A stretch of 64,000 nucleotides of DNA, from positions 310,001 to 374,000 of the forward strand of contig NW_026705302.1 in the NCBI RefSeq assembly GCF_029867415.1, in the 5' to 3' direction. The notes under the pieces are model-generated. The model worked only from the letters and a program-made list of their open reading frames with translations, was not told the origin of the DNA and ran no database searches. Positions 1-64,000 of this stretch are shown here, piece by piece (positions within the stretch are counted from its first letter, which is position 1; every line of letters starts with the position of its first letter). The position numbers and the translations under genes are program-made. The stretch comes from Vicia villosa. Its lineage: Eukaryota; Streptophyta; Magnoliopsida; Fabales; Fabaceae.

Positions 1-1277
1 TACTAATTGTTTATAATTAACAATGACAAGTAAATGATGATTTGGTTCACAAATGAGAAAGCATGCTAAGGTTGATGTATAAATCTTATGTAACTCCTTG
101 AAAACACCGTTGTTCATAAAAAAATGTGACCACAATTGAGTATCAATTCTATAAAATAGTTTTCCCTAATTCCTTAGTGGAGAACTTCTTAATACTTAAA
201 AGTCAATTTCAATTCCTCAATAATTGATTTTAGTATTAAGGCAATATGCATCGTGTTCTAGAATGGATGATCACTATGGTGAAATCCTTATTCCTAAGCG
301 ATTTACCGTTTATGTTTTGATTCAAAATGCATTAGAGTGGTGTGTCAAGCCTAACCCTAATCATAGATCGACAAAATATTTTCCAATACAATGAAGCATG
401 AAAATCTTTGAATCATAAACTCAAATTATAAAAACATCAAATTCATCACAACGGTTTTAACAAGTCATTACATGAAAAGATTTAGGGACATCACCCTAGC
501 ATGAAATAGTTTAGCTACTCATAATGTTTAAGAAAATAACAAGAGTAATTGAAGTCATTACAAGAAATTAGCGGTTGATATGATCTCCAATCGCGAGTGC
601 TCTTGAAGATCTTCTTCCAAAACCCTTGACTCTTCTTTCTCTGTAATTCTCTATGCTCAATGATCCAAGATCCTCATTCCTTCCTCCTGTTAGGTTTTAG
701 TAGTGTTGGCAGTCATTCCTCGTATTCGAAAGGTCCAAATTACCCTTAATGAGTTCAAGGCTTTCAAAATAACAAAAGTTGGAAATCTGCCCGCGCCTAC
801 CAACACGGACCGTGTGCAGGAACACGGGTGCCCGTGTTGGTCAACTGCTTCAGCTCCACAAATTCACTTCTGCGCAGCTTTTCACACGGACCGTGTGCAG
901 GAACACGGGTGCCCGTGTGAAACCTCTGTTTTTCTATCCAAAAACCAACTTTCCAGCCATCTTTTGACACGGCCGTGTGCACACACACGGGTGCCCGTGT
1001 TGACCTCAGTTTTGGCTCTTTTGGCTTCTTTTCTCGCTTGTGCGCGCCATAACTTCGACCTCTCCCGTGCATTAACCTGACCACACACAAACTAACAACC
1101 AACGCATAAAACGGCACTTGAATAATACTCAAAACACACTAATCATGCAACAACATCACACAATCAACAAACAAGAAACTTACTAACAAAACCTATAACA
1201 ATGCCACATAGTATTACCAAGATTATGACTTTTAGTCGGAAAAAGTGCGGAAACTTACTAGAAATGGTGACCGATCA
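1..1277 (-). mobile_element. Athila-like LTR fragment, minus strand
   Basis: I see no credible coding sequence. Read on the minus strand the block starts TGATCGGTCACC at 1277 and runs off the left end of the window. It carries an array of short palindromes at 803-1000, as does the Athila LTR further right. The stretch around 480-520 resembles Athila-type LTRs from memory. The right edge fits an LTR end (CA at 1276-1277) followed by ATCAA at 1278-1282, a 5-mer also present at the equivalent intact site near 16600. This suggests insertion into an Ogre LTR. No Athila primer-binding site is visible, so it may be a long LTR or a solo LTR. The family call is inference. Confidence 0.5.
803..1000. 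repeat. array of six ACACGG-type palindromes
   Basis: Three paired palindromes occur at 803-815 with 822-837, 884-896 with 903-918, and 967-978 with 985-1000. The first of each pair is ACACGGACCGTGT or ACACGGCCGTGT, and the second is ACACGGGTGCCCGTGT. Pairs recur every 81-83 bp. The apparent ORFs here on both strands are by-products of the repeat. Confidence 0.85.
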
Positions 1278-3920
1278 ATCAACATTGACCAAAAGTGTTT
1301 TTTTCCAAAGGAGACCAAATTTCCATGATCCAAACATGTTTCTAACAATGCTAAGGGCCTCCCATGATCAACCAAAGGCCCATAACATTTTATTTCTTTT
1401 TTTTGGTTTAATTTTATTACATTTAAGATTAAATTAAAAAAAGAAATGGAAGGATAATGTTATGTGGCTTGGATATTAAGCTAAGGTCATCAAGAAACAT
1501 TCAACTCTGCCACAAGAAGCTAGTACAGCAGAAGAGAGTGGAAAAATCAAGCCATGGTTGCTTAAATTCAAAGCTACATATGTTATAATATTCAAAAATT
1601 CAACAAAATCATCAATGCTTCCTAGCTTAGTTTTTAAGCACTTTCTTTGCCTATAAATGAAGTGTAACACTTCATCAAGAAAAAGAGACAAGATCAGAAC
1701 CAAACCTATGATTGTAACTCACTTGTAACACATTTGAAATTTTCAAAGAAACTTGAAATTCGAATTTTCAGTTTAAGTCATTTTTAATCCTAACTAAACA
1801 CTCAAACATCATCTCTGAGCATCATTGAACCTGTTCCAATCAGTTTCAAGCTTTGAAACACAAAGAATCGAGCACCATAGCTCACGGTTTGTGCAAACAA
1901 AAACTTAACAAAATCTCATCATACACTCACATCTAGCACGATGTAATCATATATTTGAATTTAGTTCATTGTTCTGATCGTTTCTGGATGGTTAATTGAA
2001 GTTTGAACATGTATCCATGAAGATACCATTTTAGGGTTCTTGAACTCTATTTTAGGGTTTTTCTTAAAAGGAAAAATTAGACAAAATTAAGGGCATGGTT
2101 GAATTCAGTGAATCATGACGAATCAAATGGATATGTCGCGAAAAATTTCTATGCTTGTTTACCCCTATTCGCTATTTTGCAGGGATGAGTTTCATCTATT
2201 ACAGCGCTTTTTGGCAAAAAACGCTATTAAAAGTATTGGCTGGAGGTTGAAGACGAAGGCGTGGCGCCATCTGATTGGCCAGTTTGAAAAAGCGCGCGTT
2301 TTGTCTTATTCTCGGATCTGATGCTCCGCTGACTAGACTATTGCCATGCGCCACACGTCCTTGTCCATTAGATCATTTTAATTCTCTCATCTAACGCTCC
2401 TTGTCTTGCAGGTTCACCATAGACCCTAGGGTTTTGCCACACATGATTATTGTTTTATATATTTTCTATTTTATTTTATTTTCTTTACAAAATTAATTTA
2501 AAATAGTTTCAAAAATCAAAAAAATATAATAAAAATATTTCTAGGTTTATAAAATAATCTATTATTTTTTTGACAAAAAAATATTTTATTTTTCTTAATA
2601 ATTAAAATATTTTGTTTAATTAATTAGTATATATTTATATATTTGCCTTTTAATTATTCAACCAATCAAAAAATCATAAATTTTTTTTTCTTTATATTAA
2701 ATTTAGTTTAGATATTTTAGACTAATTTTGTACATATTTAGAATATTTTTCTCTTTAAGTTTTAATTATTTATGTAATTATTTGCATAATTATATGTTAT
2801 TTAACTTAATAGTTTTCAAAACAATTTCAAAAATTCCAAAAAAAATAGTTTTATTTTAAAATTAATTAATAAGCATTTTGAACATATTTTAAACTTAATT
2901 TTTAGGTTTAAATTTTATTTCTACCTTTTTCCTCATTTTAATTAAATTAATCATGCATTAATTCTAATTAAAATCAAATATACAAAAAATCCAAAAATAT
3001 TTCTTTTATCTTATTGCAATTTAAATTCCTAGATAAAGTGTATAGGTTGTCAAATTCATGTAAATAGCGTAGTTTACATTTCCCGCACAATCGATGTAAT
3101 AGCGTATATTTACTTTCCGCATTTTACATTCCGCATTTTAATTCCAGCACATATAAAACTGCGTGTATGTCAAGAATAAAAACTGAAGCGTTAGATCACT
3201 AACTTCAAAGATAAAATATCTGAATCAAAACACAATCACATTTGCACCTCTTAGGGTGATCCCTCTTTTACTCTTTTCAAAATCAAAATCAAATTCTACT
3301 GTTTCAAATGCAAAAAATCGAACTTTCGTTTACATCCGGTGAAAGGAGAATTTTCTAAAGGAAATAGGAAAAGACCTTATAACTTAGGGTAGACCTCCTA
3401 ATTTGCTTGCTCAAATCAAAACAAACAAATGTCTCATATATCATTGTTTTCAAAATAAAACTTTCAAAAAAAAAAGACAATACTTGGTATATATCCAAAC
3501 AAGGATTATTACGAAGTTAACGTTCTTTTTTTTTTCAAAACATCTTTCGAAAGATAAAACACTTTGTATACATCCGCACAAGGATCATTACAAAGTCAAT
3601 TTACAAAGGTATTTGAAACCACATACAAGCATTTCAAGGCAAGAGAAAAAAAATGATTCAAAACAAGTGAGCTAAGCAAACTAAGAGCCCATGGATAACC
3701 ATGGATACAAAGGGTGCTAACACCTTCCCTTTGTATAACCAACCCCCTTACCCAGAATTTCTTAAAGGTCTTTTTCTGTTTCTTTTATAAACCTTTCCTT
3801 AATTGGATAAAATAAAAGTCGGTGGCGACTCTCTGATTTTTCAAAAACACAAAAGCAAAGAGAAGAGTGTCAGTTCGTATATCTCTCCACGAGAGGTATG
3901 GTAAAAAACCGAGGGCGACA
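1278..3920 (+). mobile_element. Ogre LTR, 3' portion (duplicate copy)
   Basis: Near-identical to 16600-19239, the 3' part of the Ogre-1 LTR, with roughly 20 differences seen by eye. It lacks the first 2.05 kb of the LTR. It includes the TATA box at 1652-1658, the AT-rich block at 2440-3000, a U5 hairpin at 3705-3736 and the terminal GAGGGCGACA ending at 3920. It runs straight into SIRE integrase sequence at 3921, exactly as the other copy does at 19240. The short ORF at 3403-3675 lies in LTR sequence and is not considered a gene. Confidence 0.9.
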
Positions 3921-4572
3921 AACATTTATAAGATTGATCTTTCTGATCTTAAGAATCAAAAGGTTACTTGCCTTATGTCTGTTAGTGAAGAGCAGTGGGT
4001 CTGGCACAGAAGATTAGGTCATGCTAGTTTGAGGAAGATTTCTCAGATTAACAAACTTAATCTGGTTAGAGGACTCCCTAATCTGAAATATAAATCAGAT
4101 GCTCTTTGCGAAGCATGTCAGAAAGGGAAGTTTTCAAAACCTGCATTCAAGTCTAAAAATGTTGTCTCTTCCTCTAGGCCGCTAGAACTTCTGCACATTA
4201 ATCTTTTTGGCCCAATCAAAACAGCATCAATCAGAGGAAAGAAATATGGATTAGTTATAGTAGACGACTATAGTAGATGGACATGGATAAAGTTCTTGAA
4301 ACACAAGGATGAGTCACATACTGTGTTCTTTGACTTCTGCACTCAGATTCAATCTGAGAAGGAATGCAAAATCATAAAGGTCAGAAGTGATCATGGTGGT
4401 GAATTTGAGAACAGATTCTTTGAAATTTATTTCAAAGAAAATGGTATTGCCCATGATTTCTCTTGTCCTAGAACTCCACACCAAAATGGAGTTGTAGAAC
4501 GAAAGAATAGGACTCTACAAGAAATGGCCAGAACCATGATCAATGAAACCAATATGGCTAAGCATTTCTGGC
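3921..4572 (+). pseudogene. SIRE copia integrase fragment (duplicate copy)
   Basis: Encodes the GAG-pre-integrase segment (WHRRLGHASL) followed by a Ty1/copia integrase core with DDYSRW, RSDHGGEF and GVVERKNR. The first catalytic aspartate, normally in an HxDLFGP context, is asparagine (HINLFGP; AAT at 4200-4202). It breaks off after HFW at 4572 and joins Ogre sequence that normally lies downstream of Ogre ORF1. The second copy at 19240 continues through this point without interruption. It is one arm of a duplication, not an independent insertion. Confidence 0.93.
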
Positions 4573-4781
4573 CCGAAAGAGGCAAATAAAAAAAAAGAGA
4601 AAGAAAGAAAAAAAAGAAATAAATTGTTTAACTAATACGTGTTTGTTTCTTCTTTGTTTTAAACAAATCTAAATTCTAAGATCCTTGAAAACATTGCATA
4701 TGCATTTCATTCATAAACATTGCATAACAGGTTCACATGATGGGTTTCTCATCTCCTCGCTGTTTATTTCAGTTAGAAGAG

Positions 4782-7700
4782 ATGGAATCCGAAACAAGCA
4801 TCAAGAATCTCGAAGCACAGAATGCCCAAGTTCAGGTAGCAATTCTTGAGCTAGCAAAGGGGCAACAAGAACTGAAAGCCCTGATAATCAAGAAGAAAAA
4901 GAAGCCCAAAGGATCTGTAGGCTTGAGTCACCTGATAAGGAAGATCAAATCCCAGTCAAAAGGCCCAAAAAGCCACCGATCCCTGAAATAGTCGGTGATG
5001 GTGAGCAAGAAGACAATCACAGCAACCAGGGTTCTGCCAAACCCTCCCTCTCTTCTAACGAAGAAGATTATCATTCCGAAGACGAGCAGGGTGATGATAA
5101 ATACCAGCTGTTGGAAGAACGCATGAAAGCTATGGAGATACAAAAAATACCTGGTTTAGACTTCAATGATCTTGGACTTGTCTCAGATATTGTTATTCCT
5201 CCAAAATTGAAAATTCCTGTCTTTGCAAAGTATGATGGAGTTTCTTGCCCAAAACTACATTTGAGGTCCTTTGTGAGGAAGATACTACCTCATATGGCAG
5301 ATAACAAATTGTGGATTCATTTCTTCCAAGAAAGTCTGTCGGGTACACAACTCGAGTGGTACTACCAGCTGGAAAGTACAAAAGTTCACACTTGGGAAGA
5401 TTTGGCTGCTGCTTTCTACAAACAGTATCAATACAACGCTGACCTTGCACCAACCCGTACTCAACTACGGGGCATGTCTATGGCACCAAAAGAAAGTTTC
5501 AAAGGGTATGCACAAAAATGGAGAGATCTGGCTGGAAGGGTTCAACCACCCTTATCTGATCGCGAGCTGGTCGACATGTTCATGGGCACTTTAACTGGCC
5601 CTTTCTACAGTCATTTGCTGGGAAGCTCATCATCAGGTTTCACTGACCTGATATTAACTAGAGAGCGTGTCGAAAGCGGTATTCAAAGTGGAAAAATTCA
5701 AATAGGCTCCTCCTCTGGTACTACAAAGAGGCCCATCAGTGGGAGAAACGAAGTCAATACAATGCACAGTCAGAAGGGTCGAAAAAGTGAGCATCACCAA
5801 TCTGTAGGGGCAGTTCTGATCTCCGCATCTGCACCTCAAAAAGATCAGCCGCCAAAATATACGCGTCGACCAGATGCACCAAGAAGAAATTTCACCAGAA
5901 TCAATATGCCAATCTCCCAAGCATTGCAGCACTTGTTAAAAGCAGATCTGATCACATTAAAAGATCCTCCGAAGAATGTCAATACTTCCTCTCCAAGTTA
6001 TCGCCCCGATGCAACATGTGCGTATCACTCTAACTGTTCAGGTCATGACGCAGATCACTATTGGGCCCTGAAAAATAAAATACAAGACATGATAGATGCT
6101 GGGGAAATTGAGTTCGATCCTCCAGAGACTCCAAATGTCATCACTGCACCTATGCCGAAGCACGACAAAACCGTTAATGCCATCATAGACACTGTTTACA
6201 TCTATGATGTGAGAGAATTGTCAACTCCGCTCCTTGAAGTCAAAAGAAAGCTAATCCAAGCTGGTTACTTTCCAGGTTATGACCCTGATTGCTTTTATTG
6301 CAAACACCTACCCAATGGTTGTGAAAATCTGAGAATGGGAATCCATAAGTGGATGGATCGCCGTATCATTATGTTTGAGAGGCTCCCTTCTATGGACGAT
6401 TTATGCGAAGTTTTTTCAAACGGGATGAGAATAGAGGATGTCTCAGTGGTTTCTAACATACCATTGAAAATCCCTACCAAAGCTCCTTTCAAAATTTCTG
6501 CTGCACCCAAAGTGGCATCAGTAATCATTACCAGTCCGGCTCCATTTCCATACTCCACAGACAAAGCTGTCCCGTGGAGTTATGACACTAATGTTTTTGT
6601 CCATGGAGTTAAGCAAGACACATTGACTGAAGAGGCCATGAATTTTACTACTCCGACTGTTGATAATATTGTGGGTACTAGTAAGATTACGAGGAGTGGA
6701 AGGATCTTTTCACCAGAAATTTCTCCAAATGTTGCTACTAATCCAGTCCAGGTCCCAATTCCAAATCAAGATATCAACGCTCGAGGCAAAGAGCCACTAG
6801 TAGAACCAGTTCAAGTACTGGTGGAAGTCACTGTTGAAGATCCATCAAAGCAAGAAATGAAGGAAATATTGAAAATCATCTGCAAAAGTGATTATAATAT
6901 TGTCGAACAGCTGGGGCACACTGCTTCAAAAATCTCAATGCTGTCTCTTCTAAAGTATTCAGAAGCTCATGCCAAGGCCCTGATGAAGTTCCTGAAAGCT
7001 GCACATGTACCACAAGAGATTTCAGTCGATCAATTTGAAAATTGTGTTGCCAATCTAACAATGAATAATGGTCTCGGTTTCTCTGATGTTGATCTAACCC
7101 CTGCTGGAAAAAATCACAATAAAGCCCTGCACATCTCTATTGAATGTAACGGCACCACTCTATCTCATGTGCTGGTAGATAACGGCTCCTCTTTGAACGT
7201 GTTACCAAAAGCAGTATTGGAAAAGCTTGACTTCGAAGGAATCGTGTTATAACTAAGCGATGTTGTGGTAAGAGCCTTCGACGGGTCAACAAGAACAGTG
7301 TACGGAAAAGTGAAGCTCCCAATCAGAGTGGGCTCTCAGATCTTTGATTCTACCTTCTACATAATGGAAATTCACCCAGCTTATTCCTGTTTACTAGGAC
7401 ACCCTTGGATACATGGGGCAAATGCTGTAACTTCTACCCTACATCAGAAGTTAAAATATCCAGTAAAAGGCAAGGTTGTCACAGTTTATGGCGAAAAAGA
7501 GTATGTGGTTAGCCACCTGAGCAACTCCAAGTATGTTGAGATGGATGGCGAATTCATCGAAACCCCCTGTCAATCTTTTGAGGTGGTCCATCCAGATGTC
7601 TCTACTGCCAAACATATTTCTGCTACTCCTGCTACAAAAGCAACTCCAACTAGGGCTTCTCTCAAAGATGCCAAAGCTGTGGTCGAAAAAGGCGGTTGCA

Positions 7701-8595
7701 CAGTATGGGGACAGCTCCTCGATGTACCTTACAAGTCCGATAAGCTAGGCCTGGGCTATGCTAATGGGAATCAGAAGAACGATCAAAGTCCTCGTTCTGG
7801 AGGATTAATGTCACATTTCATCAGCCAAGGAGTGAATGCTATTGAAGACGATGGAGTGTTCTTGAACCATATTATTCATCCATATCCAAATGAAGTTCCA
7901 CCTGTTGCCATGGAAGTTTGGGATACTTTGGGGGAACCAAGCGGCGGGTATGATTTTCTAGTAAAGTATACCGCACCTCAGAGTTCTTTTATTGCTATGG
8001 AAGACATTACCCCAACTGGATGGGGTGATCAGTTTGAAGATAGCAATAGTTTCACAAGTTCCATCACTAAGCAAAACCAAAGTCCACCTAGTCCAAAAGA
8101 AGTCTGGGATACACTAGGAGAACCAAGTGGTAAGTATGACTTTATGGTGAAATATTCAGCTCCCCTGAGCTCACAGATCGCTATTGAAGACATCACCCCA
8201 ACTGGATGGGACAATCATTTTGAAGACAATATGACATTCACAAGCCCTGTCGCTCCTGAAGAAGTCTGGGAAACACCAAATAATGAGAATGATTTCCTAA
8301 CACAATACACTGCTCCCCAGAATGCACAAGTCTCCCTTGAAAACATCATTCCAACTGGATGGGACAATCTTATCGGGTATCTCGCTCAGCCAACAGAGGT
8401 ATCTCAGCCTGGGCTCTCGTATCCAGCAGAGTATATTACTTATCCCGAAAGATCACCGGCTCATTTCCCCACCAAAGAAATCAATGCTGTGGAAGATGAA
8501 GAAGACAACTGCAACTGGAGCAGCTGGATACTCCCTGCTCACAACAATGGATTGAACAACTGGGAAGCCGAGGATGTGATCTCCTTTGATCAGGA
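4782..8595 (+). pseudogene. Ogre-1 gag-protease (exon 1 of gag-pol)
   Basis: ATG at 4782, shared with Ogre-2. The N-terminus looks like a short coiled coil (EAQNAQVQVAILELAKGQQE) followed by a lysine tract. A retrotransposon gag core follows (about 5200-5690: FFQESLSGTQLEWYYQL, WRDLAGRVQPP), then a Cys/His cluster (CAYHSNC.GHDADH, about 6019-6065). The retropepsin-like protease has active site VDNGSSLNVLP near 7170-7205 and YSCLLGHPW near 7385. C-terminal repeats of EVWDTLGEPSG / DITPTGW come next. One base lost near 4950 shifts the frame, and TAA at 7250-7252 replaces CAA of Ogre-2. The exon ends at a GA^GT donor after 8595. Without splicing, translation would stop at 8597. Confidence 0.9.
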
Positions 8596-8858
8596 GTAAA
8601 TGCAATTTCCTGTTTTCGTTGTTTATATTGTTCAAAGATAAAAATGGTTCCTGTACTATCGAACTATGAACTTGAAAGCCGTGTGCCTTGCCCGAAGCAC
8701 ACTGGTCCTTTTTATAAGGGTTTGTCATATCATGATCATGTTCATTCAATAAAATCATGGGACGTTTGCATATTCAAATTTTGTGATCCTTTTTCTTTGC
8801 TTTATTCATTTTTCAAATAGCTATGTGTTCTTACACACACCCACATAAATAAATGCAG
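8596..8858 (+). other. Ogre intron between protease and RT
   Basis: The donor is GA^GTAAATG at 8596 and the acceptor ATGCAG^ATTCAC at 8858, giving 263 bp. Removing it joins codon phase GA+A and moves exactly into the RT frame. Unspliced RNA stops at the TAA overlapping the donor (8597-8599), so splicing would decide between Gag-Pro and Gag-Pro-Pol. An intron here is an established property of Ogre elements. The borders are predicted from frame and consensus and are conserved in Ogre-2. Confidence 0.85.
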
Positions 8859-11800
8859 ATTCACATTCACTCTGGATCCTGTTGATAACGATTCTGCTAT
8901 TGCCAGTCATGACTTTGAAAATCCGATCTACCAAACTGAGGACGAAAGTGAGAAAGATTGTGAAGTACCAAGCGAACTTGCAAGGCTATTAGAACAAGAA
9001 GAAAAGACTATACAGCCGCATGAAGAACCAATTGAGGTTATCAACTTGGGCAGTGACGAAGAAAAGAAAGAAGTCAAGATAGGGGCTGATCTAGAAGACA
9101 GTGTCAAGCAAAGACTGATTCAAATGTTACAAGACTACGTTGAGATATTCGCTTGGTCCTATGAAGATATGCCTGGCCTTGACACAGATATTGTGGTTCA
9201 TCGCCTACCGATCAAAGAAGGTAGTAATCCAGTTAAGCAGAAACTGCGGAGGAGTAGGCCCGATATGTCAAAGAAGATCAAAGACGAGGTTGAGAAGCAA
9301 TTCAATGCTGGCTTTCTGAAAGTTGTGAGTTATCCTCCTTGGATAGCTAACATAGTACCGGTGCCTAAAAAAGACGGGAAAGTTAGAATGTGTGTAGACT
9401 ACAGAGATCTGAATCGGGCAAGCCCCAAAGATGATTTCCCTTTACCTCACATCGATGTACTAGTCGACAATACCGCACAATGCAAGGTATTCTCCTTCAT
9501 GGATGGATTCTCAGGGTACAATCAAATCAAGATGGCACCCGAAGACATGGAAAAAACAACCTTCACAACACCCTGGGGAACCTTTTGTTACAAAGTAATG
9601 CCCTTTGGTTTAAAGAATGCAGGAGCAACATATCAGCGTGCAATGGTAGCTCTGTTCCATGATATGATTCATCAGGAGATAGAGGTTTATGTTGATGATA
9701 TGATTGCGAAGTCCAACACCGAAGAAGAACATCTGGGTCATCTGCACAAGCTGTTTGACAGACTCAAGAAATACAGGCTGCGACTGAATCCGAACAAGTG
9801 TACCTTTAGAGTAAGATTCGGTAAACTCATAGGTTTCATAGTCAGCAGCAAAGGTATTGAGGTTGATCCTGCCAAGGTCAAAGCCATTCAAGAAATGCCT
9901 ATACCCCGTACCGAGAAACAAGTCAGAGGATTCTTGGGACGTCTGAATTACATAGCCAGATTTATTGCCCATATGACTACTACTTGTGTGCCGATCTTCA
10001 AACTGTTGAAGAAAGATCAAGTGGAAAGATGGAATGACAAATGCCAGTTAGCCTTTGATAAGATCAAAGAATATCTTCAAAATCCGCCAATCTTGTTACC
10101 ACCAGTGGAAGAAAGACCTCTGATAATGTACCTAACAGTGTTAGAAGATTCAATGGGGTGTGTACTGGGGCAACATGACGAGCCCGGCCGAAAGGAGCAC
10201 GCAATCTACTATCTTAGCAAAAAGTTTACCGATTGTGAAACAAGATACTCACTGCTCGAGAAAACTTGTTGTGCCTTAGCATGGGCGGCTCGCCGACTAA
10301 GACAGTATATGCTAAATCATACCACTTTCCTAATCTCCAAAATGGATCCTATCAAGTATGTGTTCGAAAAACCTGCTCTCTCTGGAAGAATAGCAAGATG
10401 GCAAATGATCTTAACAGAGTATGACATCCAGTACACTTCACAAAAAGCAATCAAAGGAAGTGTGGTAGCTGATCATCTGGCTCATCAAGCAGTGGATGAT
10501 TATCAAGCATTGAACTTTGACTTCCCAGATGAAGACATTATGCTAGTCACTGACTACGAACAACCAGGACCGGAAGAAGGACCCGAGCCGGGATCCCGAT
10601 GGACTATGGTTTTTGATGGAGCTTCTAACGCACTCGGCAATGGCATCGGAGCTGTGATCATTTCTCCTGCAGGAGGTTATACACCATTCACTGCCAGATT
10701 ATGCTTCAACTGCACTAACAATATAGCCGAGTATGAAGCATGTATTCTGGGTCTCAAAGCTGCAATCGATCTAAGAATCAAGTTCCTAGAGGTCTACGGA
10801 GACTCGGCGCTTGTGATTTATCAAGTCAAAGAGGAATGGGACACGAAGCACCCGAATCTAATTCCTTACAAAGAATATGTCCTGAGTTTGATTCCTTACT
10901 TTGAAGAAATCACTTTTGAACATATCCCGCGCGAAGAAAATCAACTAGCTGATGCCTTAGCTACCATGTCATCCATGTTCAAAGTCAGGTGGGACAATGA
11001 GGCGCCGATGATCACCATTTACAGACAGGATGAACCAGCCTATTGCAATGAGATCAATGCCGAAGGAACGGAAGAAAAACCATGGTTCCATGAAGTAAAA
11101 AGATATCTCGAAACTCAGGAGTACCCTTAAGGGGCATCCATTAACGATAGAAAGTTTCTAAGAAGATTTGCTGCCAAATTCTTCCTAAGTAATGGAACCC
11201 TATACAAACGCAACCATGACTCGACTTTACTTCGTTGTGTAAACAAGAAGGAAGCAGAACAGATTATGGAAGACATATACGATGGTGCTTTTGGTACTCA
11301 TTCAAGTGGACATACAATGGCTAAAAAGATCCTAAGAGCAGGTTATTATTGGTCTACCATGGAGACAGACTGCCATCATCACTCCAGAACCTGTCACAAA
11401 TGCCAGATATATGCCGACAAAGTACATGTACCTCCGGTCCCATTAAACGTCCTGACGGCTCCTTGGCCTTTTGCAATGTGGGGTATTGATATGATCGGAG
11501 AAATCAAGCCTACTGCCTCCAACGGACATCATTTTATCCTAGTCGCTATTGACTACTTCACAAAATGGGTAGAAGCAGCTTCATTTGCTTCTGTCACAAA
11601 AAATGTTGTGGCCCAATTTATCAAGCATAATCTCATTTGTCGGTATGGCATCCCTGAAAGGATCATCACAGACAATGGCACAAATTTGAACAACAGAATG
11701 ATTACTGAACTCTGCACACAATTCCAGATCAAACATCATAATTCCTCTCCATATCGACCAAAGATGAATGGCGCAGTGGAAGCTGCCAACAAGAACATCA

Positions 11801-12330
11801 AGAAAATCATATAGAAGATGACAGTAACCTACAAAGACTGGCATGAGATGTTACCTTTTGCTCTTCATGGTTATCGCACATCAGCACGTACTTCAACAGG
11901 GGCGACTCCATTCTCCTTAGTCTATGGTATGAGGGCAATTCTTCCAATTGAAATTCAGATTCCTTCCCTAAGGATTATGAAAGAAGCTGATCTAGACAAA
12001 GACGATTGGATTCAGACTCGGTTGGACCAGATAAACTTGATTGATGAGAAGAGGCTCGCAGCTATTTGTCATGGTCAGTTGTACCAAAAGCGTATGATCA
12101 AAGCCTTCAACAAGAAAGTCAAAAGTCAAGCATACCAAACCGGTGGTTTGGTTGTTAAACGCATCATCCTACCACAAGGTGACCCCAGGGGCAAGTGGAC
12201 TCCCACTTATGAGGGACCGTTTGTAATCAAGAAAATATTCTCCGGCGGTGCCATGCTGCTTACCACTATGGATGGCGAGGATTTCCCACATCCTGTAAAT
12301 GCGGACATAGTGAAAAAGTATTTCGCTTAA
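8859..12330 (+). pseudogene. Ogre-1 pol: RT, dual RNase H, integrase
   Basis: Exon 2 of gag-pol. An acidic linker (EDESEKDCEVP) is followed by RT with WIANIVPVPKKDGKVRMCVDYRDLN and the catalytic YVDD at 9688-9699. Then come a gypsy-type RNase H region (YYLSKKFTDCETRYS, about 10208) and a second RNase H (VFDGASNALGNG, NNIAEYEA, GDSALVIY, EENQLADALA; about 10610-10965). Two RNase H domains are a hallmark of the Tat lineage. Integrase has a His/Cys zinc-binding stretch and D-D-E residues in WGIDMIG, IITDNGTN and NGAVEAAN. No frameshift is present, but TAA at 11128 (GAA in Ogre-2) and TAG at 11812 (CAA in Ogre-2) interrupt it. It is inactive as annotated, though the catalytic residues survive. 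Confidence 0.92.
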
Positions 12331-12343
12331 AGAAAAGCTCGCA

Positions 12344-12369
12344 AAGTTGAAAACCTGAAAGGGCAACTT
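12344..12369 (+). ncRNA. Ogre 3' UTR RNA hairpin 1 (copy in Ogre-1)
   Basis: Predicted 26-nt hairpin 14 nt after the pol stop. The outer stem AAGTT/AACTT is perfect, followed by a 5' bulge GAAAA, an inner stem CCT/GGG (one G.U), a GAAA tetraloop and a single C bulge. It is followed by AGGCAAAA, shared by all three hairpins. No known function. Confidence 0.65.
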
Positions 12370-12391
12370 AGGCAAAAATGAGCGTCTCGGT

Positions 12392-12417
12392 GGATTGAAA
12401 ACCTGAAAAAGCGATCC
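12392..12417 (+). ncRNA. Ogre 3' UTR RNA hairpin 2 (copy in Ogre-1)
   Basis: Same 26-nt plan with a different outer stem, GGATT/GATCC (four Watson-Crick pairs and one G.U), bulge GAAAA, GAAA tetraloop and C bulge. The inner stem CCT/AAG has one mismatch; the Ogre-2 counterpart has GGG. Confidence 0.65.
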
Positions 12418-12454
12418 AGGCAAAAATTAGAGACTAAATAAATATTATCCCGGT

Positions 12455-12480
12455 AGGCTGAAAACCTGAAAAGGCAGTCT
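12455..12480 (+). ncRNA. Ogre 3' UTR RNA hairpin 3 (copy in Ogre-1)
   Basis: Same 26-nt plan with outer stem AGGCT/AGTCT (one G.U; perfect AGGCT/AGCCT in Ogre-2), bulge GAAAA, inner stem CCT/AGG, GAAA tetraloop and C bulge, then AGGCAAAA. Confidence 0.65.
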
Positions 12481-13718
12481 AGGCAAAAGTTAGGGAATAA
12501 AGCGTACAACTATGTTTCGTTTGGCTACCTACTCATCTTCAAGGTTCAACACATCAAAGACACCGATCAGTCCAATCACTTTCTTCCAACAAGTGAGGGA
12601 TGAGATGGTCGAAGACAGATTGGCAATAGCAGAATTGAAACTTGACTGGATTGTTTTCACATAGCTATTTCTCTTTATAAGTACTTTTCAAAGTTTTATG
12701 ACAATTTCCTACTACTGGGATTTTTGTCTCCTTGTACTAATCAGCCTATTATGGCTCTTTTTCAAAAAAAAATCAATGCAGCTCAGGCTCAAAAATTAAC
12801 ATTTTCACTTTTTCTGTTTTGAATACGTAAACGTCCCAATGATAATTTTGAATGAACATGTGCATTTGAATATGATTGATGTATACCAGAAAAACAGGAA
12901 TAGCATTCAGGTAATGTCCCAATCATTTGGACATCATCCCGAAACCAGCATTAGAAGAAAAATCCCCAACAGAGATGCATTTCTCAGCAAATTCCTCAAT
13001 GAGATTTCTCTCTCTCACAAAGTGATTCGAGAAATCTTACTCCCCAGCAGGACTGTTCAAGAGTGCTATCCCCAGAAAGTGTGGTCTCCACACCAGAACT
13101 TGGTCAAATAGTGCATCGGAGGATTATGCATCTTCCTCATTCCCACTTCAAAGGGCATCAAAGTCGGAACTTTCAAATTACCTTTCATCCCCAAACGGTA
13201 GTCAAAGATCCTTCAACAGAGCACCTTGGTTCTCAAAGAAGGTCCCCCAGCCGAGTATACTCGAGCAAGACGACAAAAATCATCAACGGTCACAATGCCT
13301 TCATTTCCAAATGGCTAGCGGGGATTTATTTTCCCAACCAGAAGCTTGATACGCTCAAGACTGCATAAGTCATACATCATACATCATACATCACACATTA
13401 TACATAATATATCATACGCATATTCATACACAGCATATAATGTTTCATGACAAACGCATACATAACATGCATATTTCTCCTTTAGTTCAAAAATCTCATA
13501 CATTACATGCATCATGACATTGCATGACGCTAACTTGATTTTTTTTCAGGTGGACGAATATCCTCAGCAAAGTTGTTCTTGATCACATACAGTGTTCCCC
13601 TGAATTCTATTCAGACAAACATTCCTCTCAGATATAATCAAGCCGAAGGTTCATTCTGAAGAGATCTCTCTTTCAAAATCACCTATCAACTCAAAAACAA
13701 GCAACACAGATCTAAGTC
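12481..13718 (+). other. Ogre-1 3' untranslated region
   Basis: Non-coding stretch between the hairpin array and the minisatellite, collinear with 35301-36579 of Ogre-2. It contains a CATACATCA-rich microsatellite at about 13370-13420 and a T-tract plus CAG (TTTTTTTTCAG) ending at 13550 that resembles a 3' splice site. Short ORFs at 12839-13368 carry no recognisable domain and are not maintained between copies. Confidence 0.75.
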
Positions 13719-14280
13719 GATACCTTGGACGGTTCCAGAACAATCTACCATCAAAGATCTAAAGCTGATACCTCAGAAGGTTCCAGAACGATCTACCATC
13801 AAAGATCTAAAGCTGATACCTCAGACGGTTCCAGAACGATCTACCATCAAAGATCTAAAGCTGATACCTCAGACGGTTCCAGAACGATCTACCATCAAAG
13901 ATCTAAAGCTGATACCTCAGACGGTTCCAGAACGATCTACCATCAAAGATCTAAAGCTGATACCTCAGAAGGTTCCAGAACGATCTACCATCAAAGATCT
14001 AAAGCTGATACCTCAGACGGTTCCAGAACGATCTACCATCAAAGATCTAAAGCTGATACCTCAGACGGTTCCAGAACGATCTACCATCAAAGATCTAAAG
14101 CTGATATCTCAGAAGGTTCCAGAACGATCTGCCATCAAAGATCTAAAGCTGGTACCTCAGACGATTCCACAACGATCAATTTTCAAAATCTAAAGCGGAA
14201 AAACTTTGGACAGTTCCGTAATGATCATCCTCCAAGACTTAAAGCGGTAACCTCGGACGGTTCCGAAACAGTCAACGCAG
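13719..14280 (+). repeat. 48-bp minisatellite in Ogre-1 3' UTR
   Basis: About nine near-identical 48-bp units (GATACCTCAGACGGTTCC ... AAAGATCTAAAGCT), then two to three degenerate units. Because 48 is a multiple of 3, the array reads open as a 16-residue repeat (GSRTIYHQRSKADTSD), which explains the 194-codon ORF at 13725-14309. It is not evidence for a protein. Tandem repeats in the 3' UTR of Tat/Ogre elements are established and can seed satellite DNA. Confidence 0.92.
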
Positions 14281-15089
14281 AGGTTTTCAAATCCTTCATC
14301 AAAATATAATCAATGGATTCATTCTGATGAACAAATCATCGACACATTTGCCAGATGGCATCTGAAAGCCCATCTCAGGTAATGTTTCAATCTGCCAACA
14401 ACATTTCTTAGACAAACATTCAAAGACAAATTCCAGCATCACTTCCGGTGGAGGTAAGTGCAAATTTTCAGGGCATCTAAAATATTCAATCATCTTCTAC
14501 CTTCAGAATCCAAACGGTCTATTCAGGTTTAAGAAGATTGAATAGGGGCAACTGTTATACCCCAAAATTTGCCCTGCATCTTTTTTCAGAAGACTTCTAT
14601 CTAAAAATTAAGAGTTTCATATAATCTTGGATTTTATCCCATAAATATCCTGATTTATGAATACTCGGTTTTTAGAATTTTTCTTATACGGTATTTTGGC
14701 TCGCTGTTGAATTTATTCTTACACAAACGCCAGTTACTGTTTATCATTTCACACGCTATTTATTTGAGATTTATTTACAGACAAATAGTACTGACGCAAT
14801 TGGTACATAATTAAATCTTTTTGCAGGCACAGAGTCCGGGGACTCAGACTGTACTGGTAACAAGTAAATTATTATTAACTTTTGTTTCCCACTAATTTTG
14901 TACTATATTCTATTATTTTCAAAATCTTTTTCTTTCTCTTTCTTTCAAAATCAAATCCTAACTTTATTCTATATATCTCTTTTTTCAAACCCTACCATAC
15001 ACTTTCTTTCAAATCCTACTGCCACTCAAATTTTCCTTTTTTGTACGGAATCACTTCATTCCCCAACATCTCTATCCTTCTTTTCACTC

Positions 15090-15097
15090 TATAAATA
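15090..15097 (+). promoter_or_regulatory. TATA box upstream of Ogre-1 LTR micro-ORF
   Basis: TATAAATA in context CACTCTATAAATACCTCTC, 100 bp before the micro-ORF ATG. The same motif and spacing occur in both Ogre-2 LTRs. Confidence 0.6.
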
Positions 15098-15189
15098 CCT
15101 CTCATTTTTTTCATAAATTCTCACATCAAATTTTAACTCATCTCTCAAATTTTTGCTTCATATTCATTCTCTCTTCTTCCCCGGCAAAA

Positions 15190-15357
15190 ATGGCGAAGCG
15201 GATGGAAACGTGTTTTCTTATGGTCATCACCGTCGTGGTGGTAATCATGTCCTTCTTCTGTCTGCATAGTCCTGAAAAGTGTGGACCTGGGTTGTTTACA
15301 CTCCCAATCATTTATATGTTCTTATTTGTAGCATGGGTTATTAATCGTCATTCTTAA
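15190..15357 (+). CDS. 55-residue two-TM micro-ORF in Ogre-1 LTR
   Basis: ATG in a good plant context (AAAAATGGCG) opens a 55-codon frame ending TAA. The product has a short charged N-terminus (MAKRMET), a hydrophobic stretch at residues 8-25 (CFLMVITVVVVIMSFFCL), a loop HSPEKCGPG with a cysteine, and a second hydrophobic stretch at about 35-51, ending NRHS. It would be a membrane hairpin. I recognise no family. All three complete Ogre LTRs in the window keep the frame without indels. Ogre-1 versus the Ogre-2 5' LTR shows about six silent and six replacement changes, fewer replacements than neutral drift predicts. Function and expression are unknown. Confidence 0.55.
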   Translation: MAKRMETCFLMVITVVVVIMSFFCLHSPEKCGPGLFTLPIIYMFLFVAWVINRHS

Positions 15358-15737
15358 AGTTTGTCGTATCTTTTATTTTTTAACGTACCGTTTACTCGTC
15401 GTACTGTTCATTAAAATATGTAATATTTGTACTGTCAGTATTAAATGTCGTACTATCTGTCGTACTGTTGTTTAATTATTAAGATAATATTTTGTGTGTT
15501 TTCTGCAAGTTAAATATTTATTTTTCTGTGCATTAAATGTTTTTCAGGGTTATTATCGGTAATTTTGCTCGCATACAGTATATATTATTTATTTATTATG
15601 TCTGTGTTGTTCTAACAACTCATGTAAATAAATTTTCACCATTAATACAACAAAAAAAAAAACAAAAAAAGAAAAAAAAATTAACTTTGACTGTTGAATT
15701 TTCACTATAATTGCTACGTTAATGTCTGAACAGTCAG

Positions 15738-16436
15738 TTGACAGTCAAACCCGCTGACAGTGCAATTCTCCGTGTTTTGTACCATCAATCAAATCAATCT
15801 TTTGCATTTCAAAATTCCAAGATTTTTGTTCTAGAAGTCTTCTGAATATCACATGATTAGCAGAGACTCAGCACTGCACAAAAATCAGGTACGCTTAACT
15901 GTCTCCTACGCGAACAGTCCATAACTAGGGTTTTTGTTTTTTTCAGGAGAACAAGTTTTTGAGACCTCAAATGGATTTCATGGACCTCCATATATCTCAA
16001 AGTACCACCACACAAATTTTCAAACTTCAAATTCGCTCAGACGCACAGTTAGCAGCTCAAACAGTCAACAGACGACCCGGTTGACCAAAAAGTCAACAGA
16101 CAGTCAAAAATGAAATTTTTTGTCAACATCCATATTTTGTCAAAAGATTCATCATTTGATCATTGGTTGATCATAATTCATCAAGGAAGGATCAAAAATC
16201 AACAAAACCCTAAGTTTCAAAATTAGGGTTTTCTCCTAAAAAGTCAACTGAACTTTGACTGGTCATAACTCTCTCATCCTTCATCCAAAAAATTCAAACC
16301 AAAGCTCATTTTGAAGGAAATTCAATTATCTTTCAAATGCAATTGGTCCCATGGTCATTAGATTCACCATTTGAAAATTATGAACCAAGACATTACAGGT
16401 CATTTTCAAAGTCAACAAAAAGTGGTTTTTTGTCAA
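15738..16436 (+). promoter_or_regulatory. TTGAC (W-box core) cluster in Ogre LTR
   Basis: About a dozen TTGAC/GTCAA cores in 700 bp, some extended as TTGACC or TTGACT. Chance predicts one to two. TTGAC is the core recognised by plant WRKY factors. The block lies upstream of TATA box 2 (16974) and is conserved in Ogre-2 at about 21820-22517 and 38467-39170. Regulation by WRKY proteins is inference. Confidence 0.45.
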
Positions 16437-16973
16437 AGGCCATAACATCAAGATAACTTCTCCAAATGAAAAAAAGTTTCCAAAGTGGCTTGTAGAGGAC
16501 ATCTTGAGGTTTCTAAAAAGTACAAGAACTCCTTCATATGATAAAAATTGAGGGATTTATGCCTTGTTGAAGTTGGCTATTTTTTGGGAAAATGCATGAA
16601 ATCAACATTGACCAAAAGTGTTTTTTTCCAAAGGAGACCAAATTTCCATGATCCAAACATGTTTCTAACAATGCTAAGGGCCTCCCATGATCAACCAAAG
16701 ACCCATAACATTTTATTTCTTTTTTTGGTTTAATTTTATTACATTTAAGATTAAATTAAAAAAAGAAATGGAAGGATAATGTTATGTGGCTTGGATTTTA
16801 AGCTAAGGTCATCAAGAAACATTCAACTCTGCCACAAGAAGCTAGTACAGCAGAAGAGAGTGGAAAAATCAAGCCATGGTTGCTTGAATTCAAAGCTACA
16901 TATGTTATAATATTCAAAAATTCAACAAAATCATCAATGCTTCCTAGCTTAGTTTTTAAGCACTTTCTTTGCC

Positions 16974-16980
16974 TATAAAT
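16974..16980 (+). promoter_or_regulatory. TATA box 2, likely Ogre genomic promoter
   Basis: TATAAAT in TTTGCCTATAAATGAAG, about 2.4 kb into the LTR and 2.3 kb before its end. Matching sites are 1652-1658, 23064-23070 and 39712-39718. The half-way position and following leader-like sequence make it the better candidate for genomic RNA initiation, which is not demonstrated here. Confidence 0.5.
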
Positions 16981-19023
16981 GAAGTGTAACACTTCATCAA
17001 GAAAAAGAGACAAGATCAGAACCAAACCTATGCTTGTAACTCACTTGTAACACATTTGAAATTTTCAAAGAAACTTGAAATTCGATTTCAGTTTAAGTCA
17101 TTTTTAATCCTAACTAAACACTCAAACATCATCTCTGAGCATCATTGAACCTGTTCCAATCAGTTTCAAGCTTTGAAACACAAATAATCGAGCACCATAG
17201 CTCACGGTTTGTGCAAACAAAAACTTAACAAAATCTCATCATACACTCACATCTAGCACGATGTAATCATATATTTGAATTTAGTTCATTGTTCTGATCG
17301 TTTCTGGATGGTTAATTGAAGTTTGAACATGTATCCATGAAGATACCATTTTAGGGTTCTTGAACTCTATTTTAGGGTTTTTCTTAAAAGCCAAAATTAG
17401 ACAAAATTAAGGGCATGGTTGAATTCAGTGAATCATGACGAATCAAATGGATATGTCGCGAAACATTTCTATGCTTGTTTACCCCTATTCGCTATTTTGC
17501 AGGATGAGTTTCATCTATTACAACGCTTTTTGGCAAAAAAATGCTATTAAAAGTATTGGCTGGAGGTTAAGACGAAGGCGTGGCGCCATCTGATTGGCCA
17601 GTTTGAAAAAGCGCGCGTTTTGTCTTATTCTCGGATCTGATGCTTCGCTGACTAGACTATTTTCATGCGCCACACGTCCTTGTCCATTAGATCATTTTAA
17701 TTCTCTCATCTAACGCTCCTTGTCTTGCAGGTTCACCATAGACCCTAGGGGTTTGCCACACATGATTATTGTTTTATATATTTTCTATTTTATTTTATTT
17801 TCTTTACAAAATTAATTTAAAATAGTTTCAAAAATCAAAAAAATATAATAAAAATATTTCTAGGTTTATAAAATAATCTATTATTTTTTTGACAAAAAAA
17901 TATTTTATTTTTCTTAATAATTAAAATATTTTGTTTAATTAATTAGTATATATTTATATATTTGCCTTTTAATTATTCAACCAATCAAAAAATCATAAAT
18001 TTTTTTTTCTTTATATTAAATTTAGTTTAGATATTTTAGACTAATTTTGTACATATTTAGAATATTTTTCTCTTTAAGTTTTAATTATTTATGTAATTAT
18101 TTGCATAATTATATGTTATTTAACTTAATAGTTTTCAAAACAATTTCAAAAATTCCAAAAAAAATAGTTTTATTTTAAAATTAATTAATAAGCATTTTGA
18201 ACATATTTTAAACTTAATTTTTAGGTTTAAATTTTATTTCTACCTTTTTCCTCATTTTAATTAAATTAATCATGCATTAATTCTAATTAAAATCAAATAT
18301 ACAAAAAATCCAAAAATATTTCTTTTATCTTATTGCAATTTAAATTCCTAGATAAAGTGTATAGGTTGTCAAATTCATGTAAATAGCGTAGTTTACATTT
18401 CCCGCACAATCGATGTAATAACGTATATTTACTTTCCGCATTTTACATTCCGCATTTTAATTCCAGCACATATAAAACTGCGTGTATGTCAAGAATAAAA
18501 ACTGAAGCGTTAGATCACTAACTTCAAAGATAAAATATCTGAATCAAAACACAATCACATTTGCACCTCTTAGGGTGATCCCTCTTTTACTCTTTTCAAA
18601 ATCAAAATCAAATTCTACTGTTTCAAATGCAAAAAATCGAACTTTCGTTTACATCCGGTGAAAGGAGAATTTTCTAAAGGAAATAGGAAAAGACCTTATA
18701 ACTTAGGGTAGACCTCCTAATTTGCTTGCTCAAATCAAAACAAACAAATGTCTCATATATCATTGTTTTCAAAATAAAACTTTCAAAAAAAAAAGACAAT
18801 ACTTGGTATATATCCAAACAAGGATTATTACGAAGTTAACGTTCTTTTTTTTTTCAAAACATCTTTCGAAAGATAAAACACTTTGTATACATCCGCACAA
18901 GGATCATTACAAAGTCAATTTACAAAGGTATTTGAAACCACATACAAGCATTTCAAGGCAAGAGAAAAAAAATGATTCAAAACAAGTGAGCTAAGCAAAC
19001 TAAGAGCCCATGGATAACCATGG

Positions 19024-19055
19024 ATACAAAGGGTGCTAACACCTTCCCTTTGTAT
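19024..19055 (+). other. conserved U5 hairpin of Ogre LTR
   Basis: ATACAAAGGG pairs with CCCTTTGTAT around a 12-nt loop. The same structure is at 3705-3736, 25160-25192 and 41804-41836. It lies about 185-215 bp before each LTR end and could act in RNA 3' processing or reverse transcription. Confidence 0.6.
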
Positions 19056-19239
19056 AACCAACCCCCTTACCCAGAATTTCTTAAAGGTCTTTTTCTGTTT
19101 CTTTTATAAACCTTTCCTTAATTGGATAAAATAAAAGTCGGTGGCGACTCTCTGATTTTTCAAAAACACAAAAGCAAAGAGAAGAGTGTCAGTTCGTATA
19201 TCTCTCCACGAGAGGTATGGTAAAAAACCGAGGGCGACA

Positions 19240-20622
19240 AACATTTATAAGATTGATCTTTCTGATCTTAAGAATCAAAAGGTTACTTGCCTTATGTCTG
19301 TTAGTGAAGAGCAGTGGGTCTGGCACAGAAGATTAGGTCATGCTAGTTTGAGGAAGATTTCTCAGATTAACAAACTTAATCTGGTCAGAGGACTCCCTAA
19401 TCTGAAATATAAATCAGATGCTCTTTGCGAAGCATGTCAGAAAGGGAAGTTTTCAAAACCTGCATTCAAGTCTAAAAATGTTGTCTCTTCCTCTAGGCCG
19501 CTAGAACTTCTGCACATTAATCTTTTTGGCCCAATCAAAACAGCATCAATCAGAGGAAAGAAATATGGATTAGTTATAGTAGACGACTATAGTAGATGGA
19601 CATTGATAAAGTTCTTGAAACACAAGGATGAGTCACATACTGTGTTCTTTGACTTCTGCACTCAGATTCAATCTGAGAAGGAATGCAAAATCATAAAGGT
19701 CAGAAGTGATCATGGTGGTGAATTTGAGAACAGATTCTTTGAAATTTATTTCAAAGAAAATGGTATTGCCCATGATTTCTCTTGTCCTAGAACTCCACAC
19801 CAAAATGGAGTTGTAGAACGAAAGAATAGGACTCTACAAGAAATGGCCAGAACCATGATCAATGAAACCAATATGGCTAAGCATTTCTGGGCAGAAGCGA
19901 TTAACAATGCATGTTACATTCAGAATAGAATCTCCATAAGACCTATTCTAAATAAGACTCCTTATGAATTATGGAAGAACAGAAAGCACAACATTTCTTA
20001 TTTCCATCCATTTGGATGTGTATGCTATATTCTAAATACTAAAGATCATCTGCATAAGTTTGAATCTAAAGCTCATAAGTGTTTTCTACTTGGATATTCT
20101 GAACGCTCAAAAGGCTACAGAGTATACAATACTGAAACTCTTATAGTTGAAGAATCAATCAATATCAGATTTGATGATAAGCTTGGTTTTGAAAAGCCAA
20201 CGCAGTTTGAGAATTTTGCAGATATTGATATCTCTAACTCAGATTAAGAAGAACCCAGAAGCAAAGTTTCAGAAGATCAAGTTGCTGCCTCTTTAGAGAA
20301 TCTCAGAATATCTAAAGAGCCAACACCTATAAGATCTTCTAGACTCAACTCTGCTCATCCAGAAGATGTTATCATTAGAAAGAAAGATGATCCTATCAGA
20401 ACAAGAGCATTCCTTAAGAACAAAGCAGAATGTCAATTTGGTCTAGTATCTCTGATTGAGCCAACTTCGGGTGATCAAGCTCTGGAAGATGCTGACTGGA
20501 TAATTGCCATGCAAGAAGAACTAAATCAGTTTACAAGGAATGATGTTTGGGATCTGGTTCCAAAACCAAAAGGATTTAACATCATTGGAACAAAGTGGGT
20601 CTTCAGAAACAAGCTAAGCGAG
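19240..20622 (+). pseudogene. SIRE copia integrase and start of RT
   Basis: Left part of the SIRE pol gene, from the GAG-pre-integrase motif WHRRLGHAS through the integrase core (VDDYSRW, RSDHGGEF, GVVERKNR) and its C-terminal copia region (HPFGCVCYIL, FLGY-type FLLGYSERSKGYRVY), to the RT N-terminus (NDVWDLVPKP, GTKWVFRNKL). The first catalytic Asp is Asn (AAT 19519-19521). TAA at 20245 interrupts the linker between integrase and RT; the frame continues beyond it. The gene is cut by Ogre-1 on its left and by Ogre-2 at 20622, and resumes at 42017 in the same frame. SIRE gag and protease lie outside the window. Confidence 0.93.
20618..20622 (+). repeat. Ogre-2 target-site duplication, left
   Basis: GCGAG directly precedes the LTR TG at 20623. 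The identical 5-mer follows the 3' LTR at 42012-42016. Confidence 0.96.
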
Positions 20623-21172
20623 TGTTATACCCCAAAATTTGCCCGCATCTTTTTCAAAAAAGAAGGCAATAGACTTCTGTCTAAAAATTGAGAGTTTCAT
20701 ATAATCTTGGATTTTATTTCATAAATATCCTGATTTTATGAATACTCGGTTTTTAGAATTTTTCTTATACGGTATTTTGGTTCGCTGTTGAATTTATTCT
20801 TACACAAACGCTAATTACTGTTTATCACTTCACACACGCTGTTTATTTGAGATTTATTTGCAGATAAATAGTACTGACGCAATTGGTACATAATTAAATT
20901 TTTTTGCAGGCGCAGAGTCCGGGGATTCAGACTGTACTGGTAACGAGTAAATTATTATTAGTTTTTGTTTCCCACTAATTTTTGTACTATATTCTATTAT
21001 TTTCAAAATCTTTTCCTTTCTTTTCAAATCTCTTTCTTTCAAAATCAAATCCTAATACATCTCTCTTTTCAAACCCTACCATACACTTTCTTTCAAATCC
21101 TACTACCACTCAAATTTTCCTTTTTGTACGGAATCACTTCATTCCCCAACGTCTCTATCCTTCTTTTCACTC

Positions 21173-21180
21173 TATAAATA
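21173..21180 (+). promoter_or_regulatory. TATA box upstream of micro-ORF, Ogre-2 5' LTR
   Basis: TATAAATA, 102 bp before the ATG at 21275; equivalent to 15090 and 37819. Confidence 0.6.
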
Positions 21181-21274
21181 CCTCTCATTTTTTTTTCATA
21201 AATTCTCACATCAAATTTCAACTCATCTCTCAAATTTCTACCTCATATTTATTTTCTCTTCTTCCCCGACAAAA

Positions 21275-21442
21275 ATGGCGAAGTGGATGGATACGTGTTT
21301 TCTTATGGTCATCACCGTCGTGGTGGTAATCATGTCCTTTTTCTGTCTGCATAGTCCTGAGAAATGCGGACCTGGGTTGTTTACACTCCCAATCATCTAT
21401 ATGTTGCTATTTATAGCATGGGTTTTTAATCGTCATTTTTAA
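21275..21442 (+). CDS. 55-residue two-TM micro-ORF, Ogre-2 5' LTR
   Basis: Same frame, length and organisation as the Ogre-1 copy: MAKWMDT N-terminus, hydrophobic residues 8-25, HSPEKCGPG loop, second hydrophobic stretch at 35-51, ending NRHF. Differences from Ogre-1 are scattered point changes with no indels, whereas the flanking LTR shows many length differences. If TATA box 1 is used, this would be the first ORF on the transcript. Unrecognised family. Confidence 0.55.
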   Translation: MAKWMDTCFLMVITVVVVIMSFFCLHSPEKCGPGLFTLPIIYMLLFIAWVFNRHF

Positions 21443-24400
21443 AGTTTGTCGTATCTTTCACTTTCAAATAATGTACCGTTTATTTGTCGTACTGTTCATT
21501 ATATTATGTAATATTTGTACTGTCAGTATTAAATGTCGTACTATTTGTCGTACTGTAGTTTAATTATCCAGATAATATTTTGTGTGTTTTCTGCCAGTTA
21601 AATATTTACTTTTCTGTGCATTAAATATTTTTCAAGGTTATTATCGGTAATTTTGTTCGCATACAGTATATTTTATTTATTTATTATGTTTTGTGTTTTT
21701 CTAACAACTCATGTAAATAAATTTTCACCATTAACACAACAAAAAAAACAAAAAAGAAAAAATTAACTTTAACTGTTGAATTTTCACTTTAACTGCTACG
21801 TTAATGCCTGAACAGTCAGTTGACAGTCAAACCCGCTGACAGTGCAATTCTCCGTGTTTTGTACCATCAATCAAATCAATCTTTTGCATTTCAAAATTCC
21901 AAGATTTTTGTTCTAGAAGTCTTCTGATAATCACATGATCAGCAGAGACTCAGCACTGCACAAAAATCAGGTACGCTTAACTGTCTCCTACACGAACAGT
22001 CCCTAACTAGGTTTTTGTTTTTTCAGGAGAACAAGTTTTTTGAGACCTCAAATGGATTTCATGGACCTCCATATATCTCAAAGTACCACCATACAAATTT
22101 TCAAACTTCAATTCGCTCAGACGCGCAGTCAGCAGCTCCAACAGTCAACAGACGACCAGTTTGACCGAAAAGTCAATAGACAGTCAAAAATGAAATTTTT
22201 TGTTAACATCCATATTTTGTCAAAAGATTCATCATTTGATCATTGGTTGATCATAATTCATCAAGGAAAGATCAAAAATCAACAAAACCCTAAGTTTCAA
22301 AATTAGAGTTTTTTCCTAAAAAGTCAACTGAACTTTGACCGGCCATAACTCTCTCCTCGTTCATTCCAAAAATTCCAACCAAAGCTTGTTTTGAAGGAAA
22401 TTCAATTGTCTTTCAAATGCAATTGATCCCATGGTCATTGAATTCACCATTTGAAAAATATGAGCTCAGACATTACAGTTCATTTTCAAAGTCAACAAAA
22501 AGTGGTTTTTTGTCAAAGGCCATAACATCAAGATAACTTCTCCAAATGAAAAAAAGTTTCCAAAGTGGCTTGTAGAGGACATCTTGAGGTTTCTAAAAAG
22601 TACAAGAACTCCTTCATATGATAAAAATTGAGGGATTTATGCCTTGTTGAAGTTGGCTATATTTTGGGAAAATGCATGAAACCAACATTGATCAAAAATG
22701 TTTTTTTTCCAAAAGGGGCCAAGTTTTCATGATCCAAACATGATTCTAACAATGTTAAGGGCCTCCCACGACCAACCAAAGGCCCATAACATTTTTATTT
22801 CTTTTTTGGTTTAATTTTATTACATTTAAAGTTAAATTGAAAAAGAAATGGTGCAAGATCATTATCCAATGCTTTGTCTCTTGTTTGAGTCATCAAGATA
22901 GCTTATTTTCTGCAACAAAGGGAAGTACAAAGCAGGCCTAGAGCAAGAGAGACCAAGAAGAGCAAGCCATGGTCAAAAATTCAAAGATTTTTAATATAAA
23001 AAAATCAAAAGTTCAACAAAGCAATCAATGCTTCTTAGCTTCAATTTTAAGCACCTCTTTGCTTATAAATGAAGTAGTATGCTTCATCAACAAAGGAGAC
23101 ACGAAAATATAGCAAGAGAATAGCAAAGAGATTCATAAAATTCTCAAAAAACACCAAAACTTTGTAATTTTCGTTTTATGCTTTCCAACCATTATCAATA
23201 CAAACAAACACTTTCAATCATCTTCTAAAGTGGTATAAAGTAAGAATAAATTCTTAGTATGGTCCCATGAGAGTCATAACTCATGCATAATGTTTTCCAT
23301 GAACATACATATGTAACTTTCGTTTTATTATGCATGCTTGGTTATAATGAAAACTAACCACTTGAATGGACTCATGGCATGATATAGAGTAGATTTGAGT
23401 GATTACATGCAAGCTTTAACGTGGTTTTGAAGCTCCACCATTTTTGAGCTTCAAACATGTGAAGCTTTCGTTCTCCATGATGCAAGCTCCAAATGGCAAA
23501 ACTAACAACGCTATCATGCTTAGAAGGGTCCAATTAGGTGATCTGGGTGGCCCTTGTTCTTTTTTATTTTCATTTTGTAGGTCGTTCAAAAGATTGAAGA
23601 TTTGAAGGAAAAATCCGCAGGAAAATCCGCAGGTAAGTTTGCAGGAAGTTCCGCAGGTACCAAGGAAGAAGATGATGAATAGTGGAGGAGACCTTTTGAC
23701 CAGCACGCGTGGCAATTTCTCTCCATTCCATTCGCCAGTCATCAAACATGGGTCCCACGTTGGACTTTTAAATTCTGAGTGATCCAATGATACACCTCTA
23801 TCCATGTGCATCATGTGTCCTATAATCTAAGCCACTGAATTGATCTGACAACACATCCAACGCATCAAAACACACAACCATACTATAGACCTTCAAATTA
23901 ACCACACAGGATCACAACTTTATTTTATTTTCTATTTTTATTTGATTTAACTTCTAAAATTATAAAAAATAGTTTTAAAAATCAAAAAAAATATAATAAA
24001 AATATTTTTAGGCTTATAAAATAATCTATTAATTTTTGACACAAAAATATTTTATTTTTTTTTAATAATTAAAATATTTTGTTTAATTAATTAGTATATA
24101 TTTATATATTTGCTTTTTAATTATTTCAACCTATCAAAAAAATCAGAAAAAATTTGTTCTTTTTATTAAATTTAGTTTATATATTATAGACTAATTTTGT
24201 ACATATTTAGAATATTTTTATTTTTAAGTTTTAATTATTTGTATAATTGTTATATAATTATATGTTAATTAGCTTAATAGATTATCAAAACAACTTCAAA
24301 AAATCCAAAAAAATTAGTTTTATTTTAAAATTAATTAATAAGCAATATGAACATATTTTAGACTTAATTTTTAGGTTTAAATTTTATTTCTACCTTTTTC

Positions 24401-25371
24401 TCATTTTAATTAAATTAATTATGCATTAATTCTAATTAAAATCAACCATGCAAAAAATAAAAAAAAAACACTTTCCTTTATCTTATTGCAATTTAAATTC
24501 CTAGATAAGGTGTATAGGTTGTCAAAATCATGTAAATAGCGTAGTTTACATTTCCCGCACAATCGATGTAATAGCGTAGATTTACTTTCCGCATTTTACA
24601 TTCCCGCACTTTAAATTTCTGTACATATAAAACTGCGTGTATGTCAAAGATAATAACTGAAGCGTTAGGTCACTAACTTCAAAGATAAAAATATCTGAAT
24701 CAAAACACAATCACACTTGCACCTCTTAGGGTAATCCCTCTGTTACTCTTTTCAAAATCAAATTCTACTGTTTCAAATACAAATTCAAACTTTTGTTTAC
24801 ATCCGATAAAAGGAGAACTTTCTAAAAGAAATAGGAAAGGACCTTATAAACTTGGGGTAGATCTCCTAATTGCTTGCTCAAATCAAAACAAACAAATGTC
24901 TCATATATCATTGTTTTTCAAAATAAAACTTTCAAAAAAGACAATACTTGGTATATATCCAAACAAGGATCATTACGAAGTTAAAGCTCTTTTTTCAAAA
25001 CATCTTTCGAAAGATAAAACACTTTGTATACATCCGCATAAGGATCATTACAAAGTTAATTTACAAAGGTATTTTAAAACCACATACAAGCATTTCAAGG
25101 CAAGACAAATGATTCAAAACAAGTGAGCTAAGAAATTAAGAGCCCATGGATAACCATGGATACAAAGGGGTGCTAATACCTTCCCTTTGTATAACCTACC
25201 CCCGAACCCAAAATCTCTTAAAGGTCTTTTTCTGTTTCTTTTATAAACCTTTCCTTAATCGGATAAAATAAAAGTCGGTGGCGACTCTCTGATTTTCAAA
25301 ACTTAAAAACAAAAGAAGAGTCAGTTCGTATCTCTCTCACGCGAAATAGAAAAAACCGAGGGCGACAGAAC

Positions 25372-25389
25372 TGGCGACTCTGCTGGGGA
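25372..25389 (+). other. Ogre-2 primer-binding site (tRNA-Arg type)
   Basis: TGGCGACTCTGCTGGGGA lies 4 nt after the LTR end. Its complement ends CCA as a tRNA 3' end does, and Ogre elements are known to use tRNA-Arg. Confidence 0.85.
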
Positions 25390-26060
25390 TTTCAAAAAAA
25401 CAAAATGTTTTCAAAAGGGGTTACCTTAGAGTTTAGATCACTTCGATGTTTTCAATTGCTTGTCTTGATTGTTCTATTTTTCAAATGTTTGTTTGGGTAT
25501 TTGCTTGTGTGAAAGATTCTAACCCGAATCTCGAGATACCTTAAGTATGTGACAATAGACCAAGGAAATTGTACGGCATGTACCGATACGGTTAATCTGG
25601 TAGTCACCGTTAGTGCGACACTTTGGTTTATATTGATATCCCTTGAAAATGATCAAGGAGTATGTTAGGCTTCCGAAATGTCATTAAACACTAATTTGTC
25701 TTAGAACCTTTAGTTGAACTTGACTTGTGGCCTATTAAGTGACTAGCTTTGAAATTGATCGAAGTTAGTTATCCTCGAGGAATGTTTTGATCGGCCGTCC
25801 GAGTGCCGTATTGAGATGTTGTCTCCAAGGATCATAGAACCCGAATACTATTTTAGGACAGGTTTTAACCAACTCAACTTCAGTGGGGAGGGTATCACCT
25901 ATCAACCTCATGCAAGCCTTTAAACCTAAGGCTATTGTTTGATTTGTTTGTGTGTGCCACATGTTTGACATCATGACATCATAAGCATCATAAACATATC
26001 ATTTTCTCACTAATCATTTCAAGGATCGAAGAGTTTACCTTTGTTCTGTTGTTGCAGGTA
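25390..26060 (+). other. Ogre-2 leader between PBS and ORF1
   Basis: No convincing ORF. It ends with a pyrimidine/T-G tract and GTTGTTGCAG just before the ORF1 ATG, resembling a 3' splice site. The packaging signal would be expected here, but I can point to no specific motif. Confidence 0.6.
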
Positions 26061-27404
26061 ATGGCTCCCGCTACCAGAGATTATGTCCGGATCAACATTT
26101 CAACAATACCATCTGAGTTTAAGGACTTAATATCAGAATTTCCCAGAAATGCTCAATTCACCGAAAAGCACGGTCACCTACTCCATTTGGTTACCTCAAA
26201 ATTTGAAGAAGACATGATACAGGTCCTGTTCCAGTTCTTTGATCCCAAACATCATTGTTTTACATTTCCTGATTACCAGTTAGTACCCACTTTGGAAGAG
26301 TTCTCTGAACTGATTGGATTACCTGTTCGAGATTAATTACCTTTCACTGGTTTAGAAAAGATTCCAAAACCTGAAATCATTGCTGCTACCTTACATTTGC
26401 GAAAGTCAGAAATCGAGTCCAATTGGGAAACAAAGAGTGGAGTCAAGGGTTTGCTTGCTAAGTTCTTAATGGAAAAGGCTCAATTACTACTAAAAAACAG
26501 AAGTTACCTAGCTTTTGAAGAAGTTGTGGCTCTTTTGATTTATGGGTTGGTTTTATTCCCTAATCCCGACCAATTCATAAGTGTACACGTTATCAACATT
26601 TTCTTAACCCGCAACCCGGTACCTACCTTGCTGGGAGACATACTACATTCTTTACACACTCGTACCATGAAGAAACGAGGAACTCTTATGTGCTGTGTAC
26701 CACTACTGGCTAGATGGTTTACATTACACCTTCCCCGATCAGTGTTGAGAAACGAACAAAGGATGCAATGGTCTCGCAGGATTATGTCTTTGTCTCATTC
26801 AGATATCCGGTGGAACAACTTCTTTCAAAGAGACATCACTATCATTAACCATTGTGGAGAGTACCCTAATGTGCCACTCCTTGGTATCAAGGGAGGCATC
26901 ACTTACAACCCCTCTTTAGCTTTGCGCCAATTTGGATATGCACGAAGAAACGGTCCTCACGACATGATTATCCGTGGCATTGTGTTCGACTACGAAGATG
27001 ATTCCCAACGACATCAACGAAGGTTTATACATGCGTGGGGTAGTGTCTACAAAGTAGAAAGCAAAACTTTAGGACAATGGAACTCTATTCCTATGGAGCC
27101 TTACCTCAAATGGGTGCGTGCTCATGCTCAGAAGTTCATCATGCCATATCTCGCTATTCTACCTGTGACTATTGAGCCAGAAGTCGAAGGGGACGAACCT
27201 CGAGTTGTTCTACATCCGGACATGCCGACTGACCTGGAAGAGCTGCAGAAATCTTGGGTTCAACTAAGAGAAGAAAGAGACACCTTCAAGGCACACTGTC
27301 AAGACTATGAGAGGAAAGTGTTGGAGCTCACCAGACAACTCCAGGAAGAACAACAGATCAACACGTTCTTGGGAGCAAAGAGAAAGCGTCCATGGGAGGC
27401 TTGA
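26061..27404 (+). pseudogene. Ogre ORF1 (extra ORF upstream of gag)
   Basis: ATG GCT at 26061 opens a 447-codon frame broken by one TAA at 26334-26336, with no frameshift. The product is mixed alpha-helical, with VQxHEL-like architecture absent and no zinc finger or transmembrane segment seen. The stretch around residues 30-90 (FEEDMIQVLFQFFDPKHHCFTFPDYQLVPTLEEF in part) recalls the plant-mobile-domain-like proteins common in legume transposons. The C-terminus is a likely coiled coil (about residues 390-435, ELTRQLQEEQQ) ending in a basic KRKRPW. An ORF1 of unknown function before gag is characteristic of Ogre. It is missing from Ogre-1. Confidence 0.85.
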
Positions 27405-27653
27405 AGAATCCTTTATTTTCTTTATTTTATCTTGTAAGCCCGAAAGAGGCAAAGCAAAAAAAGAAAAAAGAAAAAAAAAAGAGAAAAAGAAATAAATTGT
27501 TTGACTAATAAATGTTTATTTCTCTTTTGTTTTAACAAATCTAAATTCTAAGATCCTTGAAAACATTGCATATGCATTTCATTCATAAACATTGCATAAC
27601 AGGTTCACATAACAGGTGTCTCATCTCCTCGCTGTTTATTTCAGTTAGAAGAG
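27405..27653 (+). other. spacer between Ogre ORF1 and gag
   Basis: A purine-rich A/G tract (27460-27495), then AT-rich DNA ending in CTGTTTATTTCAG, a splice-acceptor-like sequence 12 nt before the gag ATG. The same spacer in Ogre-1 is 4573-4781. Confidence 0.7.
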
Positions 27654-30600
27654 ATGGATTCCGAAACAAGCGTCAAGAATCTCGAAGCACAGAACGCCCA
27701 AGTTCAGGTAGCAATTCTGGAGCTAGCAAAGGGGCAACAGGAACTGAAAGCCCTGATAATCAAGAAGAAAAAGAAGCCCAAAGGATCTGTAGGTTTAAGT
27801 CACCTGACAAGAAAGGTTAAAATCCCAGTCAAAAGGTCCAAAAAGGCACCGATCCCTGAAATAGTCGGTGAAGGTGAAGGAGACAATCACAGCAACCAGG
27901 GTTCTGCCAAACCCTCTCTCTCTCTTCTAACGGAGAAGATTATCATTCCGAAGACGAACAGGGTGATGACAAATACCAGCAGTTGGAAGAACGCATGAAA
28001 GCTATGGAGATATAAAAAATACCTGGTTTAGACTTCAAAGATCTTGGACTCGTCTCAGATATTGTTATTCCTCCAAAGTTCAAAGTTCCTGTCTTTGCAA
28101 AGTATGATGGAGTTTTTTGCCCAAAACTACATCTGAGGTCCTATGTAAGGAAGATACTACCCCATACAGCAGATAACAAATTGTGGATTCATTTCTTCCA
28201 AGAAAGTCTGTCGGGTACACAACTCGAGTGGTACTACCAACTGGAAAGTACAAAAGTTCACACCTGGGAAGATTTGGCTGCTGCTTTCTACAAACAATAT
28301 CAATACAACACTGACCTTGCACCAACCCGTACTCAACTGCGGGGCATGTCTATGGCACCAAAAGAAAGTTTCAAAGGGTATGCACAAAAGTGGAGAGATC
28401 TGGCTGGAAGGGTTCAACCACCCTTGTCTGATCGCGAGCTGGTCGACATGTTCATGGGCACTTTAACTGGCCCTTTCTACAGTCATTTGTTGGGAAGCTC
28501 ATCATCAGGTTTCACTGACCTGATATTAACTGGAGAGCGTGTCGAAAGCAGTATTCAAAGTGGAAAGAGTCAAATAGGCTCCTCCTCTGGTACTACAAAG
28601 AGGCCCATCAGTGGGAGAAATGAAGTCAATACAATGCATAGTCAGAAAGGTCGAAAAAGTGAGCATCACCAATCTGTAGGGGCAGTTCTGATCTCTGCAT
28701 CTGCACCTCAAAAAGATCAACCGCCGAAGTATACGCGTCGACCAGATGCACCAAGAAGAAATTTCACCAGAATCAATATGCCAATCTCTCAAGCATTGCC
28801 GCACTTGTTAAAAGCAGATCTGATCACATTGAAAGATCCTCCAAAGAATGTCAACACTTCCTCTCCGAGTTATCGCCCCGATGCCACATGTGCATACCAT
28901 TCCAACTGTCCAGGACACGATGCAGATCACTGTTGGGCCCTGAAAAATAAAATCCAAGACATGATAGATGCTGGGGAAGTTGAATTCGATCCTCCAGAGA
29001 CTCCAAACGTCATCACTGCTCCTATGCCAAAGCACGACAAGACCGTTAATGCTATCATAGACACTGTTTATATCTATGATGTGAGAGAATTGTCAACTCC
29101 GCTCCTTGAAGTCAAAAGAAAGCTAATCCGAGCTGGTTACTTTCCAGGTTGTGACCCTGATTGCTTTTATTGTGCACACCTACCCAATGGTTGTGAGAAT
29201 CTGAAAATAGGAATTCAAAAGTGGATGGATCATCGTATCATTATGTTTGAGAGGCTCCCTTCTATGGACGATTTATGCGAAGTTTTTTCAAATGGGATGA
29301 GAATAGAGGACGTCTCAGTGGTTTCTAACATACCGTTGAAAATCCCTACTAAAACTCCTTTCAAAATTTCTGCTACACCCAAAGTGGCATCTGTAATCAT
29401 CACCAGTCCGACTCCATTTCCGTACTCCTCAGACAAAGCTGTCCCGTGGAGTTATGACACTAATGTTTATGTCCATGGAGTTAAGCAAGACACATTGACT
29501 GAAGAGGCCATGAATTTTACTACTCCAACTGTTGATAATATTGTGGGTACTAGTAAGATTACGAGAAGTGGAAGGATCTTTTCACCAGAAATTTCTCCAA
29601 ATGTTGCTACTAATCCAGTCCAGGTCCCAGTTCCTAATCAAGATATCAACGCTCGAGGCAAAGAGCCTCTAGTTGAACCAGTTCAAGTACCGGTGGAAGT
29701 CACTTTTGAAGATCCGTCGAAACAAGAAATGGAGGAAATATTGAAAATCATCTGCAAAAGTGATTATAATATTGTCGAACAACTGGGGCACACTGCTTCA
29801 AAAATCTCAATGCTGTCTCTGCTAAAGTATTCAGAAGCTCATGCCAAGGCCCTGATGAAGTTCCTGAAAGCTGCACATGTACCACAGGAGATTTCAGTCG
29901 ATCAATTTGAAAATTGTGTTGCTAGTCTAACAGTGAATAACGGTCTCGGTTTCTCTGATGCTGATTTAACCCCTGCTGGGAAAAATCACAATAAAGCCCT
30001 ACACATCTCCATTGAATGTAACGGCACCACTTTGTCTCATGTGCTGGTGGACAACGGTTCCTCTTTGAACGTGTTACCAAAAGCAGTACTGGAAAAACTT
30101 GACTTCGAAGGAATTGTGTTACAACCAAGTGATGTTGTAGTAAGAACCTTCGACGGGTCAACAAGAACAGTGTACGGAAAAGTGAAGCTCCCAATCAGAG
30201 TGGGCTCTCAGATCTTTGATTCTGCCTTTTACGTAATGGAACTTCACCCAGCATATTCCTGTTTACTAGGACGCCCTTGGATACATGGGGCAAATGCTGT
30301 AACTTCTACCCTGCATCAGAAGTTAAAGTATCCGGTAAAAGGCAAGGTCGTCACAGTTTATGGCGAAGAAGAGTATGTGGTTAGCCACCTAAGCAACTCC
30401 AAGTATGTTGAGATGGATGGAGAATTCACCGAAACTCCCTGCCAATCTTTTGAGGTGGTCCCTCCAGATGTCTCTACTACCAAACATATTTCTGCTACTC
30501 CCGCTACAAAAATAACTCCAACTATGGCTTCTCTCAAAGATGCCAAAGCTGTGATCGAAGAAGGTGGTTGCACAGTATGGGGACAGCTCCTCGATGTACC

Positions 30601-31467
30601 TTACAAGTTCGATAAGCTAGGTCTGGGCTATGCTAATGGAAATCAGAAGAACGATCAAAGTCCTCGTTCTGGAGGATTAATGTCACATTTCATCAGCCAA
30701 GGAGTGAATGCTATTGAAGATGATGGAGTGTTTTTGAATCATATTATTCAGCAATATCCAAATGAAATTCCACCTGTTTCCATGGAAGTTTGGGATACTT
30801 TGGGAGAACCAAGCGGCGGGTATGATTTTCTAGTAAAGTACACTGCACCTTAGAGTTCTTTTATTGCCATGGAAGACATTGCCCCAACTGGATGGGGTGA
30901 TCAGTTTGAAGATTGCAAAAGTTTCACAAGTTCCATCACTGAGCAATACCAAAGTCCACCTAGTCCAAAAGAAGTCTGGGATACACTAGGAGAACCAAGT
31001 GGTAAGTATGACTATATGGTGAAGTATTCTGCTCCCCTGAGCTCGTAGATCGCTATTGAAGACATCACCCCAACTGGATGGGACAACCATTTCAAAGACA
31101 ATATGACATTCACAAGCCGAGTCGCTCCTGAAGAAGTCTGGGAAACACCAAATAACGAGAATGATTTCTTGACACAATACACTGCTCCCCAGAATGCACA
31201 AGTCTCCCTCAAAGACATCATTCCAACTGGATGGGACGATCTTATCGGATATCTCTCTCAGCCTACAGAAGTATCTCAGCCTGGGCTCTCGTATCCAGCA
31301 GAGTATCTTGCTCATCCCGAAGGATCAACAACTCATTTCCCCACCAAAGAAATCAATGCTGTGGAAGACGAAGAAGACAACTGCAACTGGAGCAGCTGGA
31401 TACTCCCTGCTCACAACAATGGATTGAACAACTGGGAAGCTGAGGATGTGATCTCCTTTGATCAGGA
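27654..31467 (+). pseudogene. Ogre-2 gag-protease (exon 1 of gag-pol)
   Basis: Same organisation as Ogre-1: N-terminal short coiled coil and lysine run, gag core (28180-28560), Cys/His cluster CAYHSNCPGHDADHCW (28890-28935), protease VDNGSSLNVLP (30045-30080) and YSCLLGRPW, then EVWDTLGEPSG / IPTGW repeats. Lesions: expansion of a CT run near 27917-27929 shifts the frame by two, followed by TAA at 28013, TAG at 30851 and TAG at 31046. At each of these stops Ogre-1 has a CAA or CAG codon. The protease region itself is open here, whereas Ogre-1 has a stop at 7250. Confidence 0.92.
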
Positions 31468-31732
31468 GTAAATGCAATTTCCTGTTTTCCTTGTTTATAT
31501 GTTCAAAGATAAAAATGGTTCTTGTACTATCGAACCATGAACTTAAAAGCCAGGTGCCTTGCCCGAAGCACACTGGTCCTTTTTATAAGGGTTTGTCATA
31601 CCATGATCATGTTCATTCAATAAAATCATGGGACGTTTGCATATTCAAATTTTGTGATCCTTTTTCTTTCTTTGCTTTCATTCATTTTCAAATAGCTATG
31701 TGTTCTTACACACACCCACATAATAAATGCAG
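31468..31732 (+). other. Ogre-2 intron between protease and RT
   Basis: GA^GTAAATG donor at 31468 and ATGCAG^ATTCAC acceptor at 31732, 265 bp. Excision links the protease frame to the RT frame exactly as in Ogre-1. Confidence 0.85.
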
Positions 31733-34700
31733 ATTCACATTCACTCTGGATCCTGTTGATAACGATTCTGCTATTGCCAGTCATGACTTTGAAAATCCGA
31801 TCTACCAAACTGAGGACGAAAGTGAGGAAGATTGTGAAGTACCAAGGGAACTTGCAAGGCTGTTAGAACAAGAGGAAAAGACTATACAGCCGCATGAAGA
31901 GCCAATTGAAATTATCAACTTGGGCAGCGACGAAGAAAAGAAAGAAGTCAAGATAGGGGCTGATCTAGAGGACAGTGTCAAGCAAAGACTGATTTAAATG
32001 TTACAAGACTACGTTAAGATATTCGCCTGGTCCTATGAAGATATGCCCGGCCTTGACACGAATATTGTGGTTCATCGCCTGCCGATCAAAGAAGGTAGCA
32101 CTCCAGTTAAGCAGAAACTGCGGAGGAGTAGGCCCGATATGTCAAAGAAGATCAAAGACGAGGTTGAGAAGCAATTCAATGCTGGCTTTCTGAAAGTTGT
32201 GAGTTATCCTCCTTGGATAGCTAACATAGTGCCTGTGCCTAAAAAGGACGGGAAAGTCAGAATTTGTGTAGACTACAGAGATCTGAATCGGGCAAGCCCC
32301 AAAAATGATTTCCCTTTACCTCACATCGATGTACTGGTTGACAATACTGCACAATGCAAGGTATTATCCTTTATGGATGGATTCTCAGGGTACAATCAAA
32401 TCAAGATGGCACCCGAAGACATGGAAAAAACAACCTTCACAACACCCTGGGGAACCTTTTGTTATAAAGTAATGCCCTTTGTTTAAAGAATGCAGGAGCA
32501 ACCTATTAACGTGCAATGGTAGCTCTGTTCCATGATATGATTCATCAAGAAATAGAGGTTTACGTGGATGATATGATTGCAAAGTCCAACACCGAAGAAG
32601 AACATCTAGGTCATCTGCACAAACTGTTTGACAGACTCAAGAAGTACAGGTTGCGACTGAATCCGAACAAGTGTACCTTTGGAGTAAGATCCGGTAAACT
32701 CTTAGGTTTCATCGTCAGCAGCAAAGGTATTGAAGTTGATCCTGCCAAGGTCAAAGCCATTCAAGAAATGCCCATACCCCGTACCGAGAAACAAGTCAGA
32801 GGATTCTTGGGACGTCTGAATTACATAGCCAGATTTATTGCCCACATGACTACTACTTGTGTGCCAATCTTCAAATTGTTGAAGAAAGATCAAGTGGAAA
32901 GATGGAATGACAAATGCCAATTAGCCTTTGATAAGATCAAAGAATATCTCCAAAAACCGCCAATCTTGTTACCACCAGTGGAAGGAAGACCTCTGATAAT
33001 GTACCTAACTGTGTTAGAAGATTCAATGGGGTGTGTACTGGGGCAACATGACGAGTCTGGCTGAAAGGAGCATGCAATATACTATCTTAGCAAAAAGTTT
33101 ACCGATTGTGAAACAAGATACTCACTGCTCGAGAAAACTTGTTGTTCCTTAGCATGGGCGGCTCGCCGACTAAGACAGTATATGCTAAACCATACCACTT
33201 TCCTGATCTCCAAAATGGATCCTATCAAGTATGTGTTCGAAAAACCTGCTCTCTCTAGAAGAATATCAAGATGGCAAATGATCTTAACAGAGTGTGACAT
33301 CCAGTACACTTCGCAAAAAGCGATCAAAGGAAGTGTGATAGCTGATCATCTGGCTCATCAAGCAGTGGATGATTATCAAGCGTTGAACTTTGACTTCCCA
33401 GATGAAGACATTATGCTAGTTACTGACTATGAACAACCAGGACCGGAGGAAGGACCCGAGCCAGGATCCCGATGGACTATGGTTTTTGATGGAGCTTCTA
33501 ATGCACTTGGCAATGGCATCGGAGCTGTGATCATTTCTCCTGCAGGAGGACATACACCATTCACTGCCAGATTATGTTTCAACTGCACTAACAATATAGC
33601 CGAGTATGAAGCATGTATTCTGGGTCTCAAAGCTGCAATCGATCTAAGAATCAAGTTCCTGGAGGTCTACGGAGACTCGGCACTTGTAATTTATCAAGTC
33701 AAAGAGGAATGGGACACGAAGCACCCGAATCTAATTCCTTACAAAGAATATGTGCTGAGTTTGATTCCTTATTTTGAAGAAATAACTTTTGAACATATCC
33801 CGCGCGAAGAAAATCAATTGGCTGATGCCTTAGTTACCATGTCATCTATGTTCAAAGTCAGGTGGGACAATGAGGCGCCAATGATCACCATTTACAGACA
33901 GGATGAACCAGCCTATTGCAATGAGATCGATACCGAAGGAATGGAAGAAAAACCATGGTTCCATGAAGTAAAAAGATATCTCGAAGCTCAGGAGTACCCT
34001 GAAGGGGCATCCATTAACGATAGAAAGTTTCTAAGAAGATTTGCTGCTAAATTCTTTCTAAGTAATGGAATCCTGTACAAACGCAACCATGACTCGACCT
34101 TTGCTTCGTTGTGTAAACAAGAAGGAAGCAGAACAGATTATGGAAGACATACACGATGGTGCTTTTGGTACTCATTCAAGTGGACATACAATGGCTAAAA
34201 ATATCTTAAGAGCAGGTTATTACTGGTCTACCATGGAGACAGACTTCCATCATCACTCCAGAACTTGTCACAAATGCCAGATATATGCTGACAAAGTACA
34301 TGTACCTCCAGTCCCGTTAAACGTCCTGACGGCTCCTTAGCCTTTTGCAATGTGGGGTATTGATATGATTGGAGAAATCAAGCCTACTGCCTCCAACGGA
34401 CATCGTTTTATCCTGGTCGCTATCGATTACTTCACCAAATGGGTAGAAGCAGCTTCATTTGCTTCTGTCACCAAGAACGTGGTGGCCCGATTTATCAAGC
34501 ACAATCTCATTCGTCGGTATGGCATCCCTGAAAGGATCATCACAAACAATGGCACAAATTTAAACAACAGAATGATTACTGAACTCTGCACACAGTTCAA
34601 GATCAAACATCATAATTCCTCTCCATATCGACCAAAGATGAATGGCGCGGTGGAAGCTGCCAACAAGAAAATCAAGAAGATCATACAAAAAATGACAGTA

Positions 34701-35147
34701 ACCTACAAAGACTGGCATGAGATGTTACCTTTTGCTCTTCATGGTTATCGCACATCAGCGCGTACTTCAACAGGGGCAACTCCATTCTCTTTAGTCTATG
34801 GTATGGAGGCAGTTCTTCCAATTGAACTTCAGACTCAGTTGGACCAGATAAACTTGATTGATGAGAAGAGGCTCGCAGCTATTTGTCATGGTCAGTTGTA
34901 CCAGAAACGTATGATTAAAGCCTTCAACAAGAAAGTCAAAAGTCAGGCATATCAAATCGGTGATTTGGTTGTCAAACGCATCATCTTACCACAAGGTGAC
35001 CCCAGAGGCAAGTGGACTCCCACTTATGAGGGACCATTTGTAATCAAGAAAATATTCTCCGGCGGAGCCATGTTGCTTACCACTATGGATGGCGAGGATT
35101 TCCCACACCCTGTAAATGCGTACATAGTCAAAAAGTACTTCGCTTAA
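31733..35147 (+). pseudogene. Ogre-2 pol: RT, dual RNase H, integrase
   Basis: Domain order as in Ogre-1, with YVDD at 32561-32572, gypsy RNase H, second RNase H (VFDGASNALGNG, EENQLADALV) and integrase. Lesions: TAA 31995; one-base loss near 32480 and TAA 32507; TGA 33062 (CGA in Ogre-1); one-base gain near 34100; TAG 34338 (TGG in Ogre-1). At 34545-34547 AAC replaces the catalytic Asp codon (IITNNGTN versus IITDNGTN). A 57-bp in-frame loss near 34830 lies between two TTCAGA repeats that remain in Ogre-1. It cannot encode active enzymes. Confidence 0.93.
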
Positions 35148-35156
35148 AAGCTCGCT

Positions 35157-35182
35157 AAGTTGAAAACCTGAAAGGGTGACTT
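35157..35182 (+). ncRNA. Ogre 3' UTR RNA hairpin 1 (copy in Ogre-2)
   Basis: AAGTT/GACTT outer stem (one G.U), GAAAA bulge, CCT/GGG inner stem, GAAA tetraloop and single-nt bulge; same 26-nt geometry as 12344-12369. Confidence 0.65.
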
Positions 35183-35211
35183 AGGCAAAAAAAAATGATG
35201 AGCGTCTCAGT

Positions 35212-35237
35212 GGATTGAAAACCTGAAAGGGCGATCC
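35212..35237 (+). ncRNA. Ogre 3' UTR RNA hairpin 2 (copy in Ogre-2)
   Basis: GGATT/GATCC outer stem, GAAAA bulge, CCT/GGG inner stem, GAAA tetraloop and C bulge. Confidence 0.65.
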
Positions 35238-35274
35238 AGGCAAAAATTAGAGACTAAATAATAATTATCCCGGT

Positions 35275-35300
35275 AGGCTGAAAACCTGAAAAGGCAGCCT
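35275..35300 (+). ncRNA. Ogre 3' UTR RNA hairpin 3 (copy in Ogre-2)
   Basis: AGGCT/AGCCT outer stem (fully Watson-Crick here, G.U in Ogre-1), GAAAA bulge, CCT/AGG inner stem, GAAA tetraloop and C bulge. Confidence 0.68.
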
Positions 35301-36579
35301 AGGCAAAAGTTAGGGAATAAAGCGTACGACTATGTCCCGTTTAGCTACCTACTCACCTTCAAGATTCAACACATCAAAGGTACCAATCAGTCCAATCACT
35401 TTCTTCCAACAAGTGAGGGATGAGATGCTCGAAGGCAGATTGGCAATAGCAGAATTGAAACTTGACTGGATTGTTTTCACATAGCTATTTCTCTTTATAA
35501 ATACTTTTCAAAGCTTTATGACAATTTCCTACTACTAGGATTTTTGTCTCCTTGTACTAATCAGCCTATTATGGCTCTTTTTCAAAAATCAATGCAGCTC
35601 ATGCTCAAAATCAACGTTTTCACTTTTTCTGTTTTGAATACGTAAACGTCCCAATGATAATTTTGAATGAACATATGCATTTGAATATGATTTATGTTTA
35701 TAAGAAAAACAGGAATAGCATTCATGTAATGTCCCAATCATCTGGACATCATCCCGAAACCAGCATCAGAAGAAAAATCCCCAACAGAGATGCATTTCTC
35801 AGCAAATTCCTCAATGAGATTTTTTCTCCAACAAAGTGCTTCGAGAAATCTTACCCCCCAGCAGGACTGCTCAAGGTCACTATCCCCAGAAGGTGTGATC
35901 CTCCACACCAAGGATTGGTCAAATAGTGCATCGGAGGATTACGCATCTTTCTTAAGGTGCATCAAAATCAGAACTTTCAAACTACCTTCATCTCCAAGCA
36001 GTAGTTAAAGATCCCTCAACAGAGTACTTTGGTCCGTAAAGAAGGTCCCCAGCTAAGTGTACTCGAACAAGACAGCAAAGATCATCAACGATCACAATGC
36101 CTTCACTTCCAAAATAACAAACAGGGATTTATTTTCCCAACTAGAAGATTGATACGCTCTAGACCGCATAAGTCATGTCCATACATCATACATTATACGC
36201 ATATTCATACACAGCATACAATGTTTCATGACAAACGCATACATAACATGCACATTTCTCATTTAGTTTGAGAATCTCAACATATACATTACATGCATCA
36301 TAACATTGCATGACACTAACTTGATTTTTTTTTCAGGTGGACGAATATCCTCAGAAAAGTTGTTCTCAGTCACATACAGTGTTCCCCTGAATTCTATTCA
36401 GACGAACATTCCTCTCAGATATCATCAAGCCAAAGTTTCATTCTGAAGAGATCTCTCTTTCCAAACCACTTATTAACTCTAAACAAGCAAAGCAGATACA
36501 GTCTAATGGTGACTCATTCTGATGCTTCCAGGCTATACCACAGTCGAATAAACAACTCCAAATCCTTCAGATCTAAGTC
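35301..36579 (+). other. Ogre-2 3' untranslated region
   Basis: Collinear with 12481-13718. Contains a conserved T-tract plus CAG near 36325-36337 and small ORFs without recognisable domains that differ from those in Ogre-1. Confidence 0.75.
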
Positions 36580-36985
36580 GATACCTTGGACGGTTCCTTA
36601 ATGATCTACCTTCAAGATCTAAGACGATACCGTGGACGGTTCCTTAATGATCTACCTTCAAGATCTAAGACGATACCTTGGAAGGTTCCTTAATGATCTA
36701 CCTTCAAGATCTAAGACGATACCTTGGACGGTTCCTTAATGATCTACCATCAAAGATCTAAAGCTGATACCTCAGACGGTTCCTTAAGACGATCAATCTT
36801 CAAAGATCTAAAGCGGATACTTCAGACGGTTCCACAACGATCAATCTTTAAAGATCCAAAGCGGATACCTCAGACGGTTCCACAACGATCAACATTCAAA
36901 ATCTAAAACAGAAACTTTGGACAGTACCGTAACGATCAGCCTCCAAGACTTAAAGCGGTAACCTCGGACGGTTCCGAAACGGTCA
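36580..36985 (+). repeat. 46-48-bp minisatellite in Ogre-2 3' UTR
   Basis: About eight units of a GATAC(C)..GGACGGTTCC...GATCTA family. The first four are of a 46-bp type (CTTAATGATCTACCTTCAAG) not present in Ogre-1; the rest resemble the 48-bp type. The array differs in unit type and copy number from 13719-14280, showing rapid turnover between elements. Confidence 0.88.
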
Positions 36986-37818
36986 ACCCAGAGGTTTTCA
37001 AATCCTTCATCAAGATATAATCAATGGATTCATTCTGATGAACAAACCATCAACACATTTGCCAGATGGCATCTGAAAGCCCATCTCAGGTAATGTTTCG
37101 ATCTGCCAACAACATTTCTCAGACAACACTCAAATGCAATTTCCAAAATCACTTAGGTGGAGGTAAGTGCAAATTTCCAGGGCATCTAAAATATTCAATC
37201 ATCTTCTACCTTCAAATTCCAAACAGTCTCTTCAGGTTTAAGAAGATTGAATAGGGGCAACTGTTATACCCCAAAATTTGCCCGCATCTTTTTCAAAAAA
37301 GGCAGCAGACTTCTGTCTAAAAATTGAAAGTTTCATATAATCTTGGATTTTATTTCATAAATATCCAGATTTTATGAATACTCGGTTTTTAGAATTTTTC
37401 TTATACGGTATTTTGGTTCGCTGTTGAATTTATTCTTACACAAACGCTAATTACTGTTTATCACTTCACACACGCTGTTTATTTGAGATTTATTTGCAGA
37501 TAAATAGTACTGACGCAATTGGTACAGAATTAAATTTTTTTGCAGGCGCAGAGTCTGGGGATTCAGACTGTACTGGTAACGAGTAAATTATTATTAGTTT
37601 TTGTTTCCCACTAATTTTTGTACTATATTCTATTATTTTCAAAATCTTTTCCTTTCTTTTCAAATCTGTTTCTTTCAAAATCAAATCCTAACTTTATTCT
37701 ATACATCTCTCTTTTCAAACCCTACCATACACTTTCTTTCAAATCCTACTACCACTCAAATTTTCCTTTTTGTACGGAATCACTTCATTCCCCAACGTCT
37801 CTATCCTTCTTTTCACTC

Positions 37819-37826
37819 TATAAATA
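37819..37826 (+). promoter_or_regulatory. TATA box upstream of micro-ORF, Ogre-2 3' LTR
   Basis: TATAAATA, 101 bp before the ATG at 37920. Confidence 0.6.
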
Positions 37827-37919
37827 CCTCTCATTTTTTTTCATAAATTCTCACATCAAATTTCAACTCATCTCTCAAATTTCTACCTCATATTTATTTT
37901 CTCTTCTTCCCCGACAAAA

Positions 37920-38087
37920 ATGGCGAAGTGGATGGATACGTGTTTTCTTATGGTCATCAGCGTCGTGGTGGTAATCATGTCCTTTTTCTGTCTGCATAGT
38001 CCTGAGAAATGCGGACCTGGGTTGTTTACACTCCCAATCATATATATGTTGCTATTTATAGCATGGGATTTTAATCGTCATTTTTAA
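37920..38087 (+). CDS. 55-residue two-TM micro-ORF, Ogre-2 3' LTR
   Basis: Same length and frame as the copies at 15190 and 21275. It differs from the 5' LTR copy by only a few changes, including T-to-S in the first hydrophobic stretch and V-to-D near the end of the second. The loop HSPEKCGPG is unchanged. The V-to-D change puts a charge in the second hydrophobic stretch, so this copy may be slightly weakened. Confidence 0.5.
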   Translation: MAKWMDTCFLMVISVVVVIMSFFCLHSPEKCGPGLFTLPIIYMLLFIAWDFNRHF

Positions 38088-41000
38088 AGTTTGTCGTATC
38101 TTTCACTTTCAAATAATGTACCGTTTATTTGTCGTACTGTTCATTATATTATGTAATATTTGTACTGTCAGTATTAAATGTCGTACTATTTGTCGTACTG
38201 TAGTTTAATTATCCAGATAATATTTTGTGTGTTTTCTGCCAGTTAAATATTTATTTTTCTGTGCATTAAATATTTTTCAAGGTTATTATCGGTAATTTTG
38301 TTCGCGTACAATATATTTTATTTATTTATTATGTTTTGTGTTTTTCTAACAACTCATGTAAATAAATTTTCACCATTAACACAACAAAAAAAAAACAAAA
38401 AAGAAAAAAATTAACTTTAACTGTTGAATTTTCACTTTAACTGCTACGTTAATGCCTGAACAGTCAGTTGACAGTCAAACCCGCTGACAGTGCAATTCTC
38501 CGTGTTTTGTACCATCAATCAAATCAATCTTTTGCATTTCAAAATTCCAAGATTTTTTTCTAGAAGTCTTCTGATAATCACATGATCAGCAGAGACTCAG
38601 CACTGCACAAAAATCAGGTACGCTTAACTGTCTCCTACACGAACAGTCCCTAACTAGGGTTTTTGTTTTTTTAGGAGAACAAGTTTTTTGAGACCTCAAA
38701 TGGATTTCATGGACCTCCATATATCTCAAAGTACCACCATACAAATTTTCAAACTTCAATTCGCTCAGACGCGCAGTCAGCAGCTCAAACAGTCAACAGA
38801 CGACCAGTTTGACCGAAAAGTCAACAGACAGTCAAAAATGAAATTTTTTGTCAACATCCATATTTTGTCAAAAGATTCATCATTTGATCATTGGTTGATC
38901 ATAATTCATCAAGGAAAGATCAAAAATCAACAAAACCCTAAGTTTCAAAATTAGGGTTTTTTCCTAAAAAGTCAACTGAACTTTGACCGGCCATAACTCT
39001 CTCCTCGTTCATTCAAAAAATTCCAACCAAAGCTTGTTTTGAAGGAAATTCAATTGTCTTTCAAATGCAATTGATCCCATGGTCATTGGATTCACCATTT
39101 GAAAAATATGAGCTCAGACATTACAGGTCATTTTCAAAGTCAACAAAAAGTGGTTTTTTGTCAAAGGCCATAACATCAAGATAACTTCTCCAAATGAAAA
39201 AAAGTTTCCAAAGTGGCTTGTAGAGGACATCTTGAGGTTTCTAAAAAGTACAAGAACTCCTTCATATGATAAAAATTGAGGGATTTATGCCTTGTTGAAG
39301 TTGGCTATATTTTGGGAAAATGCATGAAACCAACATTGATCAAAAATGTTTTTTTTCCAAAAGGGGCCAAGTTTTCATGATCCAAACATGATTCTAACAA
39401 TGTTAAGGGCCTCCCACGACCAACCAAAGGCCCATAACATTTTTATTTCTTTTTTGGTTTAATTTTATTACATTTAAAGTTAAATTGAAAAAGAAATGGT
39501 GCAAGATCATTATCCAATGCTTTGTCTCTTGTTTGAGTCATCAAGATAGCTTATTTTCTGCAACAAAGGGAAGTACAAAGCAGGCCTAGAGCAAGAGAGA
39601 CCAAGAAGAGCAAGCCATGGTAAAAAATTCAAAGATTTTTAATATAAAAAAATCAAAAGTTCAACAAAGCAATCAATGCTTCTTAGCTTCAATTTTAAGC
39701 ACCTCTTTGCTTATAAATGAAGTAGTATGCTTCATCAACAAAGGAGACACGAAAATATAGCAAGAGAATAGCAAAGAGATTCATAAAATTCTCAAAAAAC
39801 ACCAAAACTTTGTAATTTTTGTTTTATGCTTTCCAACCATTATCAATACAAACAAACACTTTCAATCATCTTCTAAAGTTGTATAGAGTAAGAATAAATT
39901 CTTAGTATGGTCCCATGAGAGTCATAACTCATGCATAATGTTTTCCATGAACATACATATGTAACTTTCGTTTTATTATGCATGCTTGGTTATAATGAAA
40001 ACTAACCACTTGAATGGACTCATGGCATGATATAGAGTAGATTTGAGTGATTACATGCAAGCTTTAACGTGGTTTTGAAGCTCCACCATTTTTGAGCTTC
40101 AAACATGTGAAGCTTTCGTTCTCCATGATGCAAGCTCCAAATGGCAAAACTAACAACGCTATCATGCTTAGAAGGGTCCAATTAGGTGATCTGGGTGGCC
40201 CTTGTTCTTTTTTATTTTCATTTTGTAGGTCGTTCAAGAGATTGAAGATTTGAAGGAAAAATCCGCAGGAAAATCCGCAGGTAAGTTTGCAGGAAATTCC
40301 ACAGGTACCAAGGAAGAAGATGATGAATAGTGGAGGAGACCTTTTGACCAGCACGCGTGGCAATTTCTCTCCATTCCATTCGCCAGTCATCAAACATGGG
40401 TCCCACGTTGGACTTTTAAATTCTGAGTGATCCAATGATACACCTCTATCCATGTGCATCATGTGTCCTATAATCTAAGCCACTGAATTGATCTGACAAC
40501 ACATCCAACGCATCAAAACACACAACCATACTATAGACCTTCAAATTAACCACACAGGATCACAACTTTATTTTATTTTCTATTTTTATTTGATTTAACT
40601 TCTAAAATTATAAAAAATAGTTTTAAAAATAAAAAAAATATAATAAAAATATTTTTAGGTTTATAAAATAATCTATTAATTTTTGACACAAAAATATTTT
40701 ATTTTTTTTAATAATTAAAATATTTTGTTTAATTAATTAGTATATATTTATATATTTGCCTTTTAATTATTTCAACCTATCAAAAAAATCAGAAAAAATT
40801 TGTTCTTTTTATTAAATTTAGTTTATATATTATAGACTAATTTTGTACATATTTAGAATATTTTTCTTTTTAAGTTTTAATTATTTGTATAATTGTTATA
40901 TAATTATATGTTAATTAGCTTAATAGATTATCAAAACAACTTCAAAAAATCCAAAAAAATTAGTTTTATTTTAAAATTAATTAATAAGCAATATGAACAT

Positions 41001-42011
41001 ATTTTAGACTTAATTTTTAGGTTTAAATTTTATTTCTACCTTTTTCTCATTTTTATTAAATTAATTATGCATTAATTCTAATTAAAATCAACCATGCAAA
41101 AAATCAAAAAAACACTTTCCTTTATCTTATTGCAATTTAAATTCCTAGATAAGGTGTATAGGTTGTCAAAATCATGTAAATAGCGTAGTTTACATTTCCC
41201 GCACAATCGATGTAATAGCGTAGATTTACTTTCCGCATTTTACATTCCCGCACTTTAAATTTCTGTACATATAAAACTGCGTGTATGTCAAAGATAATAA
41301 CTGAAGCGTTAGGTCACTAACTTCAAAGATAAAAATATCTGAATCAAAACACAATCACACTTGCACCTCTTAGGGTAATCCCTCTGTTACTCTTTTCAAA
41401 ATCAAATTCTACTGTTTCAAATACAAATTCAAACTTTTGTTTACATCCGATAAAAGGAGAATTTTCTAAAAGAAATAGGAAAGGACCTTATAAACTTAGG
41501 GTAGATCTCCTAATTGCTTGCTCAAATCAAAACAAACAAATGTCTCATATATCATTGTTTTTCAAAATAAAACTTTCAAAAAAGACAATACTTGGTATAT
41601 ATCCAAACAAGGATCATTACGAAGTTAAAGCTCTTTTTTCAAAACATCTTTCGAAAGATAAAACACTTTGTATACATCCGCACAAGGATCATTACAAAGT
41701 TAATTTACAAAGGTATTTTAAAACCACATACAAGCATTTCAAGGCAAGATAAATGATTCAAAACAAGTGAGCTTAGAAATTAAGAGCCTATGGATAACCA
41801 TGGATACAAAGGGGTGCTAATACCTTCCCTTTGTATAACCTACCCCCGAACCCAAAATCTCTTAAAGGTCTTTTTCTGTTTCTTTTATAAACCTTTCCTT
41901 AATCGGATAAAATAAAAGTCGGTGGCGACTCTCTGATTTTCAAAACTCAAAAACAAAAGAAGAGTCAGTTCGTATCTCTCTCACGCGAGATAGAAAAAAC
42001 CGAGGGCGACA

Positions 42012-42016
42012 GCGAG
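42012..42016 (+). repeat. Ogre-2 target-site duplication, right
   Basis: GCGAG, identical to 20618-20622. Coding of the SIRE RT resumes in frame at 42017. Confidence 0.96.
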
Positions 42017-43381
42017 AAAGGAGAATTTGTAAGAAACAAAGCCAAGCAGGTTGCTCAGGGCTATAGTCAGCAAGAAGGTATTGACTATACAAAAACCTTT
42101 GCACCAGAGGCCAGGTTAGAATCTATTCGCTTATTAATTTCATTTGCCACTCAGAATAACATCACTCTATATCATATGGATGTTAAGAGTGCCTTCTTAA
42201 ATGGTTATATAGATGAAGAAGTATATGTCCACCAACCTCCTGGTTTTGAAGACTCTAAGTCTCCAAAACATGTTTTTAAGTTAAAGAAATCATTATATGG
42301 CCTGAAGCAAGCTCCCAGAGCTTGGTATGAAAGATTAAGTTCTTTCCTTCTGGATAATGGTTTCACTAGAGGACAAGTGGATACAACTCTTTTCTGTAAA
42401 ACATTTAAAAAGGATATTTTAATTTGCCAAATTTATGTTGATGATATTATATTTGGAACATCTAATGCTACACTTGGAAAGGAGTTTGCTAAGTCTATGC
42501 AGGCAGAGTTTGAAATGAGCATGATGGGAGAACTCAAGTATTACCTTGGGATCCAGATCAATCAAACTTCTGAAGGAACTTATGTTCATCAGACCATGTA
42601 TGTGAAAGAACTTCTGAAGAAGTTTAATCTTTCAAAAAGCAAAGAAGCAAAGACTCCTATGCATCCAACATGTGTTTTAGGTAAGGATGAGGTAAGTAAG
42701 AAGGTAGATCAGAAGCTCTACAGAGGTATGATTGGATCTCTTCTATATCTTACTGCTTCTAGACCTGATATTTTATTCAGTGTATGCCTGTGTGCTAGAT
42801 TCCAATCAGATCCTAGAGAATCTCACTTAACTGCTGTTAAGAGAATTCTGAGGTATCTGAAAGGTACTACTAATGCTGGTTTAGTTTACAGAAGATCTGA
42901 AGAATACAACTTAGTAGGATATTGTGATACTGATTACGCTGGAGATAGAGTTGAAAGGAAAAGTACTTCTAGAAGCTGTCAGTTTCTGGGAAGTCATCTA
43001 ATATCTTGGTACAGCAAGAAACAAGCCACAATTGCCCTCTCTACAACAGAAGCAGAATATGTTGCTGCTGCTGGATGTAGTACACATATGCTCTGGATAA
43101 AGAGTCAGCTAGAAGATTATCAGATATATGAGAGTAACATTCCTATATTCTGTGATAATACTTCTGCTATTTGTTTATCTAAGAATCCTATCTTACATTC
43201 AAAGGCTAAACATATTGAGATTAAACATCACTTCATTAGGGACTATGTTCAGAAGGGTGTTCTTTCTTTAAACTTTGTGGATATAGAACATCAGTGGGCT
43301 GATATCTTCACAAAACCCCTTGCTGAAGATAGGTTTAAGTTCATTCTGAAAAATATCAGTATGGATTTATGCCCAGAATGA
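42017..43381 (+). pseudogene. SIRE copia RT and RNase H (3' part of pol)
   Basis: Open from 42017 to TGA at 43379-43381. RT motifs: KAKQVAQGYSQQEGIDYTKTF, the LKKSLYGLKQAPRAWY signature of Ty1/copia, and catalytic YVDDIIFG near 42437. RNase H follows with YCDTDYAGD, STTEAEYVA (near 43040-43060) and HIEIKHHFIRD. This segment has no stop or frameshift. It is separated from the start of RT by 21.4 kb of Ogre-2, so the gene is broken as it stands. Typical of the SIRE/Maximus lineage. Confidence 0.93.
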
Positions 43382-43753
43382 AAGGATGAGAAGATCTGAT
43401 ATATGGATTAGATTTGAAATGCTTATTTTTTTATTATTATCAGATGTTCTGTATATGTTGATCATTTAGATATTCTGATTCTGTTATTGCTAACGTTTCA
43501 TATGTCTAAGCTGATTCAGAATTTCTGTTAAAGCAAAACAGCTGTCACCAGCTATTCTAGATGATGAACACGTGTTCATTCTGAAGGGACAAGCATGTGT
43601 GCAGTTGATGAGACGCCGCCCTAGGTAACTGTGCAAATCATTTCAAATCTCACGTTTTCTCCTAACGTCATTCAACAGTAAATGCATTTAATTCAAATTC
43701 TGTAATCTCTTTCATTCAGAATTTCATTGCATATTATTTCAAATCCGTGCCTT
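43382..43753 (+). other. SIRE spacer between pol and env-like ORF
   Basis: Non-coding, AT-rich. It leads into a promoter-like arrangement directly upstream of the env-like ORF. Confidence 0.6.
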
Positions 43754-43760
43754 TATAAAC
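43754..43760 (+). promoter_or_regulatory. TATA-like box before SIRE env-like ORF
   Basis: TATAAAC in CCTTTATAAACGCATC, followed by a CT-rich, plant-leader-like stretch (CTCTCTATCATTTCTTCTC) and the ATG at 43887, 133 bp downstream. Promoter activity is inference. Confidence 0.4.
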
Positions 43761-43886
43761 GCATCTCTCTATCATTTCTTCTCTTTCCATTCATCTTCAC
43801 TGTTCATTGTGTTTGCATTTTTGCATCGTTTTCTCTCTTTTCAAAAACCCTAAAGTTACAAACCCACTAATCTCAGTTGTGTTTCA

Positions 43887-46286
43887 ATGGCTTCCTCATC
43901 AAATGTTCAACGGAAGGTTTCGTCTTCAAAACAAGAACAACAAAAGAAATATGTATCTACTCCACTGAAGACGTGTTTGATTCCTTACGACGAACTGGAA
44001 GTTCTCTACGAAACTATGGTGGATTTTGAAAATCTTCTAGCCCATGATTTCAAAATCAAAAATGGTATGTTGGTACAAGGATGGGCAAACTTCTTTGAAC
44101 GTTTAATAGAACCAGTTTACCCTATCTTGGTTAAGGAATTCTGTACTCATGCCACTGTTACTCCAAATGCTATCATCTCCTTCGTACTAGATCATGAAGT
44201 GGTTGTCTCTAAGAATCTGATTAGGAAAATTTACAGTCTTGAAGGTATGGGTGGAATGACTGGTGCTCTCCCTGGTAGAACTGATTGGGATAAAGTTGAC
44301 CCAGAGTTTTTTACTTCTGGAAAAGGCTCTCCTCACACTACAGATTTGAAGCCTTCATACAAAATTTGGGCAAAGATTATTCTGGGATCTTTCTATCACA
44401 GAAAATCAACAAACTCTGCAACCTACATCAGTCAAGATCAGAAATTCACTTTGTTCTGCATTGGAAAAGGTATGAGAGTCAATCTACCTCATATTTTGTT
44501 TCAACATCTGAAGTCTAATGTTGAGGAATCAAGGGAAGCAGAACGTCTGAAGTATCTCAAGCTTAAGAAGAATACTATTCCTATGGGAAGAATGATATTA
44601 GACATTTTGACTGAGAGTGGTCTGATAGATACTCTGAGAGCAGTTGGCTTTTCTCAATATCTGACTGTTGTTTGTGGGAGTATTCTGACTGCTCAGTCCT
44701 TGAGAAGAATGTAGTTGATTGAAAAGGTGACCACCCCTCCAAAGGTGTTTCCAGATATTCTGACCAGAATAACCCCTGTTGTTGGTTTCTCTCAATTGTA
44801 CAAGGAAGAATTATCAAAAACAGTTAAACGCCATCTGGAATCCTGTGTTAGAGAACAATCTGATGTTGATTCTGCTTAGATTCGTGGAAGAACTCTTCCC
44901 TCTTTGGATGAGTTAAAGAAAAAGGATAAGAAGAAGAAATAGAAGAAGCTGAAGAGAAAGGTCACAGAAGAAGGTCCTGATGCTAAGAAATCTTCAGGTA
45001 TTGTTATCTCTGACTCTGTACCTGTTAATAGTTCTGAACACGTATCAACATATTCCCTCAAAGTTCCTAGAACTTCTGAACAGCTTCAGAAGCTTATAGA
45101 AGACATTGACAATGTAGACACGTCCAGTTTACATTCTACCTCTGACCTTCCCCCTCAGAAAAGACCACCTCCTTCTGATCTTCCATCTTCTTCCACCACC
45201 ACTAAAAGAAGTCGTCCACTTCATTCTGAACCAACGCTTGACCCCCAACCTCTAAATGTTGTTTTCCCACTAATTCCTTCTGAAAATATCTTCTCAACCA
45301 CCTTCATTCCTTCTGCAATCTCACCATTAAATGACCCTTCAACCACCTCAATAGAAGATTCTTCATCTTCTCTATTCTCTTCTACCACCTCTATTTTGTT
45401 CTCTAGAGAACCTGAACCCTATTTTGTTCTTAACCCAGACTCTCCTATCACCCGTTTCAGAATCAACCCTCCTGAACCCTCTGTTGATATTCGTTTTAAA
45501 TTATTAAAGTATAAGGTACAGACAGGGTTAGAAGTTCTGAAGGTTGCTCATGACTCCAAGTTGGATCATGTAGCCGCTGGGAAGCTCTGAAGATCTTTTG
45601 GTAGAGAGATTCAGGCTGACTTTCTAGATCTTCAGAAAGAGTGCTTGGCTGCTGCTCCTGGTCCTTCTGGATTCCTTCTGCAGTATGATGATGGCAAGTA
45701 CTATCACCTCATCACCAACTGGAAGCCTCTAGAAGAGAAGCAGTTTGTGGATGAACTTGAAGAAGAAAATCATCTGGAAATTGTTGTGTGGAAACCACAT
45801 CCATACAAAGTTCTGACCGGAGATTTCCAGGCCTTATTCAACTGGTTCAGGGAGAACCCTTCTAAAAAGGCTCCTGAAATGGTATACCCAGAAGTTGAGT
45901 ATTGTCCAGAACCTGAGACTCCTTCTGCTCCAGAGAATGTGGCTGAAATTCTTCAAGGCTTAGAACATCCTGCTGAAGATATTCCTGTTGAGGAAAATCA
46001 TGAAGATGTTCTGATGGTTGAAGCTGATGCAAATCATCCTGTTCTGGATGACAGCTTTGATGCTGCTTCTGCTGGTTCTTCTGTTTCTGTTCTGATGAAC
46101 ACTATGAAATAGCTGCTACAGAATCAAGCTACCTTGGCTAGTCGTCTGGACAAGCACGATGAAACTCATGCTGAGTTCAGATCCTTTATGAAGACTCAAG
46201 AAGAAGCCATTAATAAGCAAGTTGAAGACACTTCTGAGATTAAGAACCTTCTAGTCGTCTTAGCTTCTAAGTTTAGCCAGACGTAG
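43887..46286 (+). pseudogene. SIRE env-like ORF downstream of pol
   Basis: About 800 codons in one frame from ATG 43887 to TAG 46284-46286, with five internal stops (44712, 44877, 44940, 45588, 46110) and no frameshift. The N-terminal 270 residues resemble the putative plant transposon protein domain (LVKEFCTHATV, FVLDHEVVVS, NLIRKIYSLEGMGG). A lysine-rich run, a Ser/Pro/Thr-rich centre (about 45120-45400), an acidic region (45885-46060) and a likely C-terminal coiled coil (SRLDKHDETHAEF) follow. I see no clear signal peptide or transmembrane segment, so env-like refers to its position after pol, as known for SIRE1. Confidence 0.85.
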
Positions 46287-46447
46287 TATGTCTTGTGTCT
46301 TAGTGTGTTTTCTTTGTTTTTGCATCTGTTTGAATTGCATCTGCTTCTGTATTATCTTCTGATTCTAATCAATGAAATATTATCTTTTTCTTTCTTCACT
46401 TTGTGCGTCTTTTTCATCTGAATCTTTATGCTTTTTGATGTTATGAC

Positions 46448-46682
46448 AAAAAGGGGGAGAAATGTGATAATTGAATTAAGTCTCAACATTCCTAACAATT
46501 ATTTACAAATACTTCTAGTATTAATTTCAGGGGGAGATTGTTAATCTCAGGGGGAGACATATTCACACACTCTGATTATATGCTTATGATATATCTGTGT
46601 AATTGTCTTTGTTCATCTGATATTCTGGATACAAATTCATATCAATTATATATGTTTTTGTCATCATCAAAAAAGGGGAGAT
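46448..46682 (+). other. SIRE polypurine tracts
   Basis: AAAAAGGGGGAGA at about 46448-46462, CAGGGGGAGA at about 46528 and 46548, and the tract AAAAAAGGGGAGAT abutting the LTR at 46683. Only the last is positioned to prime plus-strand synthesis; the others are upstream repeats of it. Confidence 0.75.
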
Positions 46683-47652
46683 TGTTAGAACAAGAAATGT
46701 TCTGATTAATATTCTTTGTTTTGATGATAACATTAAGTATGAATTTTGTATAAGACAATGTGGTACTCTAATCCTTTGCATTTTCCATTTCAAGAAATAT
46801 ATATAGAGTATGCACAAATCAATGCTCAGAAGCAACTGACTCAGAAAGTTCTAGATGGCTTCATCAGAACATGCTCTGGAAAGACATCAAAAGATGGTCA
46901 TGCAAAATCAGAACATGAACTGGAAAGCATTAGAAAAATGATAGTCAGAAGAACAAGCTCTGAAGTTCTGATGGTATCACGCTCAAGCTCTTCAAAGTCA
47001 GATGACAGAATATGCTCTGCACCAAAGCTGATGGCTCTGATATTCAAACGTTGTTATCTACAAAATCTGAGTCCAGAAGAAAGTACAAGATGAAAGGCTG
47101 TAACGTCTAATCTCTAACTGACAAAAGGAACGTTAGAAGCTACAAAAGGCAAAGTCAGTAAAAGCAGCAAAAGAAAGGCCCGAGGTAGTTGACAAAAGTG
47201 TGAAACATTAAATGCAGCGTTGTACTATTCACGCAAAGCATTAAATGCACCGCAACGGTCATTTCCTCTCAACGCCTATAAATAGAAGTTCTCATCAGAA
47301 GCTGAATACAACACTTGAGAAAAATACACAAAAACACTGTCAAATTCAAAAGCTTACGAACTTCATCTTCAACCTCACAAACTCTTGTAATATTTAGTGA
47401 GTGTTAAGTTTAGAACTTAAGAGAAATAACACAGTTGTGATTATAACTTTATTAGAAGCATTCAAACTCTTGTAAACTTTATTTTACAAGGATTCCTAGA
47501 GTGATCAAGTTGTGATCTGTAGACTCTAGAAGACTTAGAGGTTATCTAAGTGGAAAATCATTGTAATCAGTTGAATTAGTGGATTAAATCCTCAGTTGAG
47601 ATAAATCACTCTAAGGGGGTGGACTGGAGTAGTTTGTTTTACAACGAACCAG
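46683..47652 (+). repeat. SIRE 3' LTR, left part
   Basis: Begins TGTTAGAACAAG after a polypurine tract, has TATAAATA at 47277-47284, and is interrupted by the Athila at 47653. The remaining 92 bp are at 61661-61752, giving an LTR of about 1.06 kb, the usual size for SIRE. Confidence 0.92.
47648..47652 (+). repeat. Athila target-site duplication, left
   Basis: ACCAG adjoins the element at 47653; the same 5-mer is at 61656-61660. Confidence 0.95.
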
Positions 47653-49399
47653 TGATCGCGACTTTACGTGTCTATAAATCTAATAACTGCAAGTGCACAG
47701 TCGTGTCGTGTAGTTTTAAAAGATATCGAATCCACAGGAACTATGAATCGATCTACCGTTATCTAAGGTTACTATGTAAAGCTAAGGCTACTAATATCTT
47801 GGTTCTTTCTAAAGGGAAATGTAATTGTGAAATCTAAATAATATAATAATAAACGGATATCAGTATGTATTTCTTTTAACTTAGGCGATCCAAAGGTCCA
47901 TTGGCTATGGTTCTCATTCGATTAAAAATCTTTATTAATTCTGTTGTTTAAAAGTCCTCCTCTCAAACTCTCGCTCTGTTGATTTAGACTACTATCCTAA
48001 CTCGTAATGTACGCTCTCGCCATCCCATTAGATTTAGAAAAGCTTTTTGAAAATAACATAGTTAATAAAATGCTCGCTTTATGAAGTCGTTATCTACTTA
48101 AATCTCCTAGTCTCAAACTCTCGCTCTATTCACTCGGCTCATGCTAGTATTCCCTAACGTACGCTTTCGCCATCCCGCGTCGGGTTTAAAAACACTTTTT
48201 GATAGTAAATAATGTCTAATTAGATTTAATACGCTTTCGCCATCCTTAAAACTAATGCCTTATGTCTACTATCCAGTTAAAGATCTCAAACTCTCGCTCT
48301 ATTGATTTTAACCTTTATCAGTCCTAAAATCTCAAACTCTCGCTCTGTTGATTTTAAGACTTTATTAATTAAATTAGACATAAAACCAAGAACAAGTGAT
48401 AGTTAATAAAACATATTTAAGCCAATTTATTTCGGATCCCACGGTTAACTTACTTTACATACCGATATCTTAATTAATTAGCCAGACATATTGATACGGT
48501 TAAACATGCATAAATTTATTCGGTTTATAATGAAAGGCATATTAAAAGGCATACAATATACCATGCAATTAAATAATATAAAGGCAGTAAATAAATAACA
48601 TGAATAAAATAAATCTGAAATAAATCTGGATCTTGGAGTACTCGAACTTCCGCCACAGGTAGGCTGGATAGTTCTTCAGAAATTATTAGGCGTACAATTT
48701 AAAGGCAAGGAAAATAAAAACTAAATCTAACGTAAGGTTAGATCTATAAAAGGTTCACAACAATTTCCGGTGTAGAAATTGTTATGAGAAAAGAAAGCAA
48801 TGAATAGAAATGCAGAGAAAAATAAATGCTTGAAAAATGAGTTCGGCAGCACTTCGTTTGCAAAAATTCGGACCTGGAGAACTGAAGTATCAGCCTCCTT
48901 TTATAGGTGAGGTTTTGCAGTTTGGTTCCATGAATGTAGCACGTTTTGGACTCAGACTTGGGAGACGCACGTCTCCACTTCTTTAGGAAGACTCAGCAAC
49001 GGACTTGAGACGTGCGTCTCAAGTGGAGAATTTTTAGGGAAGGTGGGAGACGGACGTCTCCTCTTCATGACGTGGCATAGAGCTGTTGGAGACGGGCGTC
49101 TCCACGTGCTGAAGTGGTCTTTTCCAGCTCCTTCGTGGGCTGGGCTTGATCTTTAGGCCTTTGGGTCTTCTTTGCACCCCTCTATTCACTTCAACACCTC
49201 TCTTTCATCTTTTAAGAATAAATAATAATGATTTTTGCTCCATTTCTTCTTGTTTTCACTAATAGTCTCAATATGAACGCAAAACCTGAAACATCGCAAA
49301 TACCCGCATAATATCATAATAAAACAATATAACTAAAAGAAAATGATAATAATACTTATGGATTTTAAGCTAAATATATGATATAAAATCGTGTTATCA
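47653..49399 (-). repeat. Athila 3' LTR
   Basis: 1747 bp, TG...CA. It has 33 bp near 48378-48410 that the 5' LTR lacks, bounded by ACATA repeats. Includes alternating short motifs (CTCAAACTCTCGCTCT and CGCT(C/T)TCGCCATCC) at 47955-48355, a TATA box on the minus strand at 48898-48905 and four palindromes at 48961-49103. Short plus-strand ORFs are not genes. Confidence 0.95.
48961..49103. repeat. four phased palindromes, Athila 3' LTR
   Basis: Palindromes with GAGACG/CGTCTC cores at 48961-48976, 49004-49023, 49046-49061 and 49088-49103, spaced 43, 42 and 42 bp. Central dinucleotides differ (CA, TG, GA, GG) while the arms are perfect. Confidence 0.9.
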
Positions 49400-49412
49400 A
49401 ACTCCCCCAGAC
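49400..49412 (-). other. Athila polypurine tract
   Basis: GTCTGGGGGAGTT on the minus strand, directly abutting the 3' LTR. Confidence 0.88.
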
Positions 49413-49420
49413 TTGAACCT

Positions 49421-49438
49421 TTGCTTGTCCTCAAGCAA
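49421..49438 (-). other. hairpin upstream of Athila polypurine tract
   Basis: TTGCTTG and CAAGCAA form a 7-bp stem with a 4-nt loop, 8 nt from the polypurine tract. I recall the same arrangement in other plant Athila elements; a role in RNA handling is inference. Confidence 0.55.
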
Positions 49439-50390
49439 ATAATAAGATAAAAACAGGAGGACAGCGAAATGAAATGCATGTCTGCCACGTCATACTCAGC
49501 CACAGAGTGTTTTCTTCGGAAACTTATGAGATGAATCCTAACAATAAACTTACAGTAGCGACACTAGACAAATCCCAACATGCATACCAATCCGAATCAT
49601 GCTATCATAGCTCGATCTTGACTTATCATCTTGTTTTGCCCGTTTCATTCGCGTGCAATCACATTAAGCCCATTATCTTGACACGCACATAGCAGAGTAG
49701 CCGGTTAGTGACTATGATCCTTTTTATGGAGTTCTGGCACATTTATGTGGTATACTCCTTAGCGTTTATTTGTGGATTGTGGGGAATCGAACCATAGTCC
49801 TTCCTACCAAGTTCAGTACCAGGTAACTTCTGAACCAATCAACAATGAGTTTTTTTTTTTTATATTTGAGATTTGTAACCGTTAGGTTAAATGATCGTGT
49901 GAGGATCACCTTACTTAGTAGGTACATTTCTATTGGCAATTTAAGCATATAATAATAATTATATGGATCATACACTTATATTCATCGACTCTCTGTGTAG
50001 TTGGTGTCTAAGACGGTGCCGACTGCTAGAATAAAATAATAAGGGTTACTTCAAAATTAAAGTCAATGGTTTCAGTATAAAAGGTGTTCAAATCGATTAC
50101 GCATACTTGGGGGTTTTAGAGTGTCGGGACGATAAGGGTATTGTCTCGAATCTTTACTCTGGTTTCTATATATTAAGTAAGTAGCTTCGTACTTTTCGAA
50201 CGTGCGGGGTTATGCGTTCATCGTTTGAAATATTTTTTTTTTGTTATGGCTCAAGAAAATGGAAAAGTTATAATAGACACGGGAATATGCATATAAGACT
50301 TAAAATTTCATAAATATGCTTTATTGAATTTGAAAAGAAACGTTACAAGGAAAGGAAATAAAAGAAAAATAATACTAAAGTGAGTAATAC
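49439..50390 (-). other. Athila 3' untranslated region
   Basis: About 950 bp without a credible ORF, between an internal polypurine-like tract and the terminal one. Confidence 0.6.
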
Positions 50391-50403
50391 GACTCCCCCA
50401 GAC
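50391..50403 (-). other. internal second polypurine-like tract, Athila
   Basis: GTCTGGGGGAGTC matches the terminal tract at 12 of 13 positions and lies 32 nt after the stop of the distal ORF-1-type gene. Confidence 0.55.
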
Positions 50404-50435
50404 TTTAATTATGCAGTTTCCTCAATGCATAGGAA

Positions 50436-51803
50436 CTACTCCTCGTTGTTGCGGTTGCGAGAACTGCTTGCGCCTCTGGTGCGAACACGTCGACGTCTAT
50501 TAGTAGGAGAGCCATTTGCACGAAGGTTGAGATCATTCAATTGTGTAGCAATTTTTGTGTAGTGGCCTTCGGTCCTAATAGCGTAGTCACGGTGCTCTTG
50601 TTGCATTTCTCGAATTAGCCTTAAGGTTTCGTCTTGATTTGTCTGCATAGCTTGAAAAAGTTGGTCTTGGCGTTGAATTGCAGCATACATGGAATCGAGA
50701 GTAATTGGTGGAGGATTATTTTGAGGAGGTTGGTTGGCATCGAAATCATCATCTGCTTGGTTGAACTCTTGTTCCATTTCATCCACCGGCTCATTATGAT
50801 GTTCAGGTTGGTTTTGATGAGGATCTTCAAGAATAAGCCTCCAACGCTGAATATAACGGATGTTGATTTGCTCGGGGCACGGTAGAATGACGCTTGGAAT
50901 TAAAGTTTTGTTGACCACCAAAGTGAAACGACCATCGGGTCCTGGTGACACCATGTGAGAGTCACGGCAGTAAGTGAGATCGAGGGACTGAGCAGGCATC
51001 ATGTAATGGGAAAGGGAGATGAGGTCGTCAGCGAGGCCTAAGGCATATGCCAATGTGGTAATAATGCCGCCAAAACAGAATGGGTTTGTAGCGAGAGCGT
51101 TGATGCATCCTTGGATGTGTTGGAGCATAAATGGTGCGGCATTGATGCGGATATTATTTAGCGCACAAAATAGGAAAAATAGCTCATTTTGGTTTACCTT
51201 GTGATTGTTGGATCTTGCAAAAATAGTGTTACCCAACACACGTTGAAAATAACGTATAGCGGGATTTTGAATGTGGGAAGCGTGAAGATTCCTCCAACCG
51301 GTAGCATTTTCGCCAGTCAAATTAAACCATAATTCAAAAGCAAGTTGCTCCCAAGATTGGCCATTGAGTTCTTCAAAAATGTTGCGAAGAGCATCTGGTC
51401 CATGAGAAAATTGCAAGTACGCAGCAATTTCTTCTTAATCTAAATCATATTCACGGTTAAATATCCGAAATTGGATGTTACCGGTTAAGAGTGGTTGATC
51501 AGAAGGAATGTCGTAGTTGAAAGAGCTTAAGAACTCTAAGACGAGTGGCTCATAAGTAGGTACGGGTTCAGTACAGAGGTGGTGTAGGCTAGATTTTGTG
51601 AGTAAATGGGTGACACCATCTGTTAAACCCAAAGTTTCTAGACACTCAGTGTTCACGAATTTCGCAGGGACAACTGAACGTTCATTGAAAGCAAGAATTT
51701 TTTTTTGTTGAGCAGCATCGTTGTCCTCTCGAAAAATAATTTGTGATAGGCCGGGAGGTGGTCTCCCAGGGTGCACACTTCGGATGATTGAACGTGGAGG
51801 CAT
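50436..51803 (-). pseudogene. Athila ORF-1-type gene, distal copy B
   Basis: ATG at 51803; 455 codons with a single TAA at 51435-51437 and no frameshift. It matches the Athila ORF-1 protein family and is clearly paralogous to copy A: shared FLSS...FR.F..EY, NP..RY, LF..LFxFC and FGGxITTLA-like segments. The C-terminal third is acidic (EPVDEMEQEFNQADDDFD), then proline-rich, then probably coiled-coil (MQTNQDETLRLIREMQQEH), ending in a basic patch (TNRRRRVRTRG). No transmembrane segment is evident. It sits 3' of integrase, where some Athila elements carry an env-like gene. A TATA box lies 87-93 bp upstream. Confidence 0.85.
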
Positions 51804-51889
51804 GGTGTGTTTGGGAGAAAAGAGTGTGGAGAGTAGAAAGATAGAAAATGGTTTTGAGGTTGTGAAGAAAAAGAATGATGGTGGTATGA

Positions 51890-51896
51890 ATTTATA
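51890..51896 (-). promoter_or_regulatory. TATA box upstream of Athila ORF copy B
   Basis: Minus-strand CACTATAAATTCATACC, followed by a leader rich in pyrimidines and the ATG at 51803. Upstream at 52153-52263 are palindromes of the LTR type. Promoter function is inference. Confidence 0.5.
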
Positions 51897-52614
51897 GTGA
51901 GTTTTGAAAATGTTGGATTAAAGAGAGAATTAAAAGGGGTTTATGATGGTGTTGAAGTTTGAATGGGTGGAAGAATAGAAAATGATGGAGAGTTATGGTG
52001 GTGATGATGGAGGTATGAATGTGGTTTATGGTGTTTAAATGGAAGAAATTATGGGGAAGAGAAAGATATTGAATGATGAATTTTGAAATTCAAAATGGGA
52101 GTTATGGTGGTTCTGCATGGTCAAGGGGACAGCAGCTGCCACACACCCTTGGGAGACGAGCGTCTCAGGTGGGCAGGCTGCAGAGAGGCATGCATGGAGA
52201 CGGGCGTCTCCTATCCTAGGCATGCAGATAGGTGGTCCCACAGAGATGGAGACGGGCGTCTCCTAGTCCTAGGGGTAGTGTTTTGCGTGTGCATGCTTTT
52301 GGTCATATGTTCTGACAGGTATAATGAAACATGTGAATAGTACAGAACAGTGACATGGTTTAATACTATAAACAGCAAAATGTTGATGACCAGACTGAGT
52401 ATATTATATGCAGTCATGAATATATAGCAGTCAATAGCAGCAAAATAGATAAAACACAGTAGCAGTGTTGAATAAAATATTGCATTTCAAATTAAAACTG
52501 GGTACTGAGTGTTAATAGCACCGAAATGTAAAATGCATAAAAGTAAACTCTAAACTAGAAATAAGAAATAACTAAAACTAAAAATAAAAAATCTAATATT
52601 CTAAAAGTCAACAT
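51897..52614 (-). promoter_or_regulatory. intergenic region between Athila ORF copies
   Basis: No supported gene. Holds three palindromes and, nearer copy A, AT-rich sequence. Looks like a promoter region for copy B. Confidence 0.45.
52153..52263. repeat. three LTR-type palindromes between Athila ORFs
   Basis: GAGACGAGCGTCTC at 52153-52166, and GGAGACGGGCGTCTCC at 52196-52211 and 52248-52263. Centre spacings are 44 and 52 bp. The latter two are identical to the palindromes at 49088-49103 and 61344-61359 in the LTRs. Confidence 0.9.
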
Positions 52615-54075
52615 CTAGCCACTTTTGTTTTGCATATTATGAGATATAGAATAAATGTGCTTGAAGACTTTGTCGAATTGAGCATTAACGGTGTCGATGA
52701 AATTGAAGAAGTGCGTTTGTAGAGTGTGTATCTCGTCGCGCATATGCTGGACTTCATGTTGCAATGCATCTATAGCTTGGCCATGTGTAATTGGATGATA
52801 AGCATGCTCGATCCTCGGAGGGGCATTTCTCGGGGCCACGGATTCAGCAGATGCAGTAGGATGTTGTTGTTCAGGCTCGACATCAGTCATATCCTCGAAT
52901 TGATCTCCTTGTGAACCAGTAGGAGTCTCAGGCTCATATTCAGGAACAGGTTCATCTTCAGGCATAGGCTCATATTCAGGCATAGGCTCATCCTCGGGCA
53001 TAGGTTCATACTCAGGCACGGGCTCACCTTCGGGAGGATTCATGTCATAGTATCACGGAGGAGTGTCAGGTTCAGAGTCTGATTCTGCTATATGCATATC
53101 ATCATCAAAATGTTCATAGGCTTGTGGAGTTTCTGGAGATGACTCTCTATCAGGAATCTGACCATAATAAAGCCAATTAGCGGGGTTGTGCACACTTGTC
53201 CTTGGATTTGGTAAAGTGAACTAATCCAGTACTTGATTATCAATAAGGAGCTCAAACTGGTCAGGACCAAGGTTTCCAATGATACCTCGATTGAAGCAGA
53301 ACTGAATGTCCATGGAGTTATAGGAACCAAAAGGTGTCAATCTAAGCAGTGGTTGTCTCATTCCTATGGCATTTGCAATCATAGTGATGAATCCCCCAAT
53401 CAGAATAGGTGAAACTTCGTCTTGCATGATGCGCTCGAAGTTTGCTAGCATAAATGTAATAGCATTGACTGGACGATTCTGAGAAGTGCAGAACATGATG
53501 AACACTTCTTCTTTGGAAACTTCAGTGACATTCTCAGGTTTATCGAAAATGTAGTGAGCGATAATCTTATGCAGGTATCTGAAAGCAGGGTTATGAATGT
53601 TCTCGGAGTGAAACTCATGCTCTTCAGGATTATCGTTTCCAGTAATCTTACCCCAGAAATTTTCCAACTCCCAGTAAGCAAATAGTTCCTCTTGAACTGT
53701 GGTGAATGCATCCGCTCCGTTAGGAATTTCTAACATAGCAGCAAAATCACGGACACAAAACTGATATTCCAATCCAAAAAGCCGAAAGAGAATAATTCCT
53801 CTCCTCACTCCTTGTCCACAGTTAGGCAGATAAGTCAATGAGCTTAAGAACTCCAGAGTGAGCTTTCGGTAGGTACAGAATTTGCGGAACAGGTGAGAAC
53901 CGGTCCAACTGATTTGGTTCAACAAGTACATGACACTTTCTTCGATTCCTAACTTCTTCATAGTCGGGTGATGAGGATAGTGAGTCAAATCCATTTGCCT
54001 CTGAGCTAGCTTAGCATATCTCGCTTCTTGTCCTCTTCCTCGGAACACAACTTCCATATTGTCAACTTCTTGCAT
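52615..54075 (-). pseudogene. Athila ORF-1-type gene, proximal copy A
   Basis: ATG at 54075; about 486 codons in one frame, with TAG at 53221-53223 and TGA at 53053-53055. The N-terminal 280 residues belong to the Athila ORF-1 family (LTLEFLSSLTYLPN, LFGLEYQFCVRDFAAML, FIMFCTSQNRPVNAITFML). The C-terminus has an acidic proline repeat (EPMPEYEPMPEDEP type, six to seven EP-x-PE units near 52925-53030) and a possible coiled coil (HEVQHMRDEIHTLQ). Paralogous to copy B but divergent. Upstream DNA is AT-rich without a clear TATA box. Confidence 0.85.
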
Positions 54076-54462
54076 CTTGATAAGTTAGTAACTAGATTAG
54101 CCTATAAGTTGGAAAATATGAAAATTAAGTTAGAATTTTGCTAGTGTTGAAAAAAGAAAATTAAAAAGAAGTAAAAATTAAAAAGATGTAACAAAATAAT
54201 AATTATAATTATAAAAAGATAAGATTTTTATAACAATGATTAAAATAGTAATTATAATTATAATAATTATTATTATTGGCAAAAAAACATAAAAATAGAA
54301 AAATGAAAAATATAAAAACAAGATAGAATAAAATAAAATAAAATAATTTAAATTAAATTAAATTAAAAGGATAAAGATAAGAAAATAAAAAAAATAAAAA
54401 CGTGGGTTGTCTCCCACTAAACACTTTGTTTTATGTCGTAAGCTCGACGATTTAAATGAAAA
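54076..54462 (-). other. AT-rich spacer between Athila integrase and ORF copy A
   Basis: Simple AT-rich sequence with (AATTA)- and (AAAT)-like runs at 54180-54380; no coding potential seen. Confidence 0.7.
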
Positions 54463-56086
54463 TCATTTTTTCGAATGAGCGGGCAGCTCGTCAAGTTTGA
54501 AAAGTTGAATATTTTCATCGTTCTCGAGACGATGGTAATGTTTAAGAAGTTGCCCATTTACGACAAAAGGTTCGACCGTTTTTCCTCTAATTTCTATCGC
54601 TCCGCTCGGAAAGATGTTAGTAATTTCGAAGGGACTAGACCATCTAGATCATAGCTTTCCAGGAAATAATTTTAGTCTAGAATTAAATAACAGGACTTTA
54701 TCGCCTATGCTAAAAGTTTTCCTAGATATACGCTTGTCGTGCCATTTTTTTCGTTCTTTCTTTATAGATTTTAGCGTTTTCGTAAGCGTCTTGTCTAAGC
54801 TCGTCTAATTCGTTTATGTCTAGAATGCGTTTTTCGCCAGCGGTAGTGTAATTTAAATTTAATGTCTTAATGGCCCAATAAGCCTTATGTTCCAATTCTA
54901 CCGGGAGGTGACATGATTTTCCATAAATGAGTTTGAGTGGGGTGGTTCCTATTGGAGTTTTGAAAGTTGTTCTATAAGCCCATAAAGCTTCATTTAACTT
55001 GGATGACCAATCTTTTCTAGATATAGCAACAGTCTTCTCCAATATTTGCTTTATTTCTCGGTTAGAGACTTCTACTTGTCCGCTTGTTTGTGGATGGTAT
55101 GGTGTCGCTATTCGATGATTCACTCCATATTTTCGAAGAAGTTTTTCAACGATTCTTGAAATGAAATGAGATCCACCATCGCTAATTACCAGTCTTGGTA
55201 CACCAAACCTAGGAAAGATGACATTTTTAAAAAGTTTGATCACTACTCGTGTGTCGTTTGTAGGAGAAGCGATAGCTTCTATCCATTTCGAAATGTAATC
55301 GACAGCTACGAGGATATATTTATTTCCGAATGATGATGGAAAGGGACCCATAAAGTCTATTCCCCAGACGTCAAATATTTCTACTTCTAGAATGCCCTTT
55401 TGAGGCATTTCGTCTCGTCTCGAGATATTTCCAGTTCGTTGACATCTATCACAGTTTATAACGGCAAAGTGAACGTCTTTCCATAGGTTAGGCCAATAGA
55501 GTCCAGATTGGAGGATTTTAGCACAGATTTTAGACGTGCTAGCATGTCCTCCATAAGGGGCTGAATGGCAGTGTGTTATTATACTTCCTATTTCTTCCTC
55601 AGGTACACAACGTCTAAAGATTCCATCGGGGCCTCTCTTGAAAAGAAGAGGGTCGTCCCAATAGTATTGTTTCAGGTCATGGAAGAATTTCTTCTTCTGT
55701 TGGTAGCTTAAATCAGGGGGAAGTACACCAGCGGCTAAATAATTTACGAAATCCGTATACCAGGGTGTAATGGTCACTGCAAAGGTGGTTGCAGCAGGTT
55801 CATCGGGAGCATTTCTTTCTAATTGAGCTATAAGCTTATCGTAAGGAAAATCATCGTTAATAGGTACGGTTTCAGGTTCTAGGCTTTCTAAGCGAGAAAG
55901 GTGGTCTGCTACTACGTTTTCTGTTCCCTTTTTGTCTCTAATTTCTAAATCAAATTCTTGCAATAGCAAGATCCATCTTAAGAGTCTCGGTTTAGCATCC
56001 TTTTTAGTTAATAGGTACCTAATAGCGGCGTGGTCGGTGTATATTATTATTTTGGCTCCTACTAAGTATGAGCGGAATTTATCCAA
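54463..56086 (-). pseudogene. Athila RNase H end and integrase
   Basis: Continues the pol gene after a frameshift near 56092. RNase H C-terminus ([20 protein letters not shown]) leads into integrase with an HHCC zinc region ([10 protein letters not shown] ... CDRCQRTGN) and catalytic residues in [19 protein letters not shown] and [13 protein letters not shown] one-base gain in an A run near 54745 moves the last stretch out of frame; the true C-terminus reads on to TGA at 54463-54465 in the other frame, with another stop at about 54650. All three D-D-E residues survive. Confidence 0.88.
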
Positions 56087-58403
56087 AGCGAAAAACTACA
56101 GCTAAAAGCTCTTTCTCAGTTGTAGCATAATTCATTTGGGCTTCGTCCATAGTTCTACTTGCATAGTAAATAACGTGAAGTTTCTTATCTTTTCTTTGAC
56201 CTAGGACATTATTTACAGCGTAATCGCTTGCATCACACATTATTTTGAATGGTTCAGTCCAATCAGGAGGTTGCATGATGGGTGTGGAGATTAATGCTTC
56301 CTTAAGGGTTTTGAAGGCTTCTAAACACTTGTCATCAAAGACGAAATCGGCGTCCTTCATTAATAATTCGGTTAATGGTTTAGTTATCTTCGAGAAGTCT
56401 TTCATGAATCGTCGGTAAAAACCAGCGTGTCCTAAGAAACTTCGTATCTCTCTAACGGTTTTTGGAGGTTGAAGGTTTTCAATAACTTTTATTTTAGCTC
56501 TGTCTACCTCAATTCCTCTATTCGACACTATATGTCCTAGCACAATCCCTTCTTGTACCATAAAGTGACATTTTTCCCAATTTAGGACTAAATTAACCTT
56601 CACACAACGTTCTAGAACTTTTTCTAAATTCGCAAGACATCCCTCGAAACTTTGTCCACATACGGAGAAGTCGTCCATGAAGACTTCCATAATATTATCT
56701 AGGAAGTCGGCGAATATTGCCATCATACATCTTTGGAATGTCGCAGGTGTGTTACATAATCTGAATGGCATTCGTCGGTAGGCAAAGGTTCCGAAAGGGC
56801 AGGTGAAAGTTGTTTTCTCTTGGTCATCAGGATGGATTGGGATTTGGAAGAAACCAGAGTAACCATCTAAGTAGCAGAAGTGAGAATGTCTAGCTAAGCG
56901 TTCTAACATTTGATCTATGAATGGCAGGGGAAAATGGTCTTTACGAGTGGCTTTACTTAGTTTTCTGTAATCTATGCACATTCGCCAACCAGATTTAACT
57001 CTTTTGGTTATAGTTTCTCCTTTCTCATTCTTTATCAACGTGACTCCTCCTTTTTTAGGTACTACATGAACAGGACTAGCCCATTTACTATCAGATATGG
57101 GGTATATTATCCCAGCTTCTAATAGTTTCAGAACTTCCTTCCTAACCACTTCGCTCATGATCGGGTTAAGTCTCCTCTGATGTTCTCTAGAGGTTTTCGA
57201 GTCTTCCTCGAGCATAATTTGATGCATACAGACAAAGAGGCTGATTCCTTTGAGATAAAAAATCTTATAGCCTAAAGCTGTTGGATATTTCCTTAGGACT
57301 TCTAATAATTTTTCGGTTTCAATCGGTCCTAAGTCAGCATTGACTATTACAGGTCGTTCAAGTTCGGTGTCTAGGAATTCATATCTTAGATTGTTAGGAA
57401 GTGTTTTGAGTTCGTCAGTCAGTTTACTAGGAGCAGGTGTAGGATCAGGTGTTAGTGCTAAACATTCGGTTAAACTTAGGTTTTGGTTTTCTTCTTGCGT
57501 GTTATCATCAGATGTTTCGGTTATTGGGATTTCTAGGATTTCATGGTTTTCGAGTGGTTCGATCTTTGTTTCTCTGACGCATTCGTCAGTGATGTCCATG
57601 AAACAACATGTGTCGTCAATAGCGGGTGCTTTTAAGAAGTGAGATAGAATAAATTCAATCTTCTCTTCTCCAACTTCGAAGGTTAGTTTTCCTCGTTTAA
57701 CGTCTATGATTGCACCAGCAGTTGCTAAGAATGGTTTTCCTAATATGATTGGGATGTTAGAATCTTCCTGGATATCCATGATGATGAAATCAGTTGGGAT
57801 GTAGAATTGACCTACTCGCACAGGGATATTTTCCAGCATTCCTACAGGGTATTTAACTGAACGGTCAGCCAGTTGAAGAGACATTCTCGTGGATTTAAGC
57901 TCACCTAGTTTTAGTTTCTTACAGGTTGAAAGAGGCATCAAACTAACACTAGCTCCTAAATCGCATAAGGCTTTATCTATAACAGTTCTTCCTATTACAC
58001 AAGGTATGGAAAAACTACCAGGATCTTTTAGTTTGGGAGGCATGTTGTTTTGAATGATAGCGCTACATTCTGCGGTAAGCATTACAGTTTCGTTATCCTC
58101 GAGTTTCTTTTTGTTTGAAAGGATTTCTTTTAGGAATTTAGCATACGAAGGCATCTGAGTTATAGCTTCTGTGAAAGGTATGGGTATGTTTAATTGTTTC
58201 AGAAGTTCTTCAAACTTTTTAAATTGCGCTTCGGTTTTAGATTTAGCTAATCTCTGAGGGTACGGAATAGGTGGCTTATAAGGTGGTGGTGGGACATAAG
58301 GTTTTTCTTTTTCAGGTTCCACTTCGGTGTCGTTTTCATTTATTTTGGCAATTTGATCATCAGTTGATATCTTTTTGGTTTCCTTTGGCTCTTGTTGTGA
58401 CAT
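56079..58403 (-). pseudogene. Athila protease, RT and RNase H
   Basis: 774 codons open. Protease with CDLGASVSLMPLS (an LGA variant of the active site) near 57950-57990 and IILGKPFLATAGA. RT with WRMCIDYRKLSKATRKDHFPLPF, catalytic FMDDFS near 56660-56690, and LGHIVSNRGIEVD; RMPFRLCNTPATFQ differs from the usual MPFGLCNAP. RNase H begins DASDYAV. It ends at TAA 56079 because of a one-base gain in a T run (about 56092-56096), after which RNase H and integrase continue in the adjoining frame. The first ATG at 58403 is internal to a gag-pol polyprotein. Confidence 0.9.
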
Positions 58404-58605
58404 GGGTGCGTTTTGAGTTCTAGGATCGATAGGTCCATCGTAGTTCGTTCCACTTCACAGTGTAATCGCATTCGCATGTCCTTTAGGATTAGGTTGTGGT
58501 TGAGCAGGAAATGTGCCAGCAGGGGCAGCAGTAGGTGCTTGTTGTTGAGCTACTTTTGAGATTTAGGAAGTCTTTGTTGGTTTGTTGTTGGGAAGCTATG
58601 AAGTT

Positions 58606-59838
58606 TTACATCATGATTTCTAGATTTGACTTCCTAGGGGCGTTTGGAGCAGCTACAGGCGCTTTTTGATAGACAGGTGGGACAGCAGGTGCTTGTCCAG
58701 GTGCGTACAACGCATTGTTGTTCTTATACGAAAAGTTTGGATGGTTCTTCCATCCAGGGTTGTACGTGTTAGAGTAAGGGTTTCCCTGAGCGTAGTTTAC
58801 TTGATCGGATGGAATACCAGTCAGAAGTTGACATTCGGCAACGACATGTCCAATTAATCCACAAATCTCGCAGTTAGGTGCTACAACAGCCGCGGTGGCT
58901 GAAGGAGTGATGGTTAAGTTCTCGATCTTTTGAGTTAAAGCGTCTACTTTAGCATTAACGCGGTTTATACCACTTACTTTGTACATTCCTCCTTTGGTTT
59001 GGGTTTTCTCTAGAGCAGCTCGTTCTCCTCCCCATTGATAATGGTTTTGTGCCATGTTTTCTATGAGGTTGTATGCTTCATCATGGGGTTTGTCCATTAG
59101 AGCTCCACCAGCAGCGGCATCTATAGTCATTTTAGTGTTATGAAGTAGACCACCATAGAAAGTATGGATGATCAACCATGGTTCGAGTCCATGATGAGGG
59201 CATAGTCTTAACATGTCCTTATATCGTTACCAAGCTTCGAAGAGTGATTCGTTATCTTTTTGGGTAAATCCGTTGATTTGACCTCTTAGCATAGCAGTCT
59301 TGCTAGGCGGAAAATATCTAGCTAAGAATATTCTCTTTAGTTCGTCCCATGTAGTTATGGAATTAGAAGGCAGGGACTGAAGCCACGCTCTAGCTCTATC
59401 TCTCAAGGAGAAGGGAAAAAGGCGTAATCGAATAGCTTCGGAGCTAACGTTGTTAGCTTTGACAGTGTCGGCATATTGCACGAACACGGATAAATGGAGG
59501 TTAGGACCGTCTGCAGGGCTTCCAGAGAATTGGTTCTGTTGGACAGCTTGTACCAATGAAGGTTTCAGTTCGAAATTGTTTGCCTCAATCGCAGGCGGTG
59601 CGATACTTGAGTGCGATTCAGCTCGTGAAGGAGTGGCATAGTCTCTAAGAGGACGAGGAGCAGCCATCTCTAACTTCGGGGTAATTTGATTGATTTGATC
59701 AGTAAAGATCAATTCCTGAGAAATTGGAATTGGTGCTACTTCGGGAAGATTACAAGCTCGACGTCTTATGTTAACAAAATGTTCGATCTCGTTAATTCGT
59801 TGTATCAGTTCTCCTCCTTGTGAACGAGTACTTGGCAT
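58606..59838 (-). pseudogene. Athila gag
   Basis: ATG (MPSTRSQGG) at 59838, 80 nt after the primer site. Gag core with LHLSVFVQYADTVK, LRLFPFSLRDRARAWLQSL and FLARYFPPSKT, then TAA at 59227-59229 in place of a sense codon, continuing in frame (GALMDKPHDEAYNLIE). A CCHC-like zinc knuckle (CEICGLIGHVVAEC) lies near 58845-58880. It stops at 58606; the following 200 bp (NAIT...SGT-like end of gag) are shifted in frame, with another stop, before the protease ORF. Confidence 0.9.
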
Positions 59839-59917
59839 ACAATCGTTCAAACAGAAAGGAAAGAATTTGCCCTAGTCTCTACGGTGTAACAGTGAGTTAC
59901 GATATCGACTTAAATAG

Positions 59918-59935
59918 TCCCCGACAACGGCGCCA
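59918..59935 (-). other. Athila primer-binding site (tRNA-Asp type)
   Basis: Minus strand TGGCGCCGTTGTCGGGGA, 6 nt inside the 5' LTR at 59942. GGCGCCGTTG is typical of Athila-clade elements. Confidence 0.88.
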
Positions 59936-61153
59936 AAAACTTGATCGCGACTTTACGTGTCTATAAATCTAATAACTGTAAGTGCACAGTCGTGTCGTGT
60001 AGTTTTAAAAGATATCGAATCCACAGGGACTATGAATCGATCTACCGTTATCTAAGGTTACTATGTAAAGCTAAGGCTACTAATATCTTGGTTGTTTCTA
60101 AAGGGAAATGTAATTGTGAAATCTAAATAATATAATAATAAACGGATATCAGTATGTATTTCTTTTAACTTAGGCGATCCGAAGGTCCATTGGCTATGGT
60201 TCTCATTCGATTAAAAATCTTTATTAATTCTGTTGTTTAAAATTCCTCCTCTCAAACTCTCGCTCTGTTGATTTAGACTACTATCCTAACTCGTAATGTA
60301 CGCTCTCGCCATCCCATTAGATTTAGAAAAGCTTTTTGAAAATAACATAGTTAATAAAATGCTCGCTTTATGAAGTCGTTATCTACTTAAATCTCCTAGT
60401 CTCAAACTCTCGCTCTATTGACTCGGCTCATGCTAGTATTCCCTAACGTACGCTTTCGCCATCCCGCGTCGGGTTTAAAAACACTTTTTGATAGTAAATA
60501 ATGTCTAATTAGATTTAATACGCTTTCGCCATCCTTAAAACTAATGCCTTATGTCTTCTATCCAGTTAAAGATCTCAAACTCTCGCTCTATTGATTTTAA
60601 CCTTTATCAGTCCTAAAATCTCAAACTCTCGCCCTGTTGATTTTAAGACTTTATTAATTAAATTAGACATATTTAAGCCAATTTATTTCGGATCCCACGG
60701 TTAACTTACTTTACATACTGATATCTTAATTAATTAGCCAGACATATTGATACGGTTAAACATGCATAAATTTATTCGGTTTATAATGAAAGGCATATTA
60801 AAAGGCATACAATATATCATGCAATTAAATAATATAAAGGCAGTAAATAAATAACCTGAATAAAATAAATCTGAAATAAATCTAGATCTTGGAGTACTCG
60901 AACTTCCGCCACAGGTTGGCTAGATCGTTCTTCAGAAATTATTAGGCGTACAATTTAAAGGCAAGGAAAATAAAAACTAAATCTAACGTAAGGTTAGATC
61001 TATAAAAGGTTCACAACAATTTCCGGTGTAGAAATTGTTATGAGAAAAGAAAGCAATGAATAGAAATGCAGAGAAAAATAAATGCTTGAAAAATGAATTC
61101 GGCAGCACTTCGTTAGCAAAAATTCGGACCTGGAGAACTGAAGTATCAGCCTC

Positions 61154-61161
61154 CTTTTATA
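61154..61161 (-). promoter_or_regulatory. TATA box of Athila 5' LTR
   Basis: Minus strand CACCTATAAAAGGAGG; equivalent to 48898-48905 in the other LTR. Confidence 0.7.
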
Positions 61162-61216
61162 GGTGAGGTTTTGCAGTTTGGTTCCGTGAATGTAGCATGT
61201 TTTGGACTCAGACTTG

Positions 61217-61359
61217 GGAGACGCACGTCTCCACTTCTTTAGGAAGACTCAGTAACGAACTTGAGACGTGCGTCTCAAGTGGAGAATTTTTAGGGAAGGT
61301 GGGAGACGGACGTCTCCTCTTCATGACGTGGCATAGAGCTGTTGGAGACGGGCGTCTCC
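61217..61359. repeat. four phased palindromes, Athila 5' LTR
   Basis: 61217-61232, 61260-61279, 61302-61317 and 61344-61359, spaced 43, 42 and 42 bp, same order and arms as in the 3' LTR. They sit just upstream of the TATA box in element orientation. Confidence 0.9.
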
Positions 61360-61655
61360 ACGTGTTGAAGTGGTCTTTTCCAGCTCCTTCGTGGGCTGGG
61401 CTTGATCTTTAGGCCTTTAGGTCTTCTTTGCACCCCTTTATTCACTTCAACACCTCTCTTTCATCTTTTAAGAATAAATAATAATGATTTTTGCTCCATT
61501 TCTTCTTCTTTTCACTAATAGTCTCAATATGAACGCAAAACCTGAAACATCACAAATACCTGCATAATATCATAATAAAACAATATAATTAAAAGAAAAT
61601 GCTAATATTACTTATGGATTTTAAGCTAAATATACGATATAAAATCGTGTTATCA

Positions 61656-61660
61656 ACCAG
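61656..61660 (+). repeat. Athila target-site duplication, right
   Basis: ACCAG, identical to 47648-47652. Confidence 0.95.
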
Positions 61661-61752
61661 GATAAAAATCATTGTGTTGATTGTTTTTATCTTCTAAGTT
61701 TTTGAGATACACTTATTCAATCCCCCCTTTCTAAGTGTTTTTCTGTCCTTCA
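61661..61752 (+). repeat. SIRE 3' LTR, right end
   Basis: Continues the LTR broken at 47652; ends in TTCAATCCCCCCTTTCTAAG ... TCCTTCA, the terminal sequence familiar from SIRE LTRs. GTTGC at 61753-61757 should be one copy of the SIRE target duplication. Confidence 0.85.
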
Positions 61753-62597
61753 GTTGCTGTTGTACGTTGTAGGCTTATGCCAGTGTCGATTTGTTGTCGT
61801 TGTCGTTGTTGCATGCATAATATTATCGTATTCATAGCATAAAAGTTGGGAGCTTATGCTCTGTAAGTTGGTTTGGGTTGACAAAAGTTTAAAGTTGAAG
61901 GCTTATGCCTTGTTTTAAAGTTGAATGCTTATGCCTTGTTGATGCTTCTATTAACTGGCAGATTTTAAGTTGGGAGTTTTGCTCCGTTGGTACAACATGC
62001 ATGTGCATCGTAATGAGTCACATTTTAAGTTGCATCTCTGAGTTGTTGTGATGATGAAATAGTTGTTATACTGTGTTGATGATATCGTTGTGAAGTTGAA
62101 ATAGTTGATATGTTTTGTTGATAATTTTGTGTTGATGAATGATGTTTAAAAAGCCATGAAGTGGTGATTTTAGTATTTATCATACATCTAATTATATTGT
62201 TTGATATCTCTACCCTTCTGTTTGAATGTTACCCCTATGTTGGTAACGTGCAAGTAATCTATAGTGAAGGCTGCTTACCTTCATTAGTTCAAGTCAGATG
62301 TTGGTCGCTCTAATACGTAAAACTCGGGGGGATGAACACTTGTTGTTTTATCGTTGTTAATATATATTTAGTTGCTGAATTTTAAGTTGATATTAATAAG
62401 TAATTTGTCGTTTTTAAAGTTGTTTTCAGCTGGACAAGATAATATGTCATTTAAGTTGTAATTGTGATTTTGTTGCTTATTTAATGAAAGTTGGTTTGTT
62501 TTCTAAGATCAAAATATGTTATTATTGGTTCATCCGAGTTTTAAGTGTTATGTATCTATTTCATATGCGATTAAACATTGATGTTTTTGAGTAGTAA
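61753..62597. other. flanking DNA, unclassified repeat-like
   Basis: No ORF. GCTTATGCC-like phrases recur (about 61771, 61850, 61900, 61928) and GTTGGTAACGTGCAAG near 62238 recalls Ty3/gypsy chromovirus LTRs, but I cannot define ends. Confidence 0.35.
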
Positions 62598-63640
62598 ATG
62601 TGGCATCCTGTTTGTCTGAAAGAATTTTGTAACTCTGATTTTAATAATATTTGCCGGGTAGAAATGGGGTGTTACACGTGGACTAATAAGATCCGACACC
62701 TTGGGAATACAACCACCAATAGAGTTGAGTCGGCACATGCTACTTTGAAAAATTGGTTGTGTAATAGCAAGGGTGATTTTTGTCGAGGTTGGGACACCAT
62801 AAATCTCATGATTTTGAACCAACACAACGAGATACAAACCTCATTCGGTCGGAGCATTACGGTGTTGGAGCATTGATTTAAGGACAACATCCTTTACTCT
62901 TAATTGATCGGCAATATGTCTCGGGCCGGATTGAATTATGTCTTTCACGAGGCTAAACGCGGTGAAATGTAAAGTGTGGTTGCACTATTTCTAGCACGTA
63001 TGGTCTCTCGTGTGCTTGTGTACTTGTGTTATTACTTCCGAATTGGAGGAGATACAAAAGAGGTTTTTGAAGGCCTATGAAAACGTGAAACTATACATCA
63101 AAGAACAGTTGCGGAAGATTGGATTTCCAGAAACAACCGACATGAAACTGCCGTCTCAACCGGTTAATACAAAGGGTGCTCCGAAGAAAGTGAAGCCTAC
63201 GCCAAATGACAACTCGACTACACGGTTCCTTCATATTATGAGCACGTCGACAAACTCTTTCCCGACTCACCTACTCATAAATCTAAAAAAAGTTCAAACA
63301 AAGGAGCTCGCATTAGTAAACCGCCTCCGACACCTATTGCTCTGAAAGTTTCAAATCCGTCACCTATTTCCACAAAATTTCCATCAATCGAAGTGGTACA
63401 TATTGCTCCAAAAATTACATTCATCGACGAGATGTCGGTCTTTATTCACAAATACATTGACCGGATCGTCAATGTGGCGAGGGCGGTAATTGCGGATTCT
63501 GGGCCGTATCGGCTTTGCTTGGTAAGGGAGAGGGTGACCATAAGCTTGTGCGTCATGAACTTATCGAAGAGTTGATGAACGATAAAGACTCGTACACACG
63601 GGTATTTGGAGACGAAGCTAAATTTGAATCGGTTAGCGAA
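62598..63640 (+). pseudogene. MULE transposase C-terminus plus OTU-like domain
   Basis: The first part (62598-62876) has the RVESAHATLKNWL and HNEIQTSFGRSI segments typical of a MULE transposase C-terminal region in plants, ending at a TGA where an Arg codon is expected. A linker rich in Lys/Pro (KGAPKKVKPTPNDNSTTR, near 63170-63220) follows. An OTU-type cysteine protease start (GGNCGFWAVSALLGKGEGDH) lies at about 63487-63550, in a frame different from the preceding DEMSVFIHKYIDRIVNV. OTU enzymes carry DGNC; here the Asp is Gly. Frameshifts and stops make it non-functional. MULEs with an OTU-like domain occur in legumes. Confidence 0.6.
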
Positions 63641-64000
63641 GCTTGCAACACACCAAATCTACCCCGCAATTCATAAGAGAAATCAGAGTGTAATACATCG
63701 AAACAAGCAACAAATTTGAGGCGTCACATATTCAACTTTAAAAAATCACAAATCATGCTCATACATAAAGATACATAACACGTATAACGAGGAAAATCAT
63801 AATCCAATAGTCATTTAAACCCAAACAATCTCATAACATCGCAGCGGAATTCAATACAAGCATAATTCAAATCATAACATCTTTGCGAACATGGCAACAA
63901 TATCCAACATGTCTCAAAATAAAGAGAACAACAACAAAATCCAGCAAGGCGTGATGACAAAATAAAAACAAATAAACATCCCCCGAGTGCTACGTATCAG
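63641..64000. other. AT-rich flanking sequence, unclassified
   Basis: No ORF. TTTGAGGCGTCACATATTC near 63715 and the final 100 bp recall minus-strand Ty3/gypsy LTR sequence, but the element cannot be delimited within the window. Confidence 0.3.

Follow-up and report, generated by a model that had tools for sequence, protein, structure and literature searches.

The CTE of MPMV lies at a 3' location and forms one long stem with two internal loops, whereas the array described here, from Ogre retrotransposons, is a series of separate hairpins; this comparison is made from an Rfam scan and from the description of the CTE. The array, the CTE, the RTE of mouse IAP and the MTE of musD are all structured RNA elements of retroelements, and the available parts of the reports state that the latter three export full-length or unspliced RNA by way of NXF1 (PMC8579622, PMC12786077). 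A second related system is the stability element of Rous sarcoma virus (RSV), which, according to its abstract, directly follows the gag stop codon and stabilises an mRNA with a long 3' UTR (PMC5580461). Both it and the Ogre array come right behind a stop codon and ahead of a very long untranslated region, but the viral element is about 400 nt long, follows gag and belongs to an animal virus, and its abstract mentions no hairpin repeat.

Two further systems come from plant LTR elements. The ENE triple-helix elements, for example that of Evade, are like the Ogre array structured and located in the 3' UTR. The ENE depends on a U-rich internal loop, as stated in the available part of PMC12501189, whereas the loops of the Ogre array are A-rich, and the array folds of the two Ogre copies studied here contain no ENE-type U-rich internal loop that could clamp the poly(A) tail. 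The hypervariable tandem repeats in the 3' UTR of Ogre and GmOgre share with the array both the part of the element and the tandem units. These repeats are described as polymorphic minisatellites, in contrast to the covarying stems and nearly fixed loops of the array, and a 48-bp minisatellite in one of our copies (Ogre-1) is separate from the array, 1.2 kb further on. Neither hairpin nor secondary structure occurs as a term in the main text of the papers on GmOgre and Retand, or in the lineage survey. The initial annotation of this DNA knew of no description of the hairpins; in agreement with it, none of the titles and abstract openings among the open-licence PMC papers listed describes them, and a prior mention is possible. 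The array adds RNA structure to a region known, in the literature examined, for its variable repeats.

Ogre elements make up a large share of many legume genomes, and we know of no answer to how their intron-retaining RNA is exported, protected or packaged. The window analysed here, a stretch of 64,000 nt from Vicia villosa, carries two Ogre-type LTR retrotransposons on its + strand, Ogre-1 and Ogre-2 (Table 1). The Pfam domain order in both pol regions is reverse transcriptase, RNase H, second RNase H and integrase, with the additional RNase H between RNase H and integrase that is a trait of the Ogre lineage and that, in the available part of PMC6317226, also characterizes Retand. Ogre-2 shows a further trait of the lineage, an extra ORF 5' of gag (DUF7745, 26397-27404), and its frames are separate, with gag-protease at 28181-30853 and the reverse transcriptase frame starting from 31998. 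The extra ORF was looked for in Ogre-1 and not found. The 5' side of this copy looks rearranged, since the stretches 1277-4571 and 16600-19890 are 99.3% identical and contain part of the Ogre LTR together with a flanking copia integrase. At the other end of the Ogre-1 coding region, 11818-12330 is without any Pfam match.

Table 1. Features of the two Ogre elements and their hairpin arrays, in window coordinates
Feature	Position	Strand	Details
Ogre-1 pol part	9046..11130	+	RVT_1, RT_RNaseH, additional RNase H (RVT_3); Pfam
Ogre-1 integrase, after pol part	11266-12330	+	Pfam rve in 11266-11814
Ogre-1 pol stop codon	12328..12330	+	TAA; array begins 6 nt later
Ogre-1 unit a	12337..12383	+	S1 GCTC/GAGC; S2 AAGTT/AACTT; AAAA bulge; CCT GAAA GGG; tail AGGCAAAAAT
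Ogre-1 unit b	12384..12434	+	S1 GTCTC/GAGAC; S2 GGATT/GATCC; inner stem damaged (CCT/AAG); tail AGGCAAAAATTA
Ogre-1 unit c	12448..12496	+	S1 TCCC/GGGA; S2 AGGCT/AGTCT; CCT GAAA AGG; tail AGGCAAAAGTTA
Ogre-1 remaining 3' untranslated region, to LTR-like repeat at about 14553	12500..14552	+	holds 48-bp minisatellite
Ogre-2 integrase frame, ending directly 5' of array	34350..35147	+	
Ogre-2 pol stop codon	35145..35147	+	array begins 2 nt later
Ogre-2 unit a	35150..35203	+	S1 GCTC/GAGC; S2 AAGTT/GACTT; longer A-run in internal loop
Ogre-2 unit b	35204..35254	+	S1 GTCTC/GAGAC; S2 GGATT/GATCC; CCT GAAA GGG
Ogre-2 unit c	35268..35316	+	S1 TCCC/GGGA; S2 AGGCT/AGCCT; CCT GAAA AGG

Three hairpins directly follow the pol stop in each element, just where the initial annotation had placed them, and a pattern search of the window returned exactly the unit starts it had given (12344, 12392 and 12455 in Ogre-1; 35157, 35212 and 35275 in Ogre-2). 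Every unit is two-tiered. The outermost stem, S1, which that annotation lacked and which was found on folding, has at least 4 bp and differs in sequence from unit to unit (Table 1). It encloses an asymmetric internal loop: its 5' strand reads GG or GC, its 3' strand GGCAAAARTTA, made up of GGCAAAA and a few more letters. Inside this loop come a T-A pair, the 5-bp stem S2, again different in each unit, and a G-C pair, and inside the latter lie an AAAA bulge, a 3-bp stem CCY/RGG and a GAAA tetraloop. A GAAAA bulge and a separate single-nucleotide bulge had been read at first; the G of GAAAA actually pairs with that supposedly bulged C, so the bulge is AAAA and is found on one side only. The observation that the outer stems differ in sequence yet remain complementary holds, with S2 paired at 5/5 positions in all six window units. 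The inner stem had been taken as fixed, CCT/(A,G)GG; in unit b of Ogre-1 one inner pair is broken. Unit a of Ogre-1 has A-A in place of the T-A pair, and it abuts unit b, whose S1 starts at the end of a.

RNA folding of either Ogre region gives essentially the same three two-tier hairpins, with the damaged inner stem of Ogre-1 unit b remaining open. The fold energies beat those of shuffled sequences only moderately (Ogre-1, z -1.30, 17 of 200 shuffles as good; Ogre-2, z -2.61, 3 of 200), and energy alone is therefore unconvincing. As to the geometry, a 5/5 S2 is found at 0.95% of the window positions and an S2 with a 4-bp S1 at 0.2%, so that three consecutive 5/5 S2 stems would occur by chance at about 1e-6 if independent. 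Three in a row at fixed core positions are far beyond chance. A pattern made of the core plus AGGCAAAA, with no demand for stem pairing, matches six times in the window, with 0.00 matches expected from shuffles.

The same core-plus-tail pattern has 21,665 exact matches in the window's own genome (2,034,964,285 bases), 10,769 forward and 10,896 reverse, and the reversed pattern has none in the same 2.03 Gb. For closer study, 88 loci were assembled from 57 found by the motif pattern, 29 found by integrase and the two window elements. The 57 separate motif loci represent the 100 matches listed, all in the first 20.5 Mb of one contig; eleven overlapping motif loci are excluded from the 88, as is L081, the window's own copy. 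The integrase loci were selected with the last 170 residues as the query and are the best 30 of 150 scored among 28,983 loose candidates; this set of 30 still includes L081, which is Ogre-1. With about 21,700 strict matches at two or three per element, there would be fewer arrays than candidates, but the candidates are loose and the pattern is strict. About nine groups of elements were drawn by eye from the final integrase residues, as opposed to a tree, for example GEDFPH (the window's own), GDELPH, GEDFPQ, GEEFTR and GEDVPL.

The array is retained in copies picked independently of the motif. A scan that tolerates up to four changed core letters found it in all 30 integrase-selected loci, 28 of them with three units and two with two. 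All of them are closely related to the window's family (97-100% in the query), and within this one close family the stems are kept in 30 of 30 copies. Of their 88 units, 87 have S2 paired 5/5 and 87 have S1 paired 4/4; 85 retain an unaltered GAAAA bulge, 85 the GAAA loop and 77 the GGCAAAA tail.

The covariation was measured in 33 distinct units (alignment A3), all from one genome. Here 97.6% of the cells are paired, compared with 88.3% after shuffling; the covariation score is 0.524 against 0.320; and 49 cells have changed on both sides against 17.5. None of these three levels was reached by any of 500 shuffles. Two other measures did not favour the structure: the number of pairs with a two-sided change (equalled in 39 of 500 shuffles) and the further pair types (500 of 500, with the real value below the shuffled one). 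It is worth pointing out that relatedness among units can inflate shuffle tests, while sliding the pairing partners preserves that relatedness; sliding them by 1-3 columns makes the pairing in the 33 units fall to 31-50%. The six window units alone behave in the same way, with 96.7% of the cells paired against 88.1% shuffled (0 of 500) and 18-55% with slid partners. RNAalifold, with no structure supplied, returned the same hairpin except for the G-C pair adjoining the bulge. This pair was kept in the model, being a standard one in 226 of the 231 units (C in 223, T in 3).

Those 231 units come from the 88 loci and have S2 paired 5/5 in 228 cases, in 24 arm combinations; the expressions behind this count, and behind the stop distances given below, accept certain core letters only, so more divergent units go uncounted. 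The T-A pair next to S2 is present in 225 of them and replaced by C-G in four, and ten, first units belonging to the GEEFTR group and to L069, have the inner stem CTC/GAG in place of CCY/RGG. A count of 143 units from 59 loci gave S2 5/5 in 141, and S1, taken at its best position within a set range, 4/4 in 135 and 3/4 in eight. Pairing of S1 is also specific to the tail of the same unit: it is seen in 98 of 106 distinct units, compared with 853 of 4380 swaps with tails from units whose S1 differs at two or more sites. Compensating changes can be followed at fixed places in the array: unit 2 appears across groups as GGATT/GATCC, GGATT/GGTCC, GGACT/GGTCC and GAATC/GATTC, unit 3 occurs as AGGCT/AGCCT or AGATT/AATCT, and in a group with two units the last one is AGACT/GGTCT. 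The strong covariation is between units and between Ogre groups, not between Ogre-1 and Ogre-2. The initial annotation was right that Ogre-2 keeps all three units, but the compensation it saw between the two copies amounts to one-sided or wobble changes, none of them two-sided. In this genome, covarying stems go together with an AAAA bulge, a GNRA-type loop and a GGCAAAA internal loop that hardly change. Since the paired letters change together and the loops stay nearly fixed, the RNA shape appears to be under selection; covariation and retention strongly support the original reading of a fixed loop on a variable paired stem as a selected sense-strand structure, and the Ogre array is a real, selected RNA element.

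The loops are not equally strict everywhere. Across groups the GGCAAAA internal loop is common even to units without the core and served as the search anchor there; in the family of the window, copies retain the core a little more frequently than GGCAAAA. In two groups there are two extra units with S1, GC/GG and GGCAAAARTTA (or near variants), in which a plain stem stands where the bulge and GAAA core would be. Neither loop is strictly needed, given these extra units without bulge or GAAA and the 11 of 88 integrase-selected units without an exact GGCAAAA. Extra units of this kind, two of them with S1 and GGCAAAA, precede the core units in L019, L045, L059, L060, L068 and L072; their plain stem, approximately TAGGT/RCCTA or else CAAACC/GGTTTG, has neither AAAA bulge nor GAAA loop, and one extra unit of L068 has GGAAAAA instead of GGCAAAA. 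In the first unit of L013, L022 and other GDELP copies, and of L027 and the GEEFTR group, GAAA gives way to a loop GCAAA (rarely GTAAA), with the stems paired; this five-letter loop may still be GNRA-like in shape.

Searches outside Ogre gave no true match to the array in the viral and prokaryote collections. At the gathering score, the only Rfam match in the whole window is snoR71 at 59186, with none in the array, and a relaxed Rfam search of 12300-14560 produced ten weak matches, none within the array. The strict pattern has no match in viral contigs. A relaxed tandem pattern matched one IMG/VR contig, where the match sits in frame with a repeated KPETE peptide, and it was rejected. Eleven prokaryote loci with one match each were also set aside: they reach at most 21.2 bits against the model and five, by their contexts, look like the same gene, compared with 68-76 bits for five of the Ogre units (the sixth, Ogre-1 a, overlaps unit b by one base as aligned and is outside the model listing). 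The Ogre RT protein, in a search that detects close relatives only, matched no viral contig. The model, run with default filters and an E limit of 10, found nothing in the window's one Athila element.

What could such an array be used for? The initial annotation had offered Gag binding, dimerisation, 3' end formation or translation as possible roles. Unpaired letters that are fixed, next to stem letters that are free, would suit a protein that reads the loops, and mostly two to four copies in series would allow one RNA-binding protein per hairpin, the copies adding up through avidity. The array may therefore be pictured, from its sequence pattern, as a multivalent protein-docking platform, and the protein that binds it could come from the host or could be Gag. 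Its most likely use, we tentatively suggest, would be the nuclear export or the protection from decay of the full-length, intron-retaining genomic RNA, with the platform working like the MPMV CTE, the IAP RTE, the musD MTE or the RSV stability element. As reported in the available parts of the sources, few plant LTR elements other than Ogre possess an intron (PMC12786077), and that of Ogre is spliced from only part of the transcripts (PMC6317226, PMC12786077). With splicing only partial, the genomic RNA must exit the nucleus bearing its intron and with a long stretch behind the stop. The position of the RSV element is also found in Ogre, with the first core unit starting 2-27 nt behind the stop in 75 of 87 loci and about 2 kb from there to the 3' LTR in Ogre-1. 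According to the same source, in its available part, direct studies of RNA export in plant LTR elements have not been conducted (PMC12786077).

There are points on the other side. In TCV, a plant virus case described in the available part of PMC6277124, the RNA is protected from nonsense-mediated decay when the stretch behind the stop is unstructured; inserting a hairpin there removed the protection, although a readthrough structure of TCV also protected. Protection by unstructured RNA after the stop, in plants, counts against the stability version of the proposal. The array also lies in the 3' part, which spliced and unspliced RNA presumably share, and alone it cannot distinguish the two. With somewhat more reserve, we put forward the wider claim that the array represents an undescribed RNA family, a serial, position-locked, two-tier hairpin array that would be the general docking platform of Ogre RNA after transcription in this genome. 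If true, it would be a plant counterpart of the retroviral transport and stability elements and the first in an intron-containing plant retrotransposon. A compact covarying element with thousands of copies would offer a defined bait for the protein involved, and pairing that is broken and then restored in a reporter would be a clean test of the array.

The most serious competitor, to us rather unlikely as the main use, is a binding array for Gag (nucleocapsid), that is, a packaging or dimerisation signal with Gag sitting on the exposed GNRA loops and A-bulges. Repeated binding of Gag would be well served by hairpins in tandem whose exposed purine loops are fixed, the array is present in every one of the 30 integrase-selected copies, and the localisation and packaging of Ty3 RNA needed UTR or POL sequences (PMC4974528). 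The same source, in its available part, places the cis packaging sequences of Ty1 at the 5' end, and the GAAA loops are not self-complementary, which would leave no kissing by base pairing. Export or stability is ranked before packaging on account of the transport elements of retroelements and the RSV element after the stop. The packaging question could be helped by L069, where no integrase end could be recognised ahead of the array and which may be a defective or non-autonomous copy.

The location of the array invites the thought of a translation signal, in which structure after the stop promotes readthrough or tunes termination. An integrase end and a stop lie just upstream in 87 of the 88 loci, including 56 of the 57 motif-found ones, and the short distance cited above for the first core unit speaks for such a role. 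The full range of distances, however, is 2-104 nt, with 55-104 nt in the remaining 12 loci, where in most cases the gap consists of further units or of remnants retaining GGCAAAA, and all three stop codons are used before arrays. Several stops are found in all three frames of the Ogre-1 array, so that readthrough there would add at most 16 residues. This explanation is improbable.

Another explanation is a neutral tandem duplication, in which the likeness of the units is kept by exchange between elements and the pairing is due to chance. The units do look related by duplication, and between Ogre-1 and Ogre-2 the array differs about as much as the nearby UTR; the idea of a higher array conservation between these two copies was rejected for this reason, the pair being too close to show any conservation specific to the array. 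The picture changes across groups. When one copy represents each of the nine groups, 34 of 36 pairs are more alike in the array than in the last 240 coding bases with the stop (in one example, 0.92 against 0.68), and a comparison with the 300 nt that follow the array likewise favours the array in 34 of 36; these are gapped global alignments with a shuffled baseline near 0.7, so only the ranking of the identities is to be trusted. Exchange between elements could raise the array identity. Exchange alone, on the other hand, makes no matched changes in two arms, against which stand the excess of two-sided cells and the preference of S1 for its own tail reported above, and in many group pairs the sequence downstream has drifted close to the shuffled baseline, often being no better than shuffled. 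We regard neutral duplication as very improbable.

Just as little credit goes to an element acting at the DNA level, with the imperfect palindromes as protein sites, cruciforms or insertion targets. The inverted repeats are of course present in the DNA also, but wobbles that pair in the sense RNA only, as had been pointed out from the start, are common: pair 6-24 is U.G in 22 of the 33 distinct units and pair 14-20 in 15. The antisense strand of the Ogre-2 array folds worse than the sense strand (-34.6 vs -43.6 kcal/mol), and the integrase end upstream of 56 of the 57 motif-found loci is a further argument against this explanation. Least probable of all is a coding repeat, with units encoding a repeated peptide (ENLK..RQK): the Ogre-1 spacings are multiples of three (48 and 63) and in frame with pol, but the proposal was rejected on the stops carried by every Ogre-1 frame, on the Ogre-2 a-b spacing of 55, which is not divisible by three, and on arms that covary through base pairing, and in addition the cores of the six window units have no third-position pattern and a protein search with the 48-residue frame of unit c gave no candidate protein.

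Some other features of the window are of interest in their own right. The 48-bp minisatellite of the Ogre 3' UTR occupies about 13702-14267 in Ogre-1 and 36564-36988 in Ogre-2, being longer in the former. The LTRs of Ogre-2 (20623-25368 and 37262-42012) are about 4.75 kb long and 98.7% identical, which suggests a fairly recent insertion, and a copia reverse transcriptase (42176-43381) lies directly 3' of the Ogre-2 LTR. The snoR71 match, to a plant C/D snoRNA, covers 59186-59292 on the + strand with 50.2 bits against a cut-off of 40; it is antisense to unassigned frames on the - strand within an Athila-like element, and it is either a captured snoRNA or a chance likeness.
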